In this document: one piece after another, positions 1 through 64,000 of the stretch
Numbering within the stretch: the first letter of the stretch is position 1
Layout of the letters: the number at the start of each line of letters is the position of its first letter
Source of the DNA: a virus
Virus record (IMG/VR): IMGVR_UViG_3300003873_000004
Location: 31,269 to 95,268 of that record
Reading direction: 5' to 3' (one strand)
DNA: 64,000 bases
Made by a program: the position numbers and the translations under genes
Notes under the pieces: generated by a model
Told to the model about the DNA's origin: nothing
Databases searched by the model: none
The model's input: the letters and a program-made list of their open reading frames with translations, nothing else

Positions 1-793
1 CCATTATACCTTGTAGGGATTTGCTTGTTGCGAGATGAACTTCGTCGACGATCACCGCCTGAGGCATCATACCACCGTCAACATAAGGGGTATTCCAGTA
101 AGACATGGGCATACGGAAAACCGACTGCCAGGTTGTTATGACAACCTGTTTATTTGTTATGCCAACCTGTTTATTTGTCTGTTTATCTCTACCAGACATG
201 ATTTGGTGACAATTTTGTTCTGCTTCCCACGTATCTTCGCTAGAATAATCTTCAAAATCGGAATACATCTGATAAACTAATCCAGTGGTAGGTACAATAA
301 TGAAGATTTTATCGTTGGATAATTTCTGCAAAAAACGTGTAAGTATGTAAATAATTAAGGATTTTCCACTAGACGTAGGACTTTTCAGAATACAACGTCG
401 GTTTTTTAACGCATGAACAGAGGCATTTCTTTGATAATCGTACGGATCAATTTTTACCCTTTTACAATGTACGTCAAGGCTATCTATGAATTTGTTGACC
501 AGCTTATTATTGATTCTTGAATCTTGCTCGAGTACATTTTTGTCTATAGAACAAGAATAGTCTCGATCTCGAGCAAATTCGGCAACATAAGAAGCCAGAC
601 CTAAGTAGATTGTCCTGTCGTTTGAACGGAACAAATGTATTTTTCCAGACCAGGATTTGTTCTTGAACTTCGGTGTGAACTGATACCCCGGCACTAGAAG
701 GCTGAAAAAATCGTTTAATTCTTCCGCAATTCCTCTATCACACTCAATATAAGCGTAGACATCGTTTTTCTTATGAATTACTATTTCTGTCAT
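1..793 (-). CDS. uvsW: UvsW-like recombination/branch-migration helicase (3' end outside window)
   Basis: About 264 N-terminal residues are visible; the gene runs off the left edge. T4 UvsW is a superfamily 2 helicase that branch-migrates recombination intermediates and unwinds R-loops, shutting down origin-dependent replication. The order is as in UvsW: an N-terminal substrate-binding region with G-Y-Q-F-T-P-K-F near residue 37, a Walker A-like SPTSSGKSLI near residue 140, the IIVPTTGLVYQM segment, and a DEVH box (VDEVHLATSK) just before the edge. The start ATG at 793 overlaps the TGA of the methyltransferase by one base, so it is the distal gene of a minus-strand run uvsY - methyltransferase - uvsW. 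Confidence 0.93.
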   Translation of the reverse strand, partial: MTEIVIHKKNDVYAYIECDRGIAEELNDFFSLLVPGYQFTPKFKNKSWSGKIHLFRSNDRTIYLGLASYVAEFARDRDYSCSIDKNVLEQDSRINNKLVNKFIDSLDVHCKRVKIDPYDYQRNASVHALKNRRCILKSPTSSGKSLIIYILTRFLQKLSNDKIFIIVPTTGLVYQMYSDFEDYSSEDTWEAEQNCHQIMSGRDKQTNKQVGITNKQVVITTWQSVFRMPMSYWNTPYVDGGMMPQAVIVDEVHLATSKSLQGIM

Positions 794-1568
794 CAGAAAA
801 ACCGATCAATAGAAGTATAACTATTGTGTTCTATCGAAGTAGAATTGATGCGTGAATCAGCAATATCAAAATATTTTTCGTCTTGTTCAATTCCAATAAA
901 TTTTCGATTGAGTTTTTTTGCTGCGACTCCGGTCGAACCGCTGCCCATCGTAAAGTCTAGAACCGTTTCTTCTTCGTTTGTGTATGTTTTTATTAGATAT
1001 TTCAACAATTCTACTGGTTTCTGAGTAGGTGTAATTTACTACCACAATGAATAGAAAATTTTAGAATCGACAAGGGATAATATTCACCAGAAAGATTGCC
1101 TTTCTGTTTGAAATTCCCTTGTTTACCGTTGTTGCCTACAATAGAATTCGTATGTGTTCCGCCAGTTTTGGGACCTTTGTAAGATTTTCCTGTTCTCATT
1201 ATTGGTTTATACATTGGTTGTTTGTTGTAGAAAGTCAATATGTTTTCATATGACCCCATTGGCCGCTTTTTTGCGTATAGCGGGTTACTTCCTTTGCCTT
1301 TATCCCATATCCAATCATACTTGTAGTTTTTGATGTTACTCATTCTCAATGCGCTACTAAAAGGTTCGCAGCCAAACAAAACAATAGCTCCATTAGATTT
1401 GGTTATTCTATTTAATTGTTTCCACATTGGTTCAAAAGGAATTACATAATCCCATTTGCATGCTGTCGTTCCATACGGTGGATCGGTTAAAATAAAGTCG
1501 ATAGATTTATCAGGCAAATCTTTCATTAGTTCTAGGCAGTCGCCTTTTAATAGTTTGGTGTCTGTCAT
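793..1568 (-). pseudogene. Beta-class DNA (adenine/cytosine-N4) methyltransferase, single-base frameshift
   Basis: Two adjacent reading frames together make one methyltransferase of about 258 residues. The 1011-1568 frame carries the N-terminal DPPYG catalytic motif and target-recognition region. The 793-1008 frame carries the C-terminal FTMGSGSTGVAAKKL S-adenosylmethionine site. DPPY before FxGxG is the beta-class order. The frames join at the conserved segment before P-V-E-L-L-K: the minus strand reads CACCTACTCAG, and one more C at 1028-1029 gives H-P-T-Q-K-P-V-E-L. The gene lies directly after uvsY and overlaps the uvsW start. It would modify phage DNA, probably against host restriction. 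Whether the frameshift is real or a sequencing undercall cannot be decided here. Confidence 0.85.
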
Positions 1569-1967
1569 CTACATTCCATTCTCAAATTTTTTGAACTTCA
1601 AACAGTCCCGAATCAGAAATGACATTCCATTGATTTGCTTGATTACTGATTCGAGATAATTAGCACAAGTTTTCTCATAGTCTAATTTCAGTCGTTTTGC
1701 TTGTAGTTCAGAATCACCAGATACCAGAACGTCTATCTCTGCTTTGTTTTTCAGCACAACAGGATAGTCATTTCTATAATACAGGTATTTATCACTATAT
1801 GCCGAATCATATTCAGCTTGTAATTTCAGACAGTTCAATTGTGCTTCTGTGAACATCTGTAAATATTTCGAGTGTAGAATAGGAACACAGGCAGCAGCAG
1901 AATCAAGATGAAGTTGATCTATCTTCAAATCACGTGATACCTGTTGTTGTATATGCTCTAAATTCAT
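1569..1967 (-). CDS. uvsY: UvsY-like recombination mediator
   Basis: In T4 UvsY loads the UvsX recombinase onto single-stranded DNA coated with gp32. This protein is 132 residues against 137 in T4. It starts M-N-L-E-H-I-Q-Q-Q like T4 MRLEDLQEE, shares the LHSKYLQMF segment (T4 LYSKWLN) and the charged RLKLDYEKTCANYLE helix, and ends in a short basic tail. Its stop directly abuts the methyltransferase start, and uvsW follows, which repeats the T4 pairing of uvsY and uvsW. Its partner uvsX is far away at 45088. Confidence 0.85.
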   Translation of the reverse strand: MNLEHIQQQVSRDLKIDQLHLDSAAACVPILHSKYLQMFTEAQLNCLKLQAEYDSAYSDKYLYYRNDYPVVLKNKAEIDVLVSGDSELQAKRLKLDYEKTCANYLESVIKQINGMSFLIRDCLKFKKFENGM

Positions 1968-2004
1968 TTGACTATTCTACACTATCTTGTGTAGATGTCA
2001 AGCG

Positions 2005-2469
2005 TTATTTTCGAAGAATAAATTGTTCGAAAGCAAATGTAGCTGAACCCATCAATACATCTGTTCCGTTCTGTGTAGTGAATTGTATCTCGCCTAAAAT
2101 TGTGGGGAACATTCCAACAAAATCAAACGATACAATTGGCGTTAGATTGTTGGTCAAAATATCAAGAGTAGCATCAGAAATAATATCTTTTGTTCTACCA
2201 TTGACCAACGAACCAGCACGCATCTGCTGCATCCAATTATAAATCTCCAAATAAGAAGTAAAATTTTCATCTACAACAAATTCTAGTGAGCATGGGTCGA
2301 AAGTTAGTTTCTCACCTGGAACTGGTATATCTTGTAGAGGTGTTGGTTGAATTGACTGCCCCATCGAAATAGTAGGCAGCGGACAATTAATAACCTGATA
2401 GGTAACATTAGGGATACGCCCGAAGTGAAATTGATAATTGCGTCCATAGGATTCGTTTGAAATAGCCAT
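2005..2469 (-). CDS. Tail-tube or baseplate-tube-like virion protein
   Basis: A 154-residue protein with the pattern of the gp19/gp54-type tube family of T4-related phages: an N-terminal strand (NYQFHFGRIP), a central D-I-P-V-P-G-E-K-L-T-F turn, FVVDENFTSYLEIYNWM, and a C-terminal beta-rich part (FVGMFPTILGEIQF). I infer a structural role from this pattern; whether it is tail tube, tube initiator or a paralogue cannot be told. A late promoter-like CTAAATA lies five bases before its ATG. It is read on the minus strand toward uvsY. Confidence 0.6.
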   Translation of the reverse strand: MAISNESYGRNYQFHFGRIPNVTYQVINCPLPTISMGQSIQPTPLQDIPVPGEKLTFDPCSLEFVVDENFTSYLEIYNWMQQMRAGSLVNGRTKDIISDATLDILTNNLTPIVSFDFVGMFPTILGEIQFTTQNGTDVLMGSATFAFEQFILRK

Positions 2470-2474
2470 GTGAT

Positions 2475-2481
2475 TATTTAG
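2475..2481 (-). promoter_or_regulatory. Late promoter -10 motif CTAAATA
   Basis: CTAAATA on the minus strand is followed by five bases and the ATG of the tail-tube-like gene. T4 late promoters, used by gp55, consist mainly of TATAAATA at -10. Transcription would begin about at the ATG, giving a leaderless mRNA. Confidence 0.6.
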
Positions 2482-2524
2482 TTTGAAGTTGCGATGAATA
2501 TAGAGTCATAAGAAAAACTTATAG

Positions 2525-3742
2525 TCAGATAAAATATACAAATTTATCTTTTCGGACAACAGGAACTATAGATGCCTGTTCAGAAGACAACCAATAGAAA
2601 CCAGTTCTATTTTGTTGTTTTCTACGAAGATCGGGCGCGATCGCCCGCAGTGGTGAAGCAATGTTTTTGGCTGCGTTCAAATCCGCGTCATCTAAATGAC
2701 CGCATTTGTCGCACTCAAAAACTTTTCCTTTTCGGTTTGCTTTCTTCGTCCAACCGCATCCAGAACATCTTTGGCTTGTGTAAGTTGGGTTGATGTGCGT
2801 CACTAGAACGTCTAGTTCTTCACATCGAGCCTCGATCTTGTCAAAAATCTCTGGATATGTAAAATGAGAAAGGAATCTGGAACTTGTTTTTCCTTTCCTC
2901 ATGTCTTTTATGTTTTCTATCTTTAGCTCTTTACAACTGGACAGGTTTAGCCGGTTGATCGCCCAATTGATGTAGTTTGTTCTATGTTCTTGAGTCCTTC
3001 TAAATGCCTTCGAACCCTTTCTCTTTCTGGATAAGGTTTTCATGATTGAATCGAGATCGTGACCGTGGCGGTCGATCTTCGAAACTTGATTGTCTGAACA
3101 AGAAATGAGAGTCTTTGCTCCAATGTCGATGCCTAGAGTTTCTGTTCCTACATTTTGTCTTGGTTCTATTTCGAACAACATAGTAATTTCCTTTTCGTTC
3201 AGTCTAATAGATTTTTTTAGCTCACCTCTTGTCAGCAAATTATTAAAATGTCTGTGCCGTTTGAAAGGCAATTCAATTTTTATTTTACTTCCTATTGATC
3301 GTAGAGTTATGTATCCGTCAAACGAAGTTTTGTTTTCTTGATCAATATGAACAAACCTAGAATCTAATTCCAAGTTTATCTTATCTAAAATTGGCTTAGA
3401 TGGTGTATTGCGATCATAAACTTTTCTTAACTTGTTTGCTTTTTCGATGTTGCCTGATATTTCTAACTTATTAATCATCCATAAACGTTTCTTTTGCTTG
3501 GCTTTTGTTCCTTTAATGATGCCGATGGCCTGTTTTGTAGCACACTGTATCATTCTGGCAGAAAGCCAAGAAGTTATATTGTCAGTGAAGTCTCTCGTTG
3601 CGAACTTAGGGAGGGTTTCGTACCCCCAATAGAAGTCAATTGTTTTCTTCATAACATTTCTATATTCACAAACGATTGAAGACACCGTTTGTTTCTTCGA
3701 TTTGTTTGTGAATTTAAGAGAAACTTTAGAAGATTTAATCAT
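2525..3742 (-). CDS. tnpB: TnpB RNA-guided nuclease (IS607/IS605 family)
   Basis: A 405-residue TnpB, an RNA-guided DNA endonuclease ancestral to Cas12 that helps the transposon persist. The RuvC-like active site is complete: the first Asp in LGIDIGAKTL (about residue 203), the Glu in LKIENIK (about 272) and the last Asp in DDADLNAAKNI (about 353). A four-Cys zinc knuckle (CSGCG and CDKCG) lies between the last two. Length and order are normal. Its guide RNA would normally arise from the 3' end of the gene plus the element end, around 2500-2680, where a stem CGGGCG-CGAT-CGCCCG is visible at 2632-2647. The start overlaps the end of tnpA by eight bases. Confidence 0.92.
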   Translation of the reverse strand: MIKSSKVSLKFTNKSKKQTVSSIVCEYRNVMKKTIDFYWGYETLPKFATRDFTDNITSWLSARMIQCATKQAIGIIKGTKAKQKKRLWMINKLEISGNIEKANKLRKVYDRNTPSKPILDKINLELDSRFVHIDQENKTSFDGYITLRSIGSKIKIELPFKRHRHFNNLLTRGELKKSIRLNEKEITMLFEIEPRQNVGTETLGIDIGAKTLISCSDNQVSKIDRHGHDLDSIMKTLSRKRKGSKAFRRTQEHRTNYINWAINRLNLSSCKELKIENIKDMRKGKTSSRFLSHFTYPEIFDKIEARCEELDVLVTHINPTYTSQRCSGCGWTKKANRKGKVFECDKCGHLDDADLNAAKNIASPLRAIAPDLRRKQQNRTGFYWLSSEQASIVPVVRKDKFVYFI

Positions 3743-4304
3743 TGTTCAATTCGTCAACGATTTTCGCCGTCTTTCTTTTTGATCTGCGTTTGCCATAGAT
3801 TCTCGCACAGAACGAAGTTATTATAGAAACTAAATCTTCTACGATTTCTTTTTCCTCTTGTGTTCTGTTCACAACAACGATTTCACCGGCAAATAAAGTT
3901 TCTATATAATTAAATCCAAATCGTGTCAGTCTATCCTTATGCTCGACAACAATTCTCCCTATTGTTGGGTCAGACAAAAGAGAAATCAGTTTTGGTCTAT
4001 TGTCATTTAACCCAGAAGCACATTCTTTCGTCACGATATTGACTACCCAGCCATTAGAACAACAAAAATCTTCTAGACGTTTTGCTTGGCTGTCCAAATT
4101 ATTGCGATTTTGAGAAGAACTAACTCGCGCGTAAATAGCAGTACGAACATCTGTCTCGACTTCGCTGTCAACTTCAATTAGAATTGTACCCGACGGCAAT
4201 TGTACATAATTATCAGGAAAATCCCCACGTTTCAACAATTGATAAGCTCCAGTGTATGTGTAGCCGTTTTCTTTTGCCCATTTTGACAGTTTAATTCGTT
4301 TCAT
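3735..4304 (-). CDS. tnpA: IS607-type serine recombinase (transposase TnpA)
   Basis: A 189-residue IS607 transposase. The N-terminal part is a MerR-like helix-turn-helix (KWAKENGYTYTGAYQLLKRG) and the rest is a serine resolvase catalytic domain: IYARVSSSQN with the nucleophilic Ser, then LDSQAKRLEDFC, and VVEHKDRLTRFGF with the arginines typical of the active site. It catalyses excision and integration as a circular intermediate. A CTAAATA motif lies five bases before its ATG, the same spacing as at genuine phage genes. Confidence 0.93.
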   Translation of the reverse strand: MKRIKLSKWAKENGYTYTGAYQLLKRGDFPDNYVQLPSGTILIEVDSEVETDVRTAIYARVSSSQNRNNLDSQAKRLEDFCCSNGWVVNIVTKECASGLNDNRPKLISLLSDPTIGRIVVEHKDRLTRFGFNYIETLFAGEIVVVNRTQEEKEIVEDLVSIITSFCARIYGKRRSKRKTAKIVDELNND

Positions 4305-4309
4305 ATATC

Positions 4310-4316
4310 TATTTAG
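4310..4316 (-). promoter_or_regulatory. Late promoter-like CTAAATA before tnpA
   Basis: CTAAATA, then GATAT, then the ATG of tnpA on the minus strand. The spacing matches the late promoter motifs before phage genes at 2469, 13405, 42079, 47797 and 59310. Confidence 0.5.
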
Positions 4317-4402
4317 TATTATATGTTTTTACACATTTATGGCGATTGTACATTATACTTAATCGAAAAGGCATAAAAATCTTTTTATCGAAAATTGAAA
4401 GA

Positions 4403-4774
4403 AATCTCTTGACTTCTTGTTTCGAAACTGCTAGAATGCTTCGAGTACATTAAGTAGACATAGAGATTGATAGAAAAGATCAATAAAAGAAATAGATAAC
4501 TGCGCGGTTGCGTAGCAACCGTAGCTTCCGTAGCGCAGCGAAGGAAACAATTCAGCGCTGTTAGATACATTTGGCGTAGCCAGAGTTGCTCAAGAGGTTT
4601 TAGACTTTGGTTTTATTCAGCGTCATTAGATCACGGTAAACGTGATTAGCGCAGTTGGACTGCTAGTTAGGACACCTGTGCACTTCGAACAAGGATCTGG
4701 ACAGTATCTTGACAACTCTAAACTACGCCTTCGGCACTTCGAGCTTCGCTCTCCGAACGTGTTATTTTCTTCAT
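4403..4774 (+). repeat. Long dispersed non-coding segment, copy 1 (structured leader upstream of dda)
   Basis: This stretch recurs at 59341-59705 as blocks of near-identity separated by variable spacers. Both copies start with the promoter TTGACT-17-TAGAAT, contain GCGTAGCCAGAGTTGCTC and TTAGCGCAGTTGGACTGC blocks resembling tRNA D-arms, and end with a nested hairpin (TTCGG...GAGC-TTC-GCTC...CCGAA) followed by a U-rich stretch. It has no supported gene. Each copy lies several hundred bases before a replication helicase or primase gene. Function unknown; a structured leader or small RNA is the likeliest reading. Confidence 0.7.
4409..4437 (+). promoter_or_regulatory. Sigma70-like promoter TTGACT-N17-TAGAAT
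   Basis: -35 TTGACT and -10 TAGAAT, spaced 17 bases. It is identical to the promoter at 59347 and starts the repeated non-coding segment. Confidence 0.65.
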
Positions 4775-4832
4775 TGTATAGTGTAGAACAATCATTAACA
4801 ACATCTGGACAACAGTCAACAACATTAGACTT

Positions 4833-4872
4833 TTCCTTCGCTGCGCTACGGAAGCTACGCCTTCGGCTTCGC
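4833..4872 (+). repeat. REP-like inverted repeat
   Basis: Bases 4833-4859 are the exact reverse complement of 4520-4546 (27 bases). Bases 4835-4872 are the exact reverse complement of 59440-59477 (38 bases). The first pair could fold the dda leader into a long-range stem; the second links the two dispersed segments. Confidence 0.75.
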
Positions 4873-4890
4873 AAATATGGATTATTTCTC

Positions 4891-4919
4891 TTGACAAGAT
4901 CATCAATATGGTGTAGACT
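4891..4919 (+). promoter_or_regulatory. Sigma70-like promoter of dda
   Basis: TTGACA, 17 bases, TAGACT. Only seven bases separate the -10 from the dda ATG, so transcription should start at or next to the start codon. Confidence 0.75.
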
Positions 4920-4926
4920 TACGTCA

Positions 4927-6132
4927 ATGAATAATAAACCGACTTTAGATCAACAGAAGATTATAGACAAGATTATAGACAAGACTCTATCTGGTCATCA
5001 TTGTTGTCTAGATGCTCCGGCGGGAACAGGTAAAACATTTATTCTTGAATTTCTTGTTGATGAACTTCGACACAACGGTAAAACTGTTCATCTGTGTTCT
5101 ACAACTCATAAGTCTGTTGCTGTTCTCGAAAATAATTCGTTCGAAGAAGTTTCTACAATCCATTCGTTACTTGGTATGAAACCACAAATCGACTATAGAA
5201 CGGGTAAAGAAAAATATGTCATTGATAGAGACGTGCCTCGTAAAGTCAAGAAAGGTGAAGTAGTCATTTGTGATGAAGCATCGATGATCAATAATGAAAT
5301 GCTTGGTCTTATAGCAGAAGTGGTAAAAGAATTGAATGTTGTGTTTATATTTGTTGGTGACTCGTATCAATTACCTCCAGTCGGCGAGGAAAGGTCTAAT
5401 GCTTTATTCATGCCAAATAAATTCACTCTGGACAAGATTGTTCGTCACACTAATTCTATTGTAGATTGTTCAGTCAAAATGCGGGAATATATAGAAGATG
5501 GATATGTTCCATCAATTAGAGATTTTGATGAATTTCCTGATATAGAAGTTTTGAACAACACTAATTTTGATAAAATGTTTTTCGACAAGGTTAAAACTGG
5601 TCAATCTGTTCTTTTCGTAGCATGGACTAATAATAGAGTGGATTGTCAAGCAGCAGACGTTAGAAATTTCTTAGGATATTCACCGACGTCATTTGAACGT
5701 GGTGAAACTTTGATTCTAAATGCTCCATTGATCAAGAAGCGTTCGATTGTTGCTGGAAACAATTCTATTCATGTGGTAGATAAAGTTTCATCAAAAGAAA
5801 TAGGCGGAATAGACTTCTGTGCTATTACAACACAAGATGGTTTGAAATTCAACACAAAGATTGACTATAGTGATGTGAAAAATAGATTAGATGAAATGAC
5901 AAGAGTGGCAACTTTTGATGGTACTTCGAAAGGCTGGAGAGCTTATTACAGATTTAAGGAATCAAGCGTTCCCGTTTCTTTTCATCATTCTGTGACTGTT
6001 CACAAATCACAGGGAAGCACAGTTGATGAAGTGTTTATCGACTTTAGAGATATTATTCGATCTGATATTGCTTCTAAATTATTATACGTGGCTATTACAC
6101 GGGCGGCAAAAAGAGTTTATCTGTTAAATTGA
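4927..6132 (+). CDS. dda: Dda-like superfamily 1 DNA helicase
   Basis: A 401-residue 5'-3' helicase (T4 Dda is 439). Dda acts at replication origins and in recombination. Visible motifs are Walker A (DAPAGTGKTFILEF, about residue 30), Walker B (VVICDEASMI), GDSYQLPPVG (motif III) and VTVHKSQGSTVDEVFIDF with YVAITRAAKRVYLL near the end (motifs V and VI). The ATG at 4927 is chosen because the protein begins MNNKPTLDQQ as expected for Dda. An in-frame extension to 4642 would run through the promoter and the repeat and is rejected. No ribosome binding site precedes this ATG. Confidence 0.93.
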   Translation: MNNKPTLDQQKIIDKIIDKTLSGHHCCLDAPAGTGKTFILEFLVDELRHNGKTVHLCSTTHKSVAVLENNSFEEVSTIHSLLGMKPQIDYRTGKEKYVIDRDVPRKVKKGEVVICDEASMINNEMLGLIAEVVKELNVVFIFVGDSYQLPPVGEERSNALFMPNKFTLDKIVRHTNSIVDCSVKMREYIEDGYVPSIRDFDEFPDIEVLNNTNFDKMFFDKVKTGQSVLFVAWTNNRVDCQAADVRNFLGYSPTSFERGETLILNAPLIKKRSIVAGNNSIHVVDKVSSKEIGGIDFCAITTQDGLKFNTKIDYSDVKNRLDEMTRVATFDGTSKGWRAYYRFKESSVPVSFHHSVTVHKSQGSTVDEVFIDFRDIIRSDIASKLLYVAITRAAKRVYLLN

Positions 6133-6263
6133 TTCTAAGCCATTTTAGTTTCTTTCTAGTATGTTGGTATCAAAAAGAAATTCAAATTGTTTCTAGACAC
6201 ACTCTAGGGGCTAGAATTGTATTAAATAAAGTTCTTGACAAGTACAAAATAATAGTGTAGCAT
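6133..6263 (+). repeat. Five-copy intergenic regulatory module, copy A (before gp55)
   Basis: The conserved order is ATCAAAAAGAAATTCAAA, then GTTTCTAGACACACTCTAGG, GGCTAGAA, TTAAATAAAG, and the promoter TTGACA-17-TAGCAT (6235-6263). The TCTAG...CTAGA arms form an inverted repeat that could bind a regulator. Other copies lie at about 20788, 24741, 49912 and 59746. Copies A and D are closest to each other, as are B and C. Confidence 0.8.
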
Positions 6264-6287
6264 AAATCAATTGGAGTAAACAAAGAT

Positions 6288-6854
6288 ATGACACAGAAGA
6301 AAAAGAAGCCAGAACATTACGTTGATAACAAAAAAATGCTTGAGGTCGTAACTGACTGGAAAAATGAAATTCAGAAAGCGCGTGATGCTGGCGAAGATGA
6401 CCCTCGTATGCCGGAAGAACTGGGAAAGATGATTCTGTTAATTTGTAAACGACTGATGATGCGCCCAAATTTCTTGAATTATTCTTATAGAGAAGAATTT
6501 GTGTCTGATGCTATAGAAAATTGTATGAGATATGCCAAGAATTTCGACCCCGAGAAGTCGAAAAATCCATTTGGTTATTATACGCAAATTGCGTATTTTT
6601 CTGCTATTCATCGAATCAACAAAGAGAAAAAGCAGTTCGCTACAAAGGCAAAGATGGTTCAGCAATCTGGAGTTCTAGCCATTGGCGCTGAATCCAATAC
6701 ACAGGGTCATGACAATGCTGAAGATTATTCTAATGGCTATCGAGATTTTTTGAGAAACTTTTATGACGTGGAACTGGTATCAGATAAAGAAAAGAAACCA
6801 AGAAAGCCAAAACAATCAGCCCAACCTAATACTATCGATGTTACTAAAGCATGA
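6288..6854 (+). CDS. 55: gp55-like late sigma factor
   Basis: T4 gp55 is a small sigma70-related protein that directs host RNA polymerase to TATAAATA late promoters, activated by the gp45 clamp. This 188-residue protein has the same plan: VDNKKMLEVVTDWKNEI at the start (T4 VNNKELLQAIIDWKTEL), then YREEFVSDAIENCMRYAKNFD and KSKNPFGYYTQIAYFSAIHRI, the region that binds core polymerase and the -10 element. Its presence agrees with the CTAAATA/TATAAATA promoters found here. A five-copy module precedes it, and gp47 overlaps its stop. Confidence 0.92.
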   Translation: MTQKKKKPEHYVDNKKMLEVVTDWKNEIQKARDAGEDDPRMPEELGKMILLICKRLMMRPNFLNYSYREEFVSDAIENCMRYAKNFDPEKSKNPFGYYTQIAYFSAIHRINKEKKQFATKAKMVQQSGVLAIGAESNTQGHDNAEDYSNGYRDFLRNFYDVELVSDKEKKPRKPKQSAQPNTIDVTKA

Positions 6855-7912
6855 TCATACCTATCGTCGGCGATGCACATTATGGAATTCGAAATGATTC
6901 GGATAATTTCTACAATTATTTTAAGCGTTTCTATGATAATATACTGTTTCCGTATATCGAAGAAAATAACATCAAAGCTATTATTCAAACAGGCGACTTC
7001 TTAGATAGAAGAAAAAATGTTGATTATAAGACTTTGAACCGCGTATCTATAGATTTCTTTGACAAACTACATGAACTGGGTTGTGAAATTCATACGTTCC
7101 CCGGTAACCATGATATTTACTATAGACATTCTACCAAAGTAAATTCTATCACAGAATTGTTTGATTGGCGAAAAGGTGTCCATATTTACAACGACCCAAC
7201 TACTGTCAATTTTGATGGATTGAATATAGACTTTTTTCCGTGGATAACCAAAGAGAATCTTGCTCAGACAGAAGATTTTGTGGCTAAAACTTCATCGTCA
7301 ATTTGTGTTGGACATTTCGAATTTTCTGGATTTGAAATACAAGCAGGGTTACTAAGCAAGTGCGGGATGGATACAAAACTGTTTGATAATTATTCTAGTG
7401 TGTTATCTGGTCATTTTCATCATAGGTCAACTACAGGGAATATTCAATATGTCGGAACACCATACGAAATGACTTGGGCTGATTTTGCTGACCCTAAAGG
7501 ATTTCATGTTCTCGATACCGATACACAGGAATTGTCATTCATCGAAAATCCAGACAAAATGTTTCACAAAGTATTCTATGCTTCTACTGTTGATTATTCT
7601 GGATACGATTTCGAAGAATTGAGTGATACTATTGTCAAATTGATTGTGAAAGACAGAGACGATATTTCTAAATTTGAATCTGTTGTTTCCAAGATAAATA
7701 GCGTGAAGCCATTGAATCTGACAATTGTCGAAAGTGATGTTACTGTGGTAGAAGGAATAGATCAAGAATCCATCGATGGCGTAGATACATTTAATGTACT
7801 GATGCGTGCAGCTAGGGCCACCGCCGAAACAGAAGGACTTGACCCAGACAAAACAGAGAGAATACTCACTGAATTATATCAAGAAGCCGTCGATATCAGT
7901 CGGGAAAACTAG
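6851..7912 (+). CDS. 47: gp47-like recombination endonuclease subunit (Mre11 family)
   Basis: A 353-residue nuclease subunit of the gp46/gp47 (Rad50/Mre11-like) complex that resects DNA ends for recombination-dependent replication and degrades host DNA. Metallophosphoesterase motifs are clear: GDAHYG near the start, QTGDFLDRR, FPGNHDIYY, and SGHFHHRS. Length is normal (T4 gp47 is 339). The ATG overlaps the gp55 stop by four bases, and gp46 follows eight bases after. Confidence 0.94.
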   Translation: MIIPIVGDAHYGIRNDSDNFYNYFKRFYDNILFPYIEENNIKAIIQTGDFLDRRKNVDYKTLNRVSIDFFDKLHELGCEIHTFPGNHDIYYRHSTKVNSITELFDWRKGVHIYNDPTTVNFDGLNIDFFPWITKENLAQTEDFVAKTSSSICVGHFEFSGFEIQAGLLSKCGMDTKLFDNYSSVLSGHFHHRSTTGNIQYVGTPYEMTWADFADPKGFHVLDTDTQELSFIENPDKMFHKVFYASTVDYSGYDFEELSDTIVKLIVKDRDDISKFESVVSKINSVKPLNLTIVESDVTVVEGIDQESIDGVDTFNVLMRAARATAETEGLDPDKTERILTELYQEAVDISREN

Positions 7913-7920
7913 GAGAAACT

Positions 7921-9642
7921 TTGCTAATCATCAAAAGCGTAGAATATCGTAATTTTCTGTCTACTGGTAATGTGCCTATTAAATTGAATTTTGACAGTCG
8001 ATGTACTGGAATCACTGGAAAAAATGGGCATGGCAAGTCGACATTTAATTCTGCCTTGTTCTTCGCTATGTTCGGCAAGACCCTTCGAAAATTGAAGAAA
8101 GAACAGATTGTTAATTCTATCAACAAGAAAGACTTGCTTGTCACACTAGAACTTCGAGACGGCAAGAAAAACTATAAGATCGTTCGTGGTATCAAGCCAA
8201 ACATTTTTGAAATTTATGTCGATGGTATTTTGAGAGAACCCCCAGCGTCAATCAAAGATTATCAAAACTGGCTTGAAAATTCTGTTCTAAAAATGAATGA
8301 AGCTGTAGCAAAGCAATTGATGCTTCTAAACTCGACTTCCTTTATCCCGTTCATGATGTTGCCAGCGAAACAACGTAGAACTGTAGTAGAAGAAATTCTC
8401 GACATTCAAGTTTTCACCACAATTTCAACACTGATTCGTGGTAGATCAACCATTCTTAGCACGCAATATAACGATCTGATTTCAGAAATATCGTTGTTGA
8501 AAAACTCTATCAAGCTAAAACAAGAGCATTTAGCTGACATTAGCGTGAAGAAAGAGACACTAATCAAAGAAAAGCAAGAAAGAATTGTAAGTTTGAAGAC
8601 TGATATTACACGGATTGAATCTGGTATCATAGCAGCAACCGACGAAATCGCATTGAACAATGAGAAAATTTCTGATGCTGCGGCAAAAAGACAAAATAGG
8701 TCAGAACTAGACAAAATCATGACGGAAATTTCAGCAAAGAAATATCGTCTTGAAAAACATACAAAATTCGTACAGAATAATTCGTCTTGCCCTACATGTC
8801 AGCAGGAAATAGACGACAACTTTCGAGCAAATACAGTGAAGGAATCGGCGGAAGAATCAAAATCCCTAGAGACTGCCATAGACAAAGCAACAGAAATGCT
8901 TGACGAATTTGACAGTAGATTAGATGAAATAACAGCAATAGAAAAAAATATACTCAATTTGAACATTGATATTTCAAATAGTCATACCAGAATAGATGCT
9001 ATCGCTGAAAATATACGCGTGATAGAACTCGATTTACGAAATATGTCATCGTCTAATGATGAAAATGATGAATCTATTTTATCTGATATACAAAAAATTG
9101 AAGATCAATTGACGAAAACAAAATTAGAACGGGATGAATTGGTAGATAATACACAATATCTTAGAACTATAAATTCGTTGCTGAAAGATTCTGGCATCAA
9201 GACCAAAATAATCAAGCAGTATTTACCAACGATCAATTCGCTGATTCGCAAGTATCTTGAGATATTAGAGTTCCCTTGTGAGTTTACATTTGACGAAGAG
9301 TTCAACGAGACAATGAAATCACGGTATAGAGACGTATTTTCATATGATAATTTCTCTGCGGGGCAGCGCTGCCGTATAGATTTGGCCTTAATGTTCGCAT
9401 GGCGTGATTTATCAAGGCTTAGAAATTCATCAGCGTGTAATCTTCTTGTGCTAGATGAAATTGGGTCGTCTTCATTAGACGACAATGGTGTGGCCGCGTT
9501 TATGAAAATAGTTGGAAATTTGGATAAAACCAATGTGATTGTTATTTCTCATGATCAAAATATATTCGATTCCGACGCCTTCGACAAGCATCTTACTTTC
9601 AAATTGCAAAATAATTTCACCATTGTCGAAGAAACCTCTTGA
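7921..9642 (+). CDS. 46: gp46-like recombination endonuclease subunit (Rad50 family)
   Basis: A 573-residue ABC-type ATPase, partner of gp47. Walker A is GKNGHGKSTFN (about residue 34); a long coiled coil spans roughly residues 180-430 with a zinc hook CPTCQQ near 295; the signature motif is FSAGQRCRIDLAL and Walker B is LLVLDEIGSSSLD, followed by VISHD. The start is TTG at 7921, behind AGGAGA, and gives MLIIKSVEYRNF as in the family. Confidence 0.94.
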   Translation: MLIIKSVEYRNFLSTGNVPIKLNFDSRCTGITGKNGHGKSTFNSALFFAMFGKTLRKLKKEQIVNSINKKDLLVTLELRDGKKNYKIVRGIKPNIFEIYVDGILREPPASIKDYQNWLENSVLKMNEAVAKQLMLLNSTSFIPFMMLPAKQRRTVVEEILDIQVFTTISTLIRGRSTILSTQYNDLISEISLLKNSIKLKQEHLADISVKKETLIKEKQERIVSLKTDITRIESGIIAATDEIALNNEKISDAAAKRQNRSELDKIMTEISAKKYRLEKHTKFVQNNSSCPTCQQEIDDNFRANTVKESAEESKSLETAIDKATEMLDEFDSRLDEITAIEKNILNLNIDISNSHTRIDAIAENIRVIELDLRNMSSSNDENDESILSDIQKIEDQLTKTKLERDELVDNTQYLRTINSLLKDSGIKTKIIKQYLPTINSLIRKYLEILEFPCEFTFDEEFNETMKSRYRDVFSYDNFSAGQRCRIDLALMFAWRDLSRLRNSSACNLLVLDEIGSSSLDDNGVAAFMKIVGNLDKTNVIVISHDQNIFDSDAFDKHLTFKLQNNFTIVEETS

Positions 9643-9667
9643 CAAGAACATCGATATAGTCTAGACT
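9639..9667 (+). promoter_or_regulatory. Sigma70-like promoter TTGACA-N17-TAGACT
   Basis: Overlaps the 3' end of gp46 and drives the small gene at 9722, which has its own AAGGAG site. Confidence 0.7.
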
Positions 9668-9721
9668 TAGTTTATTGACGAAGGATAACATGACTAACAA
9701 TACTATAATTAAGGAGTTCAA

Positions 9722-9946
9722 ATGTCTGATATTTTTTGGATAACTAATTATTGTGATCCACATAATCGACACGAAAAAATGAACAGAGAAATTTACGGCG
9801 TGATGCTGAAATATATTGATCATCCACATGAAATGAAATCAATGCAAAACAAATTGTGGGAACTACATGTAGAAGGATATAACGTAAAGCATCTTTTGAA
9901 TGTTATATGCTATCGAAAGTGGTTAGAGAAATATCTCTTGACATAA
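9722..9946 (+). CDS. Small phage protein, unknown function
   Basis: 74 residues, no recognised family. It is rich in His and aromatic residues (NYCDPHNRH, YIDHPHEM) and looks like a compact helical protein. Its own promoter and an AAGGAGTTCAA site precede the ATG. The stop codon lies inside the promoter of the CobT-like gene. Confidence 0.7.
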   Translation: MSDIFWITNYCDPHNRHEKMNREIYGVMLKYIDHPHEMKSMQNKLWELHVEGYNVKHLLNVICYRKWLEKYLLT

Positions 9947-9966
9947 TCATCGAAAGGGTCTAGACT
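9938..9966 (+). promoter_or_regulatory. Sigma70-like promoter of the CobT-like gene
   Basis: TTGACA, 17 bases, TAGACT; overlaps the end of the preceding gene by a few bases. Confidence 0.7.
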
Positions 9967-10001
9967 TAACTTATTGAAAGAGAAATTGAGGTGATTATAT
10001 T

Positions 10002-12125
10002 ATGAAAAAGAAAACTGAATTGCTGGCTAAAATGATGGCCGCAGAAGATATTAACGTCATCTTCTCAAATGCTAAAACCGCCAGTTTCAATCCCGTATCC
10101 AGAACATTAGCAATGCCAACATTTGTAGAAGACTCACCAGAGTGTGTACGATTTGGTTTCGTAGCACATGAAATTTCGCATGCTATTCACACACCAGCGG
10201 TAGAAAAAGTTACCCCGATTCTGAACATTGTCGAAGATATACGCATTGAGAAGTTGATCAAGCGTAAATTTCGCGGTTCTGCCAATTACATTTCAAAAAT
10301 GTATGAATACTTATGGAGCGAAAACTTTTTTGGTTGTAATGAAGATGGAATCAACACCAAGAATTTTCTAGATCGCTTGAATGTTTATGCTAAGACCAAA
10401 GATTCTAAAAACGCTCCTAGTGTTCATTTTTCTGATGAAGAACAAAAGTTGGTTGATCGTTCTTTCCTTACGACGTCATTTGAAGATGTGCTGTCACTAT
10501 GTGAAGAAATCAAAGAGTTCATGAAAAATCAACAGCAAAATGAAGAACCAGAAACTACAAAAGAAATTCGCCGCGATAGTGACGAATCAGAAGAACAGAA
10601 AGAAAGTCAAGTTGAAGAATCTGATGCTGACGAAGAAGAAACTGACGAAGAGTCAGAAGAAAGCGAAAAACAAGAGTCTGAAGTGGATGAAGAGGAATCC
10701 CAAGACGAATCAGAAGAACAGAAAGAAAGTCAAGTTGAAGAATCTGATGCTGACGAAGAAGAAACTGACGAAGAAGAAACTGACGAAGTCAAACCATCAG
10801 GTCAGCTTGACGGCGAGACGATTCAAGAAGAATTTGAGCCAGAATCAGAAACTCAAGATCAACTAGATAACGCTTTCAATGAAATGGTAGATAAAGAAAA
10901 GAAAAGTGAAGATGTTGCTATGGTTGGAAGTTTTCCAGAAGATTTGATCCACAAAGACGGGGTTATCGAATTTCTCGAGAAGAAAATGAAATATACAAAA
11001 GGCGGTATCACGTATGGTACTGGCATACATCGTCGATATGTCAGCAATGTGGTTTTGCTTCTTGATTCAGATGACAGAACTGCGAAATTTATCAATGATG
11101 CTAAGGCTCAGGTAGCTTTGCTTTGTAAACAATTCGACATGAAAAAACGGGCTTCTCTATTTTCGAAGAGTAAAATCGCATCTACTGGGGAACTTGATGT
11201 GAATTTGCTGTCAGAATATAAATTTAAAGATGACCTATTCTTGAAAGATGAAATCTTACCAAAAGGAAAGAATCATGGTTTGGTGCTGCTGATAGACTTT
11301 TCGTATTCAATGGAGAGCCGAATAGATGCCACGTGCAAACAAGCTGCTGTTTTGGCGCTGTTTGCTAGAAAGGCTAACATCCCATTGAAAATATATGGGT
11401 TTACGACAGCACGATGGCGTGGATTTGATGCCAAGAAATTTGATGTTTCTGAGCAGGAAATCAACATTGGCAAAGCTGTTATTTTTCAGATTATTGACAC
11501 ATCAATCAAAGTTTCAAAATCTGATTTTGTTCGCGTCATTAAATTGTTGACACATGCCCCGACATGGTTTTATGATATTTCTGGAATGACTCCAATGTCA
11601 ACTACAGCAATGGTGGTCAGCGATGACGTTATTCGCTGGAAATCAAAAAATCAAATCGAACGCGTTAGCACATTGTTTCTTACTGATGGTGCTTCACACT
11701 ATCCGGTTAAGAAAAACATTGATCCTAAAATAGACAAAGATTTTCTAGTTTTTTATGGAAAATTGTTTGACACTAAAACCAAAAAGAAGCACGAAAGTTC
11801 CGATATGAGGTCGGCTTATAAAATATACAAAGATCGTACACAATCATCAATTGGAACAATGTTTATCGCCACAAGAAAAGATTTTCGTTATATTGTTAAT
11901 GCCAAAGACTTTTCTGAATTGAAAGCAGAAGGTATTGTGAAAGTTGATTATATGAGCGACGTTGTTGATGCCTATTTTTACATGACTGACGAAGATCGGC
12001 TTTCCGATGTCGCTGACATGGAAATCGAAGAAGGAAAAGCTGCTGGTCGATCGTTCACAAAGAAAGCCCGCGCTAAAGCCAAGTCGATAGTGTTTGTTAC
12101 ATACTTTGCTGAACTGCTCGGATAG
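10002..12125 (+). CDS. CobT-like VWA-domain protein
   Basis: A 707-residue protein of the type annotated as CobT in some T4-like phages. An N-terminal HExxH-like motif (VAHEISHAIHTP, about residue 55) suggests a metallopeptidase-like fold. A highly acidic region follows (about 180-290). The C-terminal half is a von Willebrand A domain with a MIDAS motif (LLIDFSYSME, about 427) and a later LTDGASH. VWA proteins of this kind pair with MoxR/CobS AAA+ ATPases, and such an ATPase is encoded just downstream. The acidic region holds a 70-base direct repeat (10581-10650 and 10704-10773). The cobalt chelatase name is historical; the phage role is unknown. Confidence 0.82.
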   Translation: MKKKTELLAKMMAAEDINVIFSNAKTASFNPVSRTLAMPTFVEDSPECVRFGFVAHEISHAIHTPAVEKVTPILNIVEDIRIEKLIKRKFRGSANYISKMYEYLWSENFFGCNEDGINTKNFLDRLNVYAKTKDSKNAPSVHFSDEEQKLVDRSFLTTSFEDVLSLCEEIKEFMKNQQQNEEPETTKEIRRDSDESEEQKESQVEESDADEEETDEESEESEKQESEVDEEESQDESEEQKESQVEESDADEEETDEEETDEVKPSGQLDGETIQEEFEPESETQDQLDNAFNEMVDKEKKSEDVAMVGSFPEDLIHKDGVIEFLEKKMKYTKGGITYGTGIHRRYVSNVVLLLDSDDRTAKFINDAKAQVALLCKQFDMKKRASLFSKSKIASTGELDVNLLSEYKFKDDLFLKDEILPKGKNHGLVLLIDFSYSMESRIDATCKQAAVLALFARKANIPLKIYGFTTARWRGFDAKKFDVSEQEINIGKAVIFQIIDTSIKVSKSDFVRVIKLLTHAPTWFYDISGMTPMSTTAMVVSDDVIRWKSKNQIERVSTLFLTDGASHYPVKKNIDPKIDKDFLVFYGKLFDTKTKKKHESSDMRSAYKIYKDRTQSSIGTMFIATRKDFRYIVNAKDFSELKAEGIVKVDYMSDVVDAYFYMTDEDRLSDVADMEIEEGKAAGRSFTKKARAKAKSIVFVTYFAELLG
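10581..10773 (+). repeat. Internal direct repeat in the acidic region of the CobT-like gene
   Basis: About 70 bases beginning GACGAATCAGAAGAACAG occur at 10581 and again at 10704, coding for D-E-S-E-E-Q-K-E-S-Q-V-E-E-S twice. The spacing is in frame, so it is a likely site of length variation. Confidence 0.85.
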
Positions 12126-12129
12126 GTGC

Positions 12130-12158
12130 TTGACAAACAGAGCAAAAGGGTCTAGACT
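12130..12158 (+). promoter_or_regulatory. Sigma70-like promoter (first copy of the duplication)
   Basis: TTGACA, 17 bases, TAGACT, followed by TTATTGTATTGACAGAG, a downstream block shared with many promoters in the window. Confidence 0.72.
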
Positions 12159-12196
12159 TATTGTATTGACAGAGACAAACCACAGGAGATTTAATT

Positions 12197-12382
12197 ATGG
12201 CACAAGAAGTATCAATTACAGATTTTGAAAAGCAAGTGAAAAGAGCCAAAGACGTTTTTGCTTATGTTGAAGGAATTGGATACCTCAAGGTAACCAAACA
12301 ATCTTTGCTTGCTACTGTCGACAACTATCCAGAAGACGACTATTTTTTCAGGCCCGACGAAAATGCGGTTTATATCAATTAA
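12197..12382 (+). CDS. 61-residue protein sharing its N-terminus with the CobS-like protein
   Basis: Its first 12 residues equal those of the CobS-like protein; the rest (VFAYVEGIGYLKVTK and onward) is unrelated and of unknown function. It has a promoter and a good ribosome binding site. It may be a new gene made by duplication of the promoter region. Confidence 0.6.
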   Translation: MAQEVSITDFEKQVKRAKDVFAYVEGIGYLKVTKQSLLATVDNYPEDDYFFRPDENAVYIN

Positions 12383-12385
12383 CGC

Positions 12386-12414
12386 TTGACAAACAGGTTA
12401 AAAGAGTCTAGACT
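12386..12414 (+). promoter_or_regulatory. Sigma70-like promoter of the CobS-like gene (second copy)
   Basis: TTGACA, 17 bases, TAGACT; second copy of the duplicated promoter. Confidence 0.72.
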
Positions 12415-12452
12415 TATTGTATTGACAGAGACAAACCACAGGAGATTTAATT

Positions 12453-13364
12453 ATGGCACAAGAAGTATCAATTACAGATTTTGAAAAGGGCGTTCTTGCT
12501 GAATATGGAACCAACGAATTATGTCGTCGAAAGATTGTTGAGTTTGCTAAGAAATATGATTACCGGGTTCCAAAACAGGTTTGGAATAACAAAACGTCAG
12601 AGAAGCGCGGCGCGACATATATTGTATCGGAACAACAAGTAACCAAGACTCAGACAGTAGATCAGAGTCAGCTAGTTGAAACACCAATAGCGGTAAAACC
12701 AAAGGCTGAAGTCGAAATGGTCGGTGGTATCAAAGCTATCCGTAGTACGGAAACACGTTACACCATCGACAAAGATCCAAACTTCATCCGTTGGGGCAAC
12801 TTTTCAGACTTTCGAGCAATCATCAAAGCAAATCGTTTCTTTCCCACTTTTGTCACTGGGTTGTCTGGTAACGGTAAGACTACAGGAATCGAGCAGGCTT
12901 GCGCGGCAGAGGGTCGAGAATGTATTCGATTCAACTTCACTCGTGAAACTGGTGCGGACGATTTGCTTGGCGGGCTTAGGCTGATTGACGGAGATACTGT
13001 TTTTCAGTATGGTCCGATTGCTGAGGCATATATGCGTGGAGCAATCCTTATACTGGACGAATGTCTAGAAGAAAACGAAGAGGTTCGAGTTGGAAAGGTG
13101 AACGAATGGGTTCCAATGAAACTCAAGGATATGAATTTTGGCCAAACTTACCCTGTAGTGTCATTTAATCAAGATACTGGAAAGTTTGAAAACGATACGG
13201 CTTCTATTATTTCGGATAAAGATGACGATCTTTACGAAGTTGAATTGGAAGATGGTTCGACAGTTGTTGTAAACTCGAAGCATCCGTTTGTGGTTGGCGA
13301 CGGCAAAGAAACCAAAACAATAGAAGATGGACTTATTGTAGGTGCCGAAGTGGTCGTTGCTTAA
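12453..13364 (+). CDS. CobS/MoxR-like AAA+ ATPase, N-terminal half fused to an N-terminal split intein
   Basis: Residues 1-203 are the N-extein of an AAA+ ATPase: Walker A is GLSGNGKTTGIEQA (about 134) and it stops inside Walker B at ILILDE. Residue 204 is Cys and begins 100 residues of intein: CLEENEEVRVG (block A), a DDDLYEVELEDGSTVVVNS region and SKHPFVVGDG (block B), ending VGAEVVVA and a stop. The rest of the intein and of the ATPase is at 14617-15285. Trans-splicing should rebuild LILDE-CDLADARI and a 387-residue ATPase, the likely partner of the CobT-like VWA protein. Confidence 0.9.
   Translation: MAQEVSITDFEKGVLAEYGTNELCRRKIVEFAKKYDYRVPKQVWNNKTSEKRGATYIVSEQQVTKTQTVDQSQLVETPIAVKPKAEVEMVGGIKAIRSTETRYTIDKDPNFIRWGNFSDFRAIIKANRFFPTFVTGLSGNGKTTGIEQACAAEGRECIRFNFTRETGADDLLGGLRLIDGDTVFQYGPIAEAYMRGAILILDECLEENEEVRVGKVNEWVPMKLKDMNFGQTYPVVSFNQDTGKFENDTASIISDKDDDLYEVELEDGSTVVVNSKHPFVVGDGKETKTIEDGLIVGAEVVVA
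13062..13361 (+). other. Split intein, N-terminal part (IntN, 100 residues)
   Basis: Starts with the catalytic Cys right after LILDE and contains the block B sequence NSKHPF. There is no C-terminal splice block in this gene. Confidence 0.88.
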
Positions 13365-13391
13365 TTCATGTAATTCCAAAAACTGAAATTA

Positions 13392-13399
13392 TATAAATA
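13392..13399 (+). promoter_or_regulatory. Late promoter TATAAATA
   Basis: A perfect T4-type late -10 element, followed by AAGAT and the ATG of the endonuclease gene. Late, leaderless expression of the endonuclease is implied. Confidence 0.68.
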
Positions 13400-13404
13400 A
13401 AGAT

Positions 13405-14553
13405 ATGGATATAAATTATATAAACTTCGTTAAAGAAAATTTGGATTGGTATATAGAAAATGTTACGATTCCTGGGACAGTAGACATATATGATGGTGTT
13501 TATCACAATAGGTCTATTGCCCGGGACAAGTATAAAGAAATACAGCAAATAGATGTCGAGAAAGCTTGCCCAACGTGTGGTAAGAAATTCACCAGAAATA
13601 TTCGACACAAGAAAATATATTGTGGTTCCACCTGTCGTTATGGAGCAAAGAGGTCGACAAAGAAATATAGAACAAGAGAGAAAACCAACATCGTAACATA
13701 CTCAGGATTACAGGAAGTTCTCACAGAACTCAGAAAAATTAACGCTATCGAATATTTAAAAAACTACACCTTCCAAAATAAACCAATACAAAAGACAAAC
13801 ACCAAGAAAATCCGAGAGATACTTACGTTGTTTTCTAAAGACGACACCTTCGATGTTATTTTTGTAGACGGTTCGTTTGGGAAGATACCAGTGAAAAGAA
13901 CCCAGTTTTCTGAGGATTATTTAGCAAAGGCCATAAAATTAGGCATTCTCAACGAAGGTTCATCATACGACGAAATATACAAAACGAAATTTCCAGACGC
14001 GTATGCCAAATGTATAAAATGCGGAAATGACTTTTTGAAATACAAATATAGTCAAACCGAGAAACGGTTAATTAGGAATATTATGTATGACCTTTGTTCT
14101 TATAAATGTATATGTGATTCAAGAAATGAATTATATCCAGTATCAGACGAAACAAGGCAGCGGCAGTCGAACACTACAAAGTCTATTATAGCCAAAGGGC
14201 TGTTTACGCCAATCAACAATGCTATGAGGGGCAGAAAACAATCAACCAGCGAAAAATACGGAGAGGAAGTAAAATTCGATAGTTCCTGGGAGAAAAAGTT
14301 TTACGAGGAATATGAATATGAATTAAAACGAAGCACCCCTAGAATAGAATATATCTCTCCAATCGACAACAAATCCCACATATATGTTGTTGATTTTTTC
14401 GACAACAGAACAAAAACGATGATAGAAATCAAGCCGTCTTGCCACGTTTCTGATGAAGTTATAGTTGCTAAGACGGCAGCGGCAAAATTATGGGCAGAAG
14501 AACACGAGTGTACATTTAAAATTATCACGGAAAAAGATTATGATTTCTCTTGA
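13405..14553 (+). CDS. Free-standing Vsr-like (EDxHD-type) homing endonuclease
   Basis: A 382-residue protein lying between the two halves of the split-intein gene, the position where Vsr-like endonucleases such as the I-Bth0305I group occur in fractured genes. Two zinc-finger-like parts are seen: CPTCGKKF with CGSTC near residue 55, and CIKCGNDF near 205. The C-terminal nuclease domain has SSWEKKFYEEYEYE, then YVVDFF and MIEIKP, matching the E...D...E-x-K order. It probably cuts the uninterrupted cobS-like gene. It has its own late promoter and no ribosome binding site. Confidence 0.8.
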   Translation: MDINYINFVKENLDWYIENVTIPGTVDIYDGVYHNRSIARDKYKEIQQIDVEKACPTCGKKFTRNIRHKKIYCGSTCRYGAKRSTKKYRTREKTNIVTYSGLQEVLTELRKINAIEYLKNYTFQNKPIQKTNTKKIREILTLFSKDDTFDVIFVDGSFGKIPVKRTQFSEDYLAKAIKLGILNEGSSYDEIYKTKFPDAYAKCIKCGNDFLKYKYSQTEKRLIRNIMYDLCSYKCICDSRNELYPVSDETRQRQSNTTKSIIAKGLFTPINNAMRGRKQSTSEKYGEEVKFDSSWEKKFYEEYEYELKRSTPRIEYISPIDNKSHIYVVDFFDNRTKTMIEIKPSCHVSDEVIVAKTAAAKLWAEEHECTFKIITEKDYDFS

Positions 14554-14578
14554 CAAAGTGTTCGAAAGGGTCTAGACT
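14550..14578 (+). promoter_or_regulatory. Sigma70-like promoter of the C-terminal CobS half
   Basis: TTGACA, 17 bases, TAGACT. The second half of the fractured gene thus has the same promoter type as the first, which may keep both halves in step. Confidence 0.72.
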
Positions 14579-14616
14579 TATTGTATTGAAAGAGACAAAT
14601 CAAAGGAGAATTTATT

Positions 14617-14730
14617 ATGGAAACAAAAAAAGTAGTTTCAATCAAAAAAGTAGGTCGCGGGCATGTCCGCAATTTGTGTGTAAACAAAAATCACACGTTC
14701 GTCACATCTAACGGAATAGTTACCCACAAT
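14617..14730 (+). other. Split intein, C-terminal part (IntC, 38 residues)
   Basis: Contains block F (HVRNLCVNKNHTFVTSNG) and block G (IVTHN), followed by Cys as the first extein residue. It is the usual length for a natural split IntC. Confidence 0.9.
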
Positions 14731-15285
14731 TGCGACCTAGCAGATGCTAGAATAATGTGCCTTCAATCAGTTCTCGAAGGCAAGCCAATTTTCCTGCCAA
14801 AACTTGGTAAGAAAATTCATCCGGCTAAGGGATTCAATGTGTTTGCTACTGCTAATACCAAAGGTAAAGGTTCAGATAGTGGGCAATTCATGGGAACAAA
14901 TGTCATGAATGAAGCATTTCTTGATCGGTTTTCAATCACCATTGAACAGAGTTATCCAGCCGCGGCGATTGAGAAGAAGATCGTCAGTAAATATGCCACT
15001 GACTATTTCGGCCATGTTCTCAGTTTGCGAGATCAGACGGTTTGTGATAACTTGGTAACTTGGGCACAGATCACCCGCAAGAGTTTCCTGGAAGGTTCAA
15101 TTGACGAACTGATTTCGACTCGTCGACTGATTGCTACGGTTGAGTCGTATGCCATTTTCGGTTCAAATATCGAAAAGAGTATTGAATATGCTACGAACAG
15201 GTTTGATGACGATACTAAGGAAAGCTTCGTGGAACTGTACAAGCAAATCGATTCTGGTATGAAAACATTTGAGGAGGACGAATAA
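14617..15285 (+). CDS. C-terminal split intein fused to the C-terminal half of the CobS/MoxR-like ATPase
   Basis: Residues 1-38 are IntC; the ATPase resumes at Cys39 with CDLADARIMCLQSVLEGK, then FNVFATANTKGKG (sensor 1) and NEAFLDRFSITIEQSYP (arginine-finger and sensor 2 region), the hallmark order of CobS/MoxR proteins. 184 extein residues join the 203 from 12453. A ribosome binding site (AGGAG) precedes the ATG. It ends 11 bases before a small secreted protein gene. Confidence 0.9.
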   Translation: METKKVVSIKKVGRGHVRNLCVNKNHTFVTSNGIVTHNCDLADARIMCLQSVLEGKPIFLPKLGKKIHPAKGFNVFATANTKGKGSDSGQFMGTNVMNEAFLDRFSITIEQSYPAAAIEKKIVSKYATDYFGHVLSLRDQTVCDNLVTWAQITRKSFLEGSIDELISTRRLIATVESYAIFGSNIEKSIEYATNRFDDDTKESFVELYKQIDSGMKTFEEDE

Positions 15286-15296
15286 GGAGATAAAAT

Positions 15297-15557
15297 ATGA
15301 AGAAAACAATGATCACATCAGCATTGCTAGTTTTTGGAGCAACCACAGCACAGGCAGGATGGCTTGGAAATGCCGCAATGAATGCTGTATCGGGCAGTAG
15401 CGAAACAAAACAGCCGACGGCACAATATCAGCTAGAAGTAACAGGTACGAACGTACGGGTATATGAATGGCAACCGAAAGGTAGCAATAATGTTCGATGT
15501 GTGTTCGTTACTGGTTCTAAAAATTCATCTGGCGTTGCTTGTTATCGAGTGAAATGA
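15297..15557 (+). CDS. Small exported protein with signal peptide
   Basis: 86 residues. A typical signal peptide (MKKTMITSALLVFGATTAQA) ends in a signal peptidase I site A-Q-A, leaving about 66 residues with two Cys (NVRCVFVTG and GVACYRVK) that may form a disulfide in the periplasm. Function unknown. It follows the CobS half and precedes the tRNA. Confidence 0.75.
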   Translation: MKKTMITSALLVFGATTAQAGWLGNAAMNAVSGSSETKQPTAQYQLEVTGTNVRVYEWQPKGSNNVRCVFVTGSKNSSGVACYRVK

Positions 15558-15562
15558 TTGCG

Positions 15563-15649
15563 TGGCAGGTTGGCGAATGGTTGAAACCGCCCGGCTCATA
15601 ACCGGATTGCGAAAGCACACTGTAGGTTCGAATCCTACCCTGCCGACCA
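15563..15649 (+). tRNA. tRNA with CAT anticodon and long variable arm
   Basis: Acceptor TGGCAGG pairs with CCTGCCG (first pair U-G), followed by A and an encoded CCA. The T-arm is GTAGG-TTCGAAT-CCTAC. The anticodon stem-loop is CCGG-CTCATAA-CCGG, anticodon CAT. The 15-base variable region holds a small hairpin TGC-GAAA-GCA, so this is a class II body, which is odd for Met. The D-stem is weak, with one mismatch. It could read AUG, or AUA if C34 is modified to lysidine. It lies in the gp45 leader region. Confidence 0.85.
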
Positions 15650-15657
15650 ATTGATCC

Positions 15658-15686
15658 TTGACAATAGCATCAGAATAGTTTAGATT
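15658..15686 (+). promoter_or_regulatory. Sigma70-like promoter of gp45
   Basis: TTGACA, 17 bases, TAGATT, directly after the tRNA. Confidence 0.7.
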
Positions 15687-15709
15687 ATCAAAATACAAAA
15701 GGAGAACGA

Positions 15710-16387
15710 ATGAAAATTTCAAAAGAAACACTGGAAGCACTAAAAAACTTTTCAGAGATCAATCAGAGCTTGGTCTTACGTGAAGGTCAGACACAGAAAA
15801 CTATCGCGCTGGCGAAAAATATTCTCGCAGAAGTATCGTTGACAGACACTTTTCCGAAAACTGTAGGGATTTATGACCTGTCAGAACTATTATCCATCCT
15901 GTCTATCATGCCGGATGCGGATGTAGAATTTGGTGACACTTCGATGAACATTACATCTGGAACAATGAAGACGAAGTTTGTCTATTCTGATGTTTCTAAT
16001 ATTCATCCAGAAACACCAGCAAAAACTATCGATGAAATCATGCCGGCAGTAGATGTAGAATTTGATCTTACTAAAAAGACACTAAATTCAGCATTGAAGA
16101 TGTCTGGTGTGATGAATCTTGAAGATTTACAGTTCACAGTGGTTGCCGGTAAGCTGGTTCTTCGTGTGACTGATCTATCATCAAGTTCAAGTAATAGTTC
16201 AGATATCGAAATTTGTGATATGGCGGGCACCTTTGATTTCAATTTCAAGTCAGAACGATTACAGAAATTGCTCGCAGACGATTATCATGTGAGTATTAGT
16301 TCGAAGTTTGTGTCCCGATTTGTTGGTTCAAACATCGATTCTGATTATCTGGTATCTCTGGAACAGACTTCTACATATGAGGCGTAG
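15710..16387 (+). CDS. 45: gp45-like sliding clamp
   Basis: 225 residues (T4 gp45 is 228). The clamp tethers gp43 polymerase to DNA and activates late transcription with gp55. The start MKISKETLEALKNFSEINQS matches the T4 clamp pattern. The middle VGIYDLSELLSILSIMPDADV and the repeated strand-helix layout fit the three-fold clamp domains. It is followed four bases later by gp44, and gp62 and regA come next, the T4 order 45-44-62-regA apart from one inserted small gene. Confidence 0.93.
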   Translation: MKISKETLEALKNFSEINQSLVLREGQTQKTIALAKNILAEVSLTDTFPKTVGIYDLSELLSILSIMPDADVEFGDTSMNITSGTMKTKFVYSDVSNIHPETPAKTIDEIMPAVDVEFDLTKKTLNSALKMSGVMNLEDLQFTVVAGKLVLRVTDLSSSSSNSSDIEICDMAGTFDFNFKSERLQKLLADDYHVSISSKFVSRFVGSNIDSDYLVSLEQTSTYEA

Positions 16388-16390
16388 TTT

Positions 16391-17350
16391 ATGTCAATGA
16401 AAAATTTATTTCGAAATGACGACTACTTATTTACGAACAAATACATGCCAAATCATGTATCTGAGATGATACTTCCAAAGAGAATCAAAGATGTATTTCT
16501 GGAAATGGTGAACAACGGCAAAGGTCAGACACTATTATTGAATGGGCCTCCTGGAGTAGGTAAGACGAGTGTTTCTCTTTGTATTGCTAATGATCTAAAT
16601 GCTGATGTGATGTTCGTAAATGCTTCTCTTGAAGGAAACATGGACTTATTGCGAAATAAGGTCTCTGACTTTGCTTCCAGTGTATCGATGGAAAATTCCG
16701 GCAAGAAAAAGGTTATTATACTCGACGAAATCGAGGGGGTTTCCCCAGCGGTTCAATTATCTTTGCGTGGAATGTTAGAAAAGTTCTCAAAAAATGTGAT
16801 TTTTATTCTAACCACAAATTTCAAGAATCGTCTAATTCCACCCCTGATTTCTAGGTGTAATGTGACCGACTTCATTTTTGACAATGACGAAAAGGTCGAG
16901 ATGCAAGCTGGAATGTTTGAACGGGTGTTGTATATTCTAAAACAAGAAAATATAACGGCAGAACCAAAGGTGATCGCGCAGTTAGTCAAGAGGTTCTTTC
17001 CAGACTTTAGACGCTTGCTGAACGAACTCCAGAAATATGGGGCTACTGGTTCCATCGATACTGGAATTCTAGGTGTAGTTGGCGATGCTCGTATTTCTGA
17101 TTTGATGAATTTGCTCAAGAATAAGAAATTTACAGAAATGAGAAAATGGGTGGCCCAATCTGATGTTGGTGATGTTCAAATCTTTCGATCAATTTATGAT
17201 ACATCTTATGATTATATTGCACCAGCTTCTATTCCAGAACTGGTTTTGATCATTGCTGATTTTCAGTACAAGGCAGCATTTGTAGCAGATGCGGAAATTA
17301 ACCTTGCTGCCTGTCTAACAACCATTATGACAGAGTGTCAATTCCAATAG
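16391..17350 (+). CDS. 44: gp44-like clamp loader large subunit
   Basis: A 319-residue AAA+ ATPase equal in length to T4 gp44. Motifs: Walker A LLNGPPGVGKTSVSLC (about residue 55), Walker B KVIILDEIEGVSP, sensor 1 VIFILTTNFKNRLIPPL, and the arginine finger SRC. With gp62 it loads the gp45 clamp. Confidence 0.95.
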   Translation: MSMKNLFRNDDYLFTNKYMPNHVSEMILPKRIKDVFLEMVNNGKGQTLLLNGPPGVGKTSVSLCIANDLNADVMFVNASLEGNMDLLRNKVSDFASSVSMENSGKKKVIILDEIEGVSPAVQLSLRGMLEKFSKNVIFILTTNFKNRLIPPLISRCNVTDFIFDNDEKVEMQAGMFERVLYILKQENITAEPKVIAQLVKRFFPDFRRLLNELQKYGATGSIDTGILGVVGDARISDLMNLLKNKKFTEMRKWVAQSDVGDVQIFRSIYDTSYDYIAPASIPELVLIIADFQYKAAFVADAEINLAACLTTIMTECQFQ

Positions 17351-17351
17351 C

Positions 17352-17380
17352 TTGACAAGAGCATCAGAATAGTATAGCAT
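17352..17380 (+). promoter_or_regulatory. Sigma70-like promoter TTGACA-N17-TAGCAT
   Basis: Lies between gp44 and the small gene at 17401 and can drive gp62 and regA separately from gp45/gp44. Confidence 0.68.
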
Positions 17381-17400
17381 AAACAAACAAGGAGAATATT

Positions 17401-17643
17401 ATGAACATTGAAAAAGCGGTAAAAGAAATTATATATCTTGCTGGCGACGAATCCGCCTTGACGGAAGATTTACTTTGGGAGGATTTTGACAACAGTGACA
17501 CAGAAGATTGGGTGACGTTAGTTGATATTGTATCAAATCATGTTGGAAATATTTCTGATGCCAATGAAACAGAACTACAGATGATGTCTTTGGCCACTGG
17601 TTTCAGTGTAGTGGAATTGGAATCTGGGTTTCTAGACAACTAA
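17401..17643 (+). CDS. Small acidic protein, unknown function
   Basis: 80 residues, strongly acidic (LLWEDFDNSDTEDWV). No family recognised. It has a promoter and AAGGAGAAT site, and its stop directly abuts the gp62 start, so it interrupts the usual 44-62 pair. Confidence 0.7.
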   Translation: MNIEKAVKEIIYLAGDESALTEDLLWEDFDNSDTEDWVTLVDIVSNHVGNISDANETELQMMSLATGFSVVELESGFLDN

Positions 17644-18090
17644 ATGGCACTTGATATTTTTGGTGAGGAAATCGAACAGGAAGAAGTGTTTGACATTTCT
17701 AGAAAGAAATACAAAATGTTCGATTTCCTCGGGGATATTACAAAGACAAAGCGAAATATTCTAAGACAAGATTCAGATGCGGAACGTGATTATTCGCCAT
17801 GGATTATCAATAAAATGTTGTCGATGAATATAGAAACTGTATTATACTCTCAAGAGATGAACTCTAACTATGTCGCAACAAAACAAATGCAGTATGATTT
17901 CTATATATCTGCTATTCGCCCCGGATATAGAAAGATGAATTGGGTGAAGGATATAAACAACAAAGACGTGAAACTATTACAGGCTTATTATGAGATCAAT
18001 AGAGAAAAAGCAACAGACATACTTTCCGTGTTGACCAAAGAACAATTGGGAGAAATTAAAATGAAAATGGATAAAGGTGGGAAGAAATGA
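17644..18090 (+). CDS. 62: gp62-like clamp loader small subunit
   Basis: 148 residues, shorter than T4 gp62 (187). The conserved RDYSPWIINKMLSMNIETVL and YSQEMN correspond to T4 DYSKFMVENALS and YAMN. The C-terminal KLLQAYYEINREKATDIL fits the family. It overlaps regA by four bases, the T4 arrangement, which supports the call despite low similarity. Confidence 0.8.
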   Translation: MALDIFGEEIEQEEVFDISRKKYKMFDFLGDITKTKRNILRQDSDAERDYSPWIINKMLSMNIETVLYSQEMNSNYVATKQMQYDFYISAIRPGYRKMNWVKDINNKDVKLLQAYYEINREKATDILSVLTKEQLGEIKMKMDKGGKK

Positions 18091-18545
18091 ATGATAGTTA
18101 TACAATTGACGATCTACTAGAAATCGAACTACCAAATGATGACTCTTTTCTACAAATCAAAGAGACTCTGACTCGTTGTGGTGTGGTAAATTTCAAGACA
18201 AAAACGCTATATCAGACTTGTCATATTCTTCACAAGCATGACAGATATTTCTTAGTTCACTTCAAAGAAATGTTTGCTCTGGATGGAAAATGTGCTAGGT
18301 CACATATTTCAGAAGAAGATTATGATCGCAGAAATCGAATTGCTCAGATGCTAGAAAAATGGGGATTGTGTTCACTAATCAAATCTGTGATTGTTTTTGA
18401 AGGAGAACATCGAACCAAACTGTTTGTGCTAAAATATCAGGAATCGAAAGAAATTGTTCCAGAAACAGGCAAACTGAAATGGACACTAGAAACAAAATAT
18501 GATTTCGTGTCGGATAAGGAGAAAGAAATTGCCATTGACAATTGA
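18087..18545 (+). CDS. regA: RegA-like translational repressor
   Basis: T4 RegA binds early mRNAs at the start codon and represses translation. This 152-residue protein keeps KETLTRCGVVNFKTKTLYQ, ILHKHDRYFLVHFKEMFALDG, and RRNRIAQMLEKWGL, all matching T4 RegA in order. It is about 30 residues longer than T4 RegA (122), with an N-terminal extension. The last codons carry the ribosome binding site of dut. Confidence 0.93.
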   Translation: MNDSYTIDDLLEIELPNDDSFLQIKETLTRCGVVNFKTKTLYQTCHILHKHDRYFLVHFKEMFALDGKCARSHISEEDYDRRNRIAQMLEKWGLCSLIKSVIVFEGEHRTKLFVLKYQESKEIVPETGKLKWTLETKYDFVSDKEKEIAIDN

Positions 18546-19044
18546 ACCTACATTAGGAATTTATCGGATATCCGAAAGCGTAGTGATGCCAAAATTTGAA
18601 ACACAAGGTGCCGCCTGCTTCGATTTGAGATATCAGCCAACAGATTGGAAAGTATTGGTTTATGATGCGCTAAACTACAAACAATATCTACAGCAACGTG
18701 AAAATGGAGAATTGTTCATCAATCCTAATGAACGGGTTCTTGTTCCAACTGGAATTATATTTGATATTCCAGAAGGATTTAGTGTTCGAATTCATATTCG
18801 AAGCTCTATGGCACTGAAACTTGGTCTGTCTCTGGCTAATAGTGAGGCCGTCATTGATTCGGATTACACACATGAATCATTTGTGATGCTTCAAAATAAT
18901 TCACAAGCGTTAGTACAGATCAACAAAGGTGACCGTATCGCACAAGCAGAATTGGTTCGAAATCAACCGGTCGAGTTAGTAAGCGTAGATCGACCACAGC
19001 AGAAAACTGACCGCACTGGCGGATTCGGAAGCACAGGAAAATGA
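18529..19044 (+). CDS. dut: dUTPase
   Basis: Trimeric-type dUTP pyrophosphatase that keeps uracil out of phage DNA and makes dUMP for dTMP synthesis. Motifs: GAACFDLR, HIRSSMALKLGLSLANSEAVIDSDY (motifs 2-3 in part), KGDRIAQAELV and the P-loop-like C-terminal TGGFGSTG. A TTG start at 18529 is chosen because AAGGAG lies seven bases before it, inside regA. This gives 171 residues. Confidence 0.9.
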   Translation: MPLTIEPTLGIYRISESVVMPKFETQGAACFDLRYQPTDWKVLVYDALNYKQYLQQRENGELFINPNERVLVPTGIIFDIPEGFSVRIHIRSSMALKLGLSLANSEAVIDSDYTHESFVMLQNNSQALVQINKGDRIAQAELVRNQPVELVSVDRPQQKTDRTGGFGSTGK

Positions 19045-19298
19045 AAATCTATGTTGTTCGAGTGAGTGGAAAATATCTGAAAGGTGGTGGATGTCGATAT
19101 GAATTGGTAGACGACATTTCGAACGCTCGAACCTATTCGGCTAAAAGATATGCTAAAAATTCAATCAGACAAACTATGGAATATGAATTGGATGAAAACA
19201 AGATCAAACAGTTCGAGAACGCAGAAATATTGGAATGCGATATGGTCATTGGTGGATTTCAAGTTGACCGATTAATATTTCTGATTGACATGACCTAA
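19041..19298 (+). CDS. Small protein, unknown function
   Basis: 85 residues with an N-terminal strand MKIYVVRVSGKYLKGGG and SNARTYSAKRYAKNSIR. It overlaps dut by four bases. Function not recognised. Its last codons overlap the promoter of the queD operon. Confidence 0.7.
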   Translation: MKIYVVRVSGKYLKGGGCRYELVDDISNARTYSAKRYAKNSIRQTMEYELDENKIKQFENAEILECDMVIGGFQVDRLIFLIDMT

Positions 19299-19313
19299 AT
19301 ATTAGTGTAGAGT
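19285..19313 (+). promoter_or_regulatory. Sigma70-like promoter of the queD-queE operon
   Basis: TTGACA, 17 bases, TAGAGT. The spacer contains CTAAATA, so a late element may overlap it. Confidence 0.62.
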
Positions 19314-19347
19314 AGAGTAGATAAAGTTTTAATCAAAAGGAGAAAAA

Positions 19348-19890
19348 ATGTTTGAAATTTCAAAGAATTTTCAAATTTGTTATGCACATAGAGTATTTTC
19401 TCAGAATGTAAATGAGAAGTATTCTGGGTCTTCTGATTGTCCATGTCAAAAAATTCATGGGCATGGAGGAGTCATTACGGTAAGTTTATCTGCTCCTAGT
19501 TTAGACACTAGAGGATTTGTTATTGACTATAAGGAATTATCATTCGTTCGAGATTTTCTTGATAATAACATCGACCACAGGTTTATTATATCAGATTTGG
19601 ACCCAGGGTTTTTGAGATTGGTCGGCTATACCCCAGCACAGTTTAAAGCTATGTCATCTAAAATTTCGCTTCTTGATGAAGTAGGAATGGGATATCGAAC
19701 ATTTGATGATTCTGATGTTCATTTAGATTCATTTGTGATGATAGAAAACATTAATCCAACCAGTGAGAATTTATCGAAGTGGGTTTACGAAGGCATAGAA
19801 AAGGTCATAAATTTGTCCGAATTCGATTGCACTGTGAATTATGTCGATTGGTCAGAAACAGCAAAAACACACGCAAGGTACTCTAAATGA
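19348..19890 (+). CDS. queD: QueD-like 6-carboxytetrahydropterin synthase
   Basis: Second step of 7-deazaguanine (preQ0) synthesis, converting dihydroneopterin triphosphate to 6-carboxytetrahydropterin. 180 residues with the zinc-binding His of YAHRV and KIHGHGG, the following DHRF, and the PTSENLSKWV and ETAKTHARY active-site parts. It has a ribosome binding site AAGGAG and overlaps queE. With FolE (20940) and QueE it gives three of the four preQ0 enzymes; QueC is not in the window. Confidence 0.92.
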   Translation: MFEISKNFQICYAHRVFSQNVNEKYSGSSDCPCQKIHGHGGVITVSLSAPSLDTRGFVIDYKELSFVRDFLDNNIDHRFIISDLDPGFLRLVGYTPAQFKAMSSKISLLDEVGMGYRTFDDSDVHLDSFVMIENINPTSENLSKWVYEGIEKVINLSEFDCTVNYVDWSETAKTHARYSK

Positions 19891-20786
19891 GCAAAGAACA
19901 AGAGATTTTAGTGTTCGAAACATTCTATTCGTGTCAGGGGGAATCGCTACGAGTAGGAGTACCGTCGATTTTCATTAGAGTGTTTGGCTGTTCTGCCTCT
20001 TGTCCTGGATTTGGTCAGCCAAAAGGGAAACTAATTCCAATCGAAGAAATGCCGCACAATACTTTCGATGCCTCTAAGATCACTAGAGTTGATCAATTAC
20101 CTGTTTCGAATATTGGATGTGATTCGGCGGCAGCATGGTCGAAGAAATATCGACACTTGGCTAAGAAATATACAGTAGATTCACTGATAGAACATATCGA
20201 ATCACTTGTTCCTAAATATGCGTACGAACGTCCAGATATTGTTATTACTGGTGGGGAACCGCTTCTACCAAAATTTCAGAAGTTCTGGGTAGAGTTTCTG
20301 AAAAAAACTCCAAATTTTTCTGAGATTACGTTTGAAACCAACGGCACGCAAAGGCTATCTACAGATTTGTTCGAAGCTATTACCAACGGAAATATCAGAT
20401 TCACGTTTTCGGTTTCACCAAAGCTGGAAATTAGTGGAGAACCACAGAGCAAGATGTTGAAACCAGAAGCAGTCACATCATACAGGATGCTATATGCTTT
20501 TGATTGGTCTGAAACTGGACATAATGTTTATCTAAAATTCGTAATTCGAGATAACGATGATGTGGAAGAAGTTTATCATTTTATCAACGAATACCAGAAA
20601 GATTACAAGGAAGAATTGTCACTCAAAACATGTGAGAAGCCTACCGTTTATCTCATGCCAGAAGGCGCCACAATAGAAGGGCTAAAGTTGACAGAAACAC
20701 AGGTGGCCAATATCGCGCTCGAAAATGGTTTCCGATATAGCCCAAGACTTCACTGCTCTTTGTTTGGCAATTCATGGGGCACGTAG
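19887..20786 (+). CDS. queE: QueE-like radical SAM 7-carboxy-7-deazaguanine synthase
   Basis: 299 residues. SCQGES and GVPSIFIRVFGC at the start and VITGGEPLL in the middle are QueE signatures. The iron-sulfur cysteines are unusual: Cys35 and Cys39 are followed by PGFGQP instead of a third Cys two residues later, and GCDSAAAW with Cys78 occurs 38 residues on, equivalent to the CDTxxSW motif of ordinary QueE. An insertion thus separates Cys2 and Cys3. The product feeds preQ0 synthesis for DpdA. Confidence 0.88.
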   Translation: MSKEQEILVFETFYSCQGESLRVGVPSIFIRVFGCSASCPGFGQPKGKLIPIEEMPHNTFDASKITRVDQLPVSNIGCDSAAAWSKKYRHLAKKYTVDSLIEHIESLVPKYAYERPDIVITGGEPLLPKFQKFWVEFLKKTPNFSEITFETNGTQRLSTDLFEAITNGNIRFTFSVSPKLEISGEPQSKMLKPEAVTSYRMLYAFDWSETGHNVYLKFVIRDNDDVEEVYHFINEYQKDYKEELSLKTCEKPTVYLMPEGATIEGLKLTETQVANIALENGFRYSPRLHCSLFGNSWGT

Positions 20787-20787
20787 A

Positions 20788-20912
20788 GACATTTTACTCT
20801 TGATTTGATACCAGTATATCAAAAAGAAATTCAAATCGTTTCTAGACACACTCTAGGGGCTAGAAACACATTAAATAAAGTTCTTGACAAGTACAGATTA
20901 AGAGTGTAGCAT
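20788..20912 (+). repeat. Five-copy intergenic regulatory module, copy B (before folE)
   Basis: Closest to copy C. It ends in the promoter TTGACA-17-TAGCAT (20884-20912). The leader to folE is about 27 bases and has a GAGAGG site. Confidence 0.8.
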
Positions 20913-20939
20913 CAATAGATCAAATTCGAGAGGTAATCC

Positions 20940-21566
20940 ATGCTCAAAGCCAATTCAAATATAGTAAAATATATGGAAGAAAACGGAATCACAAAACAAG
21001 CAATTCGGGATAATGTTGAGAAAGCATATCAGGGGGTCTTAGATGCCCTGCTGATCGACACTGAACATGATCACAATACGCGGGAAACCGCGCATCGAGT
21101 AGCTAAAATGATGGTGAATGAAATATACAAGGGCAGATATGAAGAAATGCCGAAAGTAACTTCTTTTCCAAACGACAAACATTATGATGGGTTGTATTCA
21201 GTTGGCCCTATCGAAGTTCGTGCCACCTGCGCTCACCATTCGATGCCGATTGTTGGCAATGCTTGGGTTGCTGTACTTCCGGGCAAGAGAGTTATTGGAT
21301 TATCAAAGTTTTCTCGAATAATTGATTGGCTTTCTTCCCGCCCGACAATTCAAGAAGAACTTTGTGAACAGGTAGCAGACACACTGGTAGAAGTGACCGA
21401 AGCAAAGGGGATTTATGTTGTTATCAAAGCATCTCATGGATGCTGTACCCAACGTGGTATCAAAGCATCGAATTCAAATATGACAACCGCAGTGATTCGT
21501 GGAGAATTTCGGGGCAACTCTGATTTGAAGCGCGAAGCTCTAGAACTGTTTGACGAGTTCAAATAA
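20940..21566 (+). CDS. folE: GTP cyclohydrolase I
   Basis: First step of pterin and preQ0 synthesis from GTP. 208 residues with the zinc and catalytic residues of RATCAHHSMPIVG, the GLSKFSRIIDWLSSRPTIQE segment, and SHGCCTQRG near the C-terminus. Complete and in normal order. It lies between the queE gene and a second QueD-like gene, so it probably serves DNA modification rather than folate. Confidence 0.95.
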   Translation: MLKANSNIVKYMEENGITKQAIRDNVEKAYQGVLDALLIDTEHDHNTRETAHRVAKMMVNEIYKGRYEEMPKVTSFPNDKHYDGLYSVGPIEVRATCAHHSMPIVGNAWVAVLPGKRVIGLSKFSRIIDWLSSRPTIQEELCEQVADTLVEVTEAKGIYVVIKASHGCCTQRGIKASNSNMTTAVIRGEFRGNSDLKREALELFDEFK

Positions 21567-21570
21567 TAGC

Positions 21571-21599
21571 TTGACAAGAGCATCGAAATAGTTTAGAAT
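21571..21599 (+). promoter_or_regulatory. Sigma70-like promoter TTGACA-N17-TAGAAT
   Basis: Drives the QueD-like gene, the glycosyltransferase and dpdA, which follow without gaps. Confidence 0.7.
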
Positions 21600-21618
21600 C
21601 ACCAATAAGGAGATTAAA

Positions 21619-21969
21619 ATGAGTTTATATACTGAAATTTTTGTGACATTTTCGTTCGAAGGGGAACATTGCTATCCAGACGCCCCAGACGAAGTGTCAT
21701 ATTTGAGGAATGTTCATCGTCATCTGTTCAATGTTCGAGTTGACATTGATGTGGAGCATGACGAACGCGAGATTGAGTTTCACATGTTCAAACATGAACT
21801 ACAATCTAGGTTTCGATCATATGAAGATTGCTCTAACAAATCTTGCGAGACGATGGCGCGTGAACTGGCTGGATACTTGCTTGCCAATTATCACGGTCGA
21901 GATTTCTCTGTGACTGTAGACGAAGATGGCGAGAACGGCGCCATCGTAACTCATATTAAGGACTTTTGA
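21619..21969 (+). CDS. Second QueD-like (pterin synthase fold) protein
   Basis: 116 residues. FSFEGEHCYPDAP, RNVHRHLFNVRVDIDV (HxH-like) and a C-terminal FSVTVDEDGENGAIV resemble the QueD/6-pyruvoyltetrahydropterin synthase fold, but the zinc histidines differ from the true QueD at 19348. It may act on another step or substrate of base hypermodification. It overlaps the glycosyltransferase start by four bases. Confidence 0.65.
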   Translation: MSLYTEIFVTFSFEGEHCYPDAPDEVSYLRNVHRHLFNVRVDIDVEHDEREIEFHMFKHELQSRFRSYEDCSNKSCETMARELAGYLLANYHGRDFSVTVDEDGENGAIVTHIKDF

Positions 21970-23018
21970 TGAGAAATTTATTTATCTTACCAATCGAACC
22001 AATCGAGAACCGTTACCCTGCAGACTGGTATCGATATGTTCCAAACCAGTTTCGAGATTATATTGCTGAAAATGGTCTAGACTTCGTGGTTCATCAGATC
22101 GATGGAATCTTTTCTGCTTCTAATTCGGGGAATACAAATTTTCTAAACTTTGTCGATTCTCATGGATATAAAACATCTCAGATGTTTGCTGTATCTGAGC
22201 TGATTCAGAAGGGCGAGGTTCACGATGGTGATGTGTTCCTTCTAACGGACGGCTGGAATCCTTGCGTCAACAATCTGAAAACGATGCTTGAAATGTCTAA
22301 TATCGACGCTCGAATTGTTGGTGTGTTTCATGCGGGCGGCTGGGACTCGGCAGATATTATTCCAAATACAGTCAAAAATAAAGATTGGTTGTATGAATCA
22401 GAACTTGGAATGTTCTCCGCATACGATGACATTATTGTGGCGACAAAGTTTCATGCCGATCTGATTATAGAATATAGTAACATTGAAGTTTACCCTATCA
22501 CCGTTTGCCCTTTCCCGATGGAATATATGAAGGACACATTGAAGAAATATGTCATCCCAGATTCAAAAAAACGAGATATTGTGGTGTTTCCTCATAGAAA
22601 TTCACCAGAGAAGCAGCCAGATTTGGCAGACGAAATCGGCAAGCGTTTGAAACTGCTAGGAATAACGTACATCAATTGCCGCGATTACAATTTCACTAAA
22701 GATGAATATTATCAACTACTGGCACAATCAAAGGTGTGTTTTTCTGTATCGTTACAAGAAACTCTTGGCATTGCACAATTTGAAGCCGCTCTGCTCGGAG
22801 CCATGCCATTAGTGCCGAATCGTTTATCCTACACAGAAATGTACCATGATGCGTTTAAGTATGTCAACGATAACGATATTGTTCAGCGAATAGTCGATAT
22901 GTTGGAATTTCCTAAGCACAAACAGGATGCTTATATCCATAATGTTGATTATGTTGGAAACAATTTTTTTGACGGCAACAATGGATTTTATCAAACGGTC
23001 TTGGGAGAACAACGATAA
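21966..23018 (+). CDS. Glycosyltransferase (GT-B fold, group 1-like)
   Basis: 350 residues. The C-terminal part has the group 1 pattern: VVFPHRNSPEKQPDLADEIGKRL, then SVSLQETLGIAQFEAALLGAMPLVP with the conserved E-x7-E region, and a final FDGNNGFYQT. It sits between a QueD-like protein and DpdA in one operon, so I infer that it may glycosylate modified DNA bases. A role in host-surface modification cannot be excluded. Confidence 0.78.
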   Translation: MMRNLFILPIEPIENRYPADWYRYVPNQFRDYIAENGLDFVVHQIDGIFSASNSGNTNFLNFVDSHGYKTSQMFAVSELIQKGEVHDGDVFLLTDGWNPCVNNLKTMLEMSNIDARIVGVFHAGGWDSADIIPNTVKNKDWLYESELGMFSAYDDIIVATKFHADLIIEYSNIEVYPITVCPFPMEYMKDTLKKYVIPDSKKRDIVVFPHRNSPEKQPDLADEIGKRLKLLGITYINCRDYNFTKDEYYQLLAQSKVCFSVSLQETLGIAQFEAALLGAMPLVPNRLSYTEMYHDAFKYVNDNDIVQRIVDMLEFPKHKQDAYIHNVDYVGNNFFDGNNGFYQTVLGEQR

Positions 23019-24191
23019 ATGAAAAGAAAATCAATATATTTTGCCTCTCTGAGTTGTGCAACTTCGAGTTATCTAAAGAAAACAGATGAAGAATTTCGAG
23101 CGATGGATCCTGCGCTATGGGAAGTTTCCCCGAGATTTGTCAACAAGAATGATACGTTTTATCACAAAGACGCTCTATTTTCTGCCTCACTTCACCAGAA
23201 ACTTTATCCAGACTTGCGTAAACAACTTCATTTAGATGACGATGTTAATATTTTTGTCGATAGTGGTGGATACTCTTTGGTTGCTGGTACGATTACAGAG
23301 AAGACTTGGAATAACGAAACTGCGCTAGCTTATTCAGAACGCAATGGTAATATCTTTCCTATCTTAGATAGACCAGTGAGTAACGCGGTAACACCAGCAG
23401 ATATCCAAGCATGTCTCGACAAGACCATGATCGCTGCGAAATATTATGAAGAACATAGAACGAAAGATTCTTGTGACATTCTCAATGTGTTGTCTGCTCG
23501 GACTTCACATGACATGGAACATTGGTATAATTCAATGAAGGAATTTTCTTTCGAAGGATGGGCACATGGTGGTCATAGTGGTAATCTGAAAGTTGCCCTC
23601 AAAGGTATATTGTTTCTTCTAGCGAAAGGGGAATACGACAAAGATCGAATTAAATTTCATCATGTTTTTGGAATATCTGGAATGGCCGCGATTGTTTACT
23701 TTGCTTTGGTTCAGCAATTGCTCAATAAAATGGGCGTAGATATCCAGCTAACCTTCGACAGTTCTTATTTCCAGAGACAGATGGGATTTGGGGCAGTGTT
23801 TATCAACCCAAAATGGACAGGCATGGGAATCTTACCATATTCTAATAAGAACGATTATTCGCATATGGATGACGTGCCAATGGTCTGTGACTGTGCCATC
23901 TGTAAGACTGTGCCATCTGTCAAGAAGTTCCTAGAGTCATCAATGACATTTTACATGAAAGGTTTGACTCATAATTTGTTGATGATGGATCGAATCAAAC
24001 ATCAAGCAGAATCAATTTTCGATACAGAAATATTAGAACAGCAGAAAACTGTATTCGGAGCAGAAATATACAATAATACACAACTTCTTCGTAAAGCGTT
24101 CGCAAACCCAAAAGCTGGCATGGAATATATTGATCGAATGTCGTTGAAAGACTTGGGCAACTCCCCTGTCAGTTTAGAAAATTTGTTTTAG
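23019..24191 (+). CDS. dpdA: DpdA-like DNA-guanine transglycosylase (TGT family)
   Basis: 390 residues. Phage DpdA proteins exchange guanine in DNA for a 7-deazaguanine such as preQ0. Tgt-family features are NIFVDSGGYSLVAG with the likely catalytic Asp, the HHVFGISG active-site loop, LTFDSSYFQ with the second Asp, and a zinc-type CDCAICK. The ATG directly follows the glycosyltransferase stop. With FolE, QueD and QueE nearby, DNA rather than tRNA modification is the likely role. Confidence 0.88.
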   Translation: MKRKSIYFASLSCATSSYLKKTDEEFRAMDPALWEVSPRFVNKNDTFYHKDALFSASLHQKLYPDLRKQLHLDDDVNIFVDSGGYSLVAGTITEKTWNNETALAYSERNGNIFPILDRPVSNAVTPADIQACLDKTMIAAKYYEEHRTKDSCDILNVLSARTSHDMEHWYNSMKEFSFEGWAHGGHSGNLKVALKGILFLLAKGEYDKDRIKFHHVFGISGMAAIVYFALVQQLLNKMGVDIQLTFDSSYFQRQMGFGAVFINPKWTGMGILPYSNKNDYSHMDDVPMVCDCAICKTVPSVKKFLESSMTFYMKGLTHNLLMMDRIKHQAESIFDTEILEQQKTVFGAEIYNNTQLLRKAFANPKAGMEYIDRMSLKDLGNSPVSLENLF

Positions 24192-24194
24192 TGC

Positions 24195-24223
24195 TTGACA
24201 AGACCAGCAAAAGGGTTTAGACT
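24195..24223 (+). promoter_or_regulatory. Sigma70-like promoter six bases before an ATG
   Basis: TTGACA, 17 bases, TAGACT, then TGGCTT and ATG at 24230. A leaderless transcript is implied. Confidence 0.7.
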
Positions 24224-24229
24224 TGGCTT

Positions 24230-24412
24230 ATGAAGAAAAAGATGACTGAAAAAGTTTTGCGTGATTTGTTTCAAGAGCAAATTGACAGGATAGATTCAAA
24301 GATGGAGGATCTTCAAGATATTCTCTACGATTTAGACAGCATAAAAGATGGTCTTAGAGATACACTTGGTAGAATAATTTATGAAAATTTTGAGGAGAAT
24401 GAAAATGTATAG
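24230..24412 (+). CDS. Small coiled-coil protein
   Basis: 60 residues with a heptad pattern (LFQEQIDRIDSKMEDLQDI and onward). No ribosome binding site; the ATG sits at the expected transcription start. Function unknown. It overlaps the next gene. Confidence 0.6.
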   Translation: MKKKMTEKVLRDLFQEQIDRIDSKMEDLQDILYDLDSIKDGLRDTLGRIIYENFEENENV

Positions 24413-24740
24413 TTGTCCAGTAGAAGATTATACTCCAGATGCTTGGAAAATTATGAAAATATCAGGCGACAACGGGCCCGCATATAAAGTTTTGTCTGGA
24501 TGGAATAGCGGTTATTTGACCACTGATGGCTGGCGTCTTAATAGTGGTATAGAAAAGGTCGAAGAATCCGGCGAGTTTTATTATATCACTGGCAGAAGTG
24601 GGTCTATCATAAAGGCTAACAAGAAAGCGGAAGGCTTTATTTCGGCTAATCGAAGTATTTTTGATAAGCTAAAAGAGCAGGAAACAGAATCTCTGAAAAT
24701 TGAAACAATTGATATGAAAGATTATTTGAATCAATCCTAA
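24405..24740 (+). CDS. Protein of unknown function
   Basis: 111 residues (MYSCPVEDYTPDAWKIMKI), beta-rich, no family recognised. The ATG at 24405 is preferred over in-frame ATGs upstream because GAGGAG lies seven bases before it. Confidence 0.7.
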   Translation: MYSCPVEDYTPDAWKIMKISGDNGPAYKVLSGWNSGYLTTDGWRLNSGIEKVEESGEFYYITGRSGSIIKANKKAEGFISANRSIFDKLKEQETESLKIETIDMKDYLNQS

Positions 24741-24865
24741 GCCACTTTACTCTTGATTTGATAGCAGTATATCAAAAAGAAATTCAAATCGTTTCTAGAC
24801 ACTCTCTAGGGGCTAGAATATCAGTAAAGAAAGTTCTTGACAAGTACAGGACGGGAGTGTATCGT
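24741..24865 (+). repeat. Five-copy intergenic regulatory module, copy C
   Basis: It begins with the CTAAGCCA block shared with copies A and D and ends in TTGACA-17-TATCGT (24837-24865). The next gene starts almost at the -10, so this promoter either does not serve that gene or the gene starts later. Confidence 0.78.
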
Positions 24866-24866
24866 A

Positions 24867-25832
24867 TTGACAAAATTACAACCATTTAGTAGCGCGATTG
24901 CGGAGATACAATTTGGCAGTCATCTCTACAAATTAAACACAGAAAACTCTGATCGAGATTATGCTGGAATTTATCTTCCTACGATCGATGATATTTTACT
25001 CGAAAATGTAACAACGGTTATCGACATAAGTGACAATAAGAAAACAAAGAACGGCCCAGAAGATATTGATCGAAAGTTTTATTCGCTTCGAAAGTTTATG
25101 TCACTGGCAGCAAAAGGCGATACCAATGTGATGGACATGCTTCATTGCTCGGATTCGGATATTCTAACCACATCTGATATTTTTGACACACTTCGAGCAA
25201 ATCGTTCAAAATGTTATACGAAAAACTGCTCGTCGATGGTTGGATATGTGAAAGCACAAGCCAATAAGTATGGCGTAAAGGGTTCCAGATTATCAGCAGT
25301 AAACAAAGCCTTGAAAATGTGCGAGGCAATACGCGACAAATCACAGACCCTTTCTGACTACTGGGATTTTATTCCTGTATCAGAATTTTCTAAGTTGATC
25401 AGCACAGATACAGAAAACTCGGGCGTTCAAAGATTCTATGAAGTATGTGGTAGAAAATATCAGGATTGTTTGACGTTTGAAGAGTTTGAAGAAAATATGA
25501 CTGCTTTGAAATCGAAATATGGAAGTCGGGCGGAGAAAGCAGAATCTAATGATGGTGTAGATTTCAAAGCGATTTCACATGCTCTACGCGTAGGATATCA
25601 GACACAGGACATATTAACCAAAGGAACATATGGTTTCCCTCTTGATCAAACAGAATATATCAAAAAAGTAAAAGCAGGTGAAGTAAACATTGGCGATGTT
25701 CGACAAGTCTTAGAAGATTTGGTGAAAAATATCAAAGTACAGATTGAGGAATCAGATTTGCCAGAAGAACCAGACACAAAGTTCTGGGACGATTTGTATT
25801 TGAAAATTTGTAGAGATCATTACTCAATATGA
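24867..25832 (+). CDS. RlaP-like nucleotidyltransferase (DNA polymerase beta superfamily)
   Basis: About 321 residues from a TTG at 24867. The motif FGSHLYKLNTENSDRDYAGIY is typical of the RNA-repair-associated nucleotidyltransferases (PF10127 type), with D-R-D as metal ligands; a helical domain follows (FMSLAAKGDTNVMDML). Upstream in-frame codons fall in the promoter -35, so the longer start is rejected. It overlaps the next gene by four bases. An RNA repair role is inferred by family only. Confidence 0.75.
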   Translation: MTKLQPFSSAIAEIQFGSHLYKLNTENSDRDYAGIYLPTIDDILLENVTTVIDISDNKKTKNGPEDIDRKFYSLRKFMSLAAKGDTNVMDMLHCSDSDILTTSDIFDTLRANRSKCYTKNCSSMVGYVKAQANKYGVKGSRLSAVNKALKMCEAIRDKSQTLSDYWDFIPVSEFSKLISTDTENSGVQRFYEVCGRKYQDCLTFEEFEENMTALKSKYGSRAEKAESNDGVDFKAISHALRVGYQTQDILTKGTYGFPLDQTEYIKKVKAGEVNIGDVRQVLEDLVKNIKVQIEESDLPEEPDTKFWDDLYLKICRDHYSI

Positions 25833-26095
25833 ACCAATCTAAATTAGAATCTTTCATCGAGTCAATGATGAACACGCTGTCTGGATTTGTAATATCTTGG
25901 ATGGCATGGGCGTTCGTTGTGGCTCCTCTATTTGGCTTACCTGTTGATATGACACAATCGTTCTGGATTACTGTTGTTTTCACTTTCATTTCTCTTGGTC
26001 GAAATTATATGGTTCGTCGAATATTTGTTGGTGGATTTCATCAGAAAGCAATCGAGTTGGCTAAAAGATTAAAGCCGATATTGGCGAGGTACTAA
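25829..26095 (+). CDS. Small membrane protein (conserved phage family, DUF7220-like)
   Basis: 88 residues with two hydrophobic segments (FVISWMAWAFVVAPLFGL and FWITVVFTFISLG) followed by RNYMVRRIF. This pattern recurs in many phages with no known function. Confidence 0.7.
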   Translation: MNQSKLESFIESMMNTLSGFVISWMAWAFVVAPLFGLPVDMTQSFWITVVFTFISLGRNYMVRRIFVGGFHQKAIELAKRLKPILARY

Positions 26096-26096
26096 A

Positions 26097-26282
26097 ATGC
26101 GCACATTAGACATAGAAAGACTACACAAAGTTCATTTTAATGTACTTAACGGGAAATTGTATCGCGGACAAGGAACAACAACATATCAGTTGGTTTGCCT
26201 TGCTCAAAGTTTAGAATTTGTAGATATGTTTCGTTATAAAAGATCACAATTCTACACTATATTTAATTCCGATGCTGTTTGA
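26097..26282 (+). CDS. Small protein, unknown function
   Basis: 61 residues (MRTLDIERLHKVHFNVLNGK). It starts one base after the preceding stop and overlaps the next gene by 11 bases. Not recognised. Confidence 0.6.
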   Translation: MRTLDIERLHKVHFNVLNGKLYRGQGTTTYQLVCLAQSLEFVDMFRYKRSQFYTIFNSDAV

Positions 26283-26433
26283 TATTCTCAAACTATTCGG
26301 ATACGTTCGCTTTCGAAAAACATATGCCGATGAAGTGATAATCAACGATACAAAAAGAATTCGTTTTATTCCTGTGTGTCAACCAAACAGATTACGTGGT
26401 CTAAAGACAGAAATAATTGAAGAACTAAGATAA
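26272..26433 (+). CDS. Small basic protein, unknown function
   Basis: 53 residues (MLFDILKLFGYVRFRKTYAD). Codon choice resembles its neighbours. It lies between tightly packed genes and ends three bases before a promoter. Confidence 0.55.
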   Translation: MLFDILKLFGYVRFRKTYADEVIINDTKRIRFIPVCQPNRLRGLKTEIIEELR

Positions 26434-26436
26434 TTC

Positions 26437-26465
26437 TTGACAAGAGCAAAGAAATAGTTTAGACT
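26437..26465 (+). promoter_or_regulatory. Sigma70-like promoter of the cREC - dNMP kinase - DNA polymerase run
   Basis: TTGACA, 17 bases, TAGACT, followed by the TTATTGTATTGAAAGAG block. Confidence 0.72.
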
Positions 26466-26500
26466 TATTGTATTGAAAGAGGAATAGAGAGGAAATAATA

Positions 26501-26824
26501 ATGTTCAGCATGTTATACATTGATGATATTCGGATGCCAAAAGAGTTTGGATATGATATTGTTCGAACCAGTCGCGCCGCCGTTACATACATGAAACGAG
26601 AAGGCTGCCCGCGCTACATTTCTTTCGATCATGATTTGGGGGGTGAAGACAATTCTATGATCATTGTTCGCTGGATGGTTGAAACAGACATGGAGAAAGA
26701 TGGGAAGTTCATTCCAGAGAATTTTGAGTGGTTTGTTCATTCTGCCAATCCAGTTGGCGTAGAAAATATCAATGGTTTGCTGAAAGGCTATCTCACATTT
26801 AGAAACGAATCGGAGAACGAATGA
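26501..26824 (+). CDS. cREC-domain (cyclic-phosphate receiver-like) protein
   Basis: 107 residues. LYIDDIRMPKEF at the start, YISFDHDLGG in the middle and WFVHSANPVGVENI near the end match the cREC family, predicted to process cyclic phosphate ends of RNA or cyclic nucleotides. It overlaps the dNMP kinase by four bases. It and the RlaP-like protein suggest an RNA repair theme. Confidence 0.72.
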   Translation: MFSMLYIDDIRMPKEFGYDIVRTSRAAVTYMKREGCPRYISFDHDLGGEDNSMIIVRWMVETDMEKDGKFIPENFEWFVHSANPVGVENINGLLKGYLTFRNESENE

Positions 26825-27420
26825 GAATTATTGGACTTGCCGGGAAGGCGAGAAGCGGCAAAGACACTGTCGCCGGTATGATTCAAGACACATTAGAGCT
26901 AGATTTCCAGGAACTTGCCGTAAAATATGCTCTAGCTGGCCCATTGAAAGAAGCAGCAGCAAAAATGTTTGGAATTCATCTAGACGATTTCTACAACGAT
27001 AATAAAGAAACACCAAACGATTTCTGGGGCATCTCCCCTAGAGAAATTGCTCAGAAATTCGGGACGGAATGTGCTCGCGAAGTATTTCGAGAGGATTTCT
27101 GGTTGAAGCGTATGGAAATGGAAATGACGAGCACAAATTGCGACGTGTTCGTTATCACAGATATTCGATTTCGAAATGAAGCTGATTGGGTACGATCACA
27201 TGGCGGGGAAATTTGGCATGTTGTCCGACCTTCTATTGGTGATGGTGTTGTTCGAGATCACGCATCAGAAGCGGGAATTGAATTTGTTGAAGGTGACGTT
27301 TCTATTTCAAATGACGGTTCATTGCCGCAGCTAGAAAAACGTGTCCTGACCTTTTTAGATAATATCTTGACAAAAACTAAGATTTCTGATAGTCTCAGCG
27401 TAGAGAAGGAGAACAAATGA
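26821..27420 (+). CDS. Deoxynucleoside monophosphate kinase (T4 gp1-like)
   Basis: 199 residues. The P-loop GLAGKARSGKDTVAG, DIRFRNEADWVRSHGGEIWHVVRP and the C-terminal VSISNDGSLPQLEK match the phage dNMP kinase family. It supplies dNDPs for replication. It overlaps gp43 by four bases. Confidence 0.87.
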   Translation: MRIIGLAGKARSGKDTVAGMIQDTLELDFQELAVKYALAGPLKEAAAKMFGIHLDDFYNDNKETPNDFWGISPREIAQKFGTECAREVFREDFWLKRMEMEMTSTNCDVFVITDIRFRNEADWVRSHGGEIWHVVRPSIGDGVVRDHASEAGIEFVEGDVSISNDGSLPQLEKRVLTFLDNILTKTKISDSLSVEKENK

Positions 27421-28949
27421 CAAAATTTTACACATCAGTTGAACCCTATGGCAATGCTTTCCGTGTCAGACAGGTAGATGATGGAATCAGATCGAACAGA
27501 ATCGTTCGTGGGTTTGTTCCAGACTTATTTCGACCAACAAACGACGAATCAGAAAAGCAAGCAATCGGAATGGACGGAAAGACTATGCTTGCCAAATTGC
27601 CTTGTTCTAACGTCAGAGAGGCCAAAGATTTGATTCAACAATACTCTGGGACGTCTTTTGATGTTTATGGCTCACCAAACATGATTTCTCAGTTCATTTC
27701 GAAAACATATCCAGGAACTATTGATTTCGACCCGTCTAACATTCGAATCTTCTACCTAGACATGGAATGTTACACTAGGAATCCAGATGGTTCGAGTGCT
27801 GGATTTCCTCACTCAAAGGATGCCAAGTTTCCGATCAATCTAATTCAGGTCATTGACAGTCAAGATGTCGAGGGTGATGTTGTTAGAATTTGGGGACTAC
27901 AGCCATTCGATGATTCAGAAAGTGACATTATCTACACAGTATGTCGAGACGAGAGCGACTTACTATGTCGATTTGTACAATTTTGGCAGAGTAACTGCCC
28001 AGACGTCATGACTGGCTGGAACGTAAAAGGATTCGATGTTCCTTACATTGTCAATCGTATTATGTCAGTGTTAGGCGAAGATGAAGCGAAGAAATTGTCT
28101 CCATGGGGCGAAGTTCGTCAGCGCAATTATACAAACGATTTTCAGCAAGAAGAACAGACGTATATTATTTCTGGGGTTGCTGTACTCGATTATCTTGAAC
28201 TCTATAAGAAATACACATACCATAATCTCGAAAATTATAAATTGGACAGTGTCGCACATTACGAATTGAAAAGTAGGAAGGTAGACTACTCAGATTTAGG
28301 CTCTCTGTTGCGTTTGTGTGACGAAGACCATGATAAATTTGTGGAATATGGAGCAACCGACTCCCGGCTGATTTTACAGTTAGAACAGAAGATGAAGTTG
28401 ATCAATTTGGTATTCGAGCTTGCTTACCATAACAAGACGAATTATGCTGATACTTTTTCTCCGGTTAGATCATGGGAAGCAATCATTTTCAATACGATGC
28501 TTGATCGAAATATGTATTCTACGGTCGAAAATACAGACAACACAGAACAATTTAGAATAGAAGGCGGTTTTGTAAAACAACCAACAACTGGTAAAATGTT
28601 AGAGTGGGTAATATCAGAAGATTTTGCTAGCCTATATCCGTCGCTTATTATGCAGTATAACATTTCGCCTGAGACATATCTAGGGCAGGATTATCTTGAC
28701 GTACCACAGTTTGAACGTGAAGACTTGATAGCGGGCAGTGTTGATTTGTCGAAGTTGACAGGAACAAATATCACAATGACACCAAACAGATCATTTTTCA
28801 ATACAGAAAACGAAGGAATATTACCCTATTTGATGGGGCTGATGTATGCGGAACGAAAATCAATCAAGCGAGAAATGTTATCTGTGGAACGGGAACGAGA
28901 GATCGTTCGAGATAAAATAAGAAGCTTATCGGATGAGACTGCCGGATAG
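27417..28949 (+). CDS. 43: DNA polymerase gp43, N-terminal part (exonuclease and start of palm)
   Basis: 510 residues of a family B polymerase. 3'-5' exonuclease motifs: IRIFYLDMEC (Exo I), MTGWNVKGFDVPYIV (Exo II) and EYGATDSRLILQLE (Exo III). Polymerase motif A is EDFASLYPSLI. The frame stops after IRSLSDETAG, in the stretch between motifs A and B. Motif B and all later motifs are encoded separately at 30077-31413. The last 24 bases overlap the end of an antisense HNH gene. The two products may associate, as known for split gp43 of some T4-related phages. Confidence 0.93.
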   Translation: MTKFYTSVEPYGNAFRVRQVDDGIRSNRIVRGFVPDLFRPTNDESEKQAIGMDGKTMLAKLPCSNVREAKDLIQQYSGTSFDVYGSPNMISQFISKTYPGTIDFDPSNIRIFYLDMECYTRNPDGSSAGFPHSKDAKFPINLIQVIDSQDVEGDVVRIWGLQPFDDSESDIIYTVCRDESDLLCRFVQFWQSNCPDVMTGWNVKGFDVPYIVNRIMSVLGEDEAKKLSPWGEVRQRNYTNDFQQEEQTYIISGVAVLDYLELYKKYTYHNLENYKLDSVAHYELKSRKVDYSDLGSLLRLCDEDHDKFVEYGATDSRLILQLEQKMKLINLVFELAYHNKTNYADTFSPVRSWEAIIFNTMLDRNMYSTVENTDNTEQFRIEGGFVKQPTTGKMLEWVISEDFASLYPSLIMQYNISPETYLGQDYLDVPQFEREDLIAGSVDLSKLTGTNITMTPNRSFFNTENEGILPYLMGLMYAERKSIKREMLSVEREREIVRDKIRSLSDETAG

Positions 28950-29927
28950 TCCTCTATGTGTTTTCTGCCGTTTTGCAGTTAAGTCACAAATACCTTGAGA
29001 ACTAATATTCATATGAGAATACTTGTGTTTTATTTCATACGTAGTGCCAGTGAATTTATTTCCTGAGTCTATTTCGTACACCGTGTGAATTTTCTTATAT
29101 TTATCTATTTGTTGATCGTATTTTCTTGGTAGACTATCATCGTTTATCTTCATCCAGCCATCAGATTGACCATTAGGTTTTCTAAGAATATAGTATATGT
29201 TTACCTCCGGGTATTTGTCTGAGAATTCATGGTTTGTGCCATCGAAGCGTTCCTCGGTGTCTAAGTTATATAATGATATTTTCTTTGCTCCGTGGAACAA
29301 TCGTGAAGCCTCAGTGTTAGATTTTGTACTGTAAGTTGGTATGATGTTGTCGTGTGTGAGCATCCAGTCGTTTGATTTTGCTCCTTTATGTGATAGCATA
29401 TAATTCATGGAAACGTGTTCCCGTTTTCTGAACTCGTATACTGTACCGTTGAAGAATTTTTTCGTCTTAAGATTGTATGCTTGTATTACCTTTTTGTTGT
29501 TTGGTGATTCTTTCGCCCTTTCTATAATCCCTTCTGTCATTAGTCTTTTTGCCTCTACGCGCTGGCGCAAGGAACGATAGTTTCGGTTTATCTTTTGTGA
29601 ACAAATAAGCCCATAGGATAGATACATCTTTGTTTTACTTTTGCCCGTTGTTATTCTACATAGAAGGTGGTGAGCGAACAAATGCTCTCTGATGGATAGC
29701 TGCACAATATTATCTTCAGACTCGCCGGTTCCGGGAATAACTGCAAATTTAGATTGTCTAGGCGAGTCTAAGAAGAAACTTGCTGGAATGATGTGGTGTA
29801 ATTCCAGACGAGGAGCCTTGCTCGGAAACGCTTGTCTAGTCGTTATAAAATCGTCATAAATTTTAAGGTATTTGTTTTCTTTGAACGCTGCGAGATTATA
29901 CTCTCGATCATAAATAGATTTAGTCAT
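28926..29927 (-). CDS. HNH homing endonuclease, antisense, splitting the polymerase gene
   Basis: 333 residues. The HNH motif is LELHHIIPASFF, then EDNIVQLSIREHLFAHHLL. Three related C-terminal modules follow, each with a pattern like Y-x-L/I-x-T/S-x5-F-x-G-T-x-x-E-F/I (NGTVYEFRKR, DGTNHEFSDK, TGTTYEIKHK), likely repeated DNA-binding modules. It lies head to tail against gp43 and has a TATAAATA late promoter on its strand at 30004. Its position recalls mobE-type genes that split gene 43 in some T4-related phages. Confidence 0.88.
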   Translation of the reverse strand: MTKSIYDREYNLAAFKENKYLKIYDDFITTRQAFPSKAPRLELHHIIPASFFLDSPRQSKFAVIPGTGESEDNIVQLSIREHLFAHHLLCRITTGKSKTKMYLSYGLICSQKINRNYRSLRQRVEAKRLMTEGIIERAKESPNNKKVIQAYNLKTKKFFNGTVYEFRKREHVSMNYMLSHKGAKSNDWMLTHDNIIPTYSTKSNTEASRLFHGAKKISLYNLDTEERFDGTNHEFSDKYPEVNIYYILRKPNGQSDGWMKINDDSLPRKYDQQIDKYKKIHTVYEIDSGNKFTGTTYEIKHKYSHMNISSQGICDLTAKRQKTHRGLSGSLIR

Positions 29928-30003
29928 TTCAATACTCCATTATTGTTTTGATTAGAAGGCTGTTTGTGTTACTAGCACAGGCGGCCTTCGTTGTTTCTGA
30001 TAG

Positions 30004-30011
30004 TATTTATA
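30004..30011 (-). promoter_or_regulatory. Late promoter TATAAATA for the HNH gene
   Basis: Perfect TATAAATA on the minus strand about 80 bases before the HNH start. Transcription late and antisense to gp43 is implied. Confidence 0.6.
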
Positions 30012-30028
30012 AAAAGTTAAATTTTCGC

Positions 30029-30057
30029 TTGACAACTAATGTAAATAAATGTAGACT
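30029..30057 (+). promoter_or_regulatory. Sigma70-like promoter of the second polymerase part
   Basis: TTGACA, 17 bases, TAGACT, then ATGGAGGAAAA and the ATG at 30077. The second half of gp43 therefore has its own promoter and ribosome binding site. Confidence 0.72.
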
Positions 30058-30076
30058 ACACAAACATGGAGGAAAA

Positions 30077-31413
30077 ATGACATTAGAAAAACTAAAACAG
30101 CAGGAGCAGGATTTGACATCGAAGATTTCAAGTCTTAATAATGCTCAAATGGCTAGAAAAATCCTTTAATTTTGGAGGCTTTGGTCGGGAACGACCATTG
30201 TACATCGTGTGAATTGCTGGAAAGCTAAGTCGAAAGATATGCCAATCAGCAGCCAAGCCCACATAGGGAAGGTTCAGAGACTATCCGTAAGGAGTAGGAA
30301 TCAAGTGGTTCCGAAGCGCACGACAACCAGAACGGTTGATGATATAGTCCGATCTTGCGCGAAAGCGTAAGCTGCGAAAGCGAGGCAATAGTAACGTCAT
30401 TGTCTGAACATGTGCTAAATTCCTGTTTTGGTGCCCTAGCATCAAAATATTATAGATATAACAATTCATATATTGCTGAGTCCATAACTACGGCGGGACA
30501 AGTTGGTATCCAGTGGACAATGAGAAAAACAAATGAATATTTGAACCTTATTCTAAAAACTGACGATGTGGATTATACCGTCGGGGCAGACACAGATTCC
30601 GAATATGTTGAATTAAATCAGCTAGTTATGAGATATTTCAAAGATAAGCCAAACGCGACAGATCACGACAAAGTTGAATTTCTTGATCTGTTCTGTAAGA
30701 CCCAGCTCGACCCCGCGATTCAAAAGTCTTGTATTGAGATGAAAGATTATATGAACGCAAGATTAAACAAGCTAGATATGGAAAGAGAAGCCATATCTTC
30801 ACGTGGTTTTTTCACCGCGAAAAAACGGTACGCTCTACTGGTACATGACATGGAAGGCGTCCGCTACGCCAAACCAAAACTAAAAATCATGGGATTAGAA
30901 ACTCAGAAATCTTCTACACCAAAACCATGTAGAGATTTGCTAAAAGATATGATCATGGTAATGTTGACCAAAGGGGAAACAGAAACCCAAGAGTTCATCG
31001 AGAATGCCCATGATGATTTTATTGCTCTTGACATTGGTGAATATGCCGTCCCGCGTGGTATCAATGGTCTAGAAAAATATTGTATCGAAAATGGCAAAGC
31101 TATCAATGGTACACCAGCGCACGCTAAAGCAGCTTTAGTTTACAATATGATGATCAAACGAAAGAATTTACCGCTTGACCCAATCAAATCTGGGGACAAG
31201 TTGAAATATGTTCCACTGAAAGAACCAAATCCTTGTGGATTTCCAATTGTTGGATTCCCGTCACATCTAGGATTGCCAAAAGAATTTGGATTAGATGAAT
31301 ATGTGGACGTAGAAACTGTGTATTATAAAGCATTTTTGAAGCCGGCAGAAGCCATGCTTGGTGCTGTCGGATGGAATGTAGAGAAAACATCTAGTCTGGA
31401 GGACTTTTTCTGA
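30077..31413 (+). CDS. 43: DNA polymerase gp43, C-terminal part (interrupted by a group I intron)
   Basis: Joined exons 30077-30166 and 30415-31413 give 362 residues. The first exon ends NNAQMARKIL and the second begins LNSCFGALASKYYRY, rebuilding the polymerase motif B region (T4 RKILINSLYGAL). Motif C follows as VGADTDSEYV, then MDREAIS, AKKRYALLVHDMEG and IMGLETQKSSTPK, and the C-terminal tail ends SLEDFF, the likely clamp-binding peptide. A separate ATG at 30077 with GGAGG makes this an independent cistron after the HNH insertion. Confidence 0.93.
30167..30414 (+). ncRNA. Self-splicing group I intron in the polymerase gene
   Basis: 248 nt, without an internal reading frame. The 5' exon ends ATCCTT and its CCUU pairs with the internal guide GAGG at 30174-30178, giving the U-G pair required at the 5' splice site. 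The last intron base is G (30414). Core elements are visible: AATTGCTGGAAAGC, CAATCAGCAGCCAAGCC, AAGGTTCAGAGACTA and GATATAGTCC, as in the T4 td and nrdB introns. Splicing restores an uninterrupted motif B. Confidence 0.92.
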
Positions 31414-31637
31414 TGAAAGAAGTCGATTACTCAAAAGAAGTAGCCAAAATTAACAGTAATTTGAAGATTCTGTCGATGACAAATCATTTTGCTGATCGAT
31501 ATGTGCATATGGTTCAGAGTGGATATGATAGAGCAGATACCGCCGAAGCCATTTTAACAATGGTAATTGACACGCTGGATGAACTTGAAGAAGAAAATTT
31601 GAAATATGAACAAGAATCTAAGTTTGGTTGGGATTAA
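31413..31637 (+). CDS. Small helical protein, unknown function
   Basis: 74 residues (MKEVDYSKEVAKINSNLKIL); acidic C-terminus. The ATG overlaps the polymerase stop, so it is translated with gp43. Not recognised. Confidence 0.7.
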   Translation: MKEVDYSKEVAKINSNLKILSMTNHFADRYVHMVQSGYDRADTAEAILTMVIDTLDELEEENLKYEQESKFGWD

Positions 31638-31640
31638 CAC

Positions 31641-31669
31641 TTGACAAGAGCAAAGAAATAGTTTAGACT
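31641..31669 (+). promoter_or_regulatory. Sigma70-like promoter TTGACA-N17-TAGACT
   Basis: Directly after the preceding stop; drives the five small genes 31700-33032. Confidence 0.72.
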
Positions 31670-31699
31670 TATTGTATTGAAAGAGAAATTGAGGATATT

Positions 31700-32008
31700 A
31701 TGAAAATTTATAGATCAATGTGTACAGAAGAATTCGAAAGAACAATTAGAAATCAGACTTTCGACTTCTCTAAATCCCGATTCAAGTGGTTCACACCAAA
31801 CTTAGATTATCAATCTAGAGTTCGAGATGGGAGTTTCAACAATTCAAATATTAAATCTGAACGATATGAACATTTGATCGAATTTGAAATTGATGATTCC
31901 AAATCAAAATGGTTTTTTAAAATTGGCCGCCGTGAATTGTTGCTGGACAGAAGGACAGCCAACCAAGTTCCGGTCAAAAATATACAAGTAATATTGAAGG
32001 AGATTTAG
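31700..32008 (+). CDS. Protein of unknown function
   Basis: 102 residues (MKIYRSMCTEEFERTIRN, KWFTPNLDYQS). The opening MKIYR and a following W-F-T-P recall ADP-ribosyltransferase-like phage proteins, but the similarity is too slight to name. It has a GAGGATATT site. Confidence 0.65.
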   Translation: MKIYRSMCTEEFERTIRNQTFDFSKSRFKWFTPNLDYQSRVRDGSFNNSNIKSERYEHLIEFEIDDSKSKWFFKIGRRELLLDRRTANQVPVKNIQVILKEI

Positions 32009-32010
32009 TT

Positions 32011-32184
32011 ATGAACATATCACTAACGGAAGAAGAACGAAAAACATTGGCTCATTTACTGTTCTACATTGAAAAGGACGCGGTTTACGATTCTCTTCAA
32101 TATGATACCGATGAAGGAAAAGAAAGATCGATAGAAGTAATTGGTCGGATTTATGACAAATTGTATATTAGGAGCCCGCTATGA
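32011..32184 (+). CDS. Small protein, unknown function
   Basis: 57 residues (MNISLTEEERKTLAHLLFYI), behind AAGGAG, overlapping the next gene by four bases. Charged helical protein. Confidence 0.65.
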   Translation: MNISLTEEERKTLAHLLFYIEKDAVYDSLQYDTDEGKERSIEVIGRIYDKLYIRSPL

Positions 32185-32435
32185 CATCGTGGTACGCTTT
32201 ACTAAAAGAAAAAGATGACAGTTTTGAACACTCTCATATGACAATAGTATTGTACGAAGGAAAAGAATACGTTAGGTTCGCTTCATATGGCAACGCCTTG
32301 TACAATACCGCTCTGAGTGTAGCCCGCGCTAACCGAGCCACTTTGTTGAAAGTTACTTGTGAGGACGAAGACGTGTTCGATTTCTTATCTGGCACATTTG
32401 TCGAAATTTTACTAGGGGCCGAATATGAACACTAA
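32181..32435 (+). CDS. Small protein, unknown function
   Basis: 84 residues (MTSWYALLKEKDDSFEHSHM). No family recognised; overlaps both neighbours. Confidence 0.65.
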   Translation: MTSWYALLKEKDDSFEHSHMTIVLYEGKEYVRFASYGNALYNTALSVARANRATLLKVTCEDEDVFDFLSGTFVEILLGAEYEH

Positions 32436-32886
32436 AGAAATATTTCTAAACGCGTTAGCCGATATTAACAAAGATGGGCTACCTTTCAGCGTACAGATTC
32501 ATTGTGTTGTAAACGAAGCAATGGAAATTCCAGAAGCAGTCAGAGCGCAGAATCCAAATCAGATCATGTTTCGACTTTCTTCTGATTTGTCGCCAAACAT
32601 ATTCTATGATTTCGATAGCCGAACATTTTCGTTTGATTGTACTTTCAGTCATAATCCTACACGAGTTTATATGAATCTTGATAATATTGCTGGAGTTGTA
32701 GACGATCTGGATAATTCTACAATGATGTTTGGCAGCATGCAAGAGCAAGTTCCGACTCAGGTTAGACCAGCACCAGCCCCACAAGCGCCAAAAGTAGAAC
32801 GCAAAGTAGAACGTGTGAAAAGTGTTCCGAAACCGCAAGCATTATTTACTAAGAAACATTTGTCGTTGGTTGTAGATAATACATGA
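32425..32886 (+). CDS. Protein of unknown function with Pro-rich linker
   Basis: 153 residues: an N-terminal domain (to about 110), then a Pro/Ala linker (RPAPAPQAPK) and a basic C-terminus. It may be a modular adaptor, but no family is recognised. Confidence 0.68.
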   Translation: MNTKEIFLNALADINKDGLPFSVQIHCVVNEAMEIPEAVRAQNPNQIMFRLSSDLSPNIFYDFDSRTFSFDCTFSHNPTRVYMNLDNIAGVVDDLDNSTMMFGSMQEQVPTQVRPAPAPQAPKVERKVERVKSVPKPQALFTKKHLSLVVDNT

Positions 32887-33032
32887 TCACTCGAGTTGAT
32901 ATGAAAGTAGATGGAAAGGTTCATTCTCTCCAGAAGCCCAATCGGCATCATAACTATTATATTCTAAGAACAAAAGGCTCAAGGATTTCTAGACGAAGAA
33001 TGGAATATTCTCACTCTGAAGATTTGTGGTGA
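32883..33032 (+). CDS. Small basic protein, unknown function
   Basis: 49 residues (MITRVDMKVDGKVHSLQKPN), overlapping the previous stop by four bases. The C-terminal part is Arg-rich. Confidence 0.58.
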   Translation: MITRVDMKVDGKVHSLQKPNRHHNYYILRTKGSRISRRRMEYSHSEDLW

Positions 33033-33044
33033 AATATCTCCAAG

Positions 33045-33051
33045 CTAAATA
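33045..33051 (+). promoter_or_regulatory. Late promoter motif CTAAATA before the structural and lysis module
   Basis: GCTAAATA about 33 bases before the spike base gene. It fits gp55-dependent late transcription of the following virion genes. Confidence 0.58.
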
Positions 33052-33084
33052 GTTGTAACAATTTTGTTTAGCATGGAGTTCTAA

Positions 33085-33333
33085 ATGCCACCAGTTTTAT
33101 ATAATCATACATCAGGCTCAATCGAAAATGGAGTTCCCGTAGTTCCAAACGATTTGACACTTTTACCAAAATTTCGAGGTCTGTACGTTGGCGTCACCGG
33201 CAATATCGTAATACAGCATGTCTCTGGCGTCAGCGTAACATATATGGCGGTTCCTGTTGGCTTGTTACCCGTCGCTGGGTATCGAGTAATGGCAACCGGA
33301 ACTACTGCCGCCAGCCTTGTCGCTCTGTATTAA
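33085..33333 (+). CDS. Spike base protein (RCAP_rcc01079-like family)
   Basis: 82 residues. The family pattern of head-spike base proteins is seen: PNDLTLLPKFRGLYVGVTGN, then VSVTYMAVPVGLLPVAGYRV and ATGTTAASLVALY at the end. Such proteins anchor spikes or fibres on capsids of phages and gene transfer agents. The fibre-like gene follows. Confidence 0.75.
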   Translation: MPPVLYNHTSGSIENGVPVVPNDLTLLPKFRGLYVGVTGNIVIQHVSGVSVTYMAVPVGLLPVAGYRVMATGTTAASLVALY

Positions 33334-33336
33334 TTC

Positions 33337-35241
33337 ATGTTTGGACTTGGATTAAGTTTCACTGGATTAACATTATTGAAAGGTGGGTGTTCGTGTGTAT
33401 TCCGCCACAACTTCCTCACCATGTCCGACACCCACGGCAACGTAGCTGGCACAGCATTGCGGCAGTTTGGGGCGAATGTTGTGGACTACACAGGGCAGCT
33501 AATTGCTGTTCCTGCTGATACGCAGCGGGTTACTGGTGGGCATTTTGTTGAGAATCTTGTGCCGTTTAGTGAGGATTGGACTAATGCGTACTGGACTACC
33601 TATACATCAGGTGGCGGAACCATAACAGTTAGTGCCGATAAGAAGTCGATAACCTTTGACGCTCCAGTTGGTGCAAGGGCGTTTATAAATCTTAGTCCTG
33701 GTATCTCCGGCGATGTAATGCTACAAGTTAGTCAGGTGAAAAACTCTAGTGGAGTTGTCCATAATGCGACATTGTATATGGGCTCGGTTCATGTAGCGAC
33801 CGCTGATGTGACAGGCGTGGTGGCGTTTAGGGCCGACCCGTTAGGTGGACAGATTAGGTTTGGACTAGGCTGCAATGGTGTTGATACCATAGCACATAAC
33901 ATGTCTATGACATTACCGTCCTTGGTTAACGTCACAGGCAAACCCGCCTCCTACGTCCCGCCATACGTTCCCCGCTTAACAGCAGCACCAGCATCACAGT
34001 GGTTCGATAACACATCATCCCTAACCGTTGACCCTGTTACGCATATTGTAACAGACACGGGAGTATCACAGCCTCTTCACCCATCCCGCACCTACCTCGG
34101 CGAAAAGTTGTACCTATCCGTAGTGAAGTACACCACGGCTACAGTTGTTCCAGTTGGCGGCTCTATGTATGACGCTGGGCGTTGGTACACCTCGGCTAAC
34201 GGTGGCACTACAAGCGGTGTTTCATTGTTAGCTGATACTGGTGTGACTGATTGGGTGGATAATGGGCTTTACAACCCTGAGTTTGGGCATCTGCTGGAGA
34301 GGCAGAGTACGAATAGGCATCCATCACCACAAGACCAGTCGGCACTAACTGGATGGACAGCAGGCACAACAGTAATAGCCAATAATGTGAATCTCACCAG
34401 TGCTGGTGCTTATCACTATGGGGAAATAAACGGCTTAACTATCGGAACATCTTATACTGGAAAGATACGTATGAGGTCACTCGATGGTAAGGCACAGGTG
34501 GGTCTGTCATTCTATAATGGTGCTACCTACCAGGCTCTTAAATGTATGCTCACAACAGCCTATCAAGACTTTGAAATACCAAATGTAACCATAGCAGGGG
34601 CACCTGTTATTTTTGGGCTTGATAACCGTGCCGCTGCACCGCAACAAGGCGATGGGACTACAACAGGGACAATAGATGTGGAGTTTGCACAGGTTGAATC
34701 TGGCTCAACATCCACGTCATTCATCAACGGCACCCGCTACGAAGAAGGCGGCATGGTGGCATATCCTACAGCCGCCCCTGCCTTCGCTGGCAAGGGCTTC
34801 CCTCAAGCGGCTGGTACGCTGTTAGCTAGTATGGTGGCGCAGCATGATTTGAGTGCACATGGGAATACAAATGATGCACTTATTACTACTGATACGAATT
34901 GGGATGCTATTCTTGGACAAGGGTGGACTCAGGGTATCTTCTCAAGTGATTCAAGAACAAACAACTCGCTATGGATGTCTACCCCATACCTACGCGGCGA
35001 GACAGTAGAATTTACAACACAGTGGGATGACAGCGTTCCTCAGTTCCGCGTTGGCTATCGTATTGCCGACAGGGGCATGGCTTGGACGTACAGCGTATAT
35101 CAACCATATGATGGTGCTTTCACCGATACTGGCTTCTTCAAGGCTCTAGCCGCCGGCACGCTTGGCTGGGCTATCCGCAACTGGATTGTATGGGACAGAC
35201 AGCTAACCGATGCCGAAATGGCAGGAGTGATAACAAAGTGA
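33337..35241 (+). CDS. Large fibre/spike-like surface protein
   Basis: 634 residues, rich in Gly, Ser, Thr and Ala. Two lectin-like beta modules are suggested: one around NLVPFSEDWTNAYWTTYTS (about 84) and one around TNRHPSPQDQSALTGW (about 325), each ending in a segment like VESGSTSTSFINGTRYE. The C-terminal IRNWIVWDRQLTDAEMAG resembles concanavalin A-like lectin/laminin G-like ends of phage fibres. Base composition is clearly richer in G and C than elsewhere, suggesting transfer. Likely receptor binding. Confidence 0.72.
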   Translation: MFGLGLSFTGLTLLKGGCSCVFRHNFLTMSDTHGNVAGTALRQFGANVVDYTGQLIAVPADTQRVTGGHFVENLVPFSEDWTNAYWTTYTSGGGTITVSADKKSITFDAPVGARAFINLSPGISGDVMLQVSQVKNSSGVVHNATLYMGSVHVATADVTGVVAFRADPLGGQIRFGLGCNGVDTIAHNMSMTLPSLVNVTGKPASYVPPYVPRLTAAPASQWFDNTSSLTVDPVTHIVTDTGVSQPLHPSRTYLGEKLYLSVVKYTTATVVPVGGSMYDAGRWYTSANGGTTSGVSLLADTGVTDWVDNGLYNPEFGHLLERQSTNRHPSPQDQSALTGWTAGTTVIANNVNLTSAGAYHYGEINGLTIGTSYTGKIRMRSLDGKAQVGLSFYNGATYQALKCMLTTAYQDFEIPNVTIAGAPVIFGLDNRAAAPQQGDGTTTGTIDVEFAQVESGSTSTSFINGTRYEEGGMVAYPTAAPAFAGKGFPQAAGTLLASMVAQHDLSAHGNTNDALITTDTNWDAILGQGWTQGIFSSDSRTNNSLWMSTPYLRGETVEFTTQWDDSVPQFRVGYRIADRGMAWTYSVYQPYDGAFTDTGFFKALAAGTLGWAIRNWIVWDRQLTDAEMAGVITK

Positions 35242-35708
35242 ATATCCTACTCGTAATATCAGCACCAAACACACTAAGCCTTGCCCTGCCACCGGCAGAC
35301 AAGAATGGAAAGACTACTGCTACACCAGCGCAGATAGCCATACATGACGACTTGATGAGCATAGACGCCCAGTGGACATTGTGTGGTGCTACTGCTACCC
35401 GTAACATGTTCGTTGTCGGTACGAGATCACAGACGCTAGCGGAAGCGGAAGCACTGATAGCCAAGCATCATCTTCCGTTGCGTATACTACATGCTCAGGA
35501 TGCGTTCAGCGTTACCGCGCCAGACCCAGCTGATGCCACCAAGACGATCACTACAACGACAGTACATAAGCAAGGCGTACATTCAACACTGCTCGGCTAC
35601 ATGCCAGCCGTTGTAACGTATAACCCTGATGGCACAGTGAAGACGACAGCTAAAGCTACAGCCGTAACATTGCCAAGCGCACAGGGGCAAGCACCATGGC
35701 ACGTCTAA
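35238..35708 (+). CDS. Protein of unknown function downstream of the fibre gene
   Basis: 156 residues from GTG at 35238, which overlaps the fibre stop (GTGA) and has GGAGTG upstream. Ala- and Thr-rich (LAEAEALIAKHHLPLRIL, then TKTITTTTVHKQG). It may be a fibre assembly chaperone or accessory by position; no family recognised. Confidence 0.68.
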   Translation: MNILLVISAPNTLSLALPPADKNGKTTATPAQIAIHDDLMSIDAQWTLCGATATRNMFVVGTRSQTLAEAEALIAKHHLPLRILHAQDAFSVTAPDPADATKTITTTTVHKQGVHSTLLGYMPAVVTYNPDGTVKTTAKATAVTLPSAQGQAPWHV

Positions 35709-35830
35709 TAGCAGTAATAATTATAGCCTTCTTATGCGGGTGCCATCACCCCACGCCGTTTCAAACTGGTGTAGAGAAACCATCTCCCCACGGTTGTATT
35801 GAAGGCCGAAGTAGAGGAGTAGATTGCTAA
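35696..35830 (+). CDS. Small lipoprotein (Rz1/o-spanin-like candidate)
   Basis: 44 residues. A hydrophobic signal with a lipobox (LIAVIIIAFLCGC) precedes HHPTPFQTG. Short lipoproteins with Pro near the lipobox in a lysis region are often outer-membrane spanins. It overlaps both neighbours, which supports translation. No inner-membrane partner is evident next to it. Confidence 0.6.
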   Translation: MARLIAVIIIAFLCGCHHPTPFQTGVEKPSPHGCIEGRSRGVDC

Positions 35831-36207
35831 TGACGTTATGGAATAGACTAAACGAAATACAGGCAGATGTGCTGGGTAGATTCACTTATGTTTGTGACTG
35901 TGACAATCCACTAGAATTTAATCGAGTTGAATACTGGCAGGACGTCGAGCATCTAAATGGTGCTATACATGGTGACTGTGAGGATTTTGCTCTGGCCTGT
36001 CGTAAACTGTGTAGAGAAAAGAAAATTAGTACTCGTCTAGTCTATTGTTATACAGAGAAAAATGCCGGCCACTTAGTGTTGGAATCTGATGGTTGGATAT
36101 TAGATTGTCGGCAGAAAGAACCTGTAGCGAGGGACGATCTTCCATACAAGTGGGTTAGAATCTCTGGATATGAAACCGGCGACCCTTGGCACGAAATAAA
36201 GGAGTAA
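35830..36207 (+). CDS. Transglutaminase-like cysteine protease
   Basis: 125 residues from ATG at 35830 (TAATG overlap). The catalytic triad of the bacterial transglutaminase-like fold is seen: Cys in HGDCEDFALACRKL, His in AGHLVLESDGW and Asp in ILDCRQ. Function in phages is unknown; perhaps virion or host peptide processing. Confidence 0.82.
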   Translation: MTLWNRLNEIQADVLGRFTYVCDCDNPLEFNRVEYWQDVEHLNGAIHGDCEDFALACRKLCREKKISTRLVYCYTEKNAGHLVLESDGWILDCRQKEPVARDDLPYKWVRISGYETGDPWHEIKE

Positions 36208-36212
36208 TTCAA

Positions 36213-36593
36213 ATGAGCAGTTTCACAACACCACTGATAGTCAAGATTCACGTCAAAAATCCACAAGAACGGGAAATATATGTTCCGTTCACCTATGTTA
36301 CAAACGACGGAAGAACAATTACAGCACCAAAGGGGTTCTTCACTAATTTCGCTTCTACTCCAAAGTTTTTGTGGGAATTTTTGCCGCCGTTAGATCATTA
36401 TGGTAAAGCAGCAGTTATTCATGATTATCTATATCGAACTCCTGGACTCGGCTATACTAAAGCGGAGTCCGATCTAATTCTAAAAGAAGCATGCGAAAAT
36501 CTTGGTGTGAAGAAATGGAAGATCGACGCGCTATATTACGCGGTGAAATTGTTTGGATTTCACGCATGGAACAAACAGAGGAAATTCAAATGA
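36213..36593 (+). CDS. DUF1353 family phage protein
   Basis: 126 residues from ATG at 36213, behind AAGGAG. Family motifs are VPKGFFTNFASTP-type (APKGFFTNFASTPKFLW), AAVIHDYLYRTPG and AESDLILKEACENLGV. DUF1353 proteins sit in phage tail or lysis regions; function unknown. Overlaps the endolysin by four bases. Confidence 0.85.
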   Translation: MSSFTTPLIVKIHVKNPQEREIYVPFTYVTNDGRTITAPKGFFTNFASTPKFLWEFLPPLDHYGKAAVIHDYLYRTPGLGYTKAESDLILKEACENLGVKKWKIDALYYAVKLFGFHAWNKQRKFK

Positions 36594-37006
36594 CTAAAAT
36601 AGAAAAACTGTTAGAAAAACATGAAGGCCGTCGTAATATGGCATACAAAGACAGCAAAGGCATCTGGACAATTGGTATTGGTCATAATCTCGAAGCGAAT
36701 TCTATTCCCGATGAAGCGGTCAGCATTATTTTTGCCGCAGACAAAGCTAATGTAGATTCGGATATTTCAAATAGCTTTCCTTGGTATTCTTCGTTAGACG
36801 AAGTTCGTCAAGGCGTAGTTGTAGATGTTGTTTTCAACATGGGGTTGCCTCGTTTCAAGGGATTTAAGAATACTATTCGATATATCAAGCAAGGAGATTA
36901 TGATAAAGCGGCAGACGAATTATTAGACAGTGATGCTGCACGCGATCTACCAAAAAGATATAATGAATTATCCGAAATGATGCGTACTGGAGAATGGCAA
37001 TTTTAG
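36590..37006 (+). CDS. T4-type lysozyme (GH24 endolysin)
   Basis: 138 residues. The start LLEKHEGRRNMAYKDSKGIW carries the catalytic Glu, with WTIGIGHN following; the ending segment VFNMGLPRFKGFKNT matches GH24 muramidases. It has no signal peptide, so release probably needs a holin, which I could not identify with certainty. Confidence 0.93.
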   Translation: MTKIEKLLEKHEGRRNMAYKDSKGIWTIGIGHNLEANSIPDEAVSIIFAADKANVDSDISNSFPWYSSLDEVRQGVVVDVVFNMGLPRFKGFKNTIRYIKQGDYDKAADELLDSDAARDLPKRYNELSEMMRTGEWQF

Positions 37007-37009
37007 TGC

Positions 37010-37038
37010 TTGACAAACGCGTAGAATAAGTTTAGTAT
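37010..37038 (+). promoter_or_regulatory. Sigma70-like promoter TTGACA-N17-TAGTAT
   Basis: Begins three bases after the lysozyme stop. Confidence 0.7.
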
Positions 37039-37071
37039 TATCGTATTGAGAGAAGTTAAGGAGATTATATC

Positions 37072-37212
37072 ATGAATTTCAAAGAGAAGATGGCTGAACA
37101 GACCAAACAAATCAAAGAGTTTTGGGCCAAGCATACAGAGTTCACTATTGACGAAGCAGCAGCCATTTGGATTATTGAAAATGCCGAAACCTTTTCAAAG
37201 GAGAACGCATGA
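37072..37212 (+). CDS. Small helical protein, unknown function
   Basis: 46 residues (MNFKEKMAEQTKQIKEFWAK). Promoter, AAGGAG site and overlap with the next gene support it. Confidence 0.62.
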   Translation: MNFKEKMAEQTKQIKEFWAKHTEFTIDEAAAIWIIENAETFSKENA

Positions 37213-37349
37213 TCATTCCAATCAAAAATGAACTACTAATCGCAGCAACAAAGAAAGAATCAAAAATCAACGAATATGTTGTGGGCGGATTTGCTCTGAT
37301 GTTTGCGTCAGCTATGATTGTTCTTGCTTTCATTGGATGGATTAGCTAA
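37209..37349 (+). CDS. Small single-span membrane protein
   Basis: 46 residues with one C-terminal membrane segment (YVVGGFALMFASAMIVLAFI). A holin-like or inhibitor role is possible by position after the lysozyme, but not supported by any motif. Confidence 0.6.
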   Translation: MIIPIKNELLIAATKKESKINEYVVGGFALMFASAMIVLAFIGWIS

Positions 37350-37357
37350 ACATTTGC

Positions 37358-37386
37358 TTGACAAGAGCATAAAATAAGTTTAGTAT
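37358..37386 (+). promoter_or_regulatory. Sigma70-like promoter TTGACA-N17-TAGTAT
   Basis: Near copy of the promoter at 37010, including the downstream TATCGTATTGAGAGAAG block. Confidence 0.7.
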
Positions 37387-37419
37387 TATCGTATTGAGAG
37401 AAGTTAAGGAGAAATAATT

Positions 37420-37815
37420 ATGAGAACACCAAATTTATTTAACATCAAGAAGTACGTTTCCAACAACTGTTATAGTCTTTTGTCGTATAGTTCTTCGTTC
37501 AAGGCTAATATTCTTAGTGGAATGTTTGATTTTGAAAAGGAAGATGCGCCCATATGGGCCGGCCCTTGGGGAGAGACTGGCGTTATCATGTTGCTTGATG
37601 ACGAAACCAACTCAAATGATCTAGAAGACGGTTACGAATCAGAAGGATACGCATCAATGGCAATGCCATATAGGATTTATCTGGCTGGTACCGATGATGT
37701 TTCATACTCAAAGGTATTTGCTACAATTGAAGATATGTATGACTGTGCTTGCTCGTTAGTAGAAACACCAACGCAGAAGCATATGTCAGAACTTGGTTTT
37801 GTGTTTACTAATTAA
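37420..37815 (+). CDS. Protein of unknown function
   Basis: 131 residues (MRTPNLFNIKKYVSNNCYSL, APIWAGPWGETGVIM). Acidic; no family recognised. Promoter and AAGGAG site precede it. Confidence 0.7.
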   Translation: MRTPNLFNIKKYVSNNCYSLLSYSSSFKANILSGMFDFEKEDAPIWAGPWGETGVIMLLDDETNSNDLEDGYESEGYASMAMPYRIYLAGTDDVSYSKVFATIEDMYDCACSLVETPTQKHMSELGFVFTN

Positions 37816-37829
37816 AAGGAGATTTCATT

Positions 37830-37952
37830 ATGACGGAACTTGAAGAATTAGAACGCTTGTTGGAAACGGAACAGATGAAGGTTGAACCTGATCTTGATTT
37901 GATTAGGGAATTAGAACAGGAAATCGATGAGGCGCAAAATGACTGTTTCTGA
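37830..37952 (+). CDS. Small acidic helical protein
   Basis: 40 residues (MTELEELERLLETEQMKVEP), one charged helix. AAGGAG precedes; overlaps the next gene. Confidence 0.6.
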   Translation: MTELEELERLLETEQMKVEPDLDLIRELEQEIDEAQNDCF

Positions 37953-38097
37953 ACTCATAGAAAAACTAAATACTTATCTACCCAGCGATGAAGTTGTCGT
38001 TTTTGCTTCGGGTGATATGTACAAGCCTGAAGAAGTAGTTAGATTCGATACATCTGTTGTAGAAATTGGATGTGGATGGGCTACAATAGAAGATTAG
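37939..38097 (+). CDS. Small protein, unknown function
   Basis: 52 residues (MTVSELIEKLNTYLPSDEVV). The plan helix - PSDEVVVFASG - CGWATIED resembles small phage proteins of unknown role. Confidence 0.62.
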   Translation: MTVSELIEKLNTYLPSDEVVVFASGDMYKPEEVVRFDTSVVEIGCGWATIED

Positions 38098-38100
38098 TTT

Positions 38101-38238
38101 AGAGTGATTCCTTAGTCGGGAATTACAGTAAGCGGAGCAGACCAGAAACAATCATTGCTCGCGGCGCAGGGAACTAGGCATGCTTCGGTTGTTGAATGTC
38201 AGTGAAGTTTCAATCGGTGGGGATTGAAATACCAATTT
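38101..38238 (+). ncRNA. Structured RNA candidate upstream of the tmRNA
   Basis: No reading frame. Three hairpins can be drawn: ATTCC/GGAAT, GAGCA/TGCTC, and TTTCAATC-GGTGG-GGATTGAAA just before the tmRNA. It may be part of the tmRNA precursor or a separate RNA; the family is not recognised. Confidence 0.4.
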
Positions 38239-38240
38239 AT

Positions 38241-38598
38241 GGGGGTGACTTAGATTCGACCGAGATCAAGATGTTTTAGTAAGCACACAGGAATAGATGG
38301 CGCCTTAATGCCAACAAAGCTCTTAACTGCAGCGAACGCCTCAAATATTTTGCGGGCAGCCGCTTAATCATTTCTGATAGTAATGCCAGTCGTGCTATCT
38401 CATGAAATGTCAAATTTAGACTGGCTAAGTTGATGACGTTTTTTCAAGTCATCGAACGAAAAACATAGAAATGATACGCCATGATCGATTTTGATATATT
38501 TCAGATTGTGGTCAAAGGTTATAAAATATGTCTAAGTGTGTAGAAAGCTTTAATTGACGATGCTCGATACAGGGGTGCAAATCCCCTCACCTTCACCA
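38241..38598 (+). ncRNA. ssrA: Phage tmRNA (ssrA)
   Basis: 358 nt. The 5' end GGGGGTG pairs with CACCTTC near the 3' end to form a tRNA-like acceptor, followed by encoded ACCA. The T-arm is AGGGG-TGCAAAT-CCCCT and the 5' segment reads GACTTAGATTCGACCGAG, as in bacterial tmRNAs. A resume frame GCA GCG AAC ... GCT TAA codes for A-A-N-A-S-N-I-L-R-A-A-A and is preceded by TTAACT, like the usual UAGUC. A phage tmRNA could rescue stalled ribosomes or tag host proteins for proteolysis. Confidence 0.87.
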
Positions 38599-38601
38599 TT
38601 A

Positions 38602-38618
38602 TGGGGTTCTTAGAACCC
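38602..38618 (+). terminator. Hairpin after the tmRNA
   Basis: GGGGTTC-TTA-GAACCCC stem-loop four bases after the CCA end; no U-run follows, so it may be a processing signal or a Rho-independent-like pause. Confidence 0.45.
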
Positions 38619-38638
38619 CACCAGAACATAGGAGAAAT

Positions 38639-39187
38639 ATGAAGTCGTTTAATGAATCGTCGTTGTCCAGAGTATGGCAGCATTTCAAAAACGATGATCG
38701 AACTGTCGTTGTTCTAACTTCGTCAAGAGAAGGCATGCTTGACACTGATGTGATCAAAGGAAACAAATATATCGCCGCCAAATTACAAAATGCTGGATTT
38801 GGGTACTTCTTTGTTGAAGGTCATTTCATCGAAAATAAAGGAGATTCAGACGAAGCGAAGGCGAAAGAAGAATCCATTTTTGCCATTGCCGAAAGGGAGA
38901 AATCAAACAAGTTGATTTCTCTAGCGCATGCTTTAGCAAATAGATACAACCAAGACGCTATCATTGTGAAGGAAGGCAAAGGAGACAGTTCCATTTCATA
39001 CTTTTTGAACAAAGATAACACAAAAACGGCACTGAAAGGTAAATTGAGTCCAGGCAAGATTGGTGACTATTATACACGGCTTCATAACAATAAGAAAGCC
39101 AACACTTTTGTTTTTGAATCTGTAAAGCATACAAAAAGTTGGATAGGAAAGGCCGAAGAGTTCACACGAATGAGCAGCGTCACCTAG
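38639..39187 (+). CDS. DUF3293-like protein
   Basis: 182 residues. It shares with the protein at 40048 the start ESSLSRVW, then AKLQNAGFGYFFVEGHFIEN, an EESIFAIA segment and LANRYNQDAIIV. This looks like the DUF3293 pattern; function unknown. A ribosome binding site (AGGAG) lies just before the ATG. Confidence 0.65.
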   Translation: MKSFNESSLSRVWQHFKNDDRTVVVLTSSREGMLDTDVIKGNKYIAAKLQNAGFGYFFVEGHFIENKGDSDEAKAKEESIFAIAEREKSNKLISLAHALANRYNQDAIIVKEGKGDSSISYFLNKDNTKTALKGKLSPGKIGDYYTRLHNNKKANTFVFESVKHTKSWIGKAEEFTRMSSVT

Positions 39188-39475
39188 AAGTTTGTGAAAG
39201 CGTAAGAATGTAAACTTGTGGTTTACAAAATTGCGAATTGCCAGCGAATAACTACGCGTAGATGAAGAAACGTAAACTAACACATATTTTGAACAGTAAC
39301 AAACAAAATGTTAGAGTGCGAAACAAAGTGCTTGACAAGATCAAAGAAATAGTTTAGACTTATTGTATTGAAAGGGTGAAAATTGTTCAGGTGAACAGGC
39401 GTGCCCGCTGATGGTGGTTCGATTCCTCAAGTACACTCATTTCAGACGAAGGAAGTAGTGACGGTAATCGCAAAG
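39188..39475 (+). other. Non-coding stretch with promoter
   Basis: No gene supported. A hairpin GTAAAC-TTGTG-GTTTAC lies near 39210, and a sigma70-like promoter at 39332 (TTGACA-17-TAGACT) points at the structured RNA region. Fragments that look like T-arms (GGTTCGATTCC at about 39417) suggest decayed tRNA sequence. Confidence 0.5.
39332..39360 (+). promoter_or_regulatory. Sigma70-like promoter before the RNA region
   Basis: TTGACA, 17 bases, TAGACT with the TTATTGTATTGAAAGGG block. The next 530 bases hold no protein gene, so it probably drives RNA genes. Confidence 0.7.
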
Positions 39476-39689
39476 TGTGCGGACTGAACGGAACTTCGGT
39501 AGTGAATGTGTCACAAAAGCAAGGGCTGCTCGATGGCCAAATCGAGCGAATAAAGCACGGTAAAATCCCGTATTGGTCGCAGTTTTGTTGATTCTCCCGA
39601 TACGCTTGGACAACAGTTTATCCCATAGTTGTTCAGCGAACCAGATCGACTGCTTAGGTGCAGTGCAAAAGTCAATCTCAGTCCGCACA
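39476..39689 (+). ncRNA. Structured RNA candidate of about 214 nt
   Basis: TGTGCGGACTGA at 39476-39487 is exactly complementary to TCAGTCCGCACA at 39678-39689 and closes the whole segment. Inside are CTCGAT-GGCCAA-ATCGAG, ACGG-TAAAATC-CCGT, GGACAAC/GTTGTTC and ACTGC/GCAGT hairpins. No reading frame, and no Rfam family that I recognise. It follows a strong promoter and precedes a tRNA-like sequence. Confidence 0.6.
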
Positions 39690-39773
39690 TCGAGAGGTTG
39701 ATTGGAGTTGAGATGTGCCCTATCCCGTCAGGTTATGGGAATGATGGTTCGATGTGGGGTCAAACTGTCATTA

Positions 39774-39849
39774 GCGTCTGTAGTTTAATTAGAGGACAAA
39801 ACACTTGCCATGAGGTTAGAGATTTGGGTTCGAATCCCGGCATGACGCT
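39774..39849 (+). tRNA. Degenerate tRNA-like sequence (Gly GCC-like)
   Basis: GCGTC pairs with GACGC, the D-stem is GTTT/AAAC, and the T-arm TTGGG-TTCGAAT-CCCGG is good. The anticodon part ACACTTGCCATGAGGT cannot form a normal five-pair stem, and no CCA is encoded. It may be a decayed tRNA, or a tRNA with missing bases in this sequence. Confidence 0.4.
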
Positions 39850-39889
39850 GATTATTAAATGAAAACAACGATTATTAGGAGAATAACTA

Positions 39890-40048
39890 ATGTCACAAAA
39901 AGAATACATCGCATGGTTAGAACAGGAATTGTCTAGGTATATTGTTGGTTCTTCTGATACGATGGAAGAAATCGTAGAGAAAATAGATCATGTTCTAGAG
40001 ACGCGAAACGACTTCTTAGAGAACGAAAACTTTGAAGAGGAGTGGTAA
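39890..40048 (+). CDS. Small acidic protein, unknown function
   Basis: 52 residues (MSQKEYIAWLEQELSRYIVG), behind AGGAG. The stop overlaps the ATG of the next gene (TAATG). Confidence 0.65.
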   Translation: MSQKEYIAWLEQELSRYIVGSSDTMEEIVEKIDHVLETRNDFLENENFEEEW

Positions 40049-41133
40049 TGCCAGCATATTGGATAGATAAGAAAGGAAAATTTACAGAATCGAGAGATAA
40101 TCATATTATTTCTATCATTGCGAACCCTAAAGTGTTTGGTTTCACTCTAGCGCAATTGAAAGAAACTTATGTGAAATACGATGAACATTTTGGGGCTGAA
40201 GGCAAAGCGCGACGAGAAATCATCGATGAAGCTATCAGTCGAGGATGGATTAGAGTTCGATTATATCCTAGAACTCACTGGTCTATCACTATCGCTAAAC
40301 TTGACAAGCGTGTTCGCAATGTAATTACTGAATTTTGTCAGAATTTGATTGCTGGTAAATATCCCGCTGTTCGTAATCTCGACCAATATCAACCCGTGAA
40401 ATTTACTGCTGTGAAATCCAGACAGACTAATCAAGATTATACTGTCAAAGAAATAGCTGATGGCGAGCTATTGGACGGGAAGAAGCTGGTTGAAACCCTG
40501 TTTCTTATTGATGATTATTCGGATTTTCTTGAAGAAAGTTCGTTGTCACGTGTATGGAATCAGACCAGAAAGCATTCTGTTGGGACTATTACAGCATACA
40601 GATATGCTCGTGACTGTGGTACTGGTGAAGTTTATACGAAGAACGAGAATAAATCCCGAAATGTTGTGCTTAGAGCAAAACTTCTCAAACTCGGATATTC
40701 TATTACCAAAATCAAAGGAACATATATCGAAAATTATGGTTCATCAAAGGAAATCGAAGTGTCAGAGGAGTCCTTCTTGGTGGTTGATTTGGACGACGAC
40801 GGCAAGCTACGCACTAATCTAATCAAACTCGGAACAGAGTTCGACCAAGATTCTATCACATTTCAAGAAAATTCAAACACGGGATATTTTCTAATTTCGA
40901 CAAATAAATGTGAAAGTGGATATCCGGGTCATGGAAAGATCGGAGTTATCAAGAAGCTTGGCAAAACGATGTTCGGTAAGAAAGGTGAGTTTTTCTCAAA
41001 AGTGAACGGACGGCCATTCGTGTTTGAAGAAGTTGGCGAACATTTGATCAATTTTTCAGATTTAGAAATTTCCGGAAAGCGTGGTGTTGTAGAATGGTCT
41101 AAGAAGAGTGGACAATCTGCGTGTTCGATTTAG
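40048..41133 (+). CDS. DUF3293-like protein with N-terminal domain
   Basis: 361 residues from ATG at 40048. The N-terminal half (MPAYWIDKKGKFTESRDNHI) is of unknown type; the C-terminal half is a paralogue of 38639: EESSLSRVWNQTRKHS, LLKLGYSITKIKGTYIEN and FDQDSITFQEN. GAGGAG precedes the ATG. The two paralogues flank the RNA genes. Confidence 0.68.
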   Translation: MPAYWIDKKGKFTESRDNHIISIIANPKVFGFTLAQLKETYVKYDEHFGAEGKARREIIDEAISRGWIRVRLYPRTHWSITIAKLDKRVRNVITEFCQNLIAGKYPAVRNLDQYQPVKFTAVKSRQTNQDYTVKEIADGELLDGKKLVETLFLIDDYSDFLEESSLSRVWNQTRKHSVGTITAYRYARDCGTGEVYTKNENKSRNVVLRAKLLKLGYSITKIKGTYIENYGSSKEIEVSEESFLVVDLDDDGKLRTNLIKLGTEFDQDSITFQENSNTGYFLISTNKCESGYPGHGKIGVIKKLGKTMFGKKGEFFSKVNGRPFVFEEVGEHLINFSDLEISGKRGVVEWSKKSGQSACSI

Positions 41134-41158
41134 CAAAAGAACCAACAACGAAGGAGAA

Positions 41159-41287
41159 ATGAACATGGCGGATGCATCGGGTGCTCCATCAGAACTATTT
41201 TTAGTTGTAAGCAGTAGAGCGACATTGTTCCCTGGCACTATTGGGATCCACACTTACAAAAATTCACGCATTAAAAATGTCAACTGA
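41159..41287 (+). CDS. Small protein, unknown function
   Basis: 42 residues (MNMADASGAPSELFLVVSSR) behind a good AAGGAG site. No family recognised. Confidence 0.45.
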   Translation: MNMADASGAPSELFLVVSSRATLFPGTIGIHTYKNSRIKNVN

Positions 41288-41368
41288 ATCTAATATTAGA
41301 TATTTCGTCTATTCAACAAAAATGCTGGCAGTCGCAACCAATCATCCTTCAACACTAGAAAATATCGC

Positions 41369-41397
41369 TTGACAAGAGCGTCAAAATAGTTTAGACT
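41369..41397 (+). promoter_or_regulatory. Sigma70-like promoter TTGACA-N17-TAGACT
   Basis: First of two tandem promoters; no gene follows before the second one. Confidence 0.7.
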
Positions 41398-41487
41398 TAT
41401 TGTATTGAAAGGGAAAGAAGCGTTCAAAGAACAAGCTTCAACGGTTAGACAAACTAATCACTGGTGAAAGGCCAGGAAACAAAGTGC

Positions 41488-41516
41488 TTGACAAGATCAA
41501 AGAAATAGTTTAGACT
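41488..41516 (+). promoter_or_regulatory. Sigma70-like promoter TTGACA-N17-TAGACT
   Basis: Drives the zinc-finger-like genes at 41550 and 41690. Bases around it match the promoter at 39332 (AAACAAAGTGCTTGACAAGA). Confidence 0.72.
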
Positions 41517-41549
41517 TATTGTATTGAAAGAAGTTAAGGAGATTATATT

Positions 41550-41693
41550 ATGAAAAAATTATCAACAACAAAAAGAATCAAGTGTGAAAATTGTGGGGCG
41601 TTCATTCGTGAAAATCTGATGCCGAAACATAAGTGTAAAGTTTGGCGCGAAAAAGAGCTGGACAAAATCGTAGAACGCATGGAGAAGAAATGA
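41550..41693 (+). CDS. Small zinc-finger-like protein
   Basis: 47 residues. C-E-N-C and H-K-C (IKCENCGAFIRENL, MPKHKCKVW) could bind one zinc. Overlaps the next gene (ATGA). Confidence 0.65.
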   Translation: MKKLSTTKRIKCENCGAFIRENLMPKHKCKVWREKELDKIVERMEKK

Positions 41694-41839
41694 GTCACGA
41701 TTCATGTAAACTTTGTGGATGGGTGGAACCAGAGAACGGTAAAGCTGTGACACGTCGATGCGATCGAGAAGGTTGTCCACAGAAGAAAGAATACCCATTA
41801 ATGAACTGGCTTAAGAAAGCTTTTGTGGAGAAAAGATGA
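41690..41839 (+). CDS. Small Cys-rich protein
   Basis: 49 residues from ATG at 41690 with two Cys pairs (SCKLCGW and RCDREGCP), likely zinc-binding. Overlaps both neighbours. Confidence 0.65.
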   Translation: MSHDSCKLCGWVEPENGKAVTRRCDREGCPQKKEYPLMNWLKKAFVEKR

Positions 41840-42054
41840 ACGTAAATTTAGAAACAACACCGTGCGTTTTCGCTCATCCAAAATTACATAATTTGTTTTA
41901 CTGTGATCGACACCCGCAGGGGATGACTCAGAACATGGGCGAAGCTAATCGATATGTTGGCGCGCAAGCAAGGATGGAAGGCGTAGCAGATATGATTAAA
42001 AAATTCCCCAAAATTAAACCGGGACAGGTGGTGTTCAATTACATTGTTAGCTGA
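41836..42054 (+). CDS. Protein of unknown function
   Basis: 72 residues (MNVNLETTPCVFAHPKLHNL, YCDRHPQG), with Cys and His that may bind metal. Not recognised. Confidence 0.65.
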   Translation: MNVNLETTPCVFAHPKLHNLFYCDRHPQGMTQNMGEANRYVGAQARMEGVADMIKKFPKIKPGQVVFNYIVS

Positions 42055-42066
42055 ACTATCATGAAG

Positions 42067-42073
42067 CTAAATA
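42067..42073 (+). promoter_or_regulatory. Late promoter motif CTAAATA
   Basis: GCTAAATA, then ATTAA and ATG at 42079; same spacing as at 2469, 13405, 47797 and 59310. Confidence 0.62.
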
Positions 42074-42078
42074 ATTAA

Positions 42079-42744
42079 ATGCTGACTTTGAATGAATTTC
42101 TGGTAGAACGAGAATACAAAGAATTTTGTGCACTGGACTTCGATGCTTTAGATGAAGGAGTGCTAGATAGACTATCCGGCGCAATGAAAAAGAAAATCGA
42201 ATTTGTCAAAAGGGTTGCTGATAAGACAGGAAACAAATTGTCTGATGTCGTGGCAACTTTCAAAAATAGAAAAGTGTTTTCTTTCTTCACCAAGATTAAA
42301 TGGTCGTTCGACAAGTTGATTCAACTTCTCAAAACTGGTTACAAAGCATACGGCACACTGATCAAAGTTGTATCTGAATATTTGGCAAAAAATCCCGTAG
42401 TGAAATGGACAGACAAGAAGCTGATCGAATTAGACGATTTCTTGAAAACTCATCCTAAGACGCGAAGAATGGCAGGATTTGTGGTGGCTGGATTGCTGGC
42501 GTATGTATGGTTTCATGTAGCATTTTCTGGTGATGTGTCCACAGACTTCGATATGTCACAACTTATAGCTGCTATGTCTGGAAGTTTTTCATTATCCAAC
42601 ATATTCTCTGGAGCGAATGGAATCACCATGATCGGCCTGCTTTTGGCTGGCACTTTAACTGGCGGGTTTCCTTGGCCGTCTAGAGCCAATACACAATTCA
42701 TTACAGCAATTATCGGCACACTAATTCACAAATTTCGACATTAG
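42079..42744 (+). CDS. Putative membrane/virion protein with capsid-targeting-like N-terminus
   Basis: 221 residues. The N-terminus MLTLNEFLVERE resembles the capsid-targeting sequence of T4 internal proteins (MKTYQEFIAEA). Two hydrophobic segments follow (GFVVAGLLAYVWFHVAF and MIGLLLAGTLTGGF). Late promoter. Function unknown; a head or membrane role is inferred. Confidence 0.65.
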   Translation: MLTLNEFLVEREYKEFCALDFDALDEGVLDRLSGAMKKKIEFVKRVADKTGNKLSDVVATFKNRKVFSFFTKIKWSFDKLIQLLKTGYKAYGTLIKVVSEYLAKNPVVKWTDKKLIELDDFLKTHPKTRRMAGFVVAGLLAYVWFHVAFSGDVSTDFDMSQLIAAMSGSFSLSNIFSGANGITMIGLLLAGTLTGGFPWPSRANTQFITAIIGTLIHKFRH

Positions 42745-42747
42745 CGC

Positions 42748-42776
42748 TTGACAACAGCGTCAAAATAGTTTAGACT
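42748..42776 (+). promoter_or_regulatory. Sigma70-like promoter TTGACA-N17-TAGACT
   Basis: Begins three bases after the preceding stop and drives the genes 42815 to 43497. Confidence 0.72.
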
Positions 42777-42814
42777 TATTGTATTGAAAGAGAAAAACAA
42801 AAGGAGATTATATT

Positions 42815-43069
42815 ATGAAAAACAAATTAGACATAGGTGGCCCAAAAGGTAATGCTTATTACATTCTAAGTGTTGCTGAAAGTTTGTCAGAACAGTTGGG
42901 ATATAATACAGACGAAATACTTTACAAGATGGAATCCGGCGGGTATGAAGATTTACTGCGTGAGTTCAATCACTGGTTCGATGATGTTGTGACTCTGGTG
43001 TCATCAGAGAAACTTCCAGTTGATTCGAGTTTGTACACACTAGAAAATGATTCTGTGAGGTATTTGTAA
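42815..43069 (+). CDS. Protein of unknown function
   Basis: 84 residues (MKNKLDIGGPKGNAYYILSV). The segment GNAYYILSVAESLSEQLG recurs in small phage proteins of unknown role. Its stop overlaps the next ATG. Confidence 0.68.
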   Translation: MKNKLDIGGPKGNAYYILSVAESLSEQLGYNTDEILYKMESGGYEDLLREFNHWFDDVVTLVSSEKLPVDSSLYTLENDSVRYL

Positions 43070-43497
43070 TGTTAGGCAAGGCTATTGCGCTAGCAGCAAA
43101 AATACACGAGGGGCAGAAAGATAAGGGTGGATATGCTTATATTCTTCATCCGCTTCGAGTCATGAACGGACTAAATTCAACAGACAAAGAACTCTGTGCC
43201 ATCGCTGTTCTACACGACACGGTAGAAGATTCGGATTTGACAGAACAAGATTTACGAGAGCAAGGATTTCCTGAGCGGGTTGTTGTTGGTGTTGTTGCTA
43301 TGAGTAGGCGCCCTGGAGAATCATACGAGACATTCATTGAGCGTTGCGCGTGTAATTCTGATGCTCGATTGGTAAAACTTCAAGACCTTCGAGATAATTC
43401 CGACATTACTCGATTGAAAGGCATATCGAAACAAGATTTGGAACGAATGGAAAAATATCACAAGGCGTGGGTTTATTTGTCAGGAGCACAGAAATGA
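43069..43497 (+). CDS. HD-domain (p)ppGpp hydrolase-like protein (MESH1/SpoT type)
   Basis: 142 residues, the size of small alarmone hydrolases. Features: AAKIHEGQKDKGGYAYILHPLRV (first His ligands), AIAVLHDTVEDSDLTEQDL (HD motif and the E-D pair), and VKLQDLRDNSDI (Asp ligand). These are the metal and substrate residues of the SpoT/MESH1 hydrolase domain. It may blunt the host stringent response; other nucleotide substrates are possible. Confidence 0.85.
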   Translation: MLGKAIALAAKIHEGQKDKGGYAYILHPLRVMNGLNSTDKELCAIAVLHDTVEDSDLTEQDLREQGFPERVVVGVVAMSRRPGESYETFIERCACNSDARLVKLQDLRDNSDITRLKGISKQDLERMEKYHKAWVYLSGAQK

Positions 43498-43810
43498 ATT
43501 ATACTCGATACACAGATGAAGAATTAATCGTCATCGGGCTATGGGAAGATGTAGATTCTCTAGAGTTCGAACTGGCAGAAAGATTGGATCGACTGATTGA
43601 GGAAGTTGAAGACTAGAAAAATACGAAGAAGATATCGCAGAATTGGAAAACGTAGCCGAGAGTCAAAAATGTACAATAGAAAAACATGACGACGAAATCG
43701 ACAAAAAGGATGACGTTATAGCCAATCTCGAAGAAGAAATAGAATTCTTGCGAAAAGAAAATTTGAAACTAAAAAGAACCGGTGGAGATTGCTCTCGTGT
43801 TGTAACTTAA
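43494..43810 (+). pseudogene. Coiled-coil protein, single-base frameshift
   Basis: The first frame (MNYTRYTDEELIVIGLWEDV to EEVED) stops at 43616. Another frame continues with EKYEEDIAELENVAESQKC and IANLEEEIEFLRKENLKL to a stop at 43810. One extra base in GACTAG (43611-43616) fuses them as EVED-LEKYEED, a 105-residue coiled-coil protein. Confidence 0.72.
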
Positions 43811-43829
43811 CATAGGAGGACACCACAAA

Positions 43830-44186
43830 ATGTCTAGAACAATTAGAAGAAAAACATACAAGTCTGGTCTATACGAATTCGACGATTATGCTGGCGAAAC
43901 ACGTATAGAATTTCGACTGTTTAGAAATACATTTTACATCAAACCTGGATCAGGAGCACGTGGAAAATATATTGTTCTAACCAAAGAACATGAACGGAAA
44001 CAAAAAGCAAGATTTCATTCAGACTCATACGAAACCATGAGAAATGCCCAGAAGTGGTATCGCCGGATGCTAAATAAAACACTAAGGACAAAACAAAAGC
44101 AATATTTAAGGAATGCTATCAAAAATGAAACATTTGAAAAATACGCTGAACCAAGATTTATCAAAGATGCAGGATGGTATTGGTAA
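43830..44186 (+). CDS. Small basic protein, unknown function
   Basis: 118 residues, strongly basic (MSRTIRRKTYKSGLYEFDDY, RRMLNKTLRTKQKQYLR). It may bind nucleic acid. AGGAGG precedes the ATG. Confidence 0.68.
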   Translation: MSRTIRRKTYKSGLYEFDDYAGETRIEFRLFRNTFYIKPGSGARGKYIVLTKEHERKQKARFHSDSYETMRNAQKWYRRMLNKTLRTKQKQYLRNAIKNETFEKYAEPRFIKDAGWYW

Positions 44187-44481
44187 TGCGGTAGGCTCAT
44201 ACACAAATCGTTTTGTTTTGTTTCTCTTAGTAATTTTCACCTTTCTGTATTTTCAGTCGTGCGTTCCAAATACACCAGCGCCCGCATTTAATTACAGTCA
44301 AACACGTGGTGTAGCGCAACCCAGCTCAGGTAACCTCCTCCAGAGCCTTGGAGCAAAATGCGCTGAAACTCATGCCGATAGAGTTCGAGAAGTAGATTCC
44401 GGAGTCCTTCTCGTTAGCGACAGCTTTGATAATCGCGTCGACGTGCCTCTGAGTTTCTTACCTTTTAGGAGCATCAAATGA
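44167..44481 (+). CDS. Small membrane-anchored or lipoprotein-like protein
   Basis: 104 residues from ATG at 44167; an in-frame ATG at 44113 would overlap the previous gene by 74 bases. A membrane segment (FVLFLLVIFTFLYFQSC) ends in Cys, a weak lipobox, followed by VPNTPAPAF. Function unknown; spanin-like candidates look similar. Confidence 0.6.
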   Translation: MQDGIGNAVGSYTNRFVLFLLVIFTFLYFQSCVPNTPAPAFNYSQTRGVAQPSSGNLLQSLGAKCAETHADRVREVDSGVLLVSDSFDNRVDVPLSFLPFRSIK

Positions 44482-44786
44482 CAGAAGAAACTAAAACAGA
44501 AGCAGCAACTTTTGGGTATATCCGAAAAAATCCTCTAAAGGCCGTTGCTGGGGTTATGACAATTCTTGGAATTTTAGTATCAACTGTCTGGGCCGCCGAT
44601 GCTAGATTCAATCAAACTCCACAAATAACAGAATTAAAAAATTCAATTCAATTTGACCGTAGGCAATCTCTAGAAGATTCCATCATGGTTCTTCAAATGA
44701 AAACTGCAGGCGCTGATCAGAAAGCTATCGACAAAGCTCTACTAGAACGATACAAGAACAGGCTGAACAATCTAAGCAAAAAATAA
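44478..44786 (+). CDS. Small membrane protein, unknown function
   Basis: 102 residues with one membrane segment (AVAGVMTILGILVSTVWA) and a charged helix after it. Overlaps the previous gene by four bases. Confidence 0.65.
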   Translation: MTEETKTEAATFGYIRKNPLKAVAGVMTILGILVSTVWAADARFNQTPQITELKNSIQFDRRQSLEDSIMVLQMKTAGADQKAIDKALLERYKNRLNNLSKK

Positions 44787-44789
44787 TTC

Positions 44790-44818
44790 TTGACTTCTCC
44801 TTAAGATTCGCGTAGAAT
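44790..44818 (+). promoter_or_regulatory. Sigma70-like promoter TTGACT-N17-TAGAAT
   Basis: The -35 and -10 hexamers equal those at 4409 and 59347. It drives 44837 and uvsX. Confidence 0.66.
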
Positions 44819-44836
44819 CATTCAAAAGGAGATCAC

Positions 44837-45097
44837 ATGTCAGACAAACAATTCGCAGACATTAAAATAGGCTTGAAAGATGCCGTGCTTGTATTTTCGC
44901 CAGAAAATGATAATAGCTACGGGCTAGCTGTTCACGCGCCTAAAGAAATCGTAGAAGATGAAAATTCTACCATTCCGATCAATGTTGCCGTCGCAGCACA
45001 AATTTATACATACATTTCGAATGAAGAAAACATGAAGAAAATAATTGAATATTTTGAAGAAACTATGGGAAATTCTGAGGAGAAAGAATGGGGCTGA
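44837..45097 (+). CDS. Protein of unknown function
   Basis: 86 residues, acidic (MSDKQFADIKIGLKDAVLVF), behind AAAAGGAG. Overlaps uvsX by 10 bases, so it may be translated with it. Confidence 0.68.
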   Translation: MSDKQFADIKIGLKDAVLVFSPENDNSYGLAVHAPKEIVEDENSTIPINVAVAAQIYTYISNEENMKKIIEYFEETMGNSEEKEWG

Positions 45098-46115
45098 TAG
45101 ATAATTTACTAAAACCCGGAGCAATTGGGAAAATATCGACATTAGATACGTCGGTAATATTTAACGAAAAAGATACATTTCAAACCACCCTGCCAATAGT
45201 CAACATAGCGTTTTCTGGTGAAATTGATGGCGGTGTAAGCACAGGTCTTACAGTATTGAGTGGAGAATCAAAGACGTTCAAAACTTTGTTGATGTTGTAT
45301 TGTCTAAAGGCATATCAGAACAAATATCCAGAATCCGTTTGCCTGTTTTACGACTGTGAATTTGGAGTGACCCCAGACTATATCAAATCCATCGGTCTTG
45401 ATGGCAGCAGAATTATTCATATTCCGGTTGAGCATGTCGAACAGCTAAAATTCGACCTTGTTGCGAGATTAAAAGAAATCAAAAAAAACGACAAGGTGTT
45501 TATCATGGTCGATTCTCTTGGCAATTTAGCATCAAAGAAAGAGGTGGAAGACGCACAAGATGAAAAGTCCGTCGCGGATATGACAAGGGCTAAGGCTATA
45601 CGTTCGCTTTTGCGTATAATTACTCCACACCTAACAATGAAAGATATTCCGTGTTTCTTAGTAAACCATGTGTATAAAGAGATTGGAATGTTTCCAAAAA
45701 CTATTATTCCGGGTGGCAGTGCCGTTACATATGCCGCAAACCAGATTTTTGTCATTGGAAAAGCAAAAGAAAAATAGGAAAGGAATTGTCTGGGTTCAAA
45801 TTTACAATCAATATACACAAATCGAGAAATGTAATCGAGGGTTCTAAGTTTGCGTTTATCGCAAGTTTCGAAGACGGCATTGACAAATGGACAGGATTGC
45901 TTGATGTGGCTCTAGCTACAGGTCACGTAACCAAGCCCTCTAACGGTTGGTATGTCCGGCCAAACATCGATGACGTAAAGTATCGAGAGAAGAATACGCA
46001 CAGCGCAGAATTCTGGATGCCAATTTTACAGAAAACAGATTTCCCGCAAGCGGTATCCAGAAAATTCAAACTATCAACAAATAATCTAACACAAGAGGAA
46101 GAATCAAATGAGTAG
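45088..46115 (+). pseudogene. uvsX: UvsX recombinase (RecA-like), single-base frameshift in the sequence
   Basis: Strand-exchange protein of T4-type recombination. The first frame has LTVLSGESKTFKTLLMLYC (Walker A), VFIMVDSLGNLASKKEVED (Walker B and L1 region) and FPKTIIPGGSAVTYAANQIF. It stops at 45777; the C-terminal part (SGFKFTINIHKSRNV, then GWYVRP) follows in another frame to 46115. One extra A in the A5 run at 45770-45774 gives KEKIGKELSGFKF and a 342-residue UvsX. Since uvsY, gp46 and gp47 are intact, a sequencing undercall is the simplest explanation. Confidence 0.88.
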
Positions 46116-46380
46116 TCTAGAATATGAAATCGTTTTGCTTGACGATACCGGCCGAGTAAATGTGGACGGACAAAACACTGGAATCATTATCGACAACACA
46201 TTAGCTAAAATTGATGAAGTTTATTTCGAAGAAGATAATTTGATCGTAGAATATAAATTGTCAAACGAGTATGATTATCCAGAAGATATTGACAAGTTCA
46301 AAGAAAGTCTAACTTTGATCATCGCAAAATTGATGGCAGAACTTGCTGATGATTTGAAGGATGAAAATGCCGACGATTGA
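46108..46380 (+). CDS. Small acidic protein, unknown function
   Basis: 90 residues (MSSLEYEIVLLDDTGRVNVD). It overlaps uvsX and gp41 and lies between them, so it belongs to the replication operon. Not recognised. Confidence 0.68.
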   Translation: MSSLEYEIVLLDDTGRVNVDGQNTGIIIDNTLAKIDEVYFEEDNLIVEYKLSNEYDYPEDIDKFKESLTLIIAKLMAELADDLKDENADD

Positions 46381-47779
46381 TGATCAGCTTTCGATAGAAT
46401 CATTAATACTCACAAATTTAATCAACAACGAAGAATACGCACGAAAGGTATCACCTTTTCTAAAGGTAGAATATTTTGAGGACAGATACAAGAAAATTGT
46501 CTTCGAAGAATATGTTGATTATCTTACCAAGTATAATTCTATTCCAACCAAAGAAGCATTATATCTCGAAGTAGAAGTGCGAACAGATATTGATGCTGAT
46601 TTGTTAGATGGGGTTCAGAAATCACTTTTAGAAGTATCACAACATGCTTCTGATGATAAGGCAGACCCAAAATGGTTAGCTGATACTACAGAACAGTATT
46701 GTAAGGATAGAGCATTATATTTGGCTGTTACTGATGCTATTGGTATCATCGACGGCCAAGATAAGAAGCGCGATAAAAATGCTATTCCAAGTATTCTATC
46801 AGACGCACTGGCTGTTACTTTTGATACTCATATTGGACATGATTATTTCGATGATGCCGCAGATCGGTGGGATTTTATGCACCGGGACGAAGCACGAATC
46901 AAATTTGATCTGGATTGGTTCAATAAAGTTTCCGGAGGAGGAATACCACCAAAAACTCTAACTGCGGTGCTTGCGGGTTCTGGCGTAGGTAAATCTCTCG
47001 CCATGTGCCATATGGCAGCAGGATTCACGATGGCAGGCAAAAATGTTTTGTATATCACGATGGAAATGGCAGAAGAAAGAATTTCGGAACGTATTGATGC
47101 AAATTTGTTAAATACCAGTCTTGACGATTTGCTGACGTTGCCGAGAGAAACATACACCAAGAAAATAGATAAACTTCGTAAGAATACAGTAGGGAATTTT
47201 GTGGTAAAGGAATATCCAACGGCAGCCGCACATGTTGGGCACTTCCGTCATCTTATTCAAGAGCTGAAACTCAAGAAGAAATTTCATCCAGACATCATTT
47301 TTGTCGATTACTTAAATATCTGTGCATCAGCTAGAGTTCGTGGTGGGGAAAATACATATGTGCTATGTAAAAGTATAGCGGAGGAACTTCGAGGGCTGGC
47401 TATCGAATTAGATGTTGCCATTATTACCGCGACTCAAACAAATCGCGAAGGAAGTTCGGCCTCTGATTTATCAATGACTGATGTGTCTGAAAGTTTTGGT
47501 ATCGCAATGACGTTGGATTTATTCATAGGAATGATTTCGACAGATCAACTAGCAGCACAAGATCAAGTTTTGTTCAAATGTTTGAAAACAAGATTTGCTG
47601 ATCTTAGCGCAATGAAGCCGGGTTTGATGGGAATTGATAGGCCAAAGATGCGTCTTATGGAGTTGGAAAATAATGTTGCGCATCAGTTACAACAAAACCA
47701 ATCAATGATACCACCAAAGACCATGCCTCCAGAATTCAATGCGGTCAAAGTTGATAAATTCGATGGGTTTGAAATCTAA
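46361..47779 (+). CDS. 41: gp41-like replicative DNA helicase (DnaB family)
   Basis: 472 residues (T4 gp41 is 475). N-terminal helical domain (SIESLILTNLINNEEYARKV), then Walker A AVLAGSGVGKSLAMCHMA (about 207), NVLYITMEMAEERISERID, Walker B IIFVDYLN, and TATQTNREGSSASD. It unwinds the lagging strand and works with primase gp61. Start is ATG 46361 or 46367; both overlap the preceding gene. Confidence 0.94.
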   Translation: MKMPTIDDQLSIESLILTNLINNEEYARKVSPFLKVEYFEDRYKKIVFEEYVDYLTKYNSIPTKEALYLEVEVRTDIDADLLDGVQKSLLEVSQHASDDKADPKWLADTTEQYCKDRALYLAVTDAIGIIDGQDKKRDKNAIPSILSDALAVTFDTHIGHDYFDDAADRWDFMHRDEARIKFDLDWFNKVSGGGIPPKTLTAVLAGSGVGKSLAMCHMAAGFTMAGKNVLYITMEMAEERISERIDANLLNTSLDDLLTLPRETYTKKIDKLRKNTVGNFVVKEYPTAAAHVGHFRHLIQELKLKKKFHPDIIFVDYLNICASARVRGGENTYVLCKSIAEELRGLAIELDVAIITATQTNREGSSASDLSMTDVSESFGIAMTLDLFIGMISTDQLAAQDQVLFKCLKTRFADLSAMKPGLMGIDRPKMRLMELENNVAHQLQQNQSMIPPKTMPPEFNAVKVDKFDGFEI

Positions 47780-47784
47780 TCTTG

Positions 47785-47791
47785 CTAAATA
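47785..47791 (+). promoter_or_regulatory. Late promoter motif CTAAATA
   Basis: GCTAAATA, then CTGAC and ATG at 47797. Same spacing as the other late motifs, so a leaderless late transcript is likely. Confidence 0.62.
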
Positions 47792-47796
47792 CTGAC

Positions 47797-48603
47797 ATGA
47801 TTTCCTTCTCAGAATATTTAAATGAAGCAATTTTTGACATAAATTCTGCTGTTGATCATATTTTCGACACGTACTATGCTGATTATTTCAAGAAATTGTC
47901 GAAATTGCATGGCGGGGATACAATACCACGAAGGCCATCATCAAGAACTTTCACATCTAAAAGATTGGCAAAATTGTCTAACAACAAAGCAATTACTGTG
48001 GCTAATCTTATTAAGCCCGTAACTATTACGATAGAAGGTCAGAACAATTCATATAATCCAGTATCTTCACAAATTTTGATCAAGATGTCTCAGTTTGCCG
48101 ATTATGTTCAAAGATTTTCAAATGTGTTGGAACAGGCAGACAAAGACAGAAGCGCAGAAGATGTTTTTTCCAATATGATGATGAATCCGAAAGAAGAGCG
48201 TTCGTTTCGAGAAGATTTTCGTGGCGAGAAGATCAAGAATTCTATTGCTCATGAATTGTCCCATTGGCTGAATGACACAAAAAATAACAATAATATAATG
48301 ACAAAATTGATGAACGCGAAGGGTAAAAACGTATCTATAGAGGTTTTACAGGGATTAGATAATGTAGCACTGACTGATTTTGAACGTGATGCGCAAATTC
48401 ATCAGATAGCACAAATGAAACGTAAAATCTCGCAAGCAGTATGGGATAGTTTATCATTTGAAGAAATGCTATCCAGAGATAATTCTTTGTATCGAGCAAT
48501 TTGGATTAGACTATCAAAAAAAGATCAAAAGACATGGAAGAAATTGATACTAAAACGTATGGCACGTGAAAAACTACTAGGCAAAAATATGAGGTTCAAA
48601 TAA
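47797..48603 (+). CDS. Putative zinc metallopeptidase with capsid-targeting-like N-terminus
   Basis: 268 residues from ATG at 47797. The start MISFSEYLNEAIF resembles a T4-type capsid-targeting sequence. A zinc-protease motif HELSH is in NSIAHELSHWLNDTKN (about residue 150). Substrate unknown. A protein packed into the head and injected is one reading. Confidence 0.7.
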   Translation: MISFSEYLNEAIFDINSAVDHIFDTYYADYFKKLSKLHGGDTIPRRPSSRTFTSKRLAKLSNNKAITVANLIKPVTITIEGQNNSYNPVSSQILIKMSQFADYVQRFSNVLEQADKDRSAEDVFSNMMMNPKEERSFREDFRGEKIKNSIAHELSHWLNDTKNNNNIMTKLMNAKGKNVSIEVLQGLDNVALTDFERDAQIHQIAQMKRKISQAVWDSLSFEEMLSRDNSLYRAIWIRLSKKDQKTWKKLILKRMAREKLLGKNMRFK

Positions 48604-48604
48604 T

Positions 48605-48685
48605 ATGTTATCATTTAAGAAATTTATCACTACCAATCATCGTCGTGAAGGCGAAACCGAATTAGACGAAGGTGGAGCTATATGA
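48605..48685 (+). CDS. Short peptide or broken 5' end of the ligase-like gene
   Basis: 26 residues (MLSFKKFITTNHRREGETEL, then DEGGAI). The start has the FKKFI pattern of the capsid-targeting-like leaders. All three frames contain stops between 48683 and 48711, so it does not join the next gene by a single shift. Confidence 0.4.
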   Translation: MLSFKKFITTNHRREGETELDEGGAI

Positions 48686-48726
48686 AATTATATAATAAAA
48701 TGGATCTATAAAAAGTTTTCGGCCAT

Positions 48727-49911
48727 TTGCAGAACGTAAAGGACGTTGATACTTTTCAATTTTCTGATTTAGAGACAATCATATCCAACGCCTTATCGGG
48801 CAAGTTGTTGAAAACAAAGGAAAAAAACGACGGCCAAAATTTATTGATCTCCTGGATTGATGGGGAGTTCCGCGCTGCCCGCAATGGTAGCCATATTAAA
48901 AACTTTGGTAAAAATTCTATGACAGTATCAGCAACCAAAAGTATGTTTGCTGGACGCGGAACTATAGAAACGGCATTTTCTGATGCTGTTGGTGATATAT
49001 CCAAAGCGATTTCTAATCTTACTGCTAAGCAACAGGAAAAGATTTTCATGAACGGCAAGAAATTCATGAGCGTAGAAGTACAACATTCTGCGAATCCTAA
49101 TGTTGTTCACTATGGAAACGATACAATTGTTCTACAAGGAACACTTGAATATGATGAAGCAGGGAAACCTATTTCTCAGTTTAATATAGAAGATGCTAGA
49201 ATTCTGTCTGGTATGTTACAACAAGTTAGAGCCACAGCACAGAATACGTTTGAAGTAAAAGCAATCAAACAATTAGCTTTGAAAAAATTACCAAACTTCG
49301 CACAATTGAAAAAGAAATTTACTTCCGATTTACGAAAGGTAAGATCACGTTATGGATTATCGAATTCCGCGACAATTTCTGAATATAAAGAATCATATTG
49401 GCGAGAACAGATTACTCGAAATCTTACTGGTCTGGAAAAAGATGTTGAAGAATTACTCATTAACAGATGGGCACATTTCATCAAGCGACCGTCAATTGTT
49501 CAGATTGCTAAGATGTCCAAGCTAGGATCAGACATTCGAGCAATGGATAAAAACCATACAAAATTGGCTAAGAATGCTGATCAACCAATTGAAGATATTT
49601 TTCTACAAGTTGGTGCTAGAGTGATGGAAGGGATGACAGAATTTATGTCAGTCAATCCAGAATTTTCATCTAGTGTCATGACTAAGAACTTGAAAGATGC
49701 TATTGCCAAGATCGAAGCATCTGGAAACGAAGCAGCAATTGCTAAACTTCGATCAGAGTTGGCGCGATTAGATAGGATTGGAATTGAGCGTATCGTTCCG
49801 TCGGAAGGGATCACTTTTTTCGTACGAAAGGGCGGCGAAGATATACTTTTGAAACTCACCGGCGCTTTCGCTCCACTGAACCAAATAAATTCCATCTTAT
49901 GGCAGCTCTAA
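48727..49911 (+). CDS. Nucleic acid ligase-like nucleotidyltransferase (uncertain start)
   Basis: About 394 residues. Ligase motifs: KEKNDGQNLLISW (motif I, KxDG), FMSVEVQH (motif III-like), SEGITFF (motif IV, EG) and LLKLTGAFAPLNQ (motif V, KLTG). This is the covalent nucleotidyltransferase fold of RNA/DNA ligases. No ribosome binding site precedes the TTG at 48727, and in-frame homology-like sequence (KVFGHLQNVKDV) extends above it to a stop at 48709, so the 5' end looks damaged. Confidence 0.65.
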   Translation: MQNVKDVDTFQFSDLETIISNALSGKLLKTKEKNDGQNLLISWIDGEFRAARNGSHIKNFGKNSMTVSATKSMFAGRGTIETAFSDAVGDISKAISNLTAKQQEKIFMNGKKFMSVEVQHSANPNVVHYGNDTIVLQGTLEYDEAGKPISQFNIEDARILSGMLQQVRATAQNTFEVKAIKQLALKKLPNFAQLKKKFTSDLRKVRSRYGLSNSATISEYKESYWREQITRNLTGLEKDVEELLINRWAHFIKRPSIVQIAKMSKLGSDIRAMDKNHTKLAKNADQPIEDIFLQVGARVMEGMTEFMSVNPEFSSSVMTKNLKDAIAKIEASGNEAAIAKLRSELARLDRIGIERIVPSEGITFFVRKGGEDILLKLTGAFAPLNQINSILWQL

Positions 49912-50036
49912 GCCATTTTAGTTTGTTTCCAGTATGTTGGTATCAAAAAGAAATTCAAATTGTTTCTAGACATACTCTAGGGGCTAGAATTGTATTAAAT
50001 AAAGTTCTTGACAAGTACAGATTAAGAGCGTAGCAT
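49912..50036 (+). repeat. Five-copy intergenic regulatory module, copy D
   Basis: Almost identical to copy A over 120 bases. Its promoter TTGACA-17-TAGCAT (50008-50036) lies six bases before the methyltransferase ATG. Confidence 0.82.
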
Positions 50037-50042
50037 TGAAAT

Positions 50043-50948
50043 ATGTTAAAACCTGTAAATGAGTCACTACACAACGTCACGCTTCAAGATATTCTTGATC
50101 ATAAGAAACTATCATCAGATCAGATCAATCATGATCTAACCAAGTTGCTAGAGTTTGATGCCACAGAAAATAGGAACAATTTCTATGGCAATCCTACTCT
50201 CTATCACTATCAGCTAGAAAACTTGCTGAAATGCCATCGTGACAAAGGCAAAACTTTGTTTGATGTTTGGAATGATGAAGAACAAAGAGCAAAATTGATC
50301 TCAGACACCAGAAAGCGAAATCGCGGTGGACGGACGGCTGCAGGAAATATATTCGAATGCTTCCGCATCAACACGGGCTCTGTTGTGATGTTCAAATCAA
50401 CAACCGCAAAATATATCTACCAAAAATATGGAGCAAAGAAAGTTCTTGATCCAACGGCTGGTTGGGGAGGTAGGATGCTTGGCGCGTGGGCGTTAGGTAT
50501 TGACTATACTGGCATTGATACAAACATCGGAATGGTTCACTCATATTATGAGATGCTGACCGCGCTGGCAAATTATCCGACAATAATAAATACGTCTTGC
50601 GTGAAAATGATATGGGATTCATGTTTAGATGTTGATTTTTCTAAGATTAAATATGATTTTGTTCTAACTAGCCCACCATATATCAACATGGAAGTCTACG
50701 AACATATGACTAAATGGAACAACGACGAAGCGTTCTATGTCGAGTTTCTATTACCGCTGTGGAATAAATGTGTTGACAACATTGAAGAAGGTGGCGGTAA
50801 AGTTTGTTTCAATATTAGCCCTCAAATGTACAAAGACGCTAAATACTACGGACTAAGAGACTGTGATTTTGTTGAAGATTTGAAACAACAACTCGGACAA
50901 CAAACCGGTAAGAAAAAACAAGATTTAATATATGGATGGAATTGCTGA
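50043..50948 (+). CDS. DNA methyltransferase (FxGxG-SPPY order)
   Basis: 301 residues. The SAM site is VLDPTAGWGGRMLGAWALG (about 135) and the catalytic motif TSPPYINMEVYEHM (about 210), typical of N4-cytosine or N6-adenine methyltransferases. The N-terminal half (residues 1-110) may recognise the target. The ATG sits at the expected transcription start of module D, without ribosome binding site. It is distinct from the methyltransferase at 793. Confidence 0.88.
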   Translation: MLKPVNESLHNVTLQDILDHKKLSSDQINHDLTKLLEFDATENRNNFYGNPTLYHYQLENLLKCHRDKGKTLFDVWNDEEQRAKLISDTRKRNRGGRTAAGNIFECFRINTGSVVMFKSTTAKYIYQKYGAKKVLDPTAGWGGRMLGAWALGIDYTGIDTNIGMVHSYYEMLTALANYPTIINTSCVKMIWDSCLDVDFSKIKYDFVLTSPPYINMEVYEHMTKWNNDEAFYVEFLLPLWNKCVDNIEEGGGKVCFNISPQMYKDAKYYGLRDCDFVEDLKQQLGQQTGKKKQDLIYGWNC

Positions 50949-52301
50949 ATGAGATACGACAAAATAATTGAAATAATCAATGAGGCAAATTCAGCAAAGT
51001 TACGCGTAGAAAAGTTCAAATTATCATCGATGAAGAACATAGGCAAAAAAACGATTATTCTAAGACTGATGAATTTCGTCAAATCTAATCCAGAATACAG
51101 TGACGAAATTCATCTACCAGCTCCAACAGGGAAAGCCGCGGCATACAACAAAGACTCTATGACTGTGATTGCGGTGACAGATAAATCAATTTTAGCCCAT
51201 ATCAAACGCAGCATGAATATTTTTGACATTGCTTCTCAGAAAGGGGATGATGAATATGTTGTATCAAGTACAAACGGCAGCAAAGTGAAGTTTCGTCTGT
51301 CGTCTGGTCGAGGATTTTATTTTGATGGAGAGAAAGAGCAGAGTTCACCAACTACCGCACAGCAAGAAACCGGAACTATCAAGTTCCTAGAACATTTCAT
51401 CTACAATGGTAGGTACCCTTCTAAGAAAGAAGTAAGCGAAATTGTTGGTTTCAACTTTGACGATAAATGGTATAGTAGCTTTGTAAATCAAGCAGACGCT
51501 ATTACAAAATTTATACATTTAAAAAGTTCAATGAGAATTGATCTAGACAGTTCGAGTTCTTCTATAGGCAAGAAAGCATATAGTTTACTAAAACGAAATC
51601 ACGGATTCAAAGAATCGGATGATAATTGGAACCCAGCAGATATCTGGATTGTTGATACAGGCAAAGAAAGCAAAATATTAGCAGAACTTGATGCGGCCCC
51701 ATCCGTGTTAGATTTTAATGTGAAAATGAAAGAGTTTTTCGATGATAAAACTCTTATTGGTGTTTCCCTTAAGAAAATGCTCCATTCCGCTCAAGCAAAA
51801 GTAATTGATATATCCAAAGCCAAACCGTTCGATTTGTCATTCAAAGAATCTATATACAACGTCAGCAATACATATTGGGATATAGAAACAAGTGGATATC
51901 CAGAAAGATTTATGATTAGAGCCAGAGCAAAAGCCAAAACGATTACGAAGAAATCAGATATTAGAATATTCTTCGAAGGCAAACTAAAAAACAGTAGTGA
52001 ATTTCTTGGTGCTATTCCCACTAGATTTATTAAAACATCAGGATCAGATTCGGTAAGTTTTGACATAGACTACGATCATGTTGTATCAATGGCAAACGAA
52101 GTCGAAAAACTTGGATTTATGAAAGTCAAGAATTTGGAAGCTCTGAAATCTTCGGACGAAATGAAATTAACTTATGTCTATGTCATGCTAAGATACGCGC
52201 AAAAAATTTACTCGGCAGGCAAAAACAATTTACAAAATTTGGGTCGTGCTGGATTCAAACTCAATAAATTTTCTTCTGTACATCTAAAGGTTGGCGGGTA
52301 A
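50949..52301 (+). CDS. Large protein of unknown function
   Basis: 450 residues, starting directly after the methyltransferase stop. The segment WNPADIWIVD (about 225) and later LIGVSLKK occur together in some phage and restriction-linked proteins with a nuclease-like fold (N-P-A-D ... S-L-K-K), so a nuclease is possible but unproven. Charged, helical. Confidence 0.55.
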   Translation: MRYDKIIEIINEANSAKLRVEKFKLSSMKNIGKKTIILRLMNFVKSNPEYSDEIHLPAPTGKAAAYNKDSMTVIAVTDKSILAHIKRSMNIFDIASQKGDDEYVVSSTNGSKVKFRLSSGRGFYFDGEKEQSSPTTAQQETGTIKFLEHFIYNGRYPSKKEVSEIVGFNFDDKWYSSFVNQADAITKFIHLKSSMRIDLDSSSSSIGKKAYSLLKRNHGFKESDDNWNPADIWIVDTGKESKILAELDAAPSVLDFNVKMKEFFDDKTLIGVSLKKMLHSAQAKVIDISKAKPFDLSFKESIYNVSNTYWDIETSGYPERFMIRARAKAKTITKKSDIRIFFEGKLKNSSEFLGAIPTRFIKTSGSDSVSFDIDYDHVVSMANEVEKLGFMKVKNLEALKSSDEMKLTYVYVMLRYAQKIYSAGKNNLQNLGRAGFKLNKFSSVHLKVGG

Positions 52302-52304
52302 ACC

Positions 52305-53642
52305 ATGAACGAATCTATGCTATCAAACATCATCGATAAAATCGTAACGAAATTCAAAACAACAATTGAAATTTCAAGAGAACTAAAACGATTCAAAAAG
52401 GAATTTGCCAAGAATCCCGGTGCGGAAACTCGAAGAAAATTCGAGAAGAAAGCAGACAAAATTGCTTCAATGTACGGTGATCACAAACGCGAAGTAAAAA
52501 CAATGTTCATGTTGGCACTACAGGAGCAAGAAGAAAAAAAAATCGAATCGTTCACTAATTGGATAGACGAACAAGAACGACTAGATGAACGTCTGATTGT
52601 TTTGAACAATTCTAAGAAATATAATCAGGCGCTTGTACTTTCTGGGGGTGCTGGAAGCGGAAAAGGATTCGCACTCTCAAATTTCATCGATGTGTCAAAT
52701 TATAAAGTTCGTGACGTGGATGAAATCAAACGTCTTTTACAGAAAATATCATCACTTGGTAAAATCAATATAGAACAGTTATGGAAATCAGCAGACAAGA
52801 CTGAAATTTTACCAAATCAAGCGAAAATTGTGTCGAAAGTGTTGGCACAAAACCACTACAAATTAGAGAATCTTATTCTAAAAGAACCAGATCACGTTTT
52901 GACCCTACATATCATTGTTGATATTATTGGTTGGAAGAAGAAATCCATAGATTTGCTCAAACAGTCTATTCCAACAAACTCAGATCATAAACCAAATATT
53001 GTATTTGATATGACTTCGAAATCGAGATCATCAGTCAAAGCGATAGTTCAACAATGTCTAGATATGGGATATGAAGAAAAAAATATTCATCTTGTATGGG
53101 TATTGACCGATTATAAGATCGCCATCGAACAAAATAAAGCAAGAGAACGAGTCGTTCCTGAAGATATTATGTTAATGACACATCGAGGAGCAGCAAACAC
53201 TCTAACAGAACTAATGGCGGGTCAAGTTCCTCGCGGGATTGACGGAGCAATCTGGGTTATTCTAAACAATAGAGAAAATACGATATTCTGGAAGCACGGC
53301 GACGGGAACCTTAGGAACACGCCAGAACTTTATAACGATTCTACTAATCAGATATCAGCAGCAAAGGTCGATCAAGAAAAGTATGATCGAATTTATGGCG
53401 CCGGGGCTTTCGAGAAGAGAAATGCGCGAACAAATGGATCCTTTGAAAAAGAGAAAGCTGTAGTTAAATCGTTTTCCCGTATTCATGTCAAAAAAGCAGG
53501 AAAGCCACTTGGAGTAAATGTGATGCCATTTGCCACACAACTTTTTAATTGGGTGATAGCAAACATTCCAAGATCGGCAGTCGAAGCGCTAAGAACATCT
53601 TTCGGCGTTATTTTAGGTAAACATCATGGTAGTTCAATTTAA
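52305..53642 (+). CDS. Zeta-toxin-like P-loop kinase
   Basis: 445 residues. Walker A is LVLSGGAGSGKGFALSNF (about residue 112), followed by YKVRDVDEIKRLL and NIVFDMTSKSRSSV with LVWVLTDYKIAIEQNKARER, as in zeta-toxin kinases that phosphorylate small molecules or nucleic acid ends. A helical N-terminal part (about 1-90) and a C-terminal part of unknown kind surround it. Role unknown. Confidence 0.72.
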   Translation: MNESMLSNIIDKIVTKFKTTIEISRELKRFKKEFAKNPGAETRRKFEKKADKIASMYGDHKREVKTMFMLALQEQEEKKIESFTNWIDEQERLDERLIVLNNSKKYNQALVLSGGAGSGKGFALSNFIDVSNYKVRDVDEIKRLLQKISSLGKINIEQLWKSADKTEILPNQAKIVSKVLAQNHYKLENLILKEPDHVLTLHIIVDIIGWKKKSIDLLKQSIPTNSDHKPNIVFDMTSKSRSSVKAIVQQCLDMGYEEKNIHLVWVLTDYKIAIEQNKARERVVPEDIMLMTHRGAANTLTELMAGQVPRGIDGAIWVILNNRENTIFWKHGDGNLRNTPELYNDSTNQISAAKVDQEKYDRIYGAGAFEKRNARTNGSFEKEKAVVKSFSRIHVKKAGKPLGVNVMPFATQLFNWVIANIPRSAVEALRTSFGVILGKHHGSSI

Positions 53643-53645
53643 TGC

Positions 53646-53674
53646 TTGACAAGATCATCGAAAGAGTCTAGACT
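53646..53674 (+). promoter_or_regulatory. Sigma70-like promoter TTGACA-N17-TAGACT
   Basis: Begins three bases after the kinase stop and drives the two paralogues at 53693 and 53914. Confidence 0.72.
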
Positions 53675-53692
53675 TTTGTTATTGAAGGAGAC

Positions 53693-53917
53693 ATGATGAT
53701 TAAATTTGAAGAGTTTAACCCAGACCCATATACAGGTATAAAAATATCGGATGGGAAGAAAACAATAGAATATCTTGCCGTTCAACTATATGACGAAATT
53801 ATATATTATGTTGAACGCAAGAAACCAGAGACAATCGAACAAGCGTGTGAATATATTGAAGAGTTTGAGAAGATGAATCTGGTCGAACGACTTCGTGCGT
53901 TGTGGGAACAGAAATGA
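53693..53917 (+). CDS. Small protein, paralogue of the next gene
   Basis: 74 residues (MMIKFEEFNPDPYTGIKISD). It shares the plan I-x-F-x-P-x-Y-D / E-Y-L / P-x-T-I/V-x-x-A with 53914. Function unknown. Confidence 0.66.
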   Translation: MMIKFEEFNPDPYTGIKISDGKKTIEYLAVQLYDEIIYYVERKKPETIEQACEYIEEFEKMNLVERLRALWEQK

Positions 53918-54180
53918 TTGAATTTAAACCTATTTACGACGATTGGTACGACGACATAGAAATATGGGAAAACGATGTTTGCGTTTCTACTGTTTCTATC
54001 AATGTTGGCAAATATAATGATTTTGTAGAATACCTAAGTCGACAACCACCACCAAAAACAGTCAAAGATGCCGAGCAAGCGATTATTCGATATCGAGAAT
54101 TGTCGGACGAGAAAATTGCTTGTGTGCTCAGAGTGTTTGAAGAACAGAAAAGGCTAAATAAATCAACAGGAGATTTTTAG
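53914..54180 (+). CDS. Small protein, paralogue of the previous gene
   Basis: 88 residues from ATG at 53914 (ATGA overlap): MIEFKPIYDDWYDDIEIWEN, QPPPKTVKDAEQAI. Tandem duplication of the preceding gene is likely. Confidence 0.66.
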   Translation: MIEFKPIYDDWYDDIEIWENDVCVSTVSINVGKYNDFVEYLSRQPPPKTVKDAEQAIIRYRELSDEKIACVLRVFEEQKRLNKSTGDF

Positions 54181-54235
54181 TGGCGTCGTTTAGAAAGACT
54201 AGCGAAGACTAAATCAACAGGAGATTTTTAGTGGC
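54160..54235 (+). repeat. Duplicated ribosome binding site and start codon
   Basis: The 25 bases beginning AAATCAACAGGAGATTTTTA occur at 54160-54184 and 54211-54235. Each ends in GTGGC. The first GTG (54180) opens a 10-codon remnant (MASFRKTSED); the second (54231) starts a full gene. Confidence 0.88.
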
Positions 54236-54557
54236 ATCTTATAGTACAATCAAAAAGATAATGAATGAAAAGAAATCAGACTATCAGGTTTACTTTTCTT
54301 CGTATTCTGCAGCAATCAAAGAAATTGAAAAATATGGCGAAAAATATGGATATACTTTCGATGATACCTCTGATCCTACTATGATTGGTGATCAGATGGC
54401 AACCAAAGTAGGCATGGGGCCAAAGAGACCCAATCATGGTAGGACTAACAAATTTCATTTCGATCTCTACAAAAACAACAAATTGCAGAAGAAAAAATTA
54501 CATGCTCAGGTGTATGGTGACGAAGGTCGTTTTGAATTGAACCTGTACATTTCGTAA
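54231..54557 (+). CDS. Small basic protein, unknown function
   Basis: 108 residues from GTG at 54231. MASYSTIKKIMNEKKSDYQV opens it; the beta-rich rest has ATKVGMGPKRPNHGRTNKF. Its start resembles that of 56162 (S-x-D/S-T-I-K-x-I). Overlaps the next gene by one base. Confidence 0.66.
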   Translation: MASYSTIKKIMNEKKSDYQVYFSSYSAAIKEIEKYGEKYGYTFDDTSDPTMIGDQMATKVGMGPKRPNHGRTNKFHFDLYKNNKLQKKKLHAQVYGDEGRFELNLYIS

Positions 54558-55000
54558 TGCTGAATTTCAAAGATTTTCTGATAGAGCGTTCTAATTTAGC
54601 CGCAGAGAAATTGGCAGCGTTGAAAAATAAAAAGGTTGCTCAGACACCAATCACGGCAGCACAATTAGATAAGTTAGAAAAACATCTCGACGCACTGTTC
54701 AAACATCTTAAGATCGACATTGAATTTTCGAAACATTTTTTTGATAGACTTCACGACAAGCGGAATGGTAAAACCATTTCTATTGACGAACTTAATGCTC
54801 TGTTCCAGAAAGTACATAAAAAGTTTGGTGTTGTTCTAACACAAGAGCCAGATAAGTTCGAAGCTGTGTTCAAATCAATTAAATCAAAGATAAATATACC
54901 TTTTGTAATCAAACTAAATAAAGGTATGATTGAAATAATTTCGAAAACTATAATGAGAAAGTCAAACTTTGGCACAAGCAACAAGGAATTGAAAGTATGA
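54557..55000 (+). CDS. Protein with capsid-targeting-like N-terminus, unknown function
   Basis: 147 residues. MLNFKDFLIERSNLAAEK resembles T4 internal-protein leaders. The core DIEFSKHFFDRLHDKRNGK and ISIDELNALFQKV is found in many T4-like phage proteins of unknown role. Confidence 0.66.
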   Translation: MLNFKDFLIERSNLAAEKLAALKNKKVAQTPITAAQLDKLEKHLDALFKHLKIDIEFSKHFFDRLHDKRNGKTISIDELNALFQKVHKKFGVVLTQEPDKFEAVFKSIKSKINIPFVIKLNKGMIEIISKTIMRKSNFGTSNKELKV

Positions 55001-55295
55001 AAATCACACCAAAAATCACAATTGCTAAATTTGAAAAGATGGGATATAATGTCGATAAGACAAAACGATACCTTCAAGCCGTAATTGGTGCTAAGATGAG
55101 CAAAGGCGACTCTGTAATCAGTTTCAGTTATGGCCGGATTTCATCGGACAACAAGGTGAGTTACTTTATATCACCGACGATAAAGCAGACGAAAAAGTTT
55201 TAGTGTCTCATTTTAAGGAAATCACAAAGCAACAGAAGGGAAGATTTCCAGCGATCAAGCTGTATAAAACGAAGAGTTCGAAGGACGTAATCTAA
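54997..55295 (+). pseudogene. Protein of unknown function, single-base frameshift
   Basis: The first frame (MKITPKITIAKFEKMGYNVD to DNK) is followed, in another frame, by GELLYITDDKADEKVLVSHF and KGRFPAIKLYKTKSSK to a stop at 55295. One extra G at the GG of 55155-55156 gives a 99-residue protein. The conserved codon quality of the second part argues for a recent or artefactual shift. Confidence 0.68.
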
Positions 55296-55556
55296 ATGTC
55301 GCTATCCTCAGACCAGTTTAAAACATATAACAAAATGGTTCGAGACATATCGAAAGTTTACAAAGGCTCAAGATTCAATCATTTTGGCTTGTCTGGTGAT
55401 ACCATGCAAGTCAATGTAACCGTATCTAAGTTCATACCAGACGATAAGAAACGATCAATCACAGATATATTCAAAGAAAACGGCATGAAGAAAATCAAAG
55501 AGATTTATCAACCCGGCAGCGGTTCTGGTATTATTATTCAAGGTGTTGATAAGTAA
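55296..55556 (+). CDS. Small protein, unknown function
   Basis: 86 residues (MSLSSDQFKTYNKMVRDISK, GSGSGIIIQGVDK). Starts and ends flush with its neighbours. Confidence 0.65.
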   Translation: MSLSSDQFKTYNKMVRDISKVYKGSRFNHFGLSGDTMQVNVTVSKFIPDDKKRSITDIFKENGMKKIKEIYQPGSGSGIIIQGVDK

Positions 55557-56165
55557 ATGATAGATTATTTTGAATCCTTTTCTGATTGGTATTATAGAAC
55601 AAGCCCTTCAGATTTATCGACAATAGAAGAAGCGTGGTCTGCTGATGCTGTTCCAGAAAAACGATCAAAACCAGTAGAATTATTTCTTGGACGATTACAG
55701 CCGCCACATTTAGGTCATTTGAAAATCATCAAAGCGATGAAAAATCCTATTGTTGTTCTAGTGAAAGGGAAATTATCAAGCGCTGACAAGAAAAGAAATC
55801 CACTAGATACAAAATATCAAACAGTGTTACTACGAAAAATGATTCCCGGCTTGCGTGTCATTGTAGCAACCAACGGATATTTGCCAGAAATAATTTCTTC
55901 CTTGCGCGAAGCAACCAACAACGAAGTAGTAAAAGTTTATGCCGGTGAAGATCGAATCGCGGGATATAAGAAACAGTTAGATTCTATAAATAAAAAACTT
56001 GACAAGAACAAGCAGTTCATGGTAGACTTCATAAAGACGAAGAGATATACGTCAGCAACACAAGTTAGAGATTCTATCAAGGCAGACGACGAAGCAAAAT
56101 TTAAGACTATGATGCCAAAAGAAGTATGGGATGAATGGGACAAATTGAGAGGATTGATCAAATGA
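55557..56165 (+). CDS. NMN adenylyltransferase-like nucleotidyltransferase
   Basis: 202 residues. A nucleotidyltransferase HxGH site lies in ELFLGRLQPPHLGHLKIIK (about residue 42). KVYAGEDRIAGYKKQ and the C-terminal RYTSATQVRDSI (ISSTxVR-type) fit NMN or pantetheine-phosphate adenylyltransferases. It may make NAD+ or a related dinucleotide. The N-terminal 38 residues (MIDYFESFSDWYYRTSPSD) are extra and may be a head-targeting leader. Confidence 0.78.
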   Translation: MIDYFESFSDWYYRTSPSDLSTIEEAWSADAVPEKRSKPVELFLGRLQPPHLGHLKIIKAMKNPIVVLVKGKLSSADKKRNPLDTKYQTVLLRKMIPGLRVIVATNGYLPEIISSLREATNNEVVKVYAGEDRIAGYKKQLDSINKKLDKNKQFMVDFIKTKRYTSATQVRDSIKADDEAKFKTMMPKEVWDEWDKLRGLIK

Positions 56166-56422
56166 GTTTTGATACAATCAAACGAATCATAAAAGAAAAA
56201 GTAGATGCCTTTGTTGACATTCGTACAATGGATATGGATTCTGAGCAAGGAACAAAACTTCATACTACTCATTTGAAGAAAGCTAAAGCAGACTTGAAGA
56301 AAAATAAAATACTGTTTGGTGGTTCTGAATCCGCATGGGCTATAAAAGTAAATAAAAAGGATGTCGAGCAAGCTGTAAATGTGCTAAAACGCAACAAATT
56401 ACAGACGAAGGTAGATAAATGA
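56162..56422 (+). CDS. Small basic protein, unknown function
   Basis: 86 residues from ATG at 56162 (ATGA overlap). MSFDTIKRIIKEKVDAFVD and a Lys-rich centre. Not recognised. Confidence 0.66.
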   Translation: MSFDTIKRIIKEKVDAFVDIRTMDMDSEQGTKLHTTHLKKAKADLKKNKILFGGSESAWAIKVNKKDVEQAVNVLKRNKLQTKVDK

Positions 56423-56832
56423 ATCGTTGGCAGAGGGTGATCGCTGAAGATAAACTGGACGTAGAGCAGATCGATCAGAAGAAATTGATTTTCAATCTAA
56501 AACAGATCACAGCAAAACTTGGTTTGTCTTTTCGAAATGTTGTGCCAGAAATTAGACTCACTTTTACTAATGTGGAACTCGTGTTTCGTTTTGGTTCTCC
56601 GAGCATAGTTGATGTTAATGGTTCTACAAAATTATATAATTTCGATGTTATTATTCAAAACAACGGCGATATTGTAGTCAATGCGTCCAACAAAGATATG
56701 AAGCATCTAGTCGATTTGAATCGAGTGGGAAACGTCAAAACACTAAATAATCTGTATGATCGGCGCGGTCTGTTCCAGAAACAGATTGAGTTTGCTATCA
56801 AAACGATCAAAGATAATTTGGAGACAGAATGA
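56419..56832 (+). CDS. Protein of unknown function
   Basis: 137 residues (MNRWQRVIAEDKLDVEQIDQ). The RVIAED start is leader-like. Beta-rich centre (LTFTNVELVFRFGSPSIV). Overlaps both neighbours by four bases. Confidence 0.66.
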   Translation: MNRWQRVIAEDKLDVEQIDQKKLIFNLKQITAKLGLSFRNVVPEIRLTFTNVELVFRFGSPSIVDVNGSTKLYNFDVIIQNNGDIVVNASNKDMKHLVDLNRVGNVKTLNNLYDRRGLFQKQIEFAIKTIKDNLETE

Positions 56833-57479
56833 AAACATTAAAACAATTTCAGTCGATCAACAGCAAAGACAAAGAAGGCAAATTTCTCGCACAATATGAT
56901 TTTGACACTCAGAAAATGAGTCCAGCAGAAATCAAGAAATATGTCAAGGGTCTGTCGAAAGAACAGAAGAAAATTCTAGCTGATGTAGACAAGGCCGAAC
57001 AAGACAAAGAAGATCGTAAAGCACAGTATGAGTCGGTGAAGGTTGGATCGACAGTCAGTTACACCAGCAAACAGTTATCATCTAAAGGCAAGACAAAGAA
57101 AGGTAAAGTAATCAAAGTGGATGGAGAGAAAATCACCATCGACACTAATTCTGGGTTCTCCAAGACGAAAAGCTATCCTACTGTTTTGAAAGCTGACGAA
57201 TATACAGTATTGAAAGAAAGTATTAAATCGTTCGACGAGTTTGTGAATGAAAGTAAAATATTCGGGAAAGAGATAAAACACGGGAAGATAAAACTGGTTC
57301 GAAACGCTCCGGGCAAACCAATCGATATTTTTGTTTCTGGCGAAAAGGTTGGTCTTGTACGATTCGAAAGTGGTGAAGACTACGAAACATATTGGGTATT
57401 ACTTGATGGGGTGAAGGGCAAACACGAAGAATTTACCTTGGATGGCGTTATAAGATACATCAAAAAGACAACAAGTTGA
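56829..57479 (+). CDS. Protein with two capsid-targeting-like segments
   Basis: 216 residues. The start MKTLKQFQSINSK and an internal IKSFDEFVNESKIFGKEI (about 136) both resemble the T4 internal-protein leader. This suggests a fusion of two ancestral head proteins. The centre has KVGSTVSYTSK and a KOW-like KGKVIKVDGEKITI. Confidence 0.64.
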   Translation: MKTLKQFQSINSKDKEGKFLAQYDFDTQKMSPAEIKKYVKGLSKEQKKILADVDKAEQDKEDRKAQYESVKVGSTVSYTSKQLSSKGKTKKGKVIKVDGEKITIDTNSGFSKTKSYPTVLKADEYTVLKESIKSFDEFVNESKIFGKEIKHGKIKLVRNAPGKPIDIFVSGEKVGLVRFESGEDYETYWVLLDGVKGKHEEFTLDGVIRYIKKTTS

Positions 57480-57489
57480 AATATATTGC

Positions 57490-57518
57490 TTGACAAGAGC
57501 ATCTAAATCATCTAGCAT
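57490..57518 (+). promoter_or_regulatory. Sigma70-like promoter TTGACA-N17-TAGCAT
   Basis: Lies 10 bases after the preceding stop and drives the gene at 57539. Confidence 0.68.
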
Positions 57519-57538
57519 TATCACATAGGAGTTAAACA

Positions 57539-57838
57539 TTGAAAACATATAACGAATTTATTACAGAAGCGGCATCAAAGGCAGGCAAACGTATTCTTGC
57601 TCGCACACTAAAGCAGAAATTGTCTGATGCTTGGACAATTGGCGGTGGTGGCACTCTAGTTGCTATGGGCGATGCTGACGAAGTTTCTATCGAAGATGCG
57701 GTAAAAGTGTTGTCTAAAATCTCTGGAGTTGGTGAGTTCAAAGACGCTAAACTTGCTGGCGGTAAGAAATCCTCATTTGATGGCGGTATTATTTCCGTAA
57801 TTGAAACTGGTGGCAATGTTCGCGTGGAATATGCTTAA
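57539..57838 (+). CDS. Putative internal head protein with T4-like capsid-targeting sequence
   Basis: 99 residues from TTG at 57539 (AGGAGTT upstream). MKTYNEFITEAASKAGKR is nearly the same as the leader of T4 internal proteins (MKTYQEFIAEA), which is cleaved by the prohead protease. The rest (GGGGTLVAMGDADEV) is Gly-rich. Last plus-strand gene before a terminator. Confidence 0.7.
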   Translation: MKTYNEFITEAASKAGKRILARTLKQKLSDAWTIGGGGTLVAMGDADEVSIEDAVKVLSKISGVGEFKDAKLAGGKKSSFDGGIISVIETGGNVRVEYA

Positions 57839-57871
57839 CTCTTTTTAGATTTACCAAAGATACGATCATAG

Positions 57872-57902
57872 GACGACCGATATTTGTCGGTCGTCTCTTT
57901 TT
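57872..57902 (+). terminator. Rho-independent terminator
   Basis: GACGACCGA-TATTTG-TCGGTCGTC followed by TCTTTTT. It closes the plus-strand run and faces the end of the minus-strand genes. Confidence 0.93.
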
Positions 57903-57916
57903 GGTTCTCACTACCT

Positions 57917-58420
57917 TTAGCCATTTTTCTTCATTCCTTTCTGTGCGAACATGAACATGCCCTCAGGGTGACGTAATAAAATATCAGGATTGCCGTTTTC
58001 TTTGGCAAATTTCTTAATGTGATCTACTTGATCATTCTTTCCCATGAATTTTGCCCAATGTTGATGTTTTGCTCTACCAAGTCGGGCCTTCGAAAATACT
58101 TCTGAATCAACATCGAAGAACGGTTTACCAAACGCTGTTCCGTGTGATACTGCCTTTGATACACCATCTGATGCGGCGTGTGATGCTAGTGCTACTCCAG
58201 TGGTAACGGTTTCAACTAAGTCGGTTTTCCATTTTGATACAGCGTCAACCAGATATTGAGGGTCAGACACGAACAAAATAACACGGTCGTCGAATTTCTT
58301 GATCATAAGTGATTTCTTACCATCTGTAAGGCTGTGTTTGGCTTCTTCGAACCACTTCGCATATTTTTTAATTATTTTTTCGTACCCCTTTGGGGTGAGA
58401 ACCTTTTCCGTTGATTTCAT
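57917..58420 (-). CDS. Conserved phage protein, unknown function
   Basis: 167 residues, basic (MKSTEKVLTPKGYEKIIKKY). The GRAKHQHWAKFMGKNDQ segment is distinctive. It starts one base after the end of 58422. Confidence 0.68.
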   Translation of the reverse strand: MKSTEKVLTPKGYEKIIKKYAKWFEEAKHSLTDGKKSLMIKKFDDRVILFVSDPQYLVDAVSKWKTDLVETVTTGVALASHAASDGVSKAVSHGTAFGKPFFDVDSEVFSKARLGRAKHQHWAKFMGKNDQVDHIKKFAKENGNPDILLRHPEGMFMFAQKGMKKNG

Positions 58421-58421
58421 T

Positions 58422-58928
58422 CTATGCTTCCTCGTCCATAATGAATCTTGTATTTTTTCCAGAGATTATATCTTTTCCTTCATATACAGTCCAGTAATGT
58501 AGGAAAGTATCATCTGTTCGTTTTATGTTTCTGATTAGTTTGTCACCAATTATCACATTTTCCTGTAATGCGTTTGGCGGTGTAGCGATATAAGGAACTT
58601 CGATGTTCAATTCTTCTATAATATATTCAATCGTTTCTTCGTTCAATTTCATTTCTTCTTTCAACAAAAACAGCGCCGCTGCTAGTGAACCAAACTTAGA
58701 CTTGCCTCCAGGCAATCTCTGAACTAATCTCTTGATATTGGCCGCCAAAACTTTCATCAACCCCATTGACTCTTGCTCTGGTTTCGTTTTAGAATCACGA
58801 ATTTTCTTTCCGTTTTTGTCAATCAACCCAAGTTCAAAGGCGTCCCATTCATCCCATGGCTTGGTGATTTGTCGAACAAGTCGATATGCTGTGAGTAATT
58901 GTATCGATCCTGTTCCAGCAAATGACAT
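58422..58928 (-). CDS. Conserved T4-like phage protein, possibly structural
   Basis: 168 residues. MSFAGTGSIQLLTAYRLVRQ, KPWDEWDAFELGLIDKNGK and SKFGSLAAALFLLKEE recur in proteins of T4-related phages with no firm role. An AAGGAG site precedes the start. Confidence 0.7.
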   Translation of the reverse strand: MSFAGTGSIQLLTAYRLVRQITKPWDEWDAFELGLIDKNGKKIRDSKTKPEQESMGLMKVLAANIKRLVQRLPGGKSKFGSLAAALFLLKEEMKLNEETIEYIIEELNIEVPYIATPPNALQENVIIGDKLIRNIKRTDDTFLHYWTVYEGKDIISGKNTRFIMDEEA

Positions 58929-58929
58929 T

Positions 58930-59310
58930 CTAAATCTCCTTCAATGTATTTATGATTGATCTGTCGGCTTTAATTTTTGGCAAATTTACTTCACCAATTC
59001 TATCTGGAAGAACATTCAAAAAGCATAAAACAGATTTCAGCACAGCATGACACTCTGGAGGGCAGATGAAGAACAACATTTTCGATGTAGGTGTAGCGCC
59101 AAACACATTAGTCAAAATAATAATATGATTTAATAAACATCTTGGGTCAATATCATTTTGATCTCGTATATGTCTCAAAATCAATCTCTTGACATTGTTC
59201 AATCTTCGTAAATCGGAATTATATTCAGCAAGACTGGAGCAAGCGCGGGTATCGTAGTTTTTAGTGGCGTAAATCGCAAAAGACTCTTGATTTAGTTTGT
59301 CAAAATTCAT
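58930..59310 (-). CDS. Conserved T4-like phage protein, unknown function
   Basis: 126 residues from ATG at 59310; the extension to 59388 would include promoter sequence. MNFDKLNQESFAIYATKNYD and SKMLFFICPPECHAVLKSVL are conserved in T4-related phages. A CTAAATA late motif lies five bases before the ATG. Confidence 0.72.
   Translation of the reverse strand: MNFDKLNQESFAIYATKNYDTRACSSLAEYNSDLRRLNNVKRLILRHIRDQNDIDPRCLLNHIIILTNVFGATPTSKMLFFICPPECHAVLKSVLCFLNVLPDRIGEVNLPKIKADRSIINTLKEI
58947..58954 (-). promoter_or_regulatory. Late promoter-like CATAAATA
   Basis: Near match to TATAAATA on the minus strand, about 19 bases before the start of the gene ending at 58422, within the previous gene. Confidence 0.45.
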
Positions 59311-59315
59311 GTTGA

Positions 59316-59322
59316 TATTTAG
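59316..59322 (-). promoter_or_regulatory. Late promoter motif CTAAATA
   Basis: CTAAATA, TCAAC, then ATG on the minus strand, the same spacing as elsewhere. Confidence 0.62.
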
Positions 59323-59340
59323 TTGAAGACGAGTCGAAGT

Positions 59341-59705
59341 TTTCTCTTGACTTCTTGTTTCGAAACTGCTAGAATGCTTCGAGTACATTAAGTAGACATA
59401 GAGATTGATAGAAACAAAGTTAAAAAGAAATAGATCGTTGCGAAGCCGAAGGCGTAGCTTCCGTAGCGCAGCGAAGGAGAAGTTTAGAGTTATTAGATAT
59501 ATTGGCGTAGCCAGAGTTGCTCGAGAGGTTTTAGACTTTGGTTGAATTAGATACGCTCTAGATCATATTGAATTGGTTTAGCGCAGTTGGACTGCTAGTT
59601 AGGACACCTGTGCACTTCGAACAAGGATCTGGACAGTATCTTGATGACGTTGAACTACGCCTTCGGCACTTCGAGCTTCGCTCTCCGAACGTGCTATTTC
59701 TTCAT
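59341..59705 (+). repeat. Long dispersed non-coding segment, copy 2 (upstream of primase)
   Basis: Second copy of 4403-4774, with the same promoter, the same tRNA-like blocks and the same terminal hairpin. It includes 59440-59477, the exact reverse complement of 4835-4872. No protein gene is supported in 59311-59886; the stretch holds this repeat, a promoter and module E. Confidence 0.72.
59347..59375 (+). promoter_or_regulatory. Sigma70-like promoter TTGACT-N17-TAGAAT
   Basis: Identical to 4409-4437. Confidence 0.66.
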
Positions 59706-59716
59706 CAATATTTCTC

Positions 59717-59745
59717 TTGACAAGAACATCAAGATGATGTAAAAT
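59717..59745 (+). promoter_or_regulatory. Sigma70-like promoter TTGACA-N17-TAAAAT
   Basis: Lies between the repeat and module E, giving the primase region three promoters in tandem. Confidence 0.65.
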
Positions 59746-59879
59746 AGATTCTAACACCATTTTAATGGTTTAGACTACCATTGTATCAATTCTACATTCT
59801 AAAGCGTTTAAGACGTACTCTAGAGGCTAGAAACATATTAAACAAAGTTCTTGACAAGAGCAAACAACAAGTGTAGTCT
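59746..59879 (+). repeat. Five-copy intergenic regulatory module, copy E (diverged)
   Basis: The most diverged copy, keeping GTACTCTAGAGGCTAGAA, TTAAACAAAG and TTCTTGACAAG. Its promoter is TTGACA-17-TAGTCT (59851-59879), seven bases before the primase ATG. Confidence 0.7.
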
Positions 59880-59886
59880 CTAGACA

Positions 59887-60909
59887 ATGTTAAATGACCA
59901 AAAATACCTTGGAATGCTGTCTAGTAGACTTCGAAACTATTCAAAGAAAGACTCTAGACTGTATAACTTCTCGTGTCCGTTATGTGGAGATTCGACTTCC
60001 GACAAGAAGAAAGCTAGAGCGTATTGCATGCCAAAGAAGAAAGGAACAGGTCTATACTTCTTTTGTCACAAGTGTAACGAGGCCATGCCCTTCGGATTAT
60101 TACTCAAGAGAATAGATAATCTTCTCTACAAAGAATACCAAAAGGAACGAATTGGCTCCAGATATTCTAACAAGCCAAAAGAGATCGAAGTTCCGAAATT
60201 CAACAACATGAAAAAGACATTAGAAGTAGTTTCATCAAACTCTAGCGTTTTTGATGATCTTCAAGATATGTCAAAGATGCCAAGAAAGGTTGCTGAATAT
60301 TTGATCAACCGTAAAATACCTCTAGACAAACTCTGGAAGTATTTCTACTATGCTGATGATTTCAAAAAAGTAGCTAATCAAATCTGTGCTGGAACCTTTT
60401 CTAAAGCTGCGCTAAAATATAAAGAATCCAGAATTGTGTTGACAATGTTAGACTCTTCTGCTAGAATTACTGGAATACAAGGTAGAACAATTGGAGAATC
60501 GTCTGCTAAATATATCACTATCAAACGCAGTGAATCAGCAAGAAAGATTTTTGGCTTAGACCAAATAAAATATAATCGGCCTGTCATAGTATTAGAAGGC
60601 CCGATCGACTCTTGTTTTCTTGATAATGCGATAGGTGTTTGTGGTGCTGATTTAGTTAGTCAAGTGGAAGGGTTAAATATCAATCCAATTTTCTGTTTTG
60701 ACAATGAACCATATTCGAAGATTATCACAAAGAAAGTATATCGAGCGATACAGCAAAATTATTATGTGGTTATCTACCCAAGAAACATAAAGCAGAAAGA
60801 CATAAACGAAATGGTCTTATCTGGCATAGATGTGTCTGATATGATAAAAAAACGAACATTCTCTGGTCTTAGAGCCAGGGCAGAATTTGCACAATGGAAG
60901 AGGACATGA
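59887..60909 (+). CDS. 61: gp61-like DNA primase
   Basis: 340 residues (T4 gp61 is 342). The zinc-binding part has CPLCGDSTSDKKKARAY and FFCHKCNEAMPFG; the TOPRIM region has VLEGPIDSCF with the catalytic Glu and CFDNEPYSK with the Asp, then KDINEMVLSG. It makes RNA primers for Okazaki fragments with gp41. There is no ribosome binding site; the ATG is at the predicted transcription start. Confidence 0.94.
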   Translation: MLNDQKYLGMLSSRLRNYSKKDSRLYNFSCPLCGDSTSDKKKARAYCMPKKKGTGLYFFCHKCNEAMPFGLLLKRIDNLLYKEYQKERIGSRYSNKPKEIEVPKFNNMKKTLEVVSSNSSVFDDLQDMSKMPRKVAEYLINRKIPLDKLWKYFYYADDFKKVANQICAGTFSKAALKYKESRIVLTMLDSSARITGIQGRTIGESSAKYITIKRSESARKIFGLDQIKYNRPVIVLEGPIDSCFLDNAIGVCGADLVSQVEGLNINPIFCFDNEPYSKIITKKVYRAIQQNYYVVIYPRNIKQKDINEMVLSGIDVSDMIKKRTFSGLRARAEFAQWKRT

Positions 60910-61902
60910 ATGACGATACCTAATATTTTATCAAAGAATGAAACTTTTGAAGTACAATATCCGTGGGCTGACGAGTTTAGTGAAAAACAAGCCAACATAT
61001 TCTGGACAGCAACCGAAATCAATGTAGAGAAAGATAAACATTGTATTCTTGTTGATATGACCGAAGCAGAAAGAGAAGCGGTCATCGAAGTGTTGAAATT
61101 ATTTACCTTGTATGAAGTTAGAGCAGGCAGCGCATATTGGCTTGGCCGATATATGAGAACCTTTCAGAGACCAGAACTACAGAGAATGGCTGCTACATTT
61201 GGTTTCTTCGAGCTTGGGGTTCACAAGCCATTTTATATGAAACTCAATGAAGTTTTGTCTCTATCTGATGATGATTTCTTTCTAGCATATCATGAAGATG
61301 AAGAAATAAACGAACATATTTCCTTTATTGGTGATATGATCAAACATCAGAATCCTTTGATTTCAATGGCTGCCTTTTCTATGGTAGAAGGCGCGATTTT
61401 ATATTCTAGCTTTGGCTTTCTAAAACATTTTCAATCAGTTGGGAAGAATTTATTGATAAATGTGAATAGAGGAATTGCGTTCTCGGCAAGGGACGAAAAT
61501 TTGCATTCTGAAGCCGGCGCCAAAACTTTCACTGTGCTGAAAGATGAAATGAATTTATCGGAAGTAGACGCGGCAGGTCTCGAAGCGTCTGTGATTACTA
61601 TTGCCAAAACATTATGGAAACACGAAGAACTAATAGTCGATCGTATTTTCTCTCATGGTGAAATTTCTGGAATCACAAAAACACAGCTAAGAAATTTTGT
61701 TCAATCCAGAATCAATGTTTGCTTGAGAAATCTTGGATATAAGAATTTGTTCGATGTAAAATACAATCCTGTTGCTGATTGGTTCTATGACGGCATTACT
61801 GGATTTATGTTCAATGATACCTTTTCCGGTATTGGTAACTCATACACTCGAAATTGGGATGAAGAAGCATTTGTTTACGAAACTTTCTCGGAGGAAAAAT
61901 AA
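60910..61902 (+). CDS. nrdB: Ribonucleotide reductase small subunit (class I)
   Basis: 330 residues. Iron ligands are in FTLYEVRAGSAYW, ELGVHKPFY, SMVEGAILYSS and ARDENLHSEAG, and the radical Tyr lies in the normal region. It gives the tyrosyl radical used by NrdA to make dNTPs. It starts directly after the primase stop and overlaps nrdA by one base. Confidence 0.93.
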   Translation: MTIPNILSKNETFEVQYPWADEFSEKQANIFWTATEINVEKDKHCILVDMTEAEREAVIEVLKLFTLYEVRAGSAYWLGRYMRTFQRPELQRMAATFGFFELGVHKPFYMKLNEVLSLSDDDFFLAYHEDEEINEHISFIGDMIKHQNPLISMAAFSMVEGAILYSSFGFLKHFQSVGKNLLINVNRGIAFSARDENLHSEAGAKTFTVLKDEMNLSEVDAAGLEASVITIAKTLWKHEELIVDRIFSHGEISGITKTQLRNFVQSRINVCLRNLGYKNLFDVKYNPVADWFYDGITGFMFNDTFSGIGNSYTRNWDEEAFVYETFSEEK

Positions 61903-64000
61903 TGTCGAAGTCATTATATACTAAATTATCAGAAGAACGAAAAAAGCAGCAAGAAGAAGGCACATTACCAGAATGGGTAACTACTGCTGGATTTCAGATG
62001 TTTTCTGATAGATATTTGTACGACGCTAACAATATGAAAGAACAGTTCGAACGTATTGCCAGCATAGCGGCTAAGCATCTACCAAAAGAACATCAGCAGA
62101 CAGCAAATGATAAATTCTTCGAACTGATGTGGAAGGGTTGGATGTCTTGTTCTACACCAGTTTTAGCCAATATGGGAACAAATCGAGGATTGCCTGTTGC
62201 ATGCAGCGGTGGCATTGTCGGAGACGAGATTTTTTCCATGTTCGAATCCGCTTTAGAAGCCGCCGTATTGACAAAGAATGGATTTGGTACTTCATCTTAT
62301 CTAGGCAACATTAGACCAAGAGGTGCCGCAATTTCGACTGGCGGCAAAGCATCTGGAGTTGTGCCAGTGTTTCGTCATTTTGTTTCTATTATGCGTGATG
62401 TATCACAAAGCGGTATTCGCCGAGGCTCTTGGGCCGGATATTTACCAATCGAACATGGAGATTTCGATGAACTTGCTGACTATGTTAAGGATAATCCCGA
62501 TGACGCTAATGTGGGCTGGAATATTTCTGACAATTTTATTGAAAAGTTGCAGAATCAAGACGAAGAAGCAACACGTCGTTTCAAGAAAGCTATGAAGATG
62601 AAGATGCTGACAGGCAAAGGATATTTCTTCTTCATCGATGAAGTGAACAGACAGAATCCTTATGCTTATACGAAGAACGGATTGACAGTAAAAGCGTCGA
62701 ATTTGTGTCTTGTTGGTGATACTAAAGTCAAAGTACGACAGAATAAAAAGAAATTTGAAATTGAATTATCTGAACTTGTATCACGATGGCAGGCGGGCGA
62801 AAAATTCAAGGTTTATTCTTGTGACATCAATACAAAGGAAGTTCGTTGGAACAAAGTCACTGATGCGGCTATGACAAATCCCGCCGCTAAAATTTACACA
62901 ATCACAGACCCACAGACAGGCAAAACAATTCGTTGTACTAGCGATCATAAAGTATATACGGTAAATCGTGGATATGTTAAAGCTACTAAATTGAAAACTA
63001 CTGATATTCTTTTACATTCTGATTTGTCTGAATATCAAGCAGGTATTACAATTTCTGGTGGAACAGATCTTGAACCCGTGTATGATATTACTGTAGAGAA
63101 TACACACAATTTCTTTGCTAGTGATATTCTTGTTCATAATTGTTCAGAAATCGCTCTATTCTCGGACAAAGATCATACATTCTCCTGTGTTTTATCGTCA
63201 ATGAATCTATCCAAGTATGATGAATGGAAAGATACTGATGCTGTTTTCTGGAGTACCGTATTTTTGGATTGTGTTTGCTCTGATTTCTTACAACGAGCAA
63301 AGACAATCAAAGGGCTGGAAAAAGTTGTTCGATGTACGGAGAAGGGAAGAGCGGTTGGACTTGGCGCTATGGGTTTACATACTCTATTCCAGAAGCGTGG
63401 AATACCATTCGAAGATATGCGAGCTTTTTTGCTCAACACTGAAATTTCCAAACATATTGAAGGGCACTCGAAAGAAGCTTCGATCTGGTTGGCAAAAGAA
63501 TTAGGAGAACCAGAGTGGTGTAAGGGATTGGGAATCAGAAATACTCATTTGACAGCAATCGCTCCAAATAAATCTACCGCTCTGTTGCTTGGTGGTATTT
63601 CAGAAGGAATCAATCCTGATCCTGCTATTGTGTACACTCAAATGACCGCCGCTGGTGAAGTATCGAGAATCAATTCTGTATTCCTAGAACTGATGAAAGA
63701 ACGAGGAAAATACAAGAAATCTATTGTGGCTGATATTTCCGATCACTTTGGTTCAGTGCAACATTTGGATTGGCTGACCGATGACGAAAAATTAGTGTTC
63801 AAGACTGCGTTCGAGATCAATCAGGAAACTATTATCAACATGGGCGCAGTTAGACAGAACTTTGTTGATCAAAGTCAATCTCTAAATTTGTTTTTCTCAG
63901 CAGAAGAGGACGAACGATGGATTTCTCATATTCACAAGCTTGCCTTCGAGAATAACATCAAGGCCCTTTATTACATCACGAGCCTTACTGGAGTAGAAAC
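61902..64000 (+). CDS. nrdA: Ribonucleotide reductase large subunit with mini-intein (3' end outside window)
   Basis: About 700 residues are visible; the gene runs off the right edge. CSTPVLANMGTNRG and later NLCSEIALFSDKD carry active-site Cys and the conserved N-x-C-x-E of the catalytic centre. The extein is interrupted after SNL by a 145-residue intein (62706-63140) that ends DILVHN, followed by CSEIA. Without the intein the sequence reads ASNLCSEIALF, the usual reductase motif. T4 keeps its nrd introns in the same pathway. Confidence 0.93.
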   Translation, partial: MSKSLYTKLSEERKKQQEEGTLPEWVTTAGFQMFSDRYLYDANNMKEQFERIASIAAKHLPKEHQQTANDKFFELMWKGWMSCSTPVLANMGTNRGLPVACSGGIVGDEIFSMFESALEAAVLTKNGFGTSSYLGNIRPRGAAISTGGKASGVVPVFRHFVSIMRDVSQSGIRRGSWAGYLPIEHGDFDELADYVKDNPDDANVGWNISDNFIEKLQNQDEEATRRFKKAMKMKMLTGKGYFFFIDEVNRQNPYAYTKNGLTVKASNLCLVGDTKVKVRQNKKKFEIELSELVSRWQAGEKFKVYSCDINTKEVRWNKVTDAAMTNPAAKIYTITDPQTGKTIRCTSDHKVYTVNRGYVKATKLKTTDILLHSDLSEYQAGITISGGTDLEPVYDITVENTHNFFASDILVHNCSEIALFSDKDHTFSCVLSSMNLSKYDEWKDTDAVFWSTVFLDCVCSDFLQRAKTIKGLEKVVRCTEKGRAVGLGAMGLHTLFQKRGIPFEDMRAFLLNTEISKHIEGHSKEASIWLAKELGEPEWCKGLGIRNTHLTAIAPNKSTALLLGGISEGINPDPAIVYTQMTAAGEVSRINSVFLELMKERGKYKKSIVADISDHFGSVQHLDWLTDDEKLVFKTAFEINQETIINMGAVRQNFVDQSQSLNLFFSAEEDERWISHIHKLAFENNIKALYYITSLTGVE
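62706..63140 (+). other. Mini-intein in NrdA (145 residues, no endonuclease)
   Basis: It starts with Cys in CLVGDTKVKVRQ (block A), has CTSDHKVYTVNRGY (block B) and ends TVENTHNFFASDILVHN (blocks F and G) before Cys of the extein. No LAGLIDADG or HNH domain fits in this length, so it can splice but not home. Confidence 0.92.

What the first reader, a model, noticed from the sequence alone, without database searches (positions are those of the whole stretch)
12453..15285. Fractured CobS/MoxR-like gene with a split intein and a Vsr-like homing endonuclease between the halves
The ATPase is cut inside Walker B: LILDE is followed by an N-terminal intein (100 residues) and a stop, then an independent Vsr-like endonuclease gene with its own late promoter, then a C-terminal intein (38 residues) whose last N is followed by CDLADARI. 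Fractured split-intein genes with such endonucleases are known from metagenomes at helicase, reductase and IMP dehydrogenase genes; a MoxR/CobS site cut in its ATPase motif is not one I recall. Both halves have sigma70-type promoters of the same kind, so the halves look co-regulated, while the endonuclease is late.
Basis: partly seen in the sequence, partly recalled or inferred. Interest (0 to 1): 0.86.

Follow-up and report, generated by a model that had tools for sequence, protein, structure and literature searches.

The report
Phage ATPase gene rejoined by split intein
A T4-like phage encodes a MoxR/CobS-type ATPase as two separate genes whose proteins are predicted to be stitched together by a split intein, with a mobile DNA-cutting enzyme gene sitting between them; the same kind of element occurs at the same catalytic motif in several other phage motor genes, which hints at a mobile element that tracks one ATPase motif from gene to gene.

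Summary
At 12453-15285 a CobS/MoxR-like AAA+ gene is cut exactly after Walker B (LILDE|C). A 100-aa IntN ends the first half, a 382-aa endonuclease ORF follows, and a 38-aa IntC opens the second half. Intein profiles match both pieces. Uncut homologues exist in the same gene neighbourhood, and four further IMG/VR contigs carry the intein in the same gene at the same residue: three fractured, one continuous. The "fractured gene" arrangement is known (Dassa 2009). The "late promoter" claim survives comparison with relatives, though not the motif count in the window alone. Added here: this split-intein/TnsA-like-endonuclease family sits at or just after Walker B of four P-loop NTPase genes (cobS-like, clamp loader gp44, UvsW, TerL). 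CobS inteins branch inside gp44 inteins. The window's endonuclease groups with TerL-locus endonucleases, so intein and endonuclease seem to have separate histories. Splicing and cutting are inferred; nothing was assayed. New variant of a known kind. I could not read Dassa 2009, so part of this set may already be listed there.

The parts
12453..13364 (+). First half gene: CobS/MoxR-like AAA+ N-extein (12453-13061) fused to IntN (13062-13361), stop TAA
   Evidence: AAA_5 2.4e-8; phrog_249 2e-36; intein_Nterm
13062..13361 (+). IntN, 100 aa, Cys1, block-B-like NSKHPF
13392..13399 (+). TATAAATA, candidate late promoter of the endonuclease, first base 13 nt before the ATG
13405..14553 (+). Endonuclease ORF: N-terminal zinc-finger-like cysteines plus C-terminal TnsA-like PD-(D/E)XK nuclease (S293-S294-W295-E296, D330, E341-x-K343)
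14550..14578 (+). sigma70-type promoter of the second half gene (TTGACA-N17-TAGACT); the endonuclease stop codon (14551-14553) lies inside its -35 box
14617..15285 (+). Second half gene: IntC (14617-14730, ends HN) fused to CobS-like C-extein (14731-15282)
   Evidence: phrog_249 3.2e-57; intein_Cterm 1e-6
12386..12414 (+). sigma70-type promoter of the first half gene, same family
12128..12232 (+). 105-nt upstream copy (96% identical) of the promoter, leader and first 12 codons of the first half gene; starts a 61-aa ORF (12197-12382)
10002..12125 (+). CobT/VWA-like partner gene, upstream neighbour also in the uncut homologue

Best explanation
A fractured gene. The two halves of a phage MoxR/CobS-like AAA+ ATPase are made as separate proteins from similar phage promoters. 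IntN and IntC associate and trans-splice, joining LILDE to CDLADARI and restoring Walker B in a 387-aa ATPase. The endonuclease between them is a TnsA-like homing endonuclease that most likely cuts uninterrupted alleles at or near the Walker B codons, so that repair copies the cassette across; it is probably expressed late from its own TATAAATA promoter. The intein lineage most likely came from clamp-loader (gp44) Walker B inteins, while the window's endonuclease came from TerL-type fractured loci. Shown by sequence: the anatomy, homology, uncut and continuous alleles, promoter motifs. Inferred: splicing, cutting, homing, late timing, direction of transfer.
For: Anatomy and profiles. Uncut homologue in the same neighbourhood (LILDE|LDLAD in L002/L003); about 80 fetched cobS loci are uncut, +1 residue almost always I, V or L. 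Same residue split with endonuclease in L006, L007, L110 and continuous in L111. The L111 intein model (pLDDT 96) matches solved inteins (best E 3e-9), and the continuous-intein profile matches Ssp DnaB, gp41-1, Npu DnaE and NrdJ-1 inteins. Splicing residues C1, block-B His, HN and C+1 are present. Nuclease residues are conserved in 17 aligned members; TnsA is the top fold match (prob 1.00, though E only 0.03). Homologous intein plus endonuclease at the gp44 Walker B. Intein tree nests cobS within gp44 (branch 95/88). Endonuclease tree puts the window with TerL loci (97/89). Late motif enrichment.
Against: No assay. IntN is just below the TIGR01445 cut-off. The window endonuclease sits on a long branch, and monophyly of cobS endonucleases is not rejected (p 0.144), nor of cobS inteins (p 0.219). 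The strong hairpin around the late motif in L006, L007 and L110 is absent in the window. The phage's structural genes use GCTAAATA rather than TATAAATA.
Confidence: 0.88

Rival explanations
1. Genes in pieces without splicing: the two half proteins assemble non-covalently, as for the mobE-split nrdA of phage Aeh1 (from memory), and the intein pieces are dead tails.
For: Phages do tolerate split genes with endonuclease insertions (PMC2988022).
Against: All splicing residues and the HN|C junction are kept, and the intein pieces are conserved with 43-67% identity to relatives; a cut between Walker B and the next residue is unlikely to be tolerated without ligation.
Confidence: 0.06
2. The endonuclease is a free-standing parasite that homes only itself into an already split intein; the intein itself is no longer mobile.
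For: Split inteins without an endonuclease exist in the family (L010, L016, L126, L128); the endonuclease and intein trees differ for the window.
Against: The endonuclease lies between the two intein halves in most split members, the intein sites are DE|C in several genes, and uncut alleles lack the whole block.
Confidence: 0.3
3. Assembly artefact or decayed pseudogene.
For: The window itself is a single viral metagenome record.
Against: Independent contigs and one deposited 462-kb phage (LR756500.1) show the same order; all three ORFs are open, with catalytic residues intact.
Confidence: 0.01

Closest known systems
Fractured genes with split inteins and free-standing endonuclease (Dassa et al. 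2009, NAR; from memory and citations, full text not held)
   Same: Enzyme gene broken by a split intein with an endonuclease gene between the halves, in phages, some with their own control elements
   Different: Endonuclease nuclease domain is TnsA-like rather than Vsr-like; host gene is a CobS/MoxR-like AAA+ ATPase cut directly after Walker B. I could not check whether its loci include clamp loader, UvsW or TerL.
gp41-1, NrdJ-1, IMPDH-1 split inteins
   Same: Canonical split position (about 100/38 aa), Cys1, HN; profile similarity to gp41-1 and NrdJ-1
   Different: Different host gene and site; distinct subfamily
TerL1-e inteins of mycobacteriophages at Walker B (PMC5050341)
   Same: Intein at the Walker B motif of a phage P-loop ATPase
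   Different: Reported there as TerL inteins only; relation to the present family not tested
I-TevI / Aeh1 mobE regulation (PMC2988022)
   Same: Late promoter next to an endonuclease embedded in an early transcription unit; hairpin around it in L006, L007, L110
   Different: The window copy has no hairpin; spacing suggests a leaderless late mRNA instead

Membership tests
Split intein (HINT) | N- and C-terminal splicing regions on separate ORFs | tested here: met
   IntC above cut-off, IntN slightly below, relative above
Split intein (HINT) | Cys1, block-B His, terminal HN, Cys/Ser/Thr at +1 | tested here: met
   sequence
Split intein (HINT) | HINT fold | tested here: met
   AF2 of the continuous relative L111 (the window pieces themselves were not folded) matches solved inteins
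Split intein (HINT) | Trans-splicing activity | not testable with these tools
   needs co-expression
Fractured gene (Dassa 2009) | Host enzyme gene broken by the split intein with an endonuclease gene between | tested here: met
Vsr-like (EDxHD) homing endonuclease | Vsr-type domain and EDxHD motif | tested here: not met
   no Vsr hit at E<=1; motif absent in the window and in 105 related ORFs
TnsA-like PD-(D/E)XK nuclease | PF08722 above cut-off and catalytic E, D, ExK | tested here: met
   37.7 bits against 26.5; conserved residues; TnsA top fold match at E 0.03
Homing endonuclease | Cuts the uninterrupted allele and is copied into it | not testable with these tools
   only presence/absence across alleles seen
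T4-type late promoter | TATAAATA at -13 to -6 | tested here: inconclusive
   present, right spacing, enriched in the family; not enriched in this genome; no transcript data

The most novel reading that the evidence does not exclude
A family of mobile split inteins with TnsA-like endonucleases is specialised on the Walker B codons (LDE|) and has moved between distinct P-loop NTPase genes (clamp loader to CobS-like; related elements in UvsW and TerL), with endonuclease modules exchanged between loci and carried along with their own late promoter.
Probability: 0.45. Interest if true: 0.72.

Novelty: new variant of a known kind. Interest (0 to 1): 0.56.

Why it matters
Inteins usually home to the same gene. 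A lineage sitting after the same catalytic motif in two AAA+ genes that lie close together in these phages, with relatives in two more P-loop NTPase genes, makes cross-gene transfer of a homing element directly testable. Empty, continuous, fractured and endonuclease-free alleles are all available, so the order of steps that creates a split intein can be traced. It also offers a new natural split-intein set for protein ligation.

Tried and rejected
Single-sequence search for the endonuclease in viral contigs found nothing; an alignment query was needed. IntN search of cellular genomes found no relative. Sequence search of the endonuclease profile in PDB gave only zinc-finger and ribosomal-protein noise. 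Rejected: the Vsr-like label; the TATAAATA count in the window as evidence; a specific copy of the cobS promoter in front of IntC (its leader is as close to another promoter at 42768); the idea that gp44, UvsW or TerL of this phage also carry the element (all uncut). An archaeal RFC intein at the same site was considered from weak NCBIfam matches but not shown. Dassa 2009 not held.

Full report
Observation. The three ORFs and their boundaries are as described. The two extein halves match adjoining parts of the phage CobS-like family phrog_249 (44-202 and 202-360). IntC passes the intein C-terminal model and IntN nearly passes the N-terminal one. Upstream lies a CobT/VWA-like gene, downstream the sliding-clamp and clamp-loader genes; the record (95 kb) also carries what look like T4-type structural genes (by position and sequence; not searched against families), so this is a T4-type phage.

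Uncut and continuous alleles. L002/L003 have the same neighbourhood with an uncut gene, LILDE|LDLAD. All cobS loci examined from a further scan are uncut, with I, V or L at +1 in all but three, which carry C (the 80 best of at least 595 loci, so not a census). L006, L007 and L110 are split with an endonuclease at the same residue; L111 has a continuous 145-aa intein there, followed by the +1 Cys; L114 is split two residues later. The L111 intein (with its +1 Cys) was modelled at pLDDT 96 and matches solved inteins; the profile of continuous members finds gp41-1, Npu DnaE and NrdJ-1 among others.

Wider family. The same IntN/IntC type sits after the Walker B DE of the clamp loader gp44 in about 30 loci, including the deposited phage LR756500.1, and off-site in L012 and L127. 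Endonucleases of the same type lie between split inteins in UvsW-type helicases (DE|CH) and at or just after Walker B in TerL; the inteins there are more distant. The only DNA clearly shared across cobS and gp44 sites is the Walker B codons themselves. This phage's own gp44, UvsW and TerL are uncut.

Histories. In the intein tree cobS members lie inside a supported group with gp44 members (95/88), and gp44 members are found on both sides, so transfer from gp44 to cobS is the simplest reading; the root is not inferred, bootstraps are rough, and one cobS clade is not rejected (p 0.219). In the endonuclease tree the window groups with TerL-locus enzymes (97/89 and 95/83), while L006, L007 and L110 group apart; the window branch is long and a single cobS clade is not rejected (p 0.144). 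Exchange of the endonuclease is therefore likely but not shown.

Endonuclease. PF08722 TnsA-like at 37.7 bits (cut-off 26.5); the residues of SSWE, D330 and E341-x-K343 are conserved; no EDxHD in any of 105 related ORFs. The model is good only in the N-terminal and C-terminal parts (mean pLDDT 70); TnsA is the top fold match with probability 1.00 but E 0.03.

Expression. Both halves have promoters of a family with 15 copies on the + strand of the window. TATAAATA lies 13 nt before the endonuclease ATG. Counted in the window alone it means nothing. Upstream of distinct related endonucleases it is enriched: 16/51 against 14/324 (p 5e-8), and with [CT]ATAAATA 27/51 against 26/324 (p 3e-13) (the sequences are related, so p is optimistic). 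The phage's own late genes show GCTAAATA, often exactly 13 nt before the ATG, like the CTAAATA reported for Aeh1 (PMC1524935). The endonuclease motif has the same spacing, which suggests a leaderless late mRNA. In L006, L007 and L110 the motif sits in a stable hairpin (z -5.2, -3.5, -5.1), reminiscent of I-TevI control (PMC2988022); the window has none.

Mechanism, with status. Two halves encoded by separate genes: shown. Trans-splicing restoring Walker B: inferred, about 0.88. Homing by the endonuclease: inferred, about 0.7. Late expression: inferred, about 0.65. Cross-gene origin: inferred, about 0.6.

Novelty. The arrangement is known; the host gene, the Walker B site in cobS, the TnsA-like nuclease and the multi-gene Walker B pattern are, to my knowledge, not described, but the key paper was not available. 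Literature searches found nothing on cobS or clamp-loader split inteins in phages, and the Thanatos paper describes its TerL case only as a 1.2-kbp insertion with frameshift.

Noticed in passing
window 27417-31413: DNA polymerase gp43 is in pieces: N part, an HNH-type homing endonuclease gene on the opposite strand (28926-29927), a group I intron (30157-30371, RF00028 E 2.8e-28) and the C part.
   Followed up: partly
window 62706-63143: Continuous mini-intein in the ribonucleotide reductase large subunit gene at the window end (PF14890 1.1e-12).
   Followed up: partly
L004 467-3567 (Shewanella phage Thanatos-2): The TerL 'frameshift by 1.2-kbp insertion' of PMC7530303 looks like a split intein at IYIDE|C with a TnsA-like endonuclease fused to a short IntN.
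   Followed up: partly
own record, e.g. L250 11367; L251 2349, 4160; window 42066, 47784: Late motif GCTAAATA repeatedly placed exactly 13 nt before the ATG, suggesting leaderless late mRNAs (19 copies against 3.8 expected).
   Followed up: partly
window 12128-12382: Tandem copy of promoter, leader and first 12 codons of the split gene leading into a 61-aa ORF of unknown function.
   Followed up: no
L012 1635 and 3600; L127 422 and 873; L114 3334 and 5121: Same intein family inserted a few to about 24 residues past Walker B, i.e. relocated sites within the same gene.
   Followed up: partly
window 2525-3742: Transposase-like gene in the phage (phrog_506 1.3e-28).
   Followed up: no

What the first reader, a model, noticed from the sequence alone, without database searches (positions are those of the whole stretch)
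38241..38598. Phage-encoded tmRNA with a full tag frame
A 358-nt gene has a tRNA-like acceptor with encoded CCA, a T-arm, a GATTCGAC segment and a resume frame coding for A-A-N-A-S-N-I-L-R-A-A-A before TAA. Phage tmRNA genes are rare. It may tag host proteins or rescue ribosomes during infection, and the tag differs from the usual host ANDENYALAA-type tag.
Basis: partly seen in the sequence, partly recalled or inferred. Interest (0 to 1): 0.8.

Follow-up and report, generated by a model that had tools for sequence, protein, structure and literature searches.

The report
Phage tmRNA with its own tag
A T4-like phage carries its own one-piece copy of the bacterial RNA that frees stuck ribosomes and tags the unfinished protein; phage copies are already known, but this one has its own tag sequence and shares the genome with a possible helper protein that would hand tagged proteins to the host's protease.

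Summary
Window 38241-38598 (+) is a one-piece tmRNA gene: Rfam RF00023, 81.3 bits against a cut-off of 47, E 5.6e-30, full length. It is the only one in the 95,268-bp virus record. The tag frame (resume GCA 38329, stop TAA 38365) reads AANASNILRAAA. The alanine identity pair G3.U70, encoded CCA and long P2 helix are present. ARAGORN misses it at default and finds it, with the same ends and tag, only at an 85% threshold. The elbow is A18/G55 instead of G18/U55, a paired swap that held in 190 of 193 A18 tmRNAs checked. The record encodes no SmpB, so host SmpB must serve it. Phage tmRNAs are established (about 2.3% of phage genomes in a 2021 survey), so this is a new member of a known kind. Four of nine related T4-like phages tested carry tmRNA, all permuted; this one is one-piece. 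The most interesting lead lies elsewhere in the genome. ORF 32425-32886 weakly matches SspB, the adaptor that delivers ssrA-tagged proteins to ClpXP, and has an SspB-like C-terminal tail. That homology is below the Pfam cut-off and unproven. tmRNA and SspB-like ORF lie in different operons that start with the same promoter motif.

The parts
38241..38598 (+). one-piece tmRNA (ssrA) gene, 358 nt
   Evidence: RF00023 81.3 bits, E 5.6e-30, full length; ARAGORN -ps85 same ends
38241..38247 (+). acceptor 5' strand GGGGGTG; G3 = 38243
   Evidence: pairs 7/7 with 38588-38594; G3.U70 invariant in 7 phage tmRNAs, pair 5 changes G-C to A-T as a pair
38252..38260 (+). D-loop AGATTCGAC; A at the position equivalent to G18 (38252)
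   Evidence: sequence; A18/G55 covariation
38261..38288 (+). 5' side of the long P2 helix (CGAG, ATC, ... GCACAC)
   Evidence: pairs with 38536-38566 (GTGTGT ... GAT, CTCG)
38296..38315 (+). PK1 region, stem 1 GATGGC/GCCAAC (5 of 6 paired)
   Evidence: second PK1 stem not convincing
38329..38367 (+). tag reading frame GCA...TAA, encodes AANASNILRAAA
   Evidence: preceded by TTAACT, equivalent to the conserved UAAnU before resume codons
38369..38425 (+). PK2: 38369-74/38404-09, 38376-80/38395-99, loop stem 38385-91/38419-25, all Watson-Crick
38432..38464 (+). PK3: 38432-37/38448-53 and 38438-43/38459-64, all Watson-Crick
38478..38517 (+). PK4-like: 38478-86/38504-12 (9/9 with G-U); possible second stem 38489-93/38513-17
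   Evidence: for stem 1; stem 2 read from the sequence
38571..38587 (+). T-arm AGGGG TGCAAAT CCCCT, G at the U55 position (38577)
38588..38598 (+). acceptor 3' strand CACCTTC plus ACCA; U70 = 38592
38603..38619 (+). perfect hairpin GGGGTTCTTAGAACCCC just after the CCA, no T-run; possible processing or barrier element
   Evidence: no terminator called
37358..37384 (+). copy (3 mismatches) of the phage's repeated promoter-like motif TTGACA-N11-ATAGTTTAGA, nearest upstream of the tmRNA operon
   Evidence: 22 copies in the window, 1.4 expected, all on + strand
37420..38097 (+). three short ORFs (131, 40, 56 aa) between the promoter motif and the tmRNA
   Evidence: no Pfam hit for the 131-aa ORF
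38639..39187 (+). ORF of 182 aa downstream of the tmRNA, weak S-AdoMet lyase similarity
   Evidence: PF23780 25.1 bits, cut-off 28
32425..32886 (+). candidate SspB-like ClpXP adaptor, 153 aa; Pro-rich linker and C-terminal KKHLSLVV resembling the ClpX-binding tail
   Evidence: PF04386 E 1.2e-4 for the genome, 19 bits against cut-off 27; tail in 1 of 159 ORFs
31641..31667 (+). exact copy of the same promoter-like motif at the head of the operon with the SspB-like ORF

Best explanation
This is a working, one-piece tmRNA encoded by a T4-like phage. It is transcribed with small early genes from a sigma-70-like phage promoter and matured by host RNases. Host AlaRS charges it (G3.U70 kept) and host SmpB loads it onto ribosomes that stall on broken mRNAs during infection. 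Translation switches to the tag frame, releases the ribosome and leaves (A)AANASNILRAAA on the protein, whose C-terminal Ala-Ala should make it a ClpXP substrate. The phage gains recycled ribosomes when host and early mRNAs are being cut, and control over the tag. Shown: gene, structure, tag frame, alanine identity pair, absence of phage SmpB in this record. Inferred: transcription, charging, rescue, degradation and benefit.
For: Rfam match far above cut-off over the full model. Independent recovery by ARAGORN at 85% threshold with identical ends and tag. G3.U70 and the paired change at acceptor pair 5 among seven phage tmRNAs. The A18/G55 elbow swap covaries in 190 of 193 A18 cases, and G18 goes with U55 in 25 of 26. 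The full-length nearest relative is another phage tmRNA, L014, nhmmer E 1.8e-5. Related phages also keep tmRNA. It lies in a dense + strand early-type operon headed by the repeated motif.
Against: No expression, charging or tagging data. The host is unknown. The Rfam score (81 bits) is modest for a tmRNA and PK1 is not convincing. A generic pseudoknot count does not beat shuffled sequence. No close relative was found in which to measure purifying selection.
Confidence: 0.85

Rival explanations
1. Tag-and-deliver module: the phage tmRNA marks proteins with its own tag and a phage-encoded SspB-like adaptor (ORF 32425-32886) brings them to host ClpXP, so the phage steers host proteolysis.
For: PF04386 match E 1.2e-4, collinear over residues 14-132. 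No PF04386 match in 65 other viral records searched the same way. C-terminal Lys-rich LSLVV tail after a Pro-rich linker, as in SspB of E. coli, pf16 and AH06, found in 1 of 159 ORFs. Both operons start with the same promoter motif. Phage SspB-like proteins exist in pf16 and RAY.
Against: Score below the Pfam cut-off; the alpha-type SspB profile gives only E 0.018 with a spurious ORF at 0.023, and the gamma profile gives nothing; hhalign probability 28-47%. AlphaFold without relatives failed, pLDDT 37. The genes are 6 kb apart. The other SspB phages tested have no tmRNA over cut-off.
Confidence: 0.3
2. Decoy: the phage tmRNA mainly titrates host SmpB or competes with host ssrA, changing or blocking host tagging rather than adding a useful tag.
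For: No SmpB in the record. PMC4131195 and PMC11915505 report that a TLD-only phage tmRNA (DS6A) or a molecule like it inhibits endogenous tmRNA.
Against: Here the complete tag frame, stop codon and PK2-PK3 are kept, which a decoy would not need.
Confidence: 0.08
3. A recently captured host gene (for example from an ssrA integration site) drifting without function.
For: Phages and islands often integrate at ssrA (PMC9004378, PMC11915505).
Against: No duplicated TLD fragment in the record, no similar DNA in INPHARED and no close match among the bacterial loci at hand. TLD identity elements and tag frame are intact; the gene sits inside a phage operon.
Confidence: 0.05

Closest known systems
Rfam RF00023 one-piece tmRNA (ssrA)
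   Same: whole architecture: TLD with G3.U70 and CCA, P2, resume frame with stop, downstream pseudoknots
   Different: modest score (81 bits), A18/G55 elbow, 12-aa tag AANASNILRAAA, phage-borne
Virus contig IMGVR_UViG_3300020061_000001 (L014)
   Same: one-piece, A18/G55, full-length nhmmer match E 1.8e-5
   Different: 24-aa tag ANAFKSAVAMFKQAFVPAPAFSLV; no gp41 homologue found in that record
Permuted two-piece tmRNAs of T4-like phages (Melnitz, HTVC008M, S-CAM3, DLP_6)
   Same: tmRNA carried by related T4-like phages
   Different: those are permuted (RF04321); this gene is standard one-piece
One-piece tmRNAs in mycobacteriophage Bxz1 group and Bacillus phage G (PMC4131195)
   Same: phage-encoded tmRNA
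   Different: unrelated phages; those records were not compared here
SspB of phage pf16 (gp18), RAY (gp039) and phiKZ-like phages
   Same: phage-encoded SspB-like adaptor
   Different: no tmRNA over cut-off in pf16, LucasX, phiKZ, AH06 or SNUABM_54; the window ORF is only remotely similar

Membership tests
tmRNA (RF00023, one-piece) | covariance-model score above the curated cut-off over the full model | tested here: met
   81.3 bits, cut-off 47, positions 1-374
tmRNA (RF00023, one-piece) | tRNA-like domain: 7-bp acceptor, T-arm, 3' CCA | tested here: met
   7/7, 5/5, ACCA
tmRNA (RF00023, one-piece) | alanine identity pair G3.U70 | tested here: met
   38243.38592, invariant in 7 phage tmRNAs
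tmRNA (RF00023, one-piece) | D-loop/T-loop elbow G18-U55, G19-C56 | tested here: met
   G19/C56 kept; 18/55 is A/G, a natural paired swap in 190 of 193 A18 cases
tmRNA (RF00023, one-piece) | tag reading frame with resume codon and in-frame stop | tested here: met
   38329-38367, AANASNILRAAA, TAA
tmRNA (RF00023, one-piece) | pseudoknots PK1-PK4 | tested here: inconclusive
   PK2 and PK3 fully Watson-Crick, PK4 plausible, PK1 only one stem; a generic shuffle test is not significant
tmRNA (RF00023, one-piece) | alanylation, SmpB binding, trans-translation | not testable with these tools
   needs RNA and protein experiments
permuted tmRNA (RF04321) | 3' piece encoded upstream of the 5' piece, model above cut-off | tested here: not met
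   only 15.9 bits, cut-off 47, truncated; standard order of pieces
SspB (PF04386), ORF 32425-32886 | score above the Pfam cut-off | tested here: not met
   18.1-19 bits, cut-off 27
SspB (PF04386), ORF 32425-32886 | disordered linker and C-terminal ClpX-binding peptide | tested here: inconclusive
   PKPQALFTKKHLSLVVDNT resembles the tails of E. coli, pf16 and AH06 SspB
SspB (PF04386), ORF 32425-32886 | SspB fold | tested here: inconclusive
   single-sequence AlphaFold pLDDT 37

The most novel reading that the evidence does not exclude
The phage carries both ends of a private degradation route: a tmRNA that adds its own tag, and an SspB-like adaptor, expressed from the same class of promoter, that delivers the tagged proteins to host ClpXP. 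I found no report of one phage encoding both.
Probability: 0.28. Interest if true: 0.65.

Novelty: new member of a known kind. Interest (0 to 1): 0.42.

Why it matters
Why phages keep tmRNA is an open question; proposals range from ribosome rescue to recycling host proteins. A phage with its own tag and a candidate adaptor makes the question testable: does the phage adaptor prefer the phage tag? It also shows a practical blind spot. All seven one-piece A18 phage tmRNAs examined, this one included, are missed by ARAGORN at default, while seven of seven one-piece A18 bacterial ones are found, so ARAGORN-based surveys probably undercount phage tmRNAs.

Tried and rejected
(1) ARAGORN's miss as a sign of a false positive: rejected, it is a threshold effect. 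(2) The unusual T-loop as the cause of the miss: not enough, since ARAGORN finds bacterial A18/G55 genes; the cause is more likely the summed divergence of tag and other elements. (3) Permuted tmRNA: rejected. (4) Host-captured ssrA fragment: no duplicate TLD and no near-identical match. (5) Phage SmpB: none found. (6) Generic pseudoknot enrichment: not significant, 182 of 300 shuffles reach the total, so the structure claim rests on the covariance model. (7) Relatives of the SspB-like ORF or of the downstream ORF in viral contigs, or of the SspB-like ORF in INPHARED: none. (8) AlphaFold of the SspB-like ORF: failed. (9) A18/G55 as a novelty: rejected; G at this T-loop position is on record for Caulobacter (PMC1168896) and the swap is widespread in SAR11. 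(10) T4-type late promoter TATAAATA near the gene: none.

Full report
What is there. The window is bases 31,269-95,268 of a 95,268-base virus record. Searching all of Rfam over the window gives three hits: a group I intron, one tRNA and a tmRNA at 38241-38598 (+), RF00023, 81.3 bits against a curated cut-off of 47, E 5.6e-30, spanning the whole model. It is the only tmRNA in the record. ARAGORN at its default threshold does not report it. With the threshold lowered to 85% it reports the same ends and the same tag, AANASNILRAAA.

Anatomy. The acceptor pairs 7/7 with G3.U70, the alanine identity element from general knowledge of tmRNA and tRNA-Ala. G3.U70 is invariant in seven one-piece phage tmRNAs, and pair 5 changes from A-T to G-C as a pair. 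P2 (CGAG/CTCG, ATC/GAT, GCACAC/GTGTGT) is present. PK2 (6+5 and 7 pairs) and PK3 (6 and 6) are perfect Watson-Crick, PK4 is plausible, PK1 is weak. A generic pseudoknot count is no higher than in shuffled sequence, so the structural claim rests on the covariance model and the tRNA-like domain, not on that count. The resume codon GCA (38329) follows TTAACT and the frame ends at TAA (38365-38367).

The elbow. The D-loop has A where most tmRNAs have G18, and the T-loop (TGCAAAT) has G where most have U55. In tmRNA-like loci pulled from viral and bacterial contigs by sequence pattern, A18 goes with G55 in 190 of 193 cases and G18 with U55 in 25 of 26 (loci). These counts include related sequences, so they are not independent events. 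The swap is common in SAR11 and occurs in Gemmatimonadota, Anaerolineae and Christensenella. A T-loop G at this position is on record for Caulobacter (PMC1168896). It is therefore a natural paired variant and supports function. It is not by itself the reason ARAGORN fails. ARAGORN found seven of seven one-piece A18 bacterial tmRNAs but none of six one-piece A18 phage tmRNAs that Rfam finds, nor this one.

Phage and kin. Capsid, terminase and helicase show a distant T4-like myovirus (best amino-acid identities 46-52%, to Sinorhizobium phages phiN3/phiM12 and to cyanophages). The only similar DNA found in INPHARED for the 30-50 kb part of the window is the intron, and nothing matches the tmRNA itself. 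Among nine related phages searched whole, four carry tmRNA (Melnitz, DLP_6, HTVC008M, S-CAM3). All four are permuted and none is one-piece above cut-off. The closest full-length match to this tmRNA among all loci held is another phage's one-piece tmRNA, L014, with a very different 24-residue tag. The gene was thus probably acquired separately from the permuted genes of its kin.

Context. A promoter-like motif, TTGACA-N11-ATAGTTTAGA, occurs 22 times in the window with 1.4 expected, all on the + strand. One copy (37358-37384, 3 mismatches) precedes three small ORFs and the tmRNA; the next copy lies at 39332. The tmRNA would thus be made with small early-type genes and a downstream ORF with weak S-AdoMet lyase similarity. 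No SmpB gene is in the record, so the host must supply it; the record is probably incomplete.

A candidate partner. PF04386 (SspB, the adaptor that delivers ssrA-tagged proteins to ClpXP) matches ORF 32425-32886 with E 1.2e-4 for the genome but only 18-19 bits against a cut-off of 27. In 65 other viral records searched the same way nothing reached E 0.001. The match is collinear over residues 14-132 and the ORF ends, after a Pro-rich linker, in KKHLSLVVDNT, which resembles the ClpX-binding tails RPALRVVK (E. coli), KPTLRVVK (pf16) and GPSLSIVK (Erwinia phage AH06). Only this ORF among 159 of 80 or more residues has such a tail. My own profiles gave weaker support: E 0.0027 with a mixed set, 0.018 with alpha-type SspB next to a spurious ORF at 0.023, nothing with gamma-type. 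AlphaFold from the single sequence failed. Phage SspB-like proteins are known (pf16 gp18, RAY gp039, PHIKZ232-like), and the five such phages checked have no tmRNA above cut-off. The pairing seen here would be new if the homology holds; I rate that a lead.

How it most likely works. The gene is transcribed early, charged with alanine by host AlaRS, loaded by host SmpB on ribosomes stalled on truncated mRNAs, and adds (A)AANASNILRAAA. The C-terminal Ala-Ala should still be read by ClpXP, inferred from what is known of ssrA degrons. The benefit is ribosome recycling and disposal of broken proteins when mRNAs are being cut. Decoy action, reported for a tmRNA-like fragment of the phage DS6A type (PMC4131195, PMC11915505), is less likely because the tag frame is intact.

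Verdict. Phage tmRNAs are known (2.3% of phage genomes in PMC9004378; T4-sized phage Marzo, PMC8928761), so this is a new member of a known kind. The one-piece form, its own tag, ARAGORN-invisibility and the possible SspB partner lift it above routine.

Noticed in passing
32425-32886 (+): Possible SspB-like ClpXP adaptor in the same genome as the tmRNA (PF04386, E 1.2e-4, below cut-off; SspB-like C-terminal tail).
   Followed up: partly
window, 22 places, e.g. 15658, 21571, 26437, 31641, 39332, 41369, 41488, 42748: Repeated promoter-like motif TTGACA-N11-ATAGTTTAGA, 22 copies against 1.4 expected, all on the + strand; looks like the phage's early promoter family.
   Followed up: partly
27417-31413: DNA polymerase gene split by a group I intron (RF00028 at 30157-30371); the intron region holds a 333-aa HNH-like ORF on the opposite strand (28926-29927), an unusual orientation. 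A 51-base stretch of the intron is 98% identical to DNA of Escherichia phages such as LAMP and KarlSchell_Bas89, there within a polymerase gene.
   Followed up: no
12453-15285 (+): AAA ATPase gene that looks broken by a split intein: N-part with intein start, free-standing TnsA-like endonuclease ORF (13405-14553, PF08722), C-part with intein end ...THN/C. Resembles the fractured-gene arrangement of split inteins known from the literature (from memory).
   Followed up: partly
38639-39187 and 40042-41133 (+): Two ORFs with S-AdoMet lyase similarity (PF23780; the second above cut-off), possible counter-restriction proteins; the first directly follows the tmRNA.
   Followed up: partly
19348-21566 (+): QueD-like, radical-SAM (QueE-like) and GTP cyclohydrolase I ORFs, suggesting 7-deazaguanine synthesis, possibly for DNA modification.
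   Followed up: no
24837-25832 (+): RlaP-like nucleotidyltransferase (PF10127), RNA-repair related.
   Followed up: no
38096-38240 (+): 145-nt non-coding stretch before the tmRNA folds better than most shuffles (z -2.0) and holds a 9-bp hairpin TTTCAATC...GATTGAAA; no Rfam family.
   Followed up: partly
2525-4304 (-): Transposon-like pair: resolvase-like ORF and TnpB-like ORF with zinc-finger cysteines; read from the translations only.
   Followed up: no
L014 2094-2446, L083 3892-4280: Other phage tmRNAs missed by ARAGORN at default, with long tags (24 aa ANAFKSAVAMFKQAFVPAPAFSLV; about 16-20 aa ending ...NFSNEVAMAA).
   Followed up: partly
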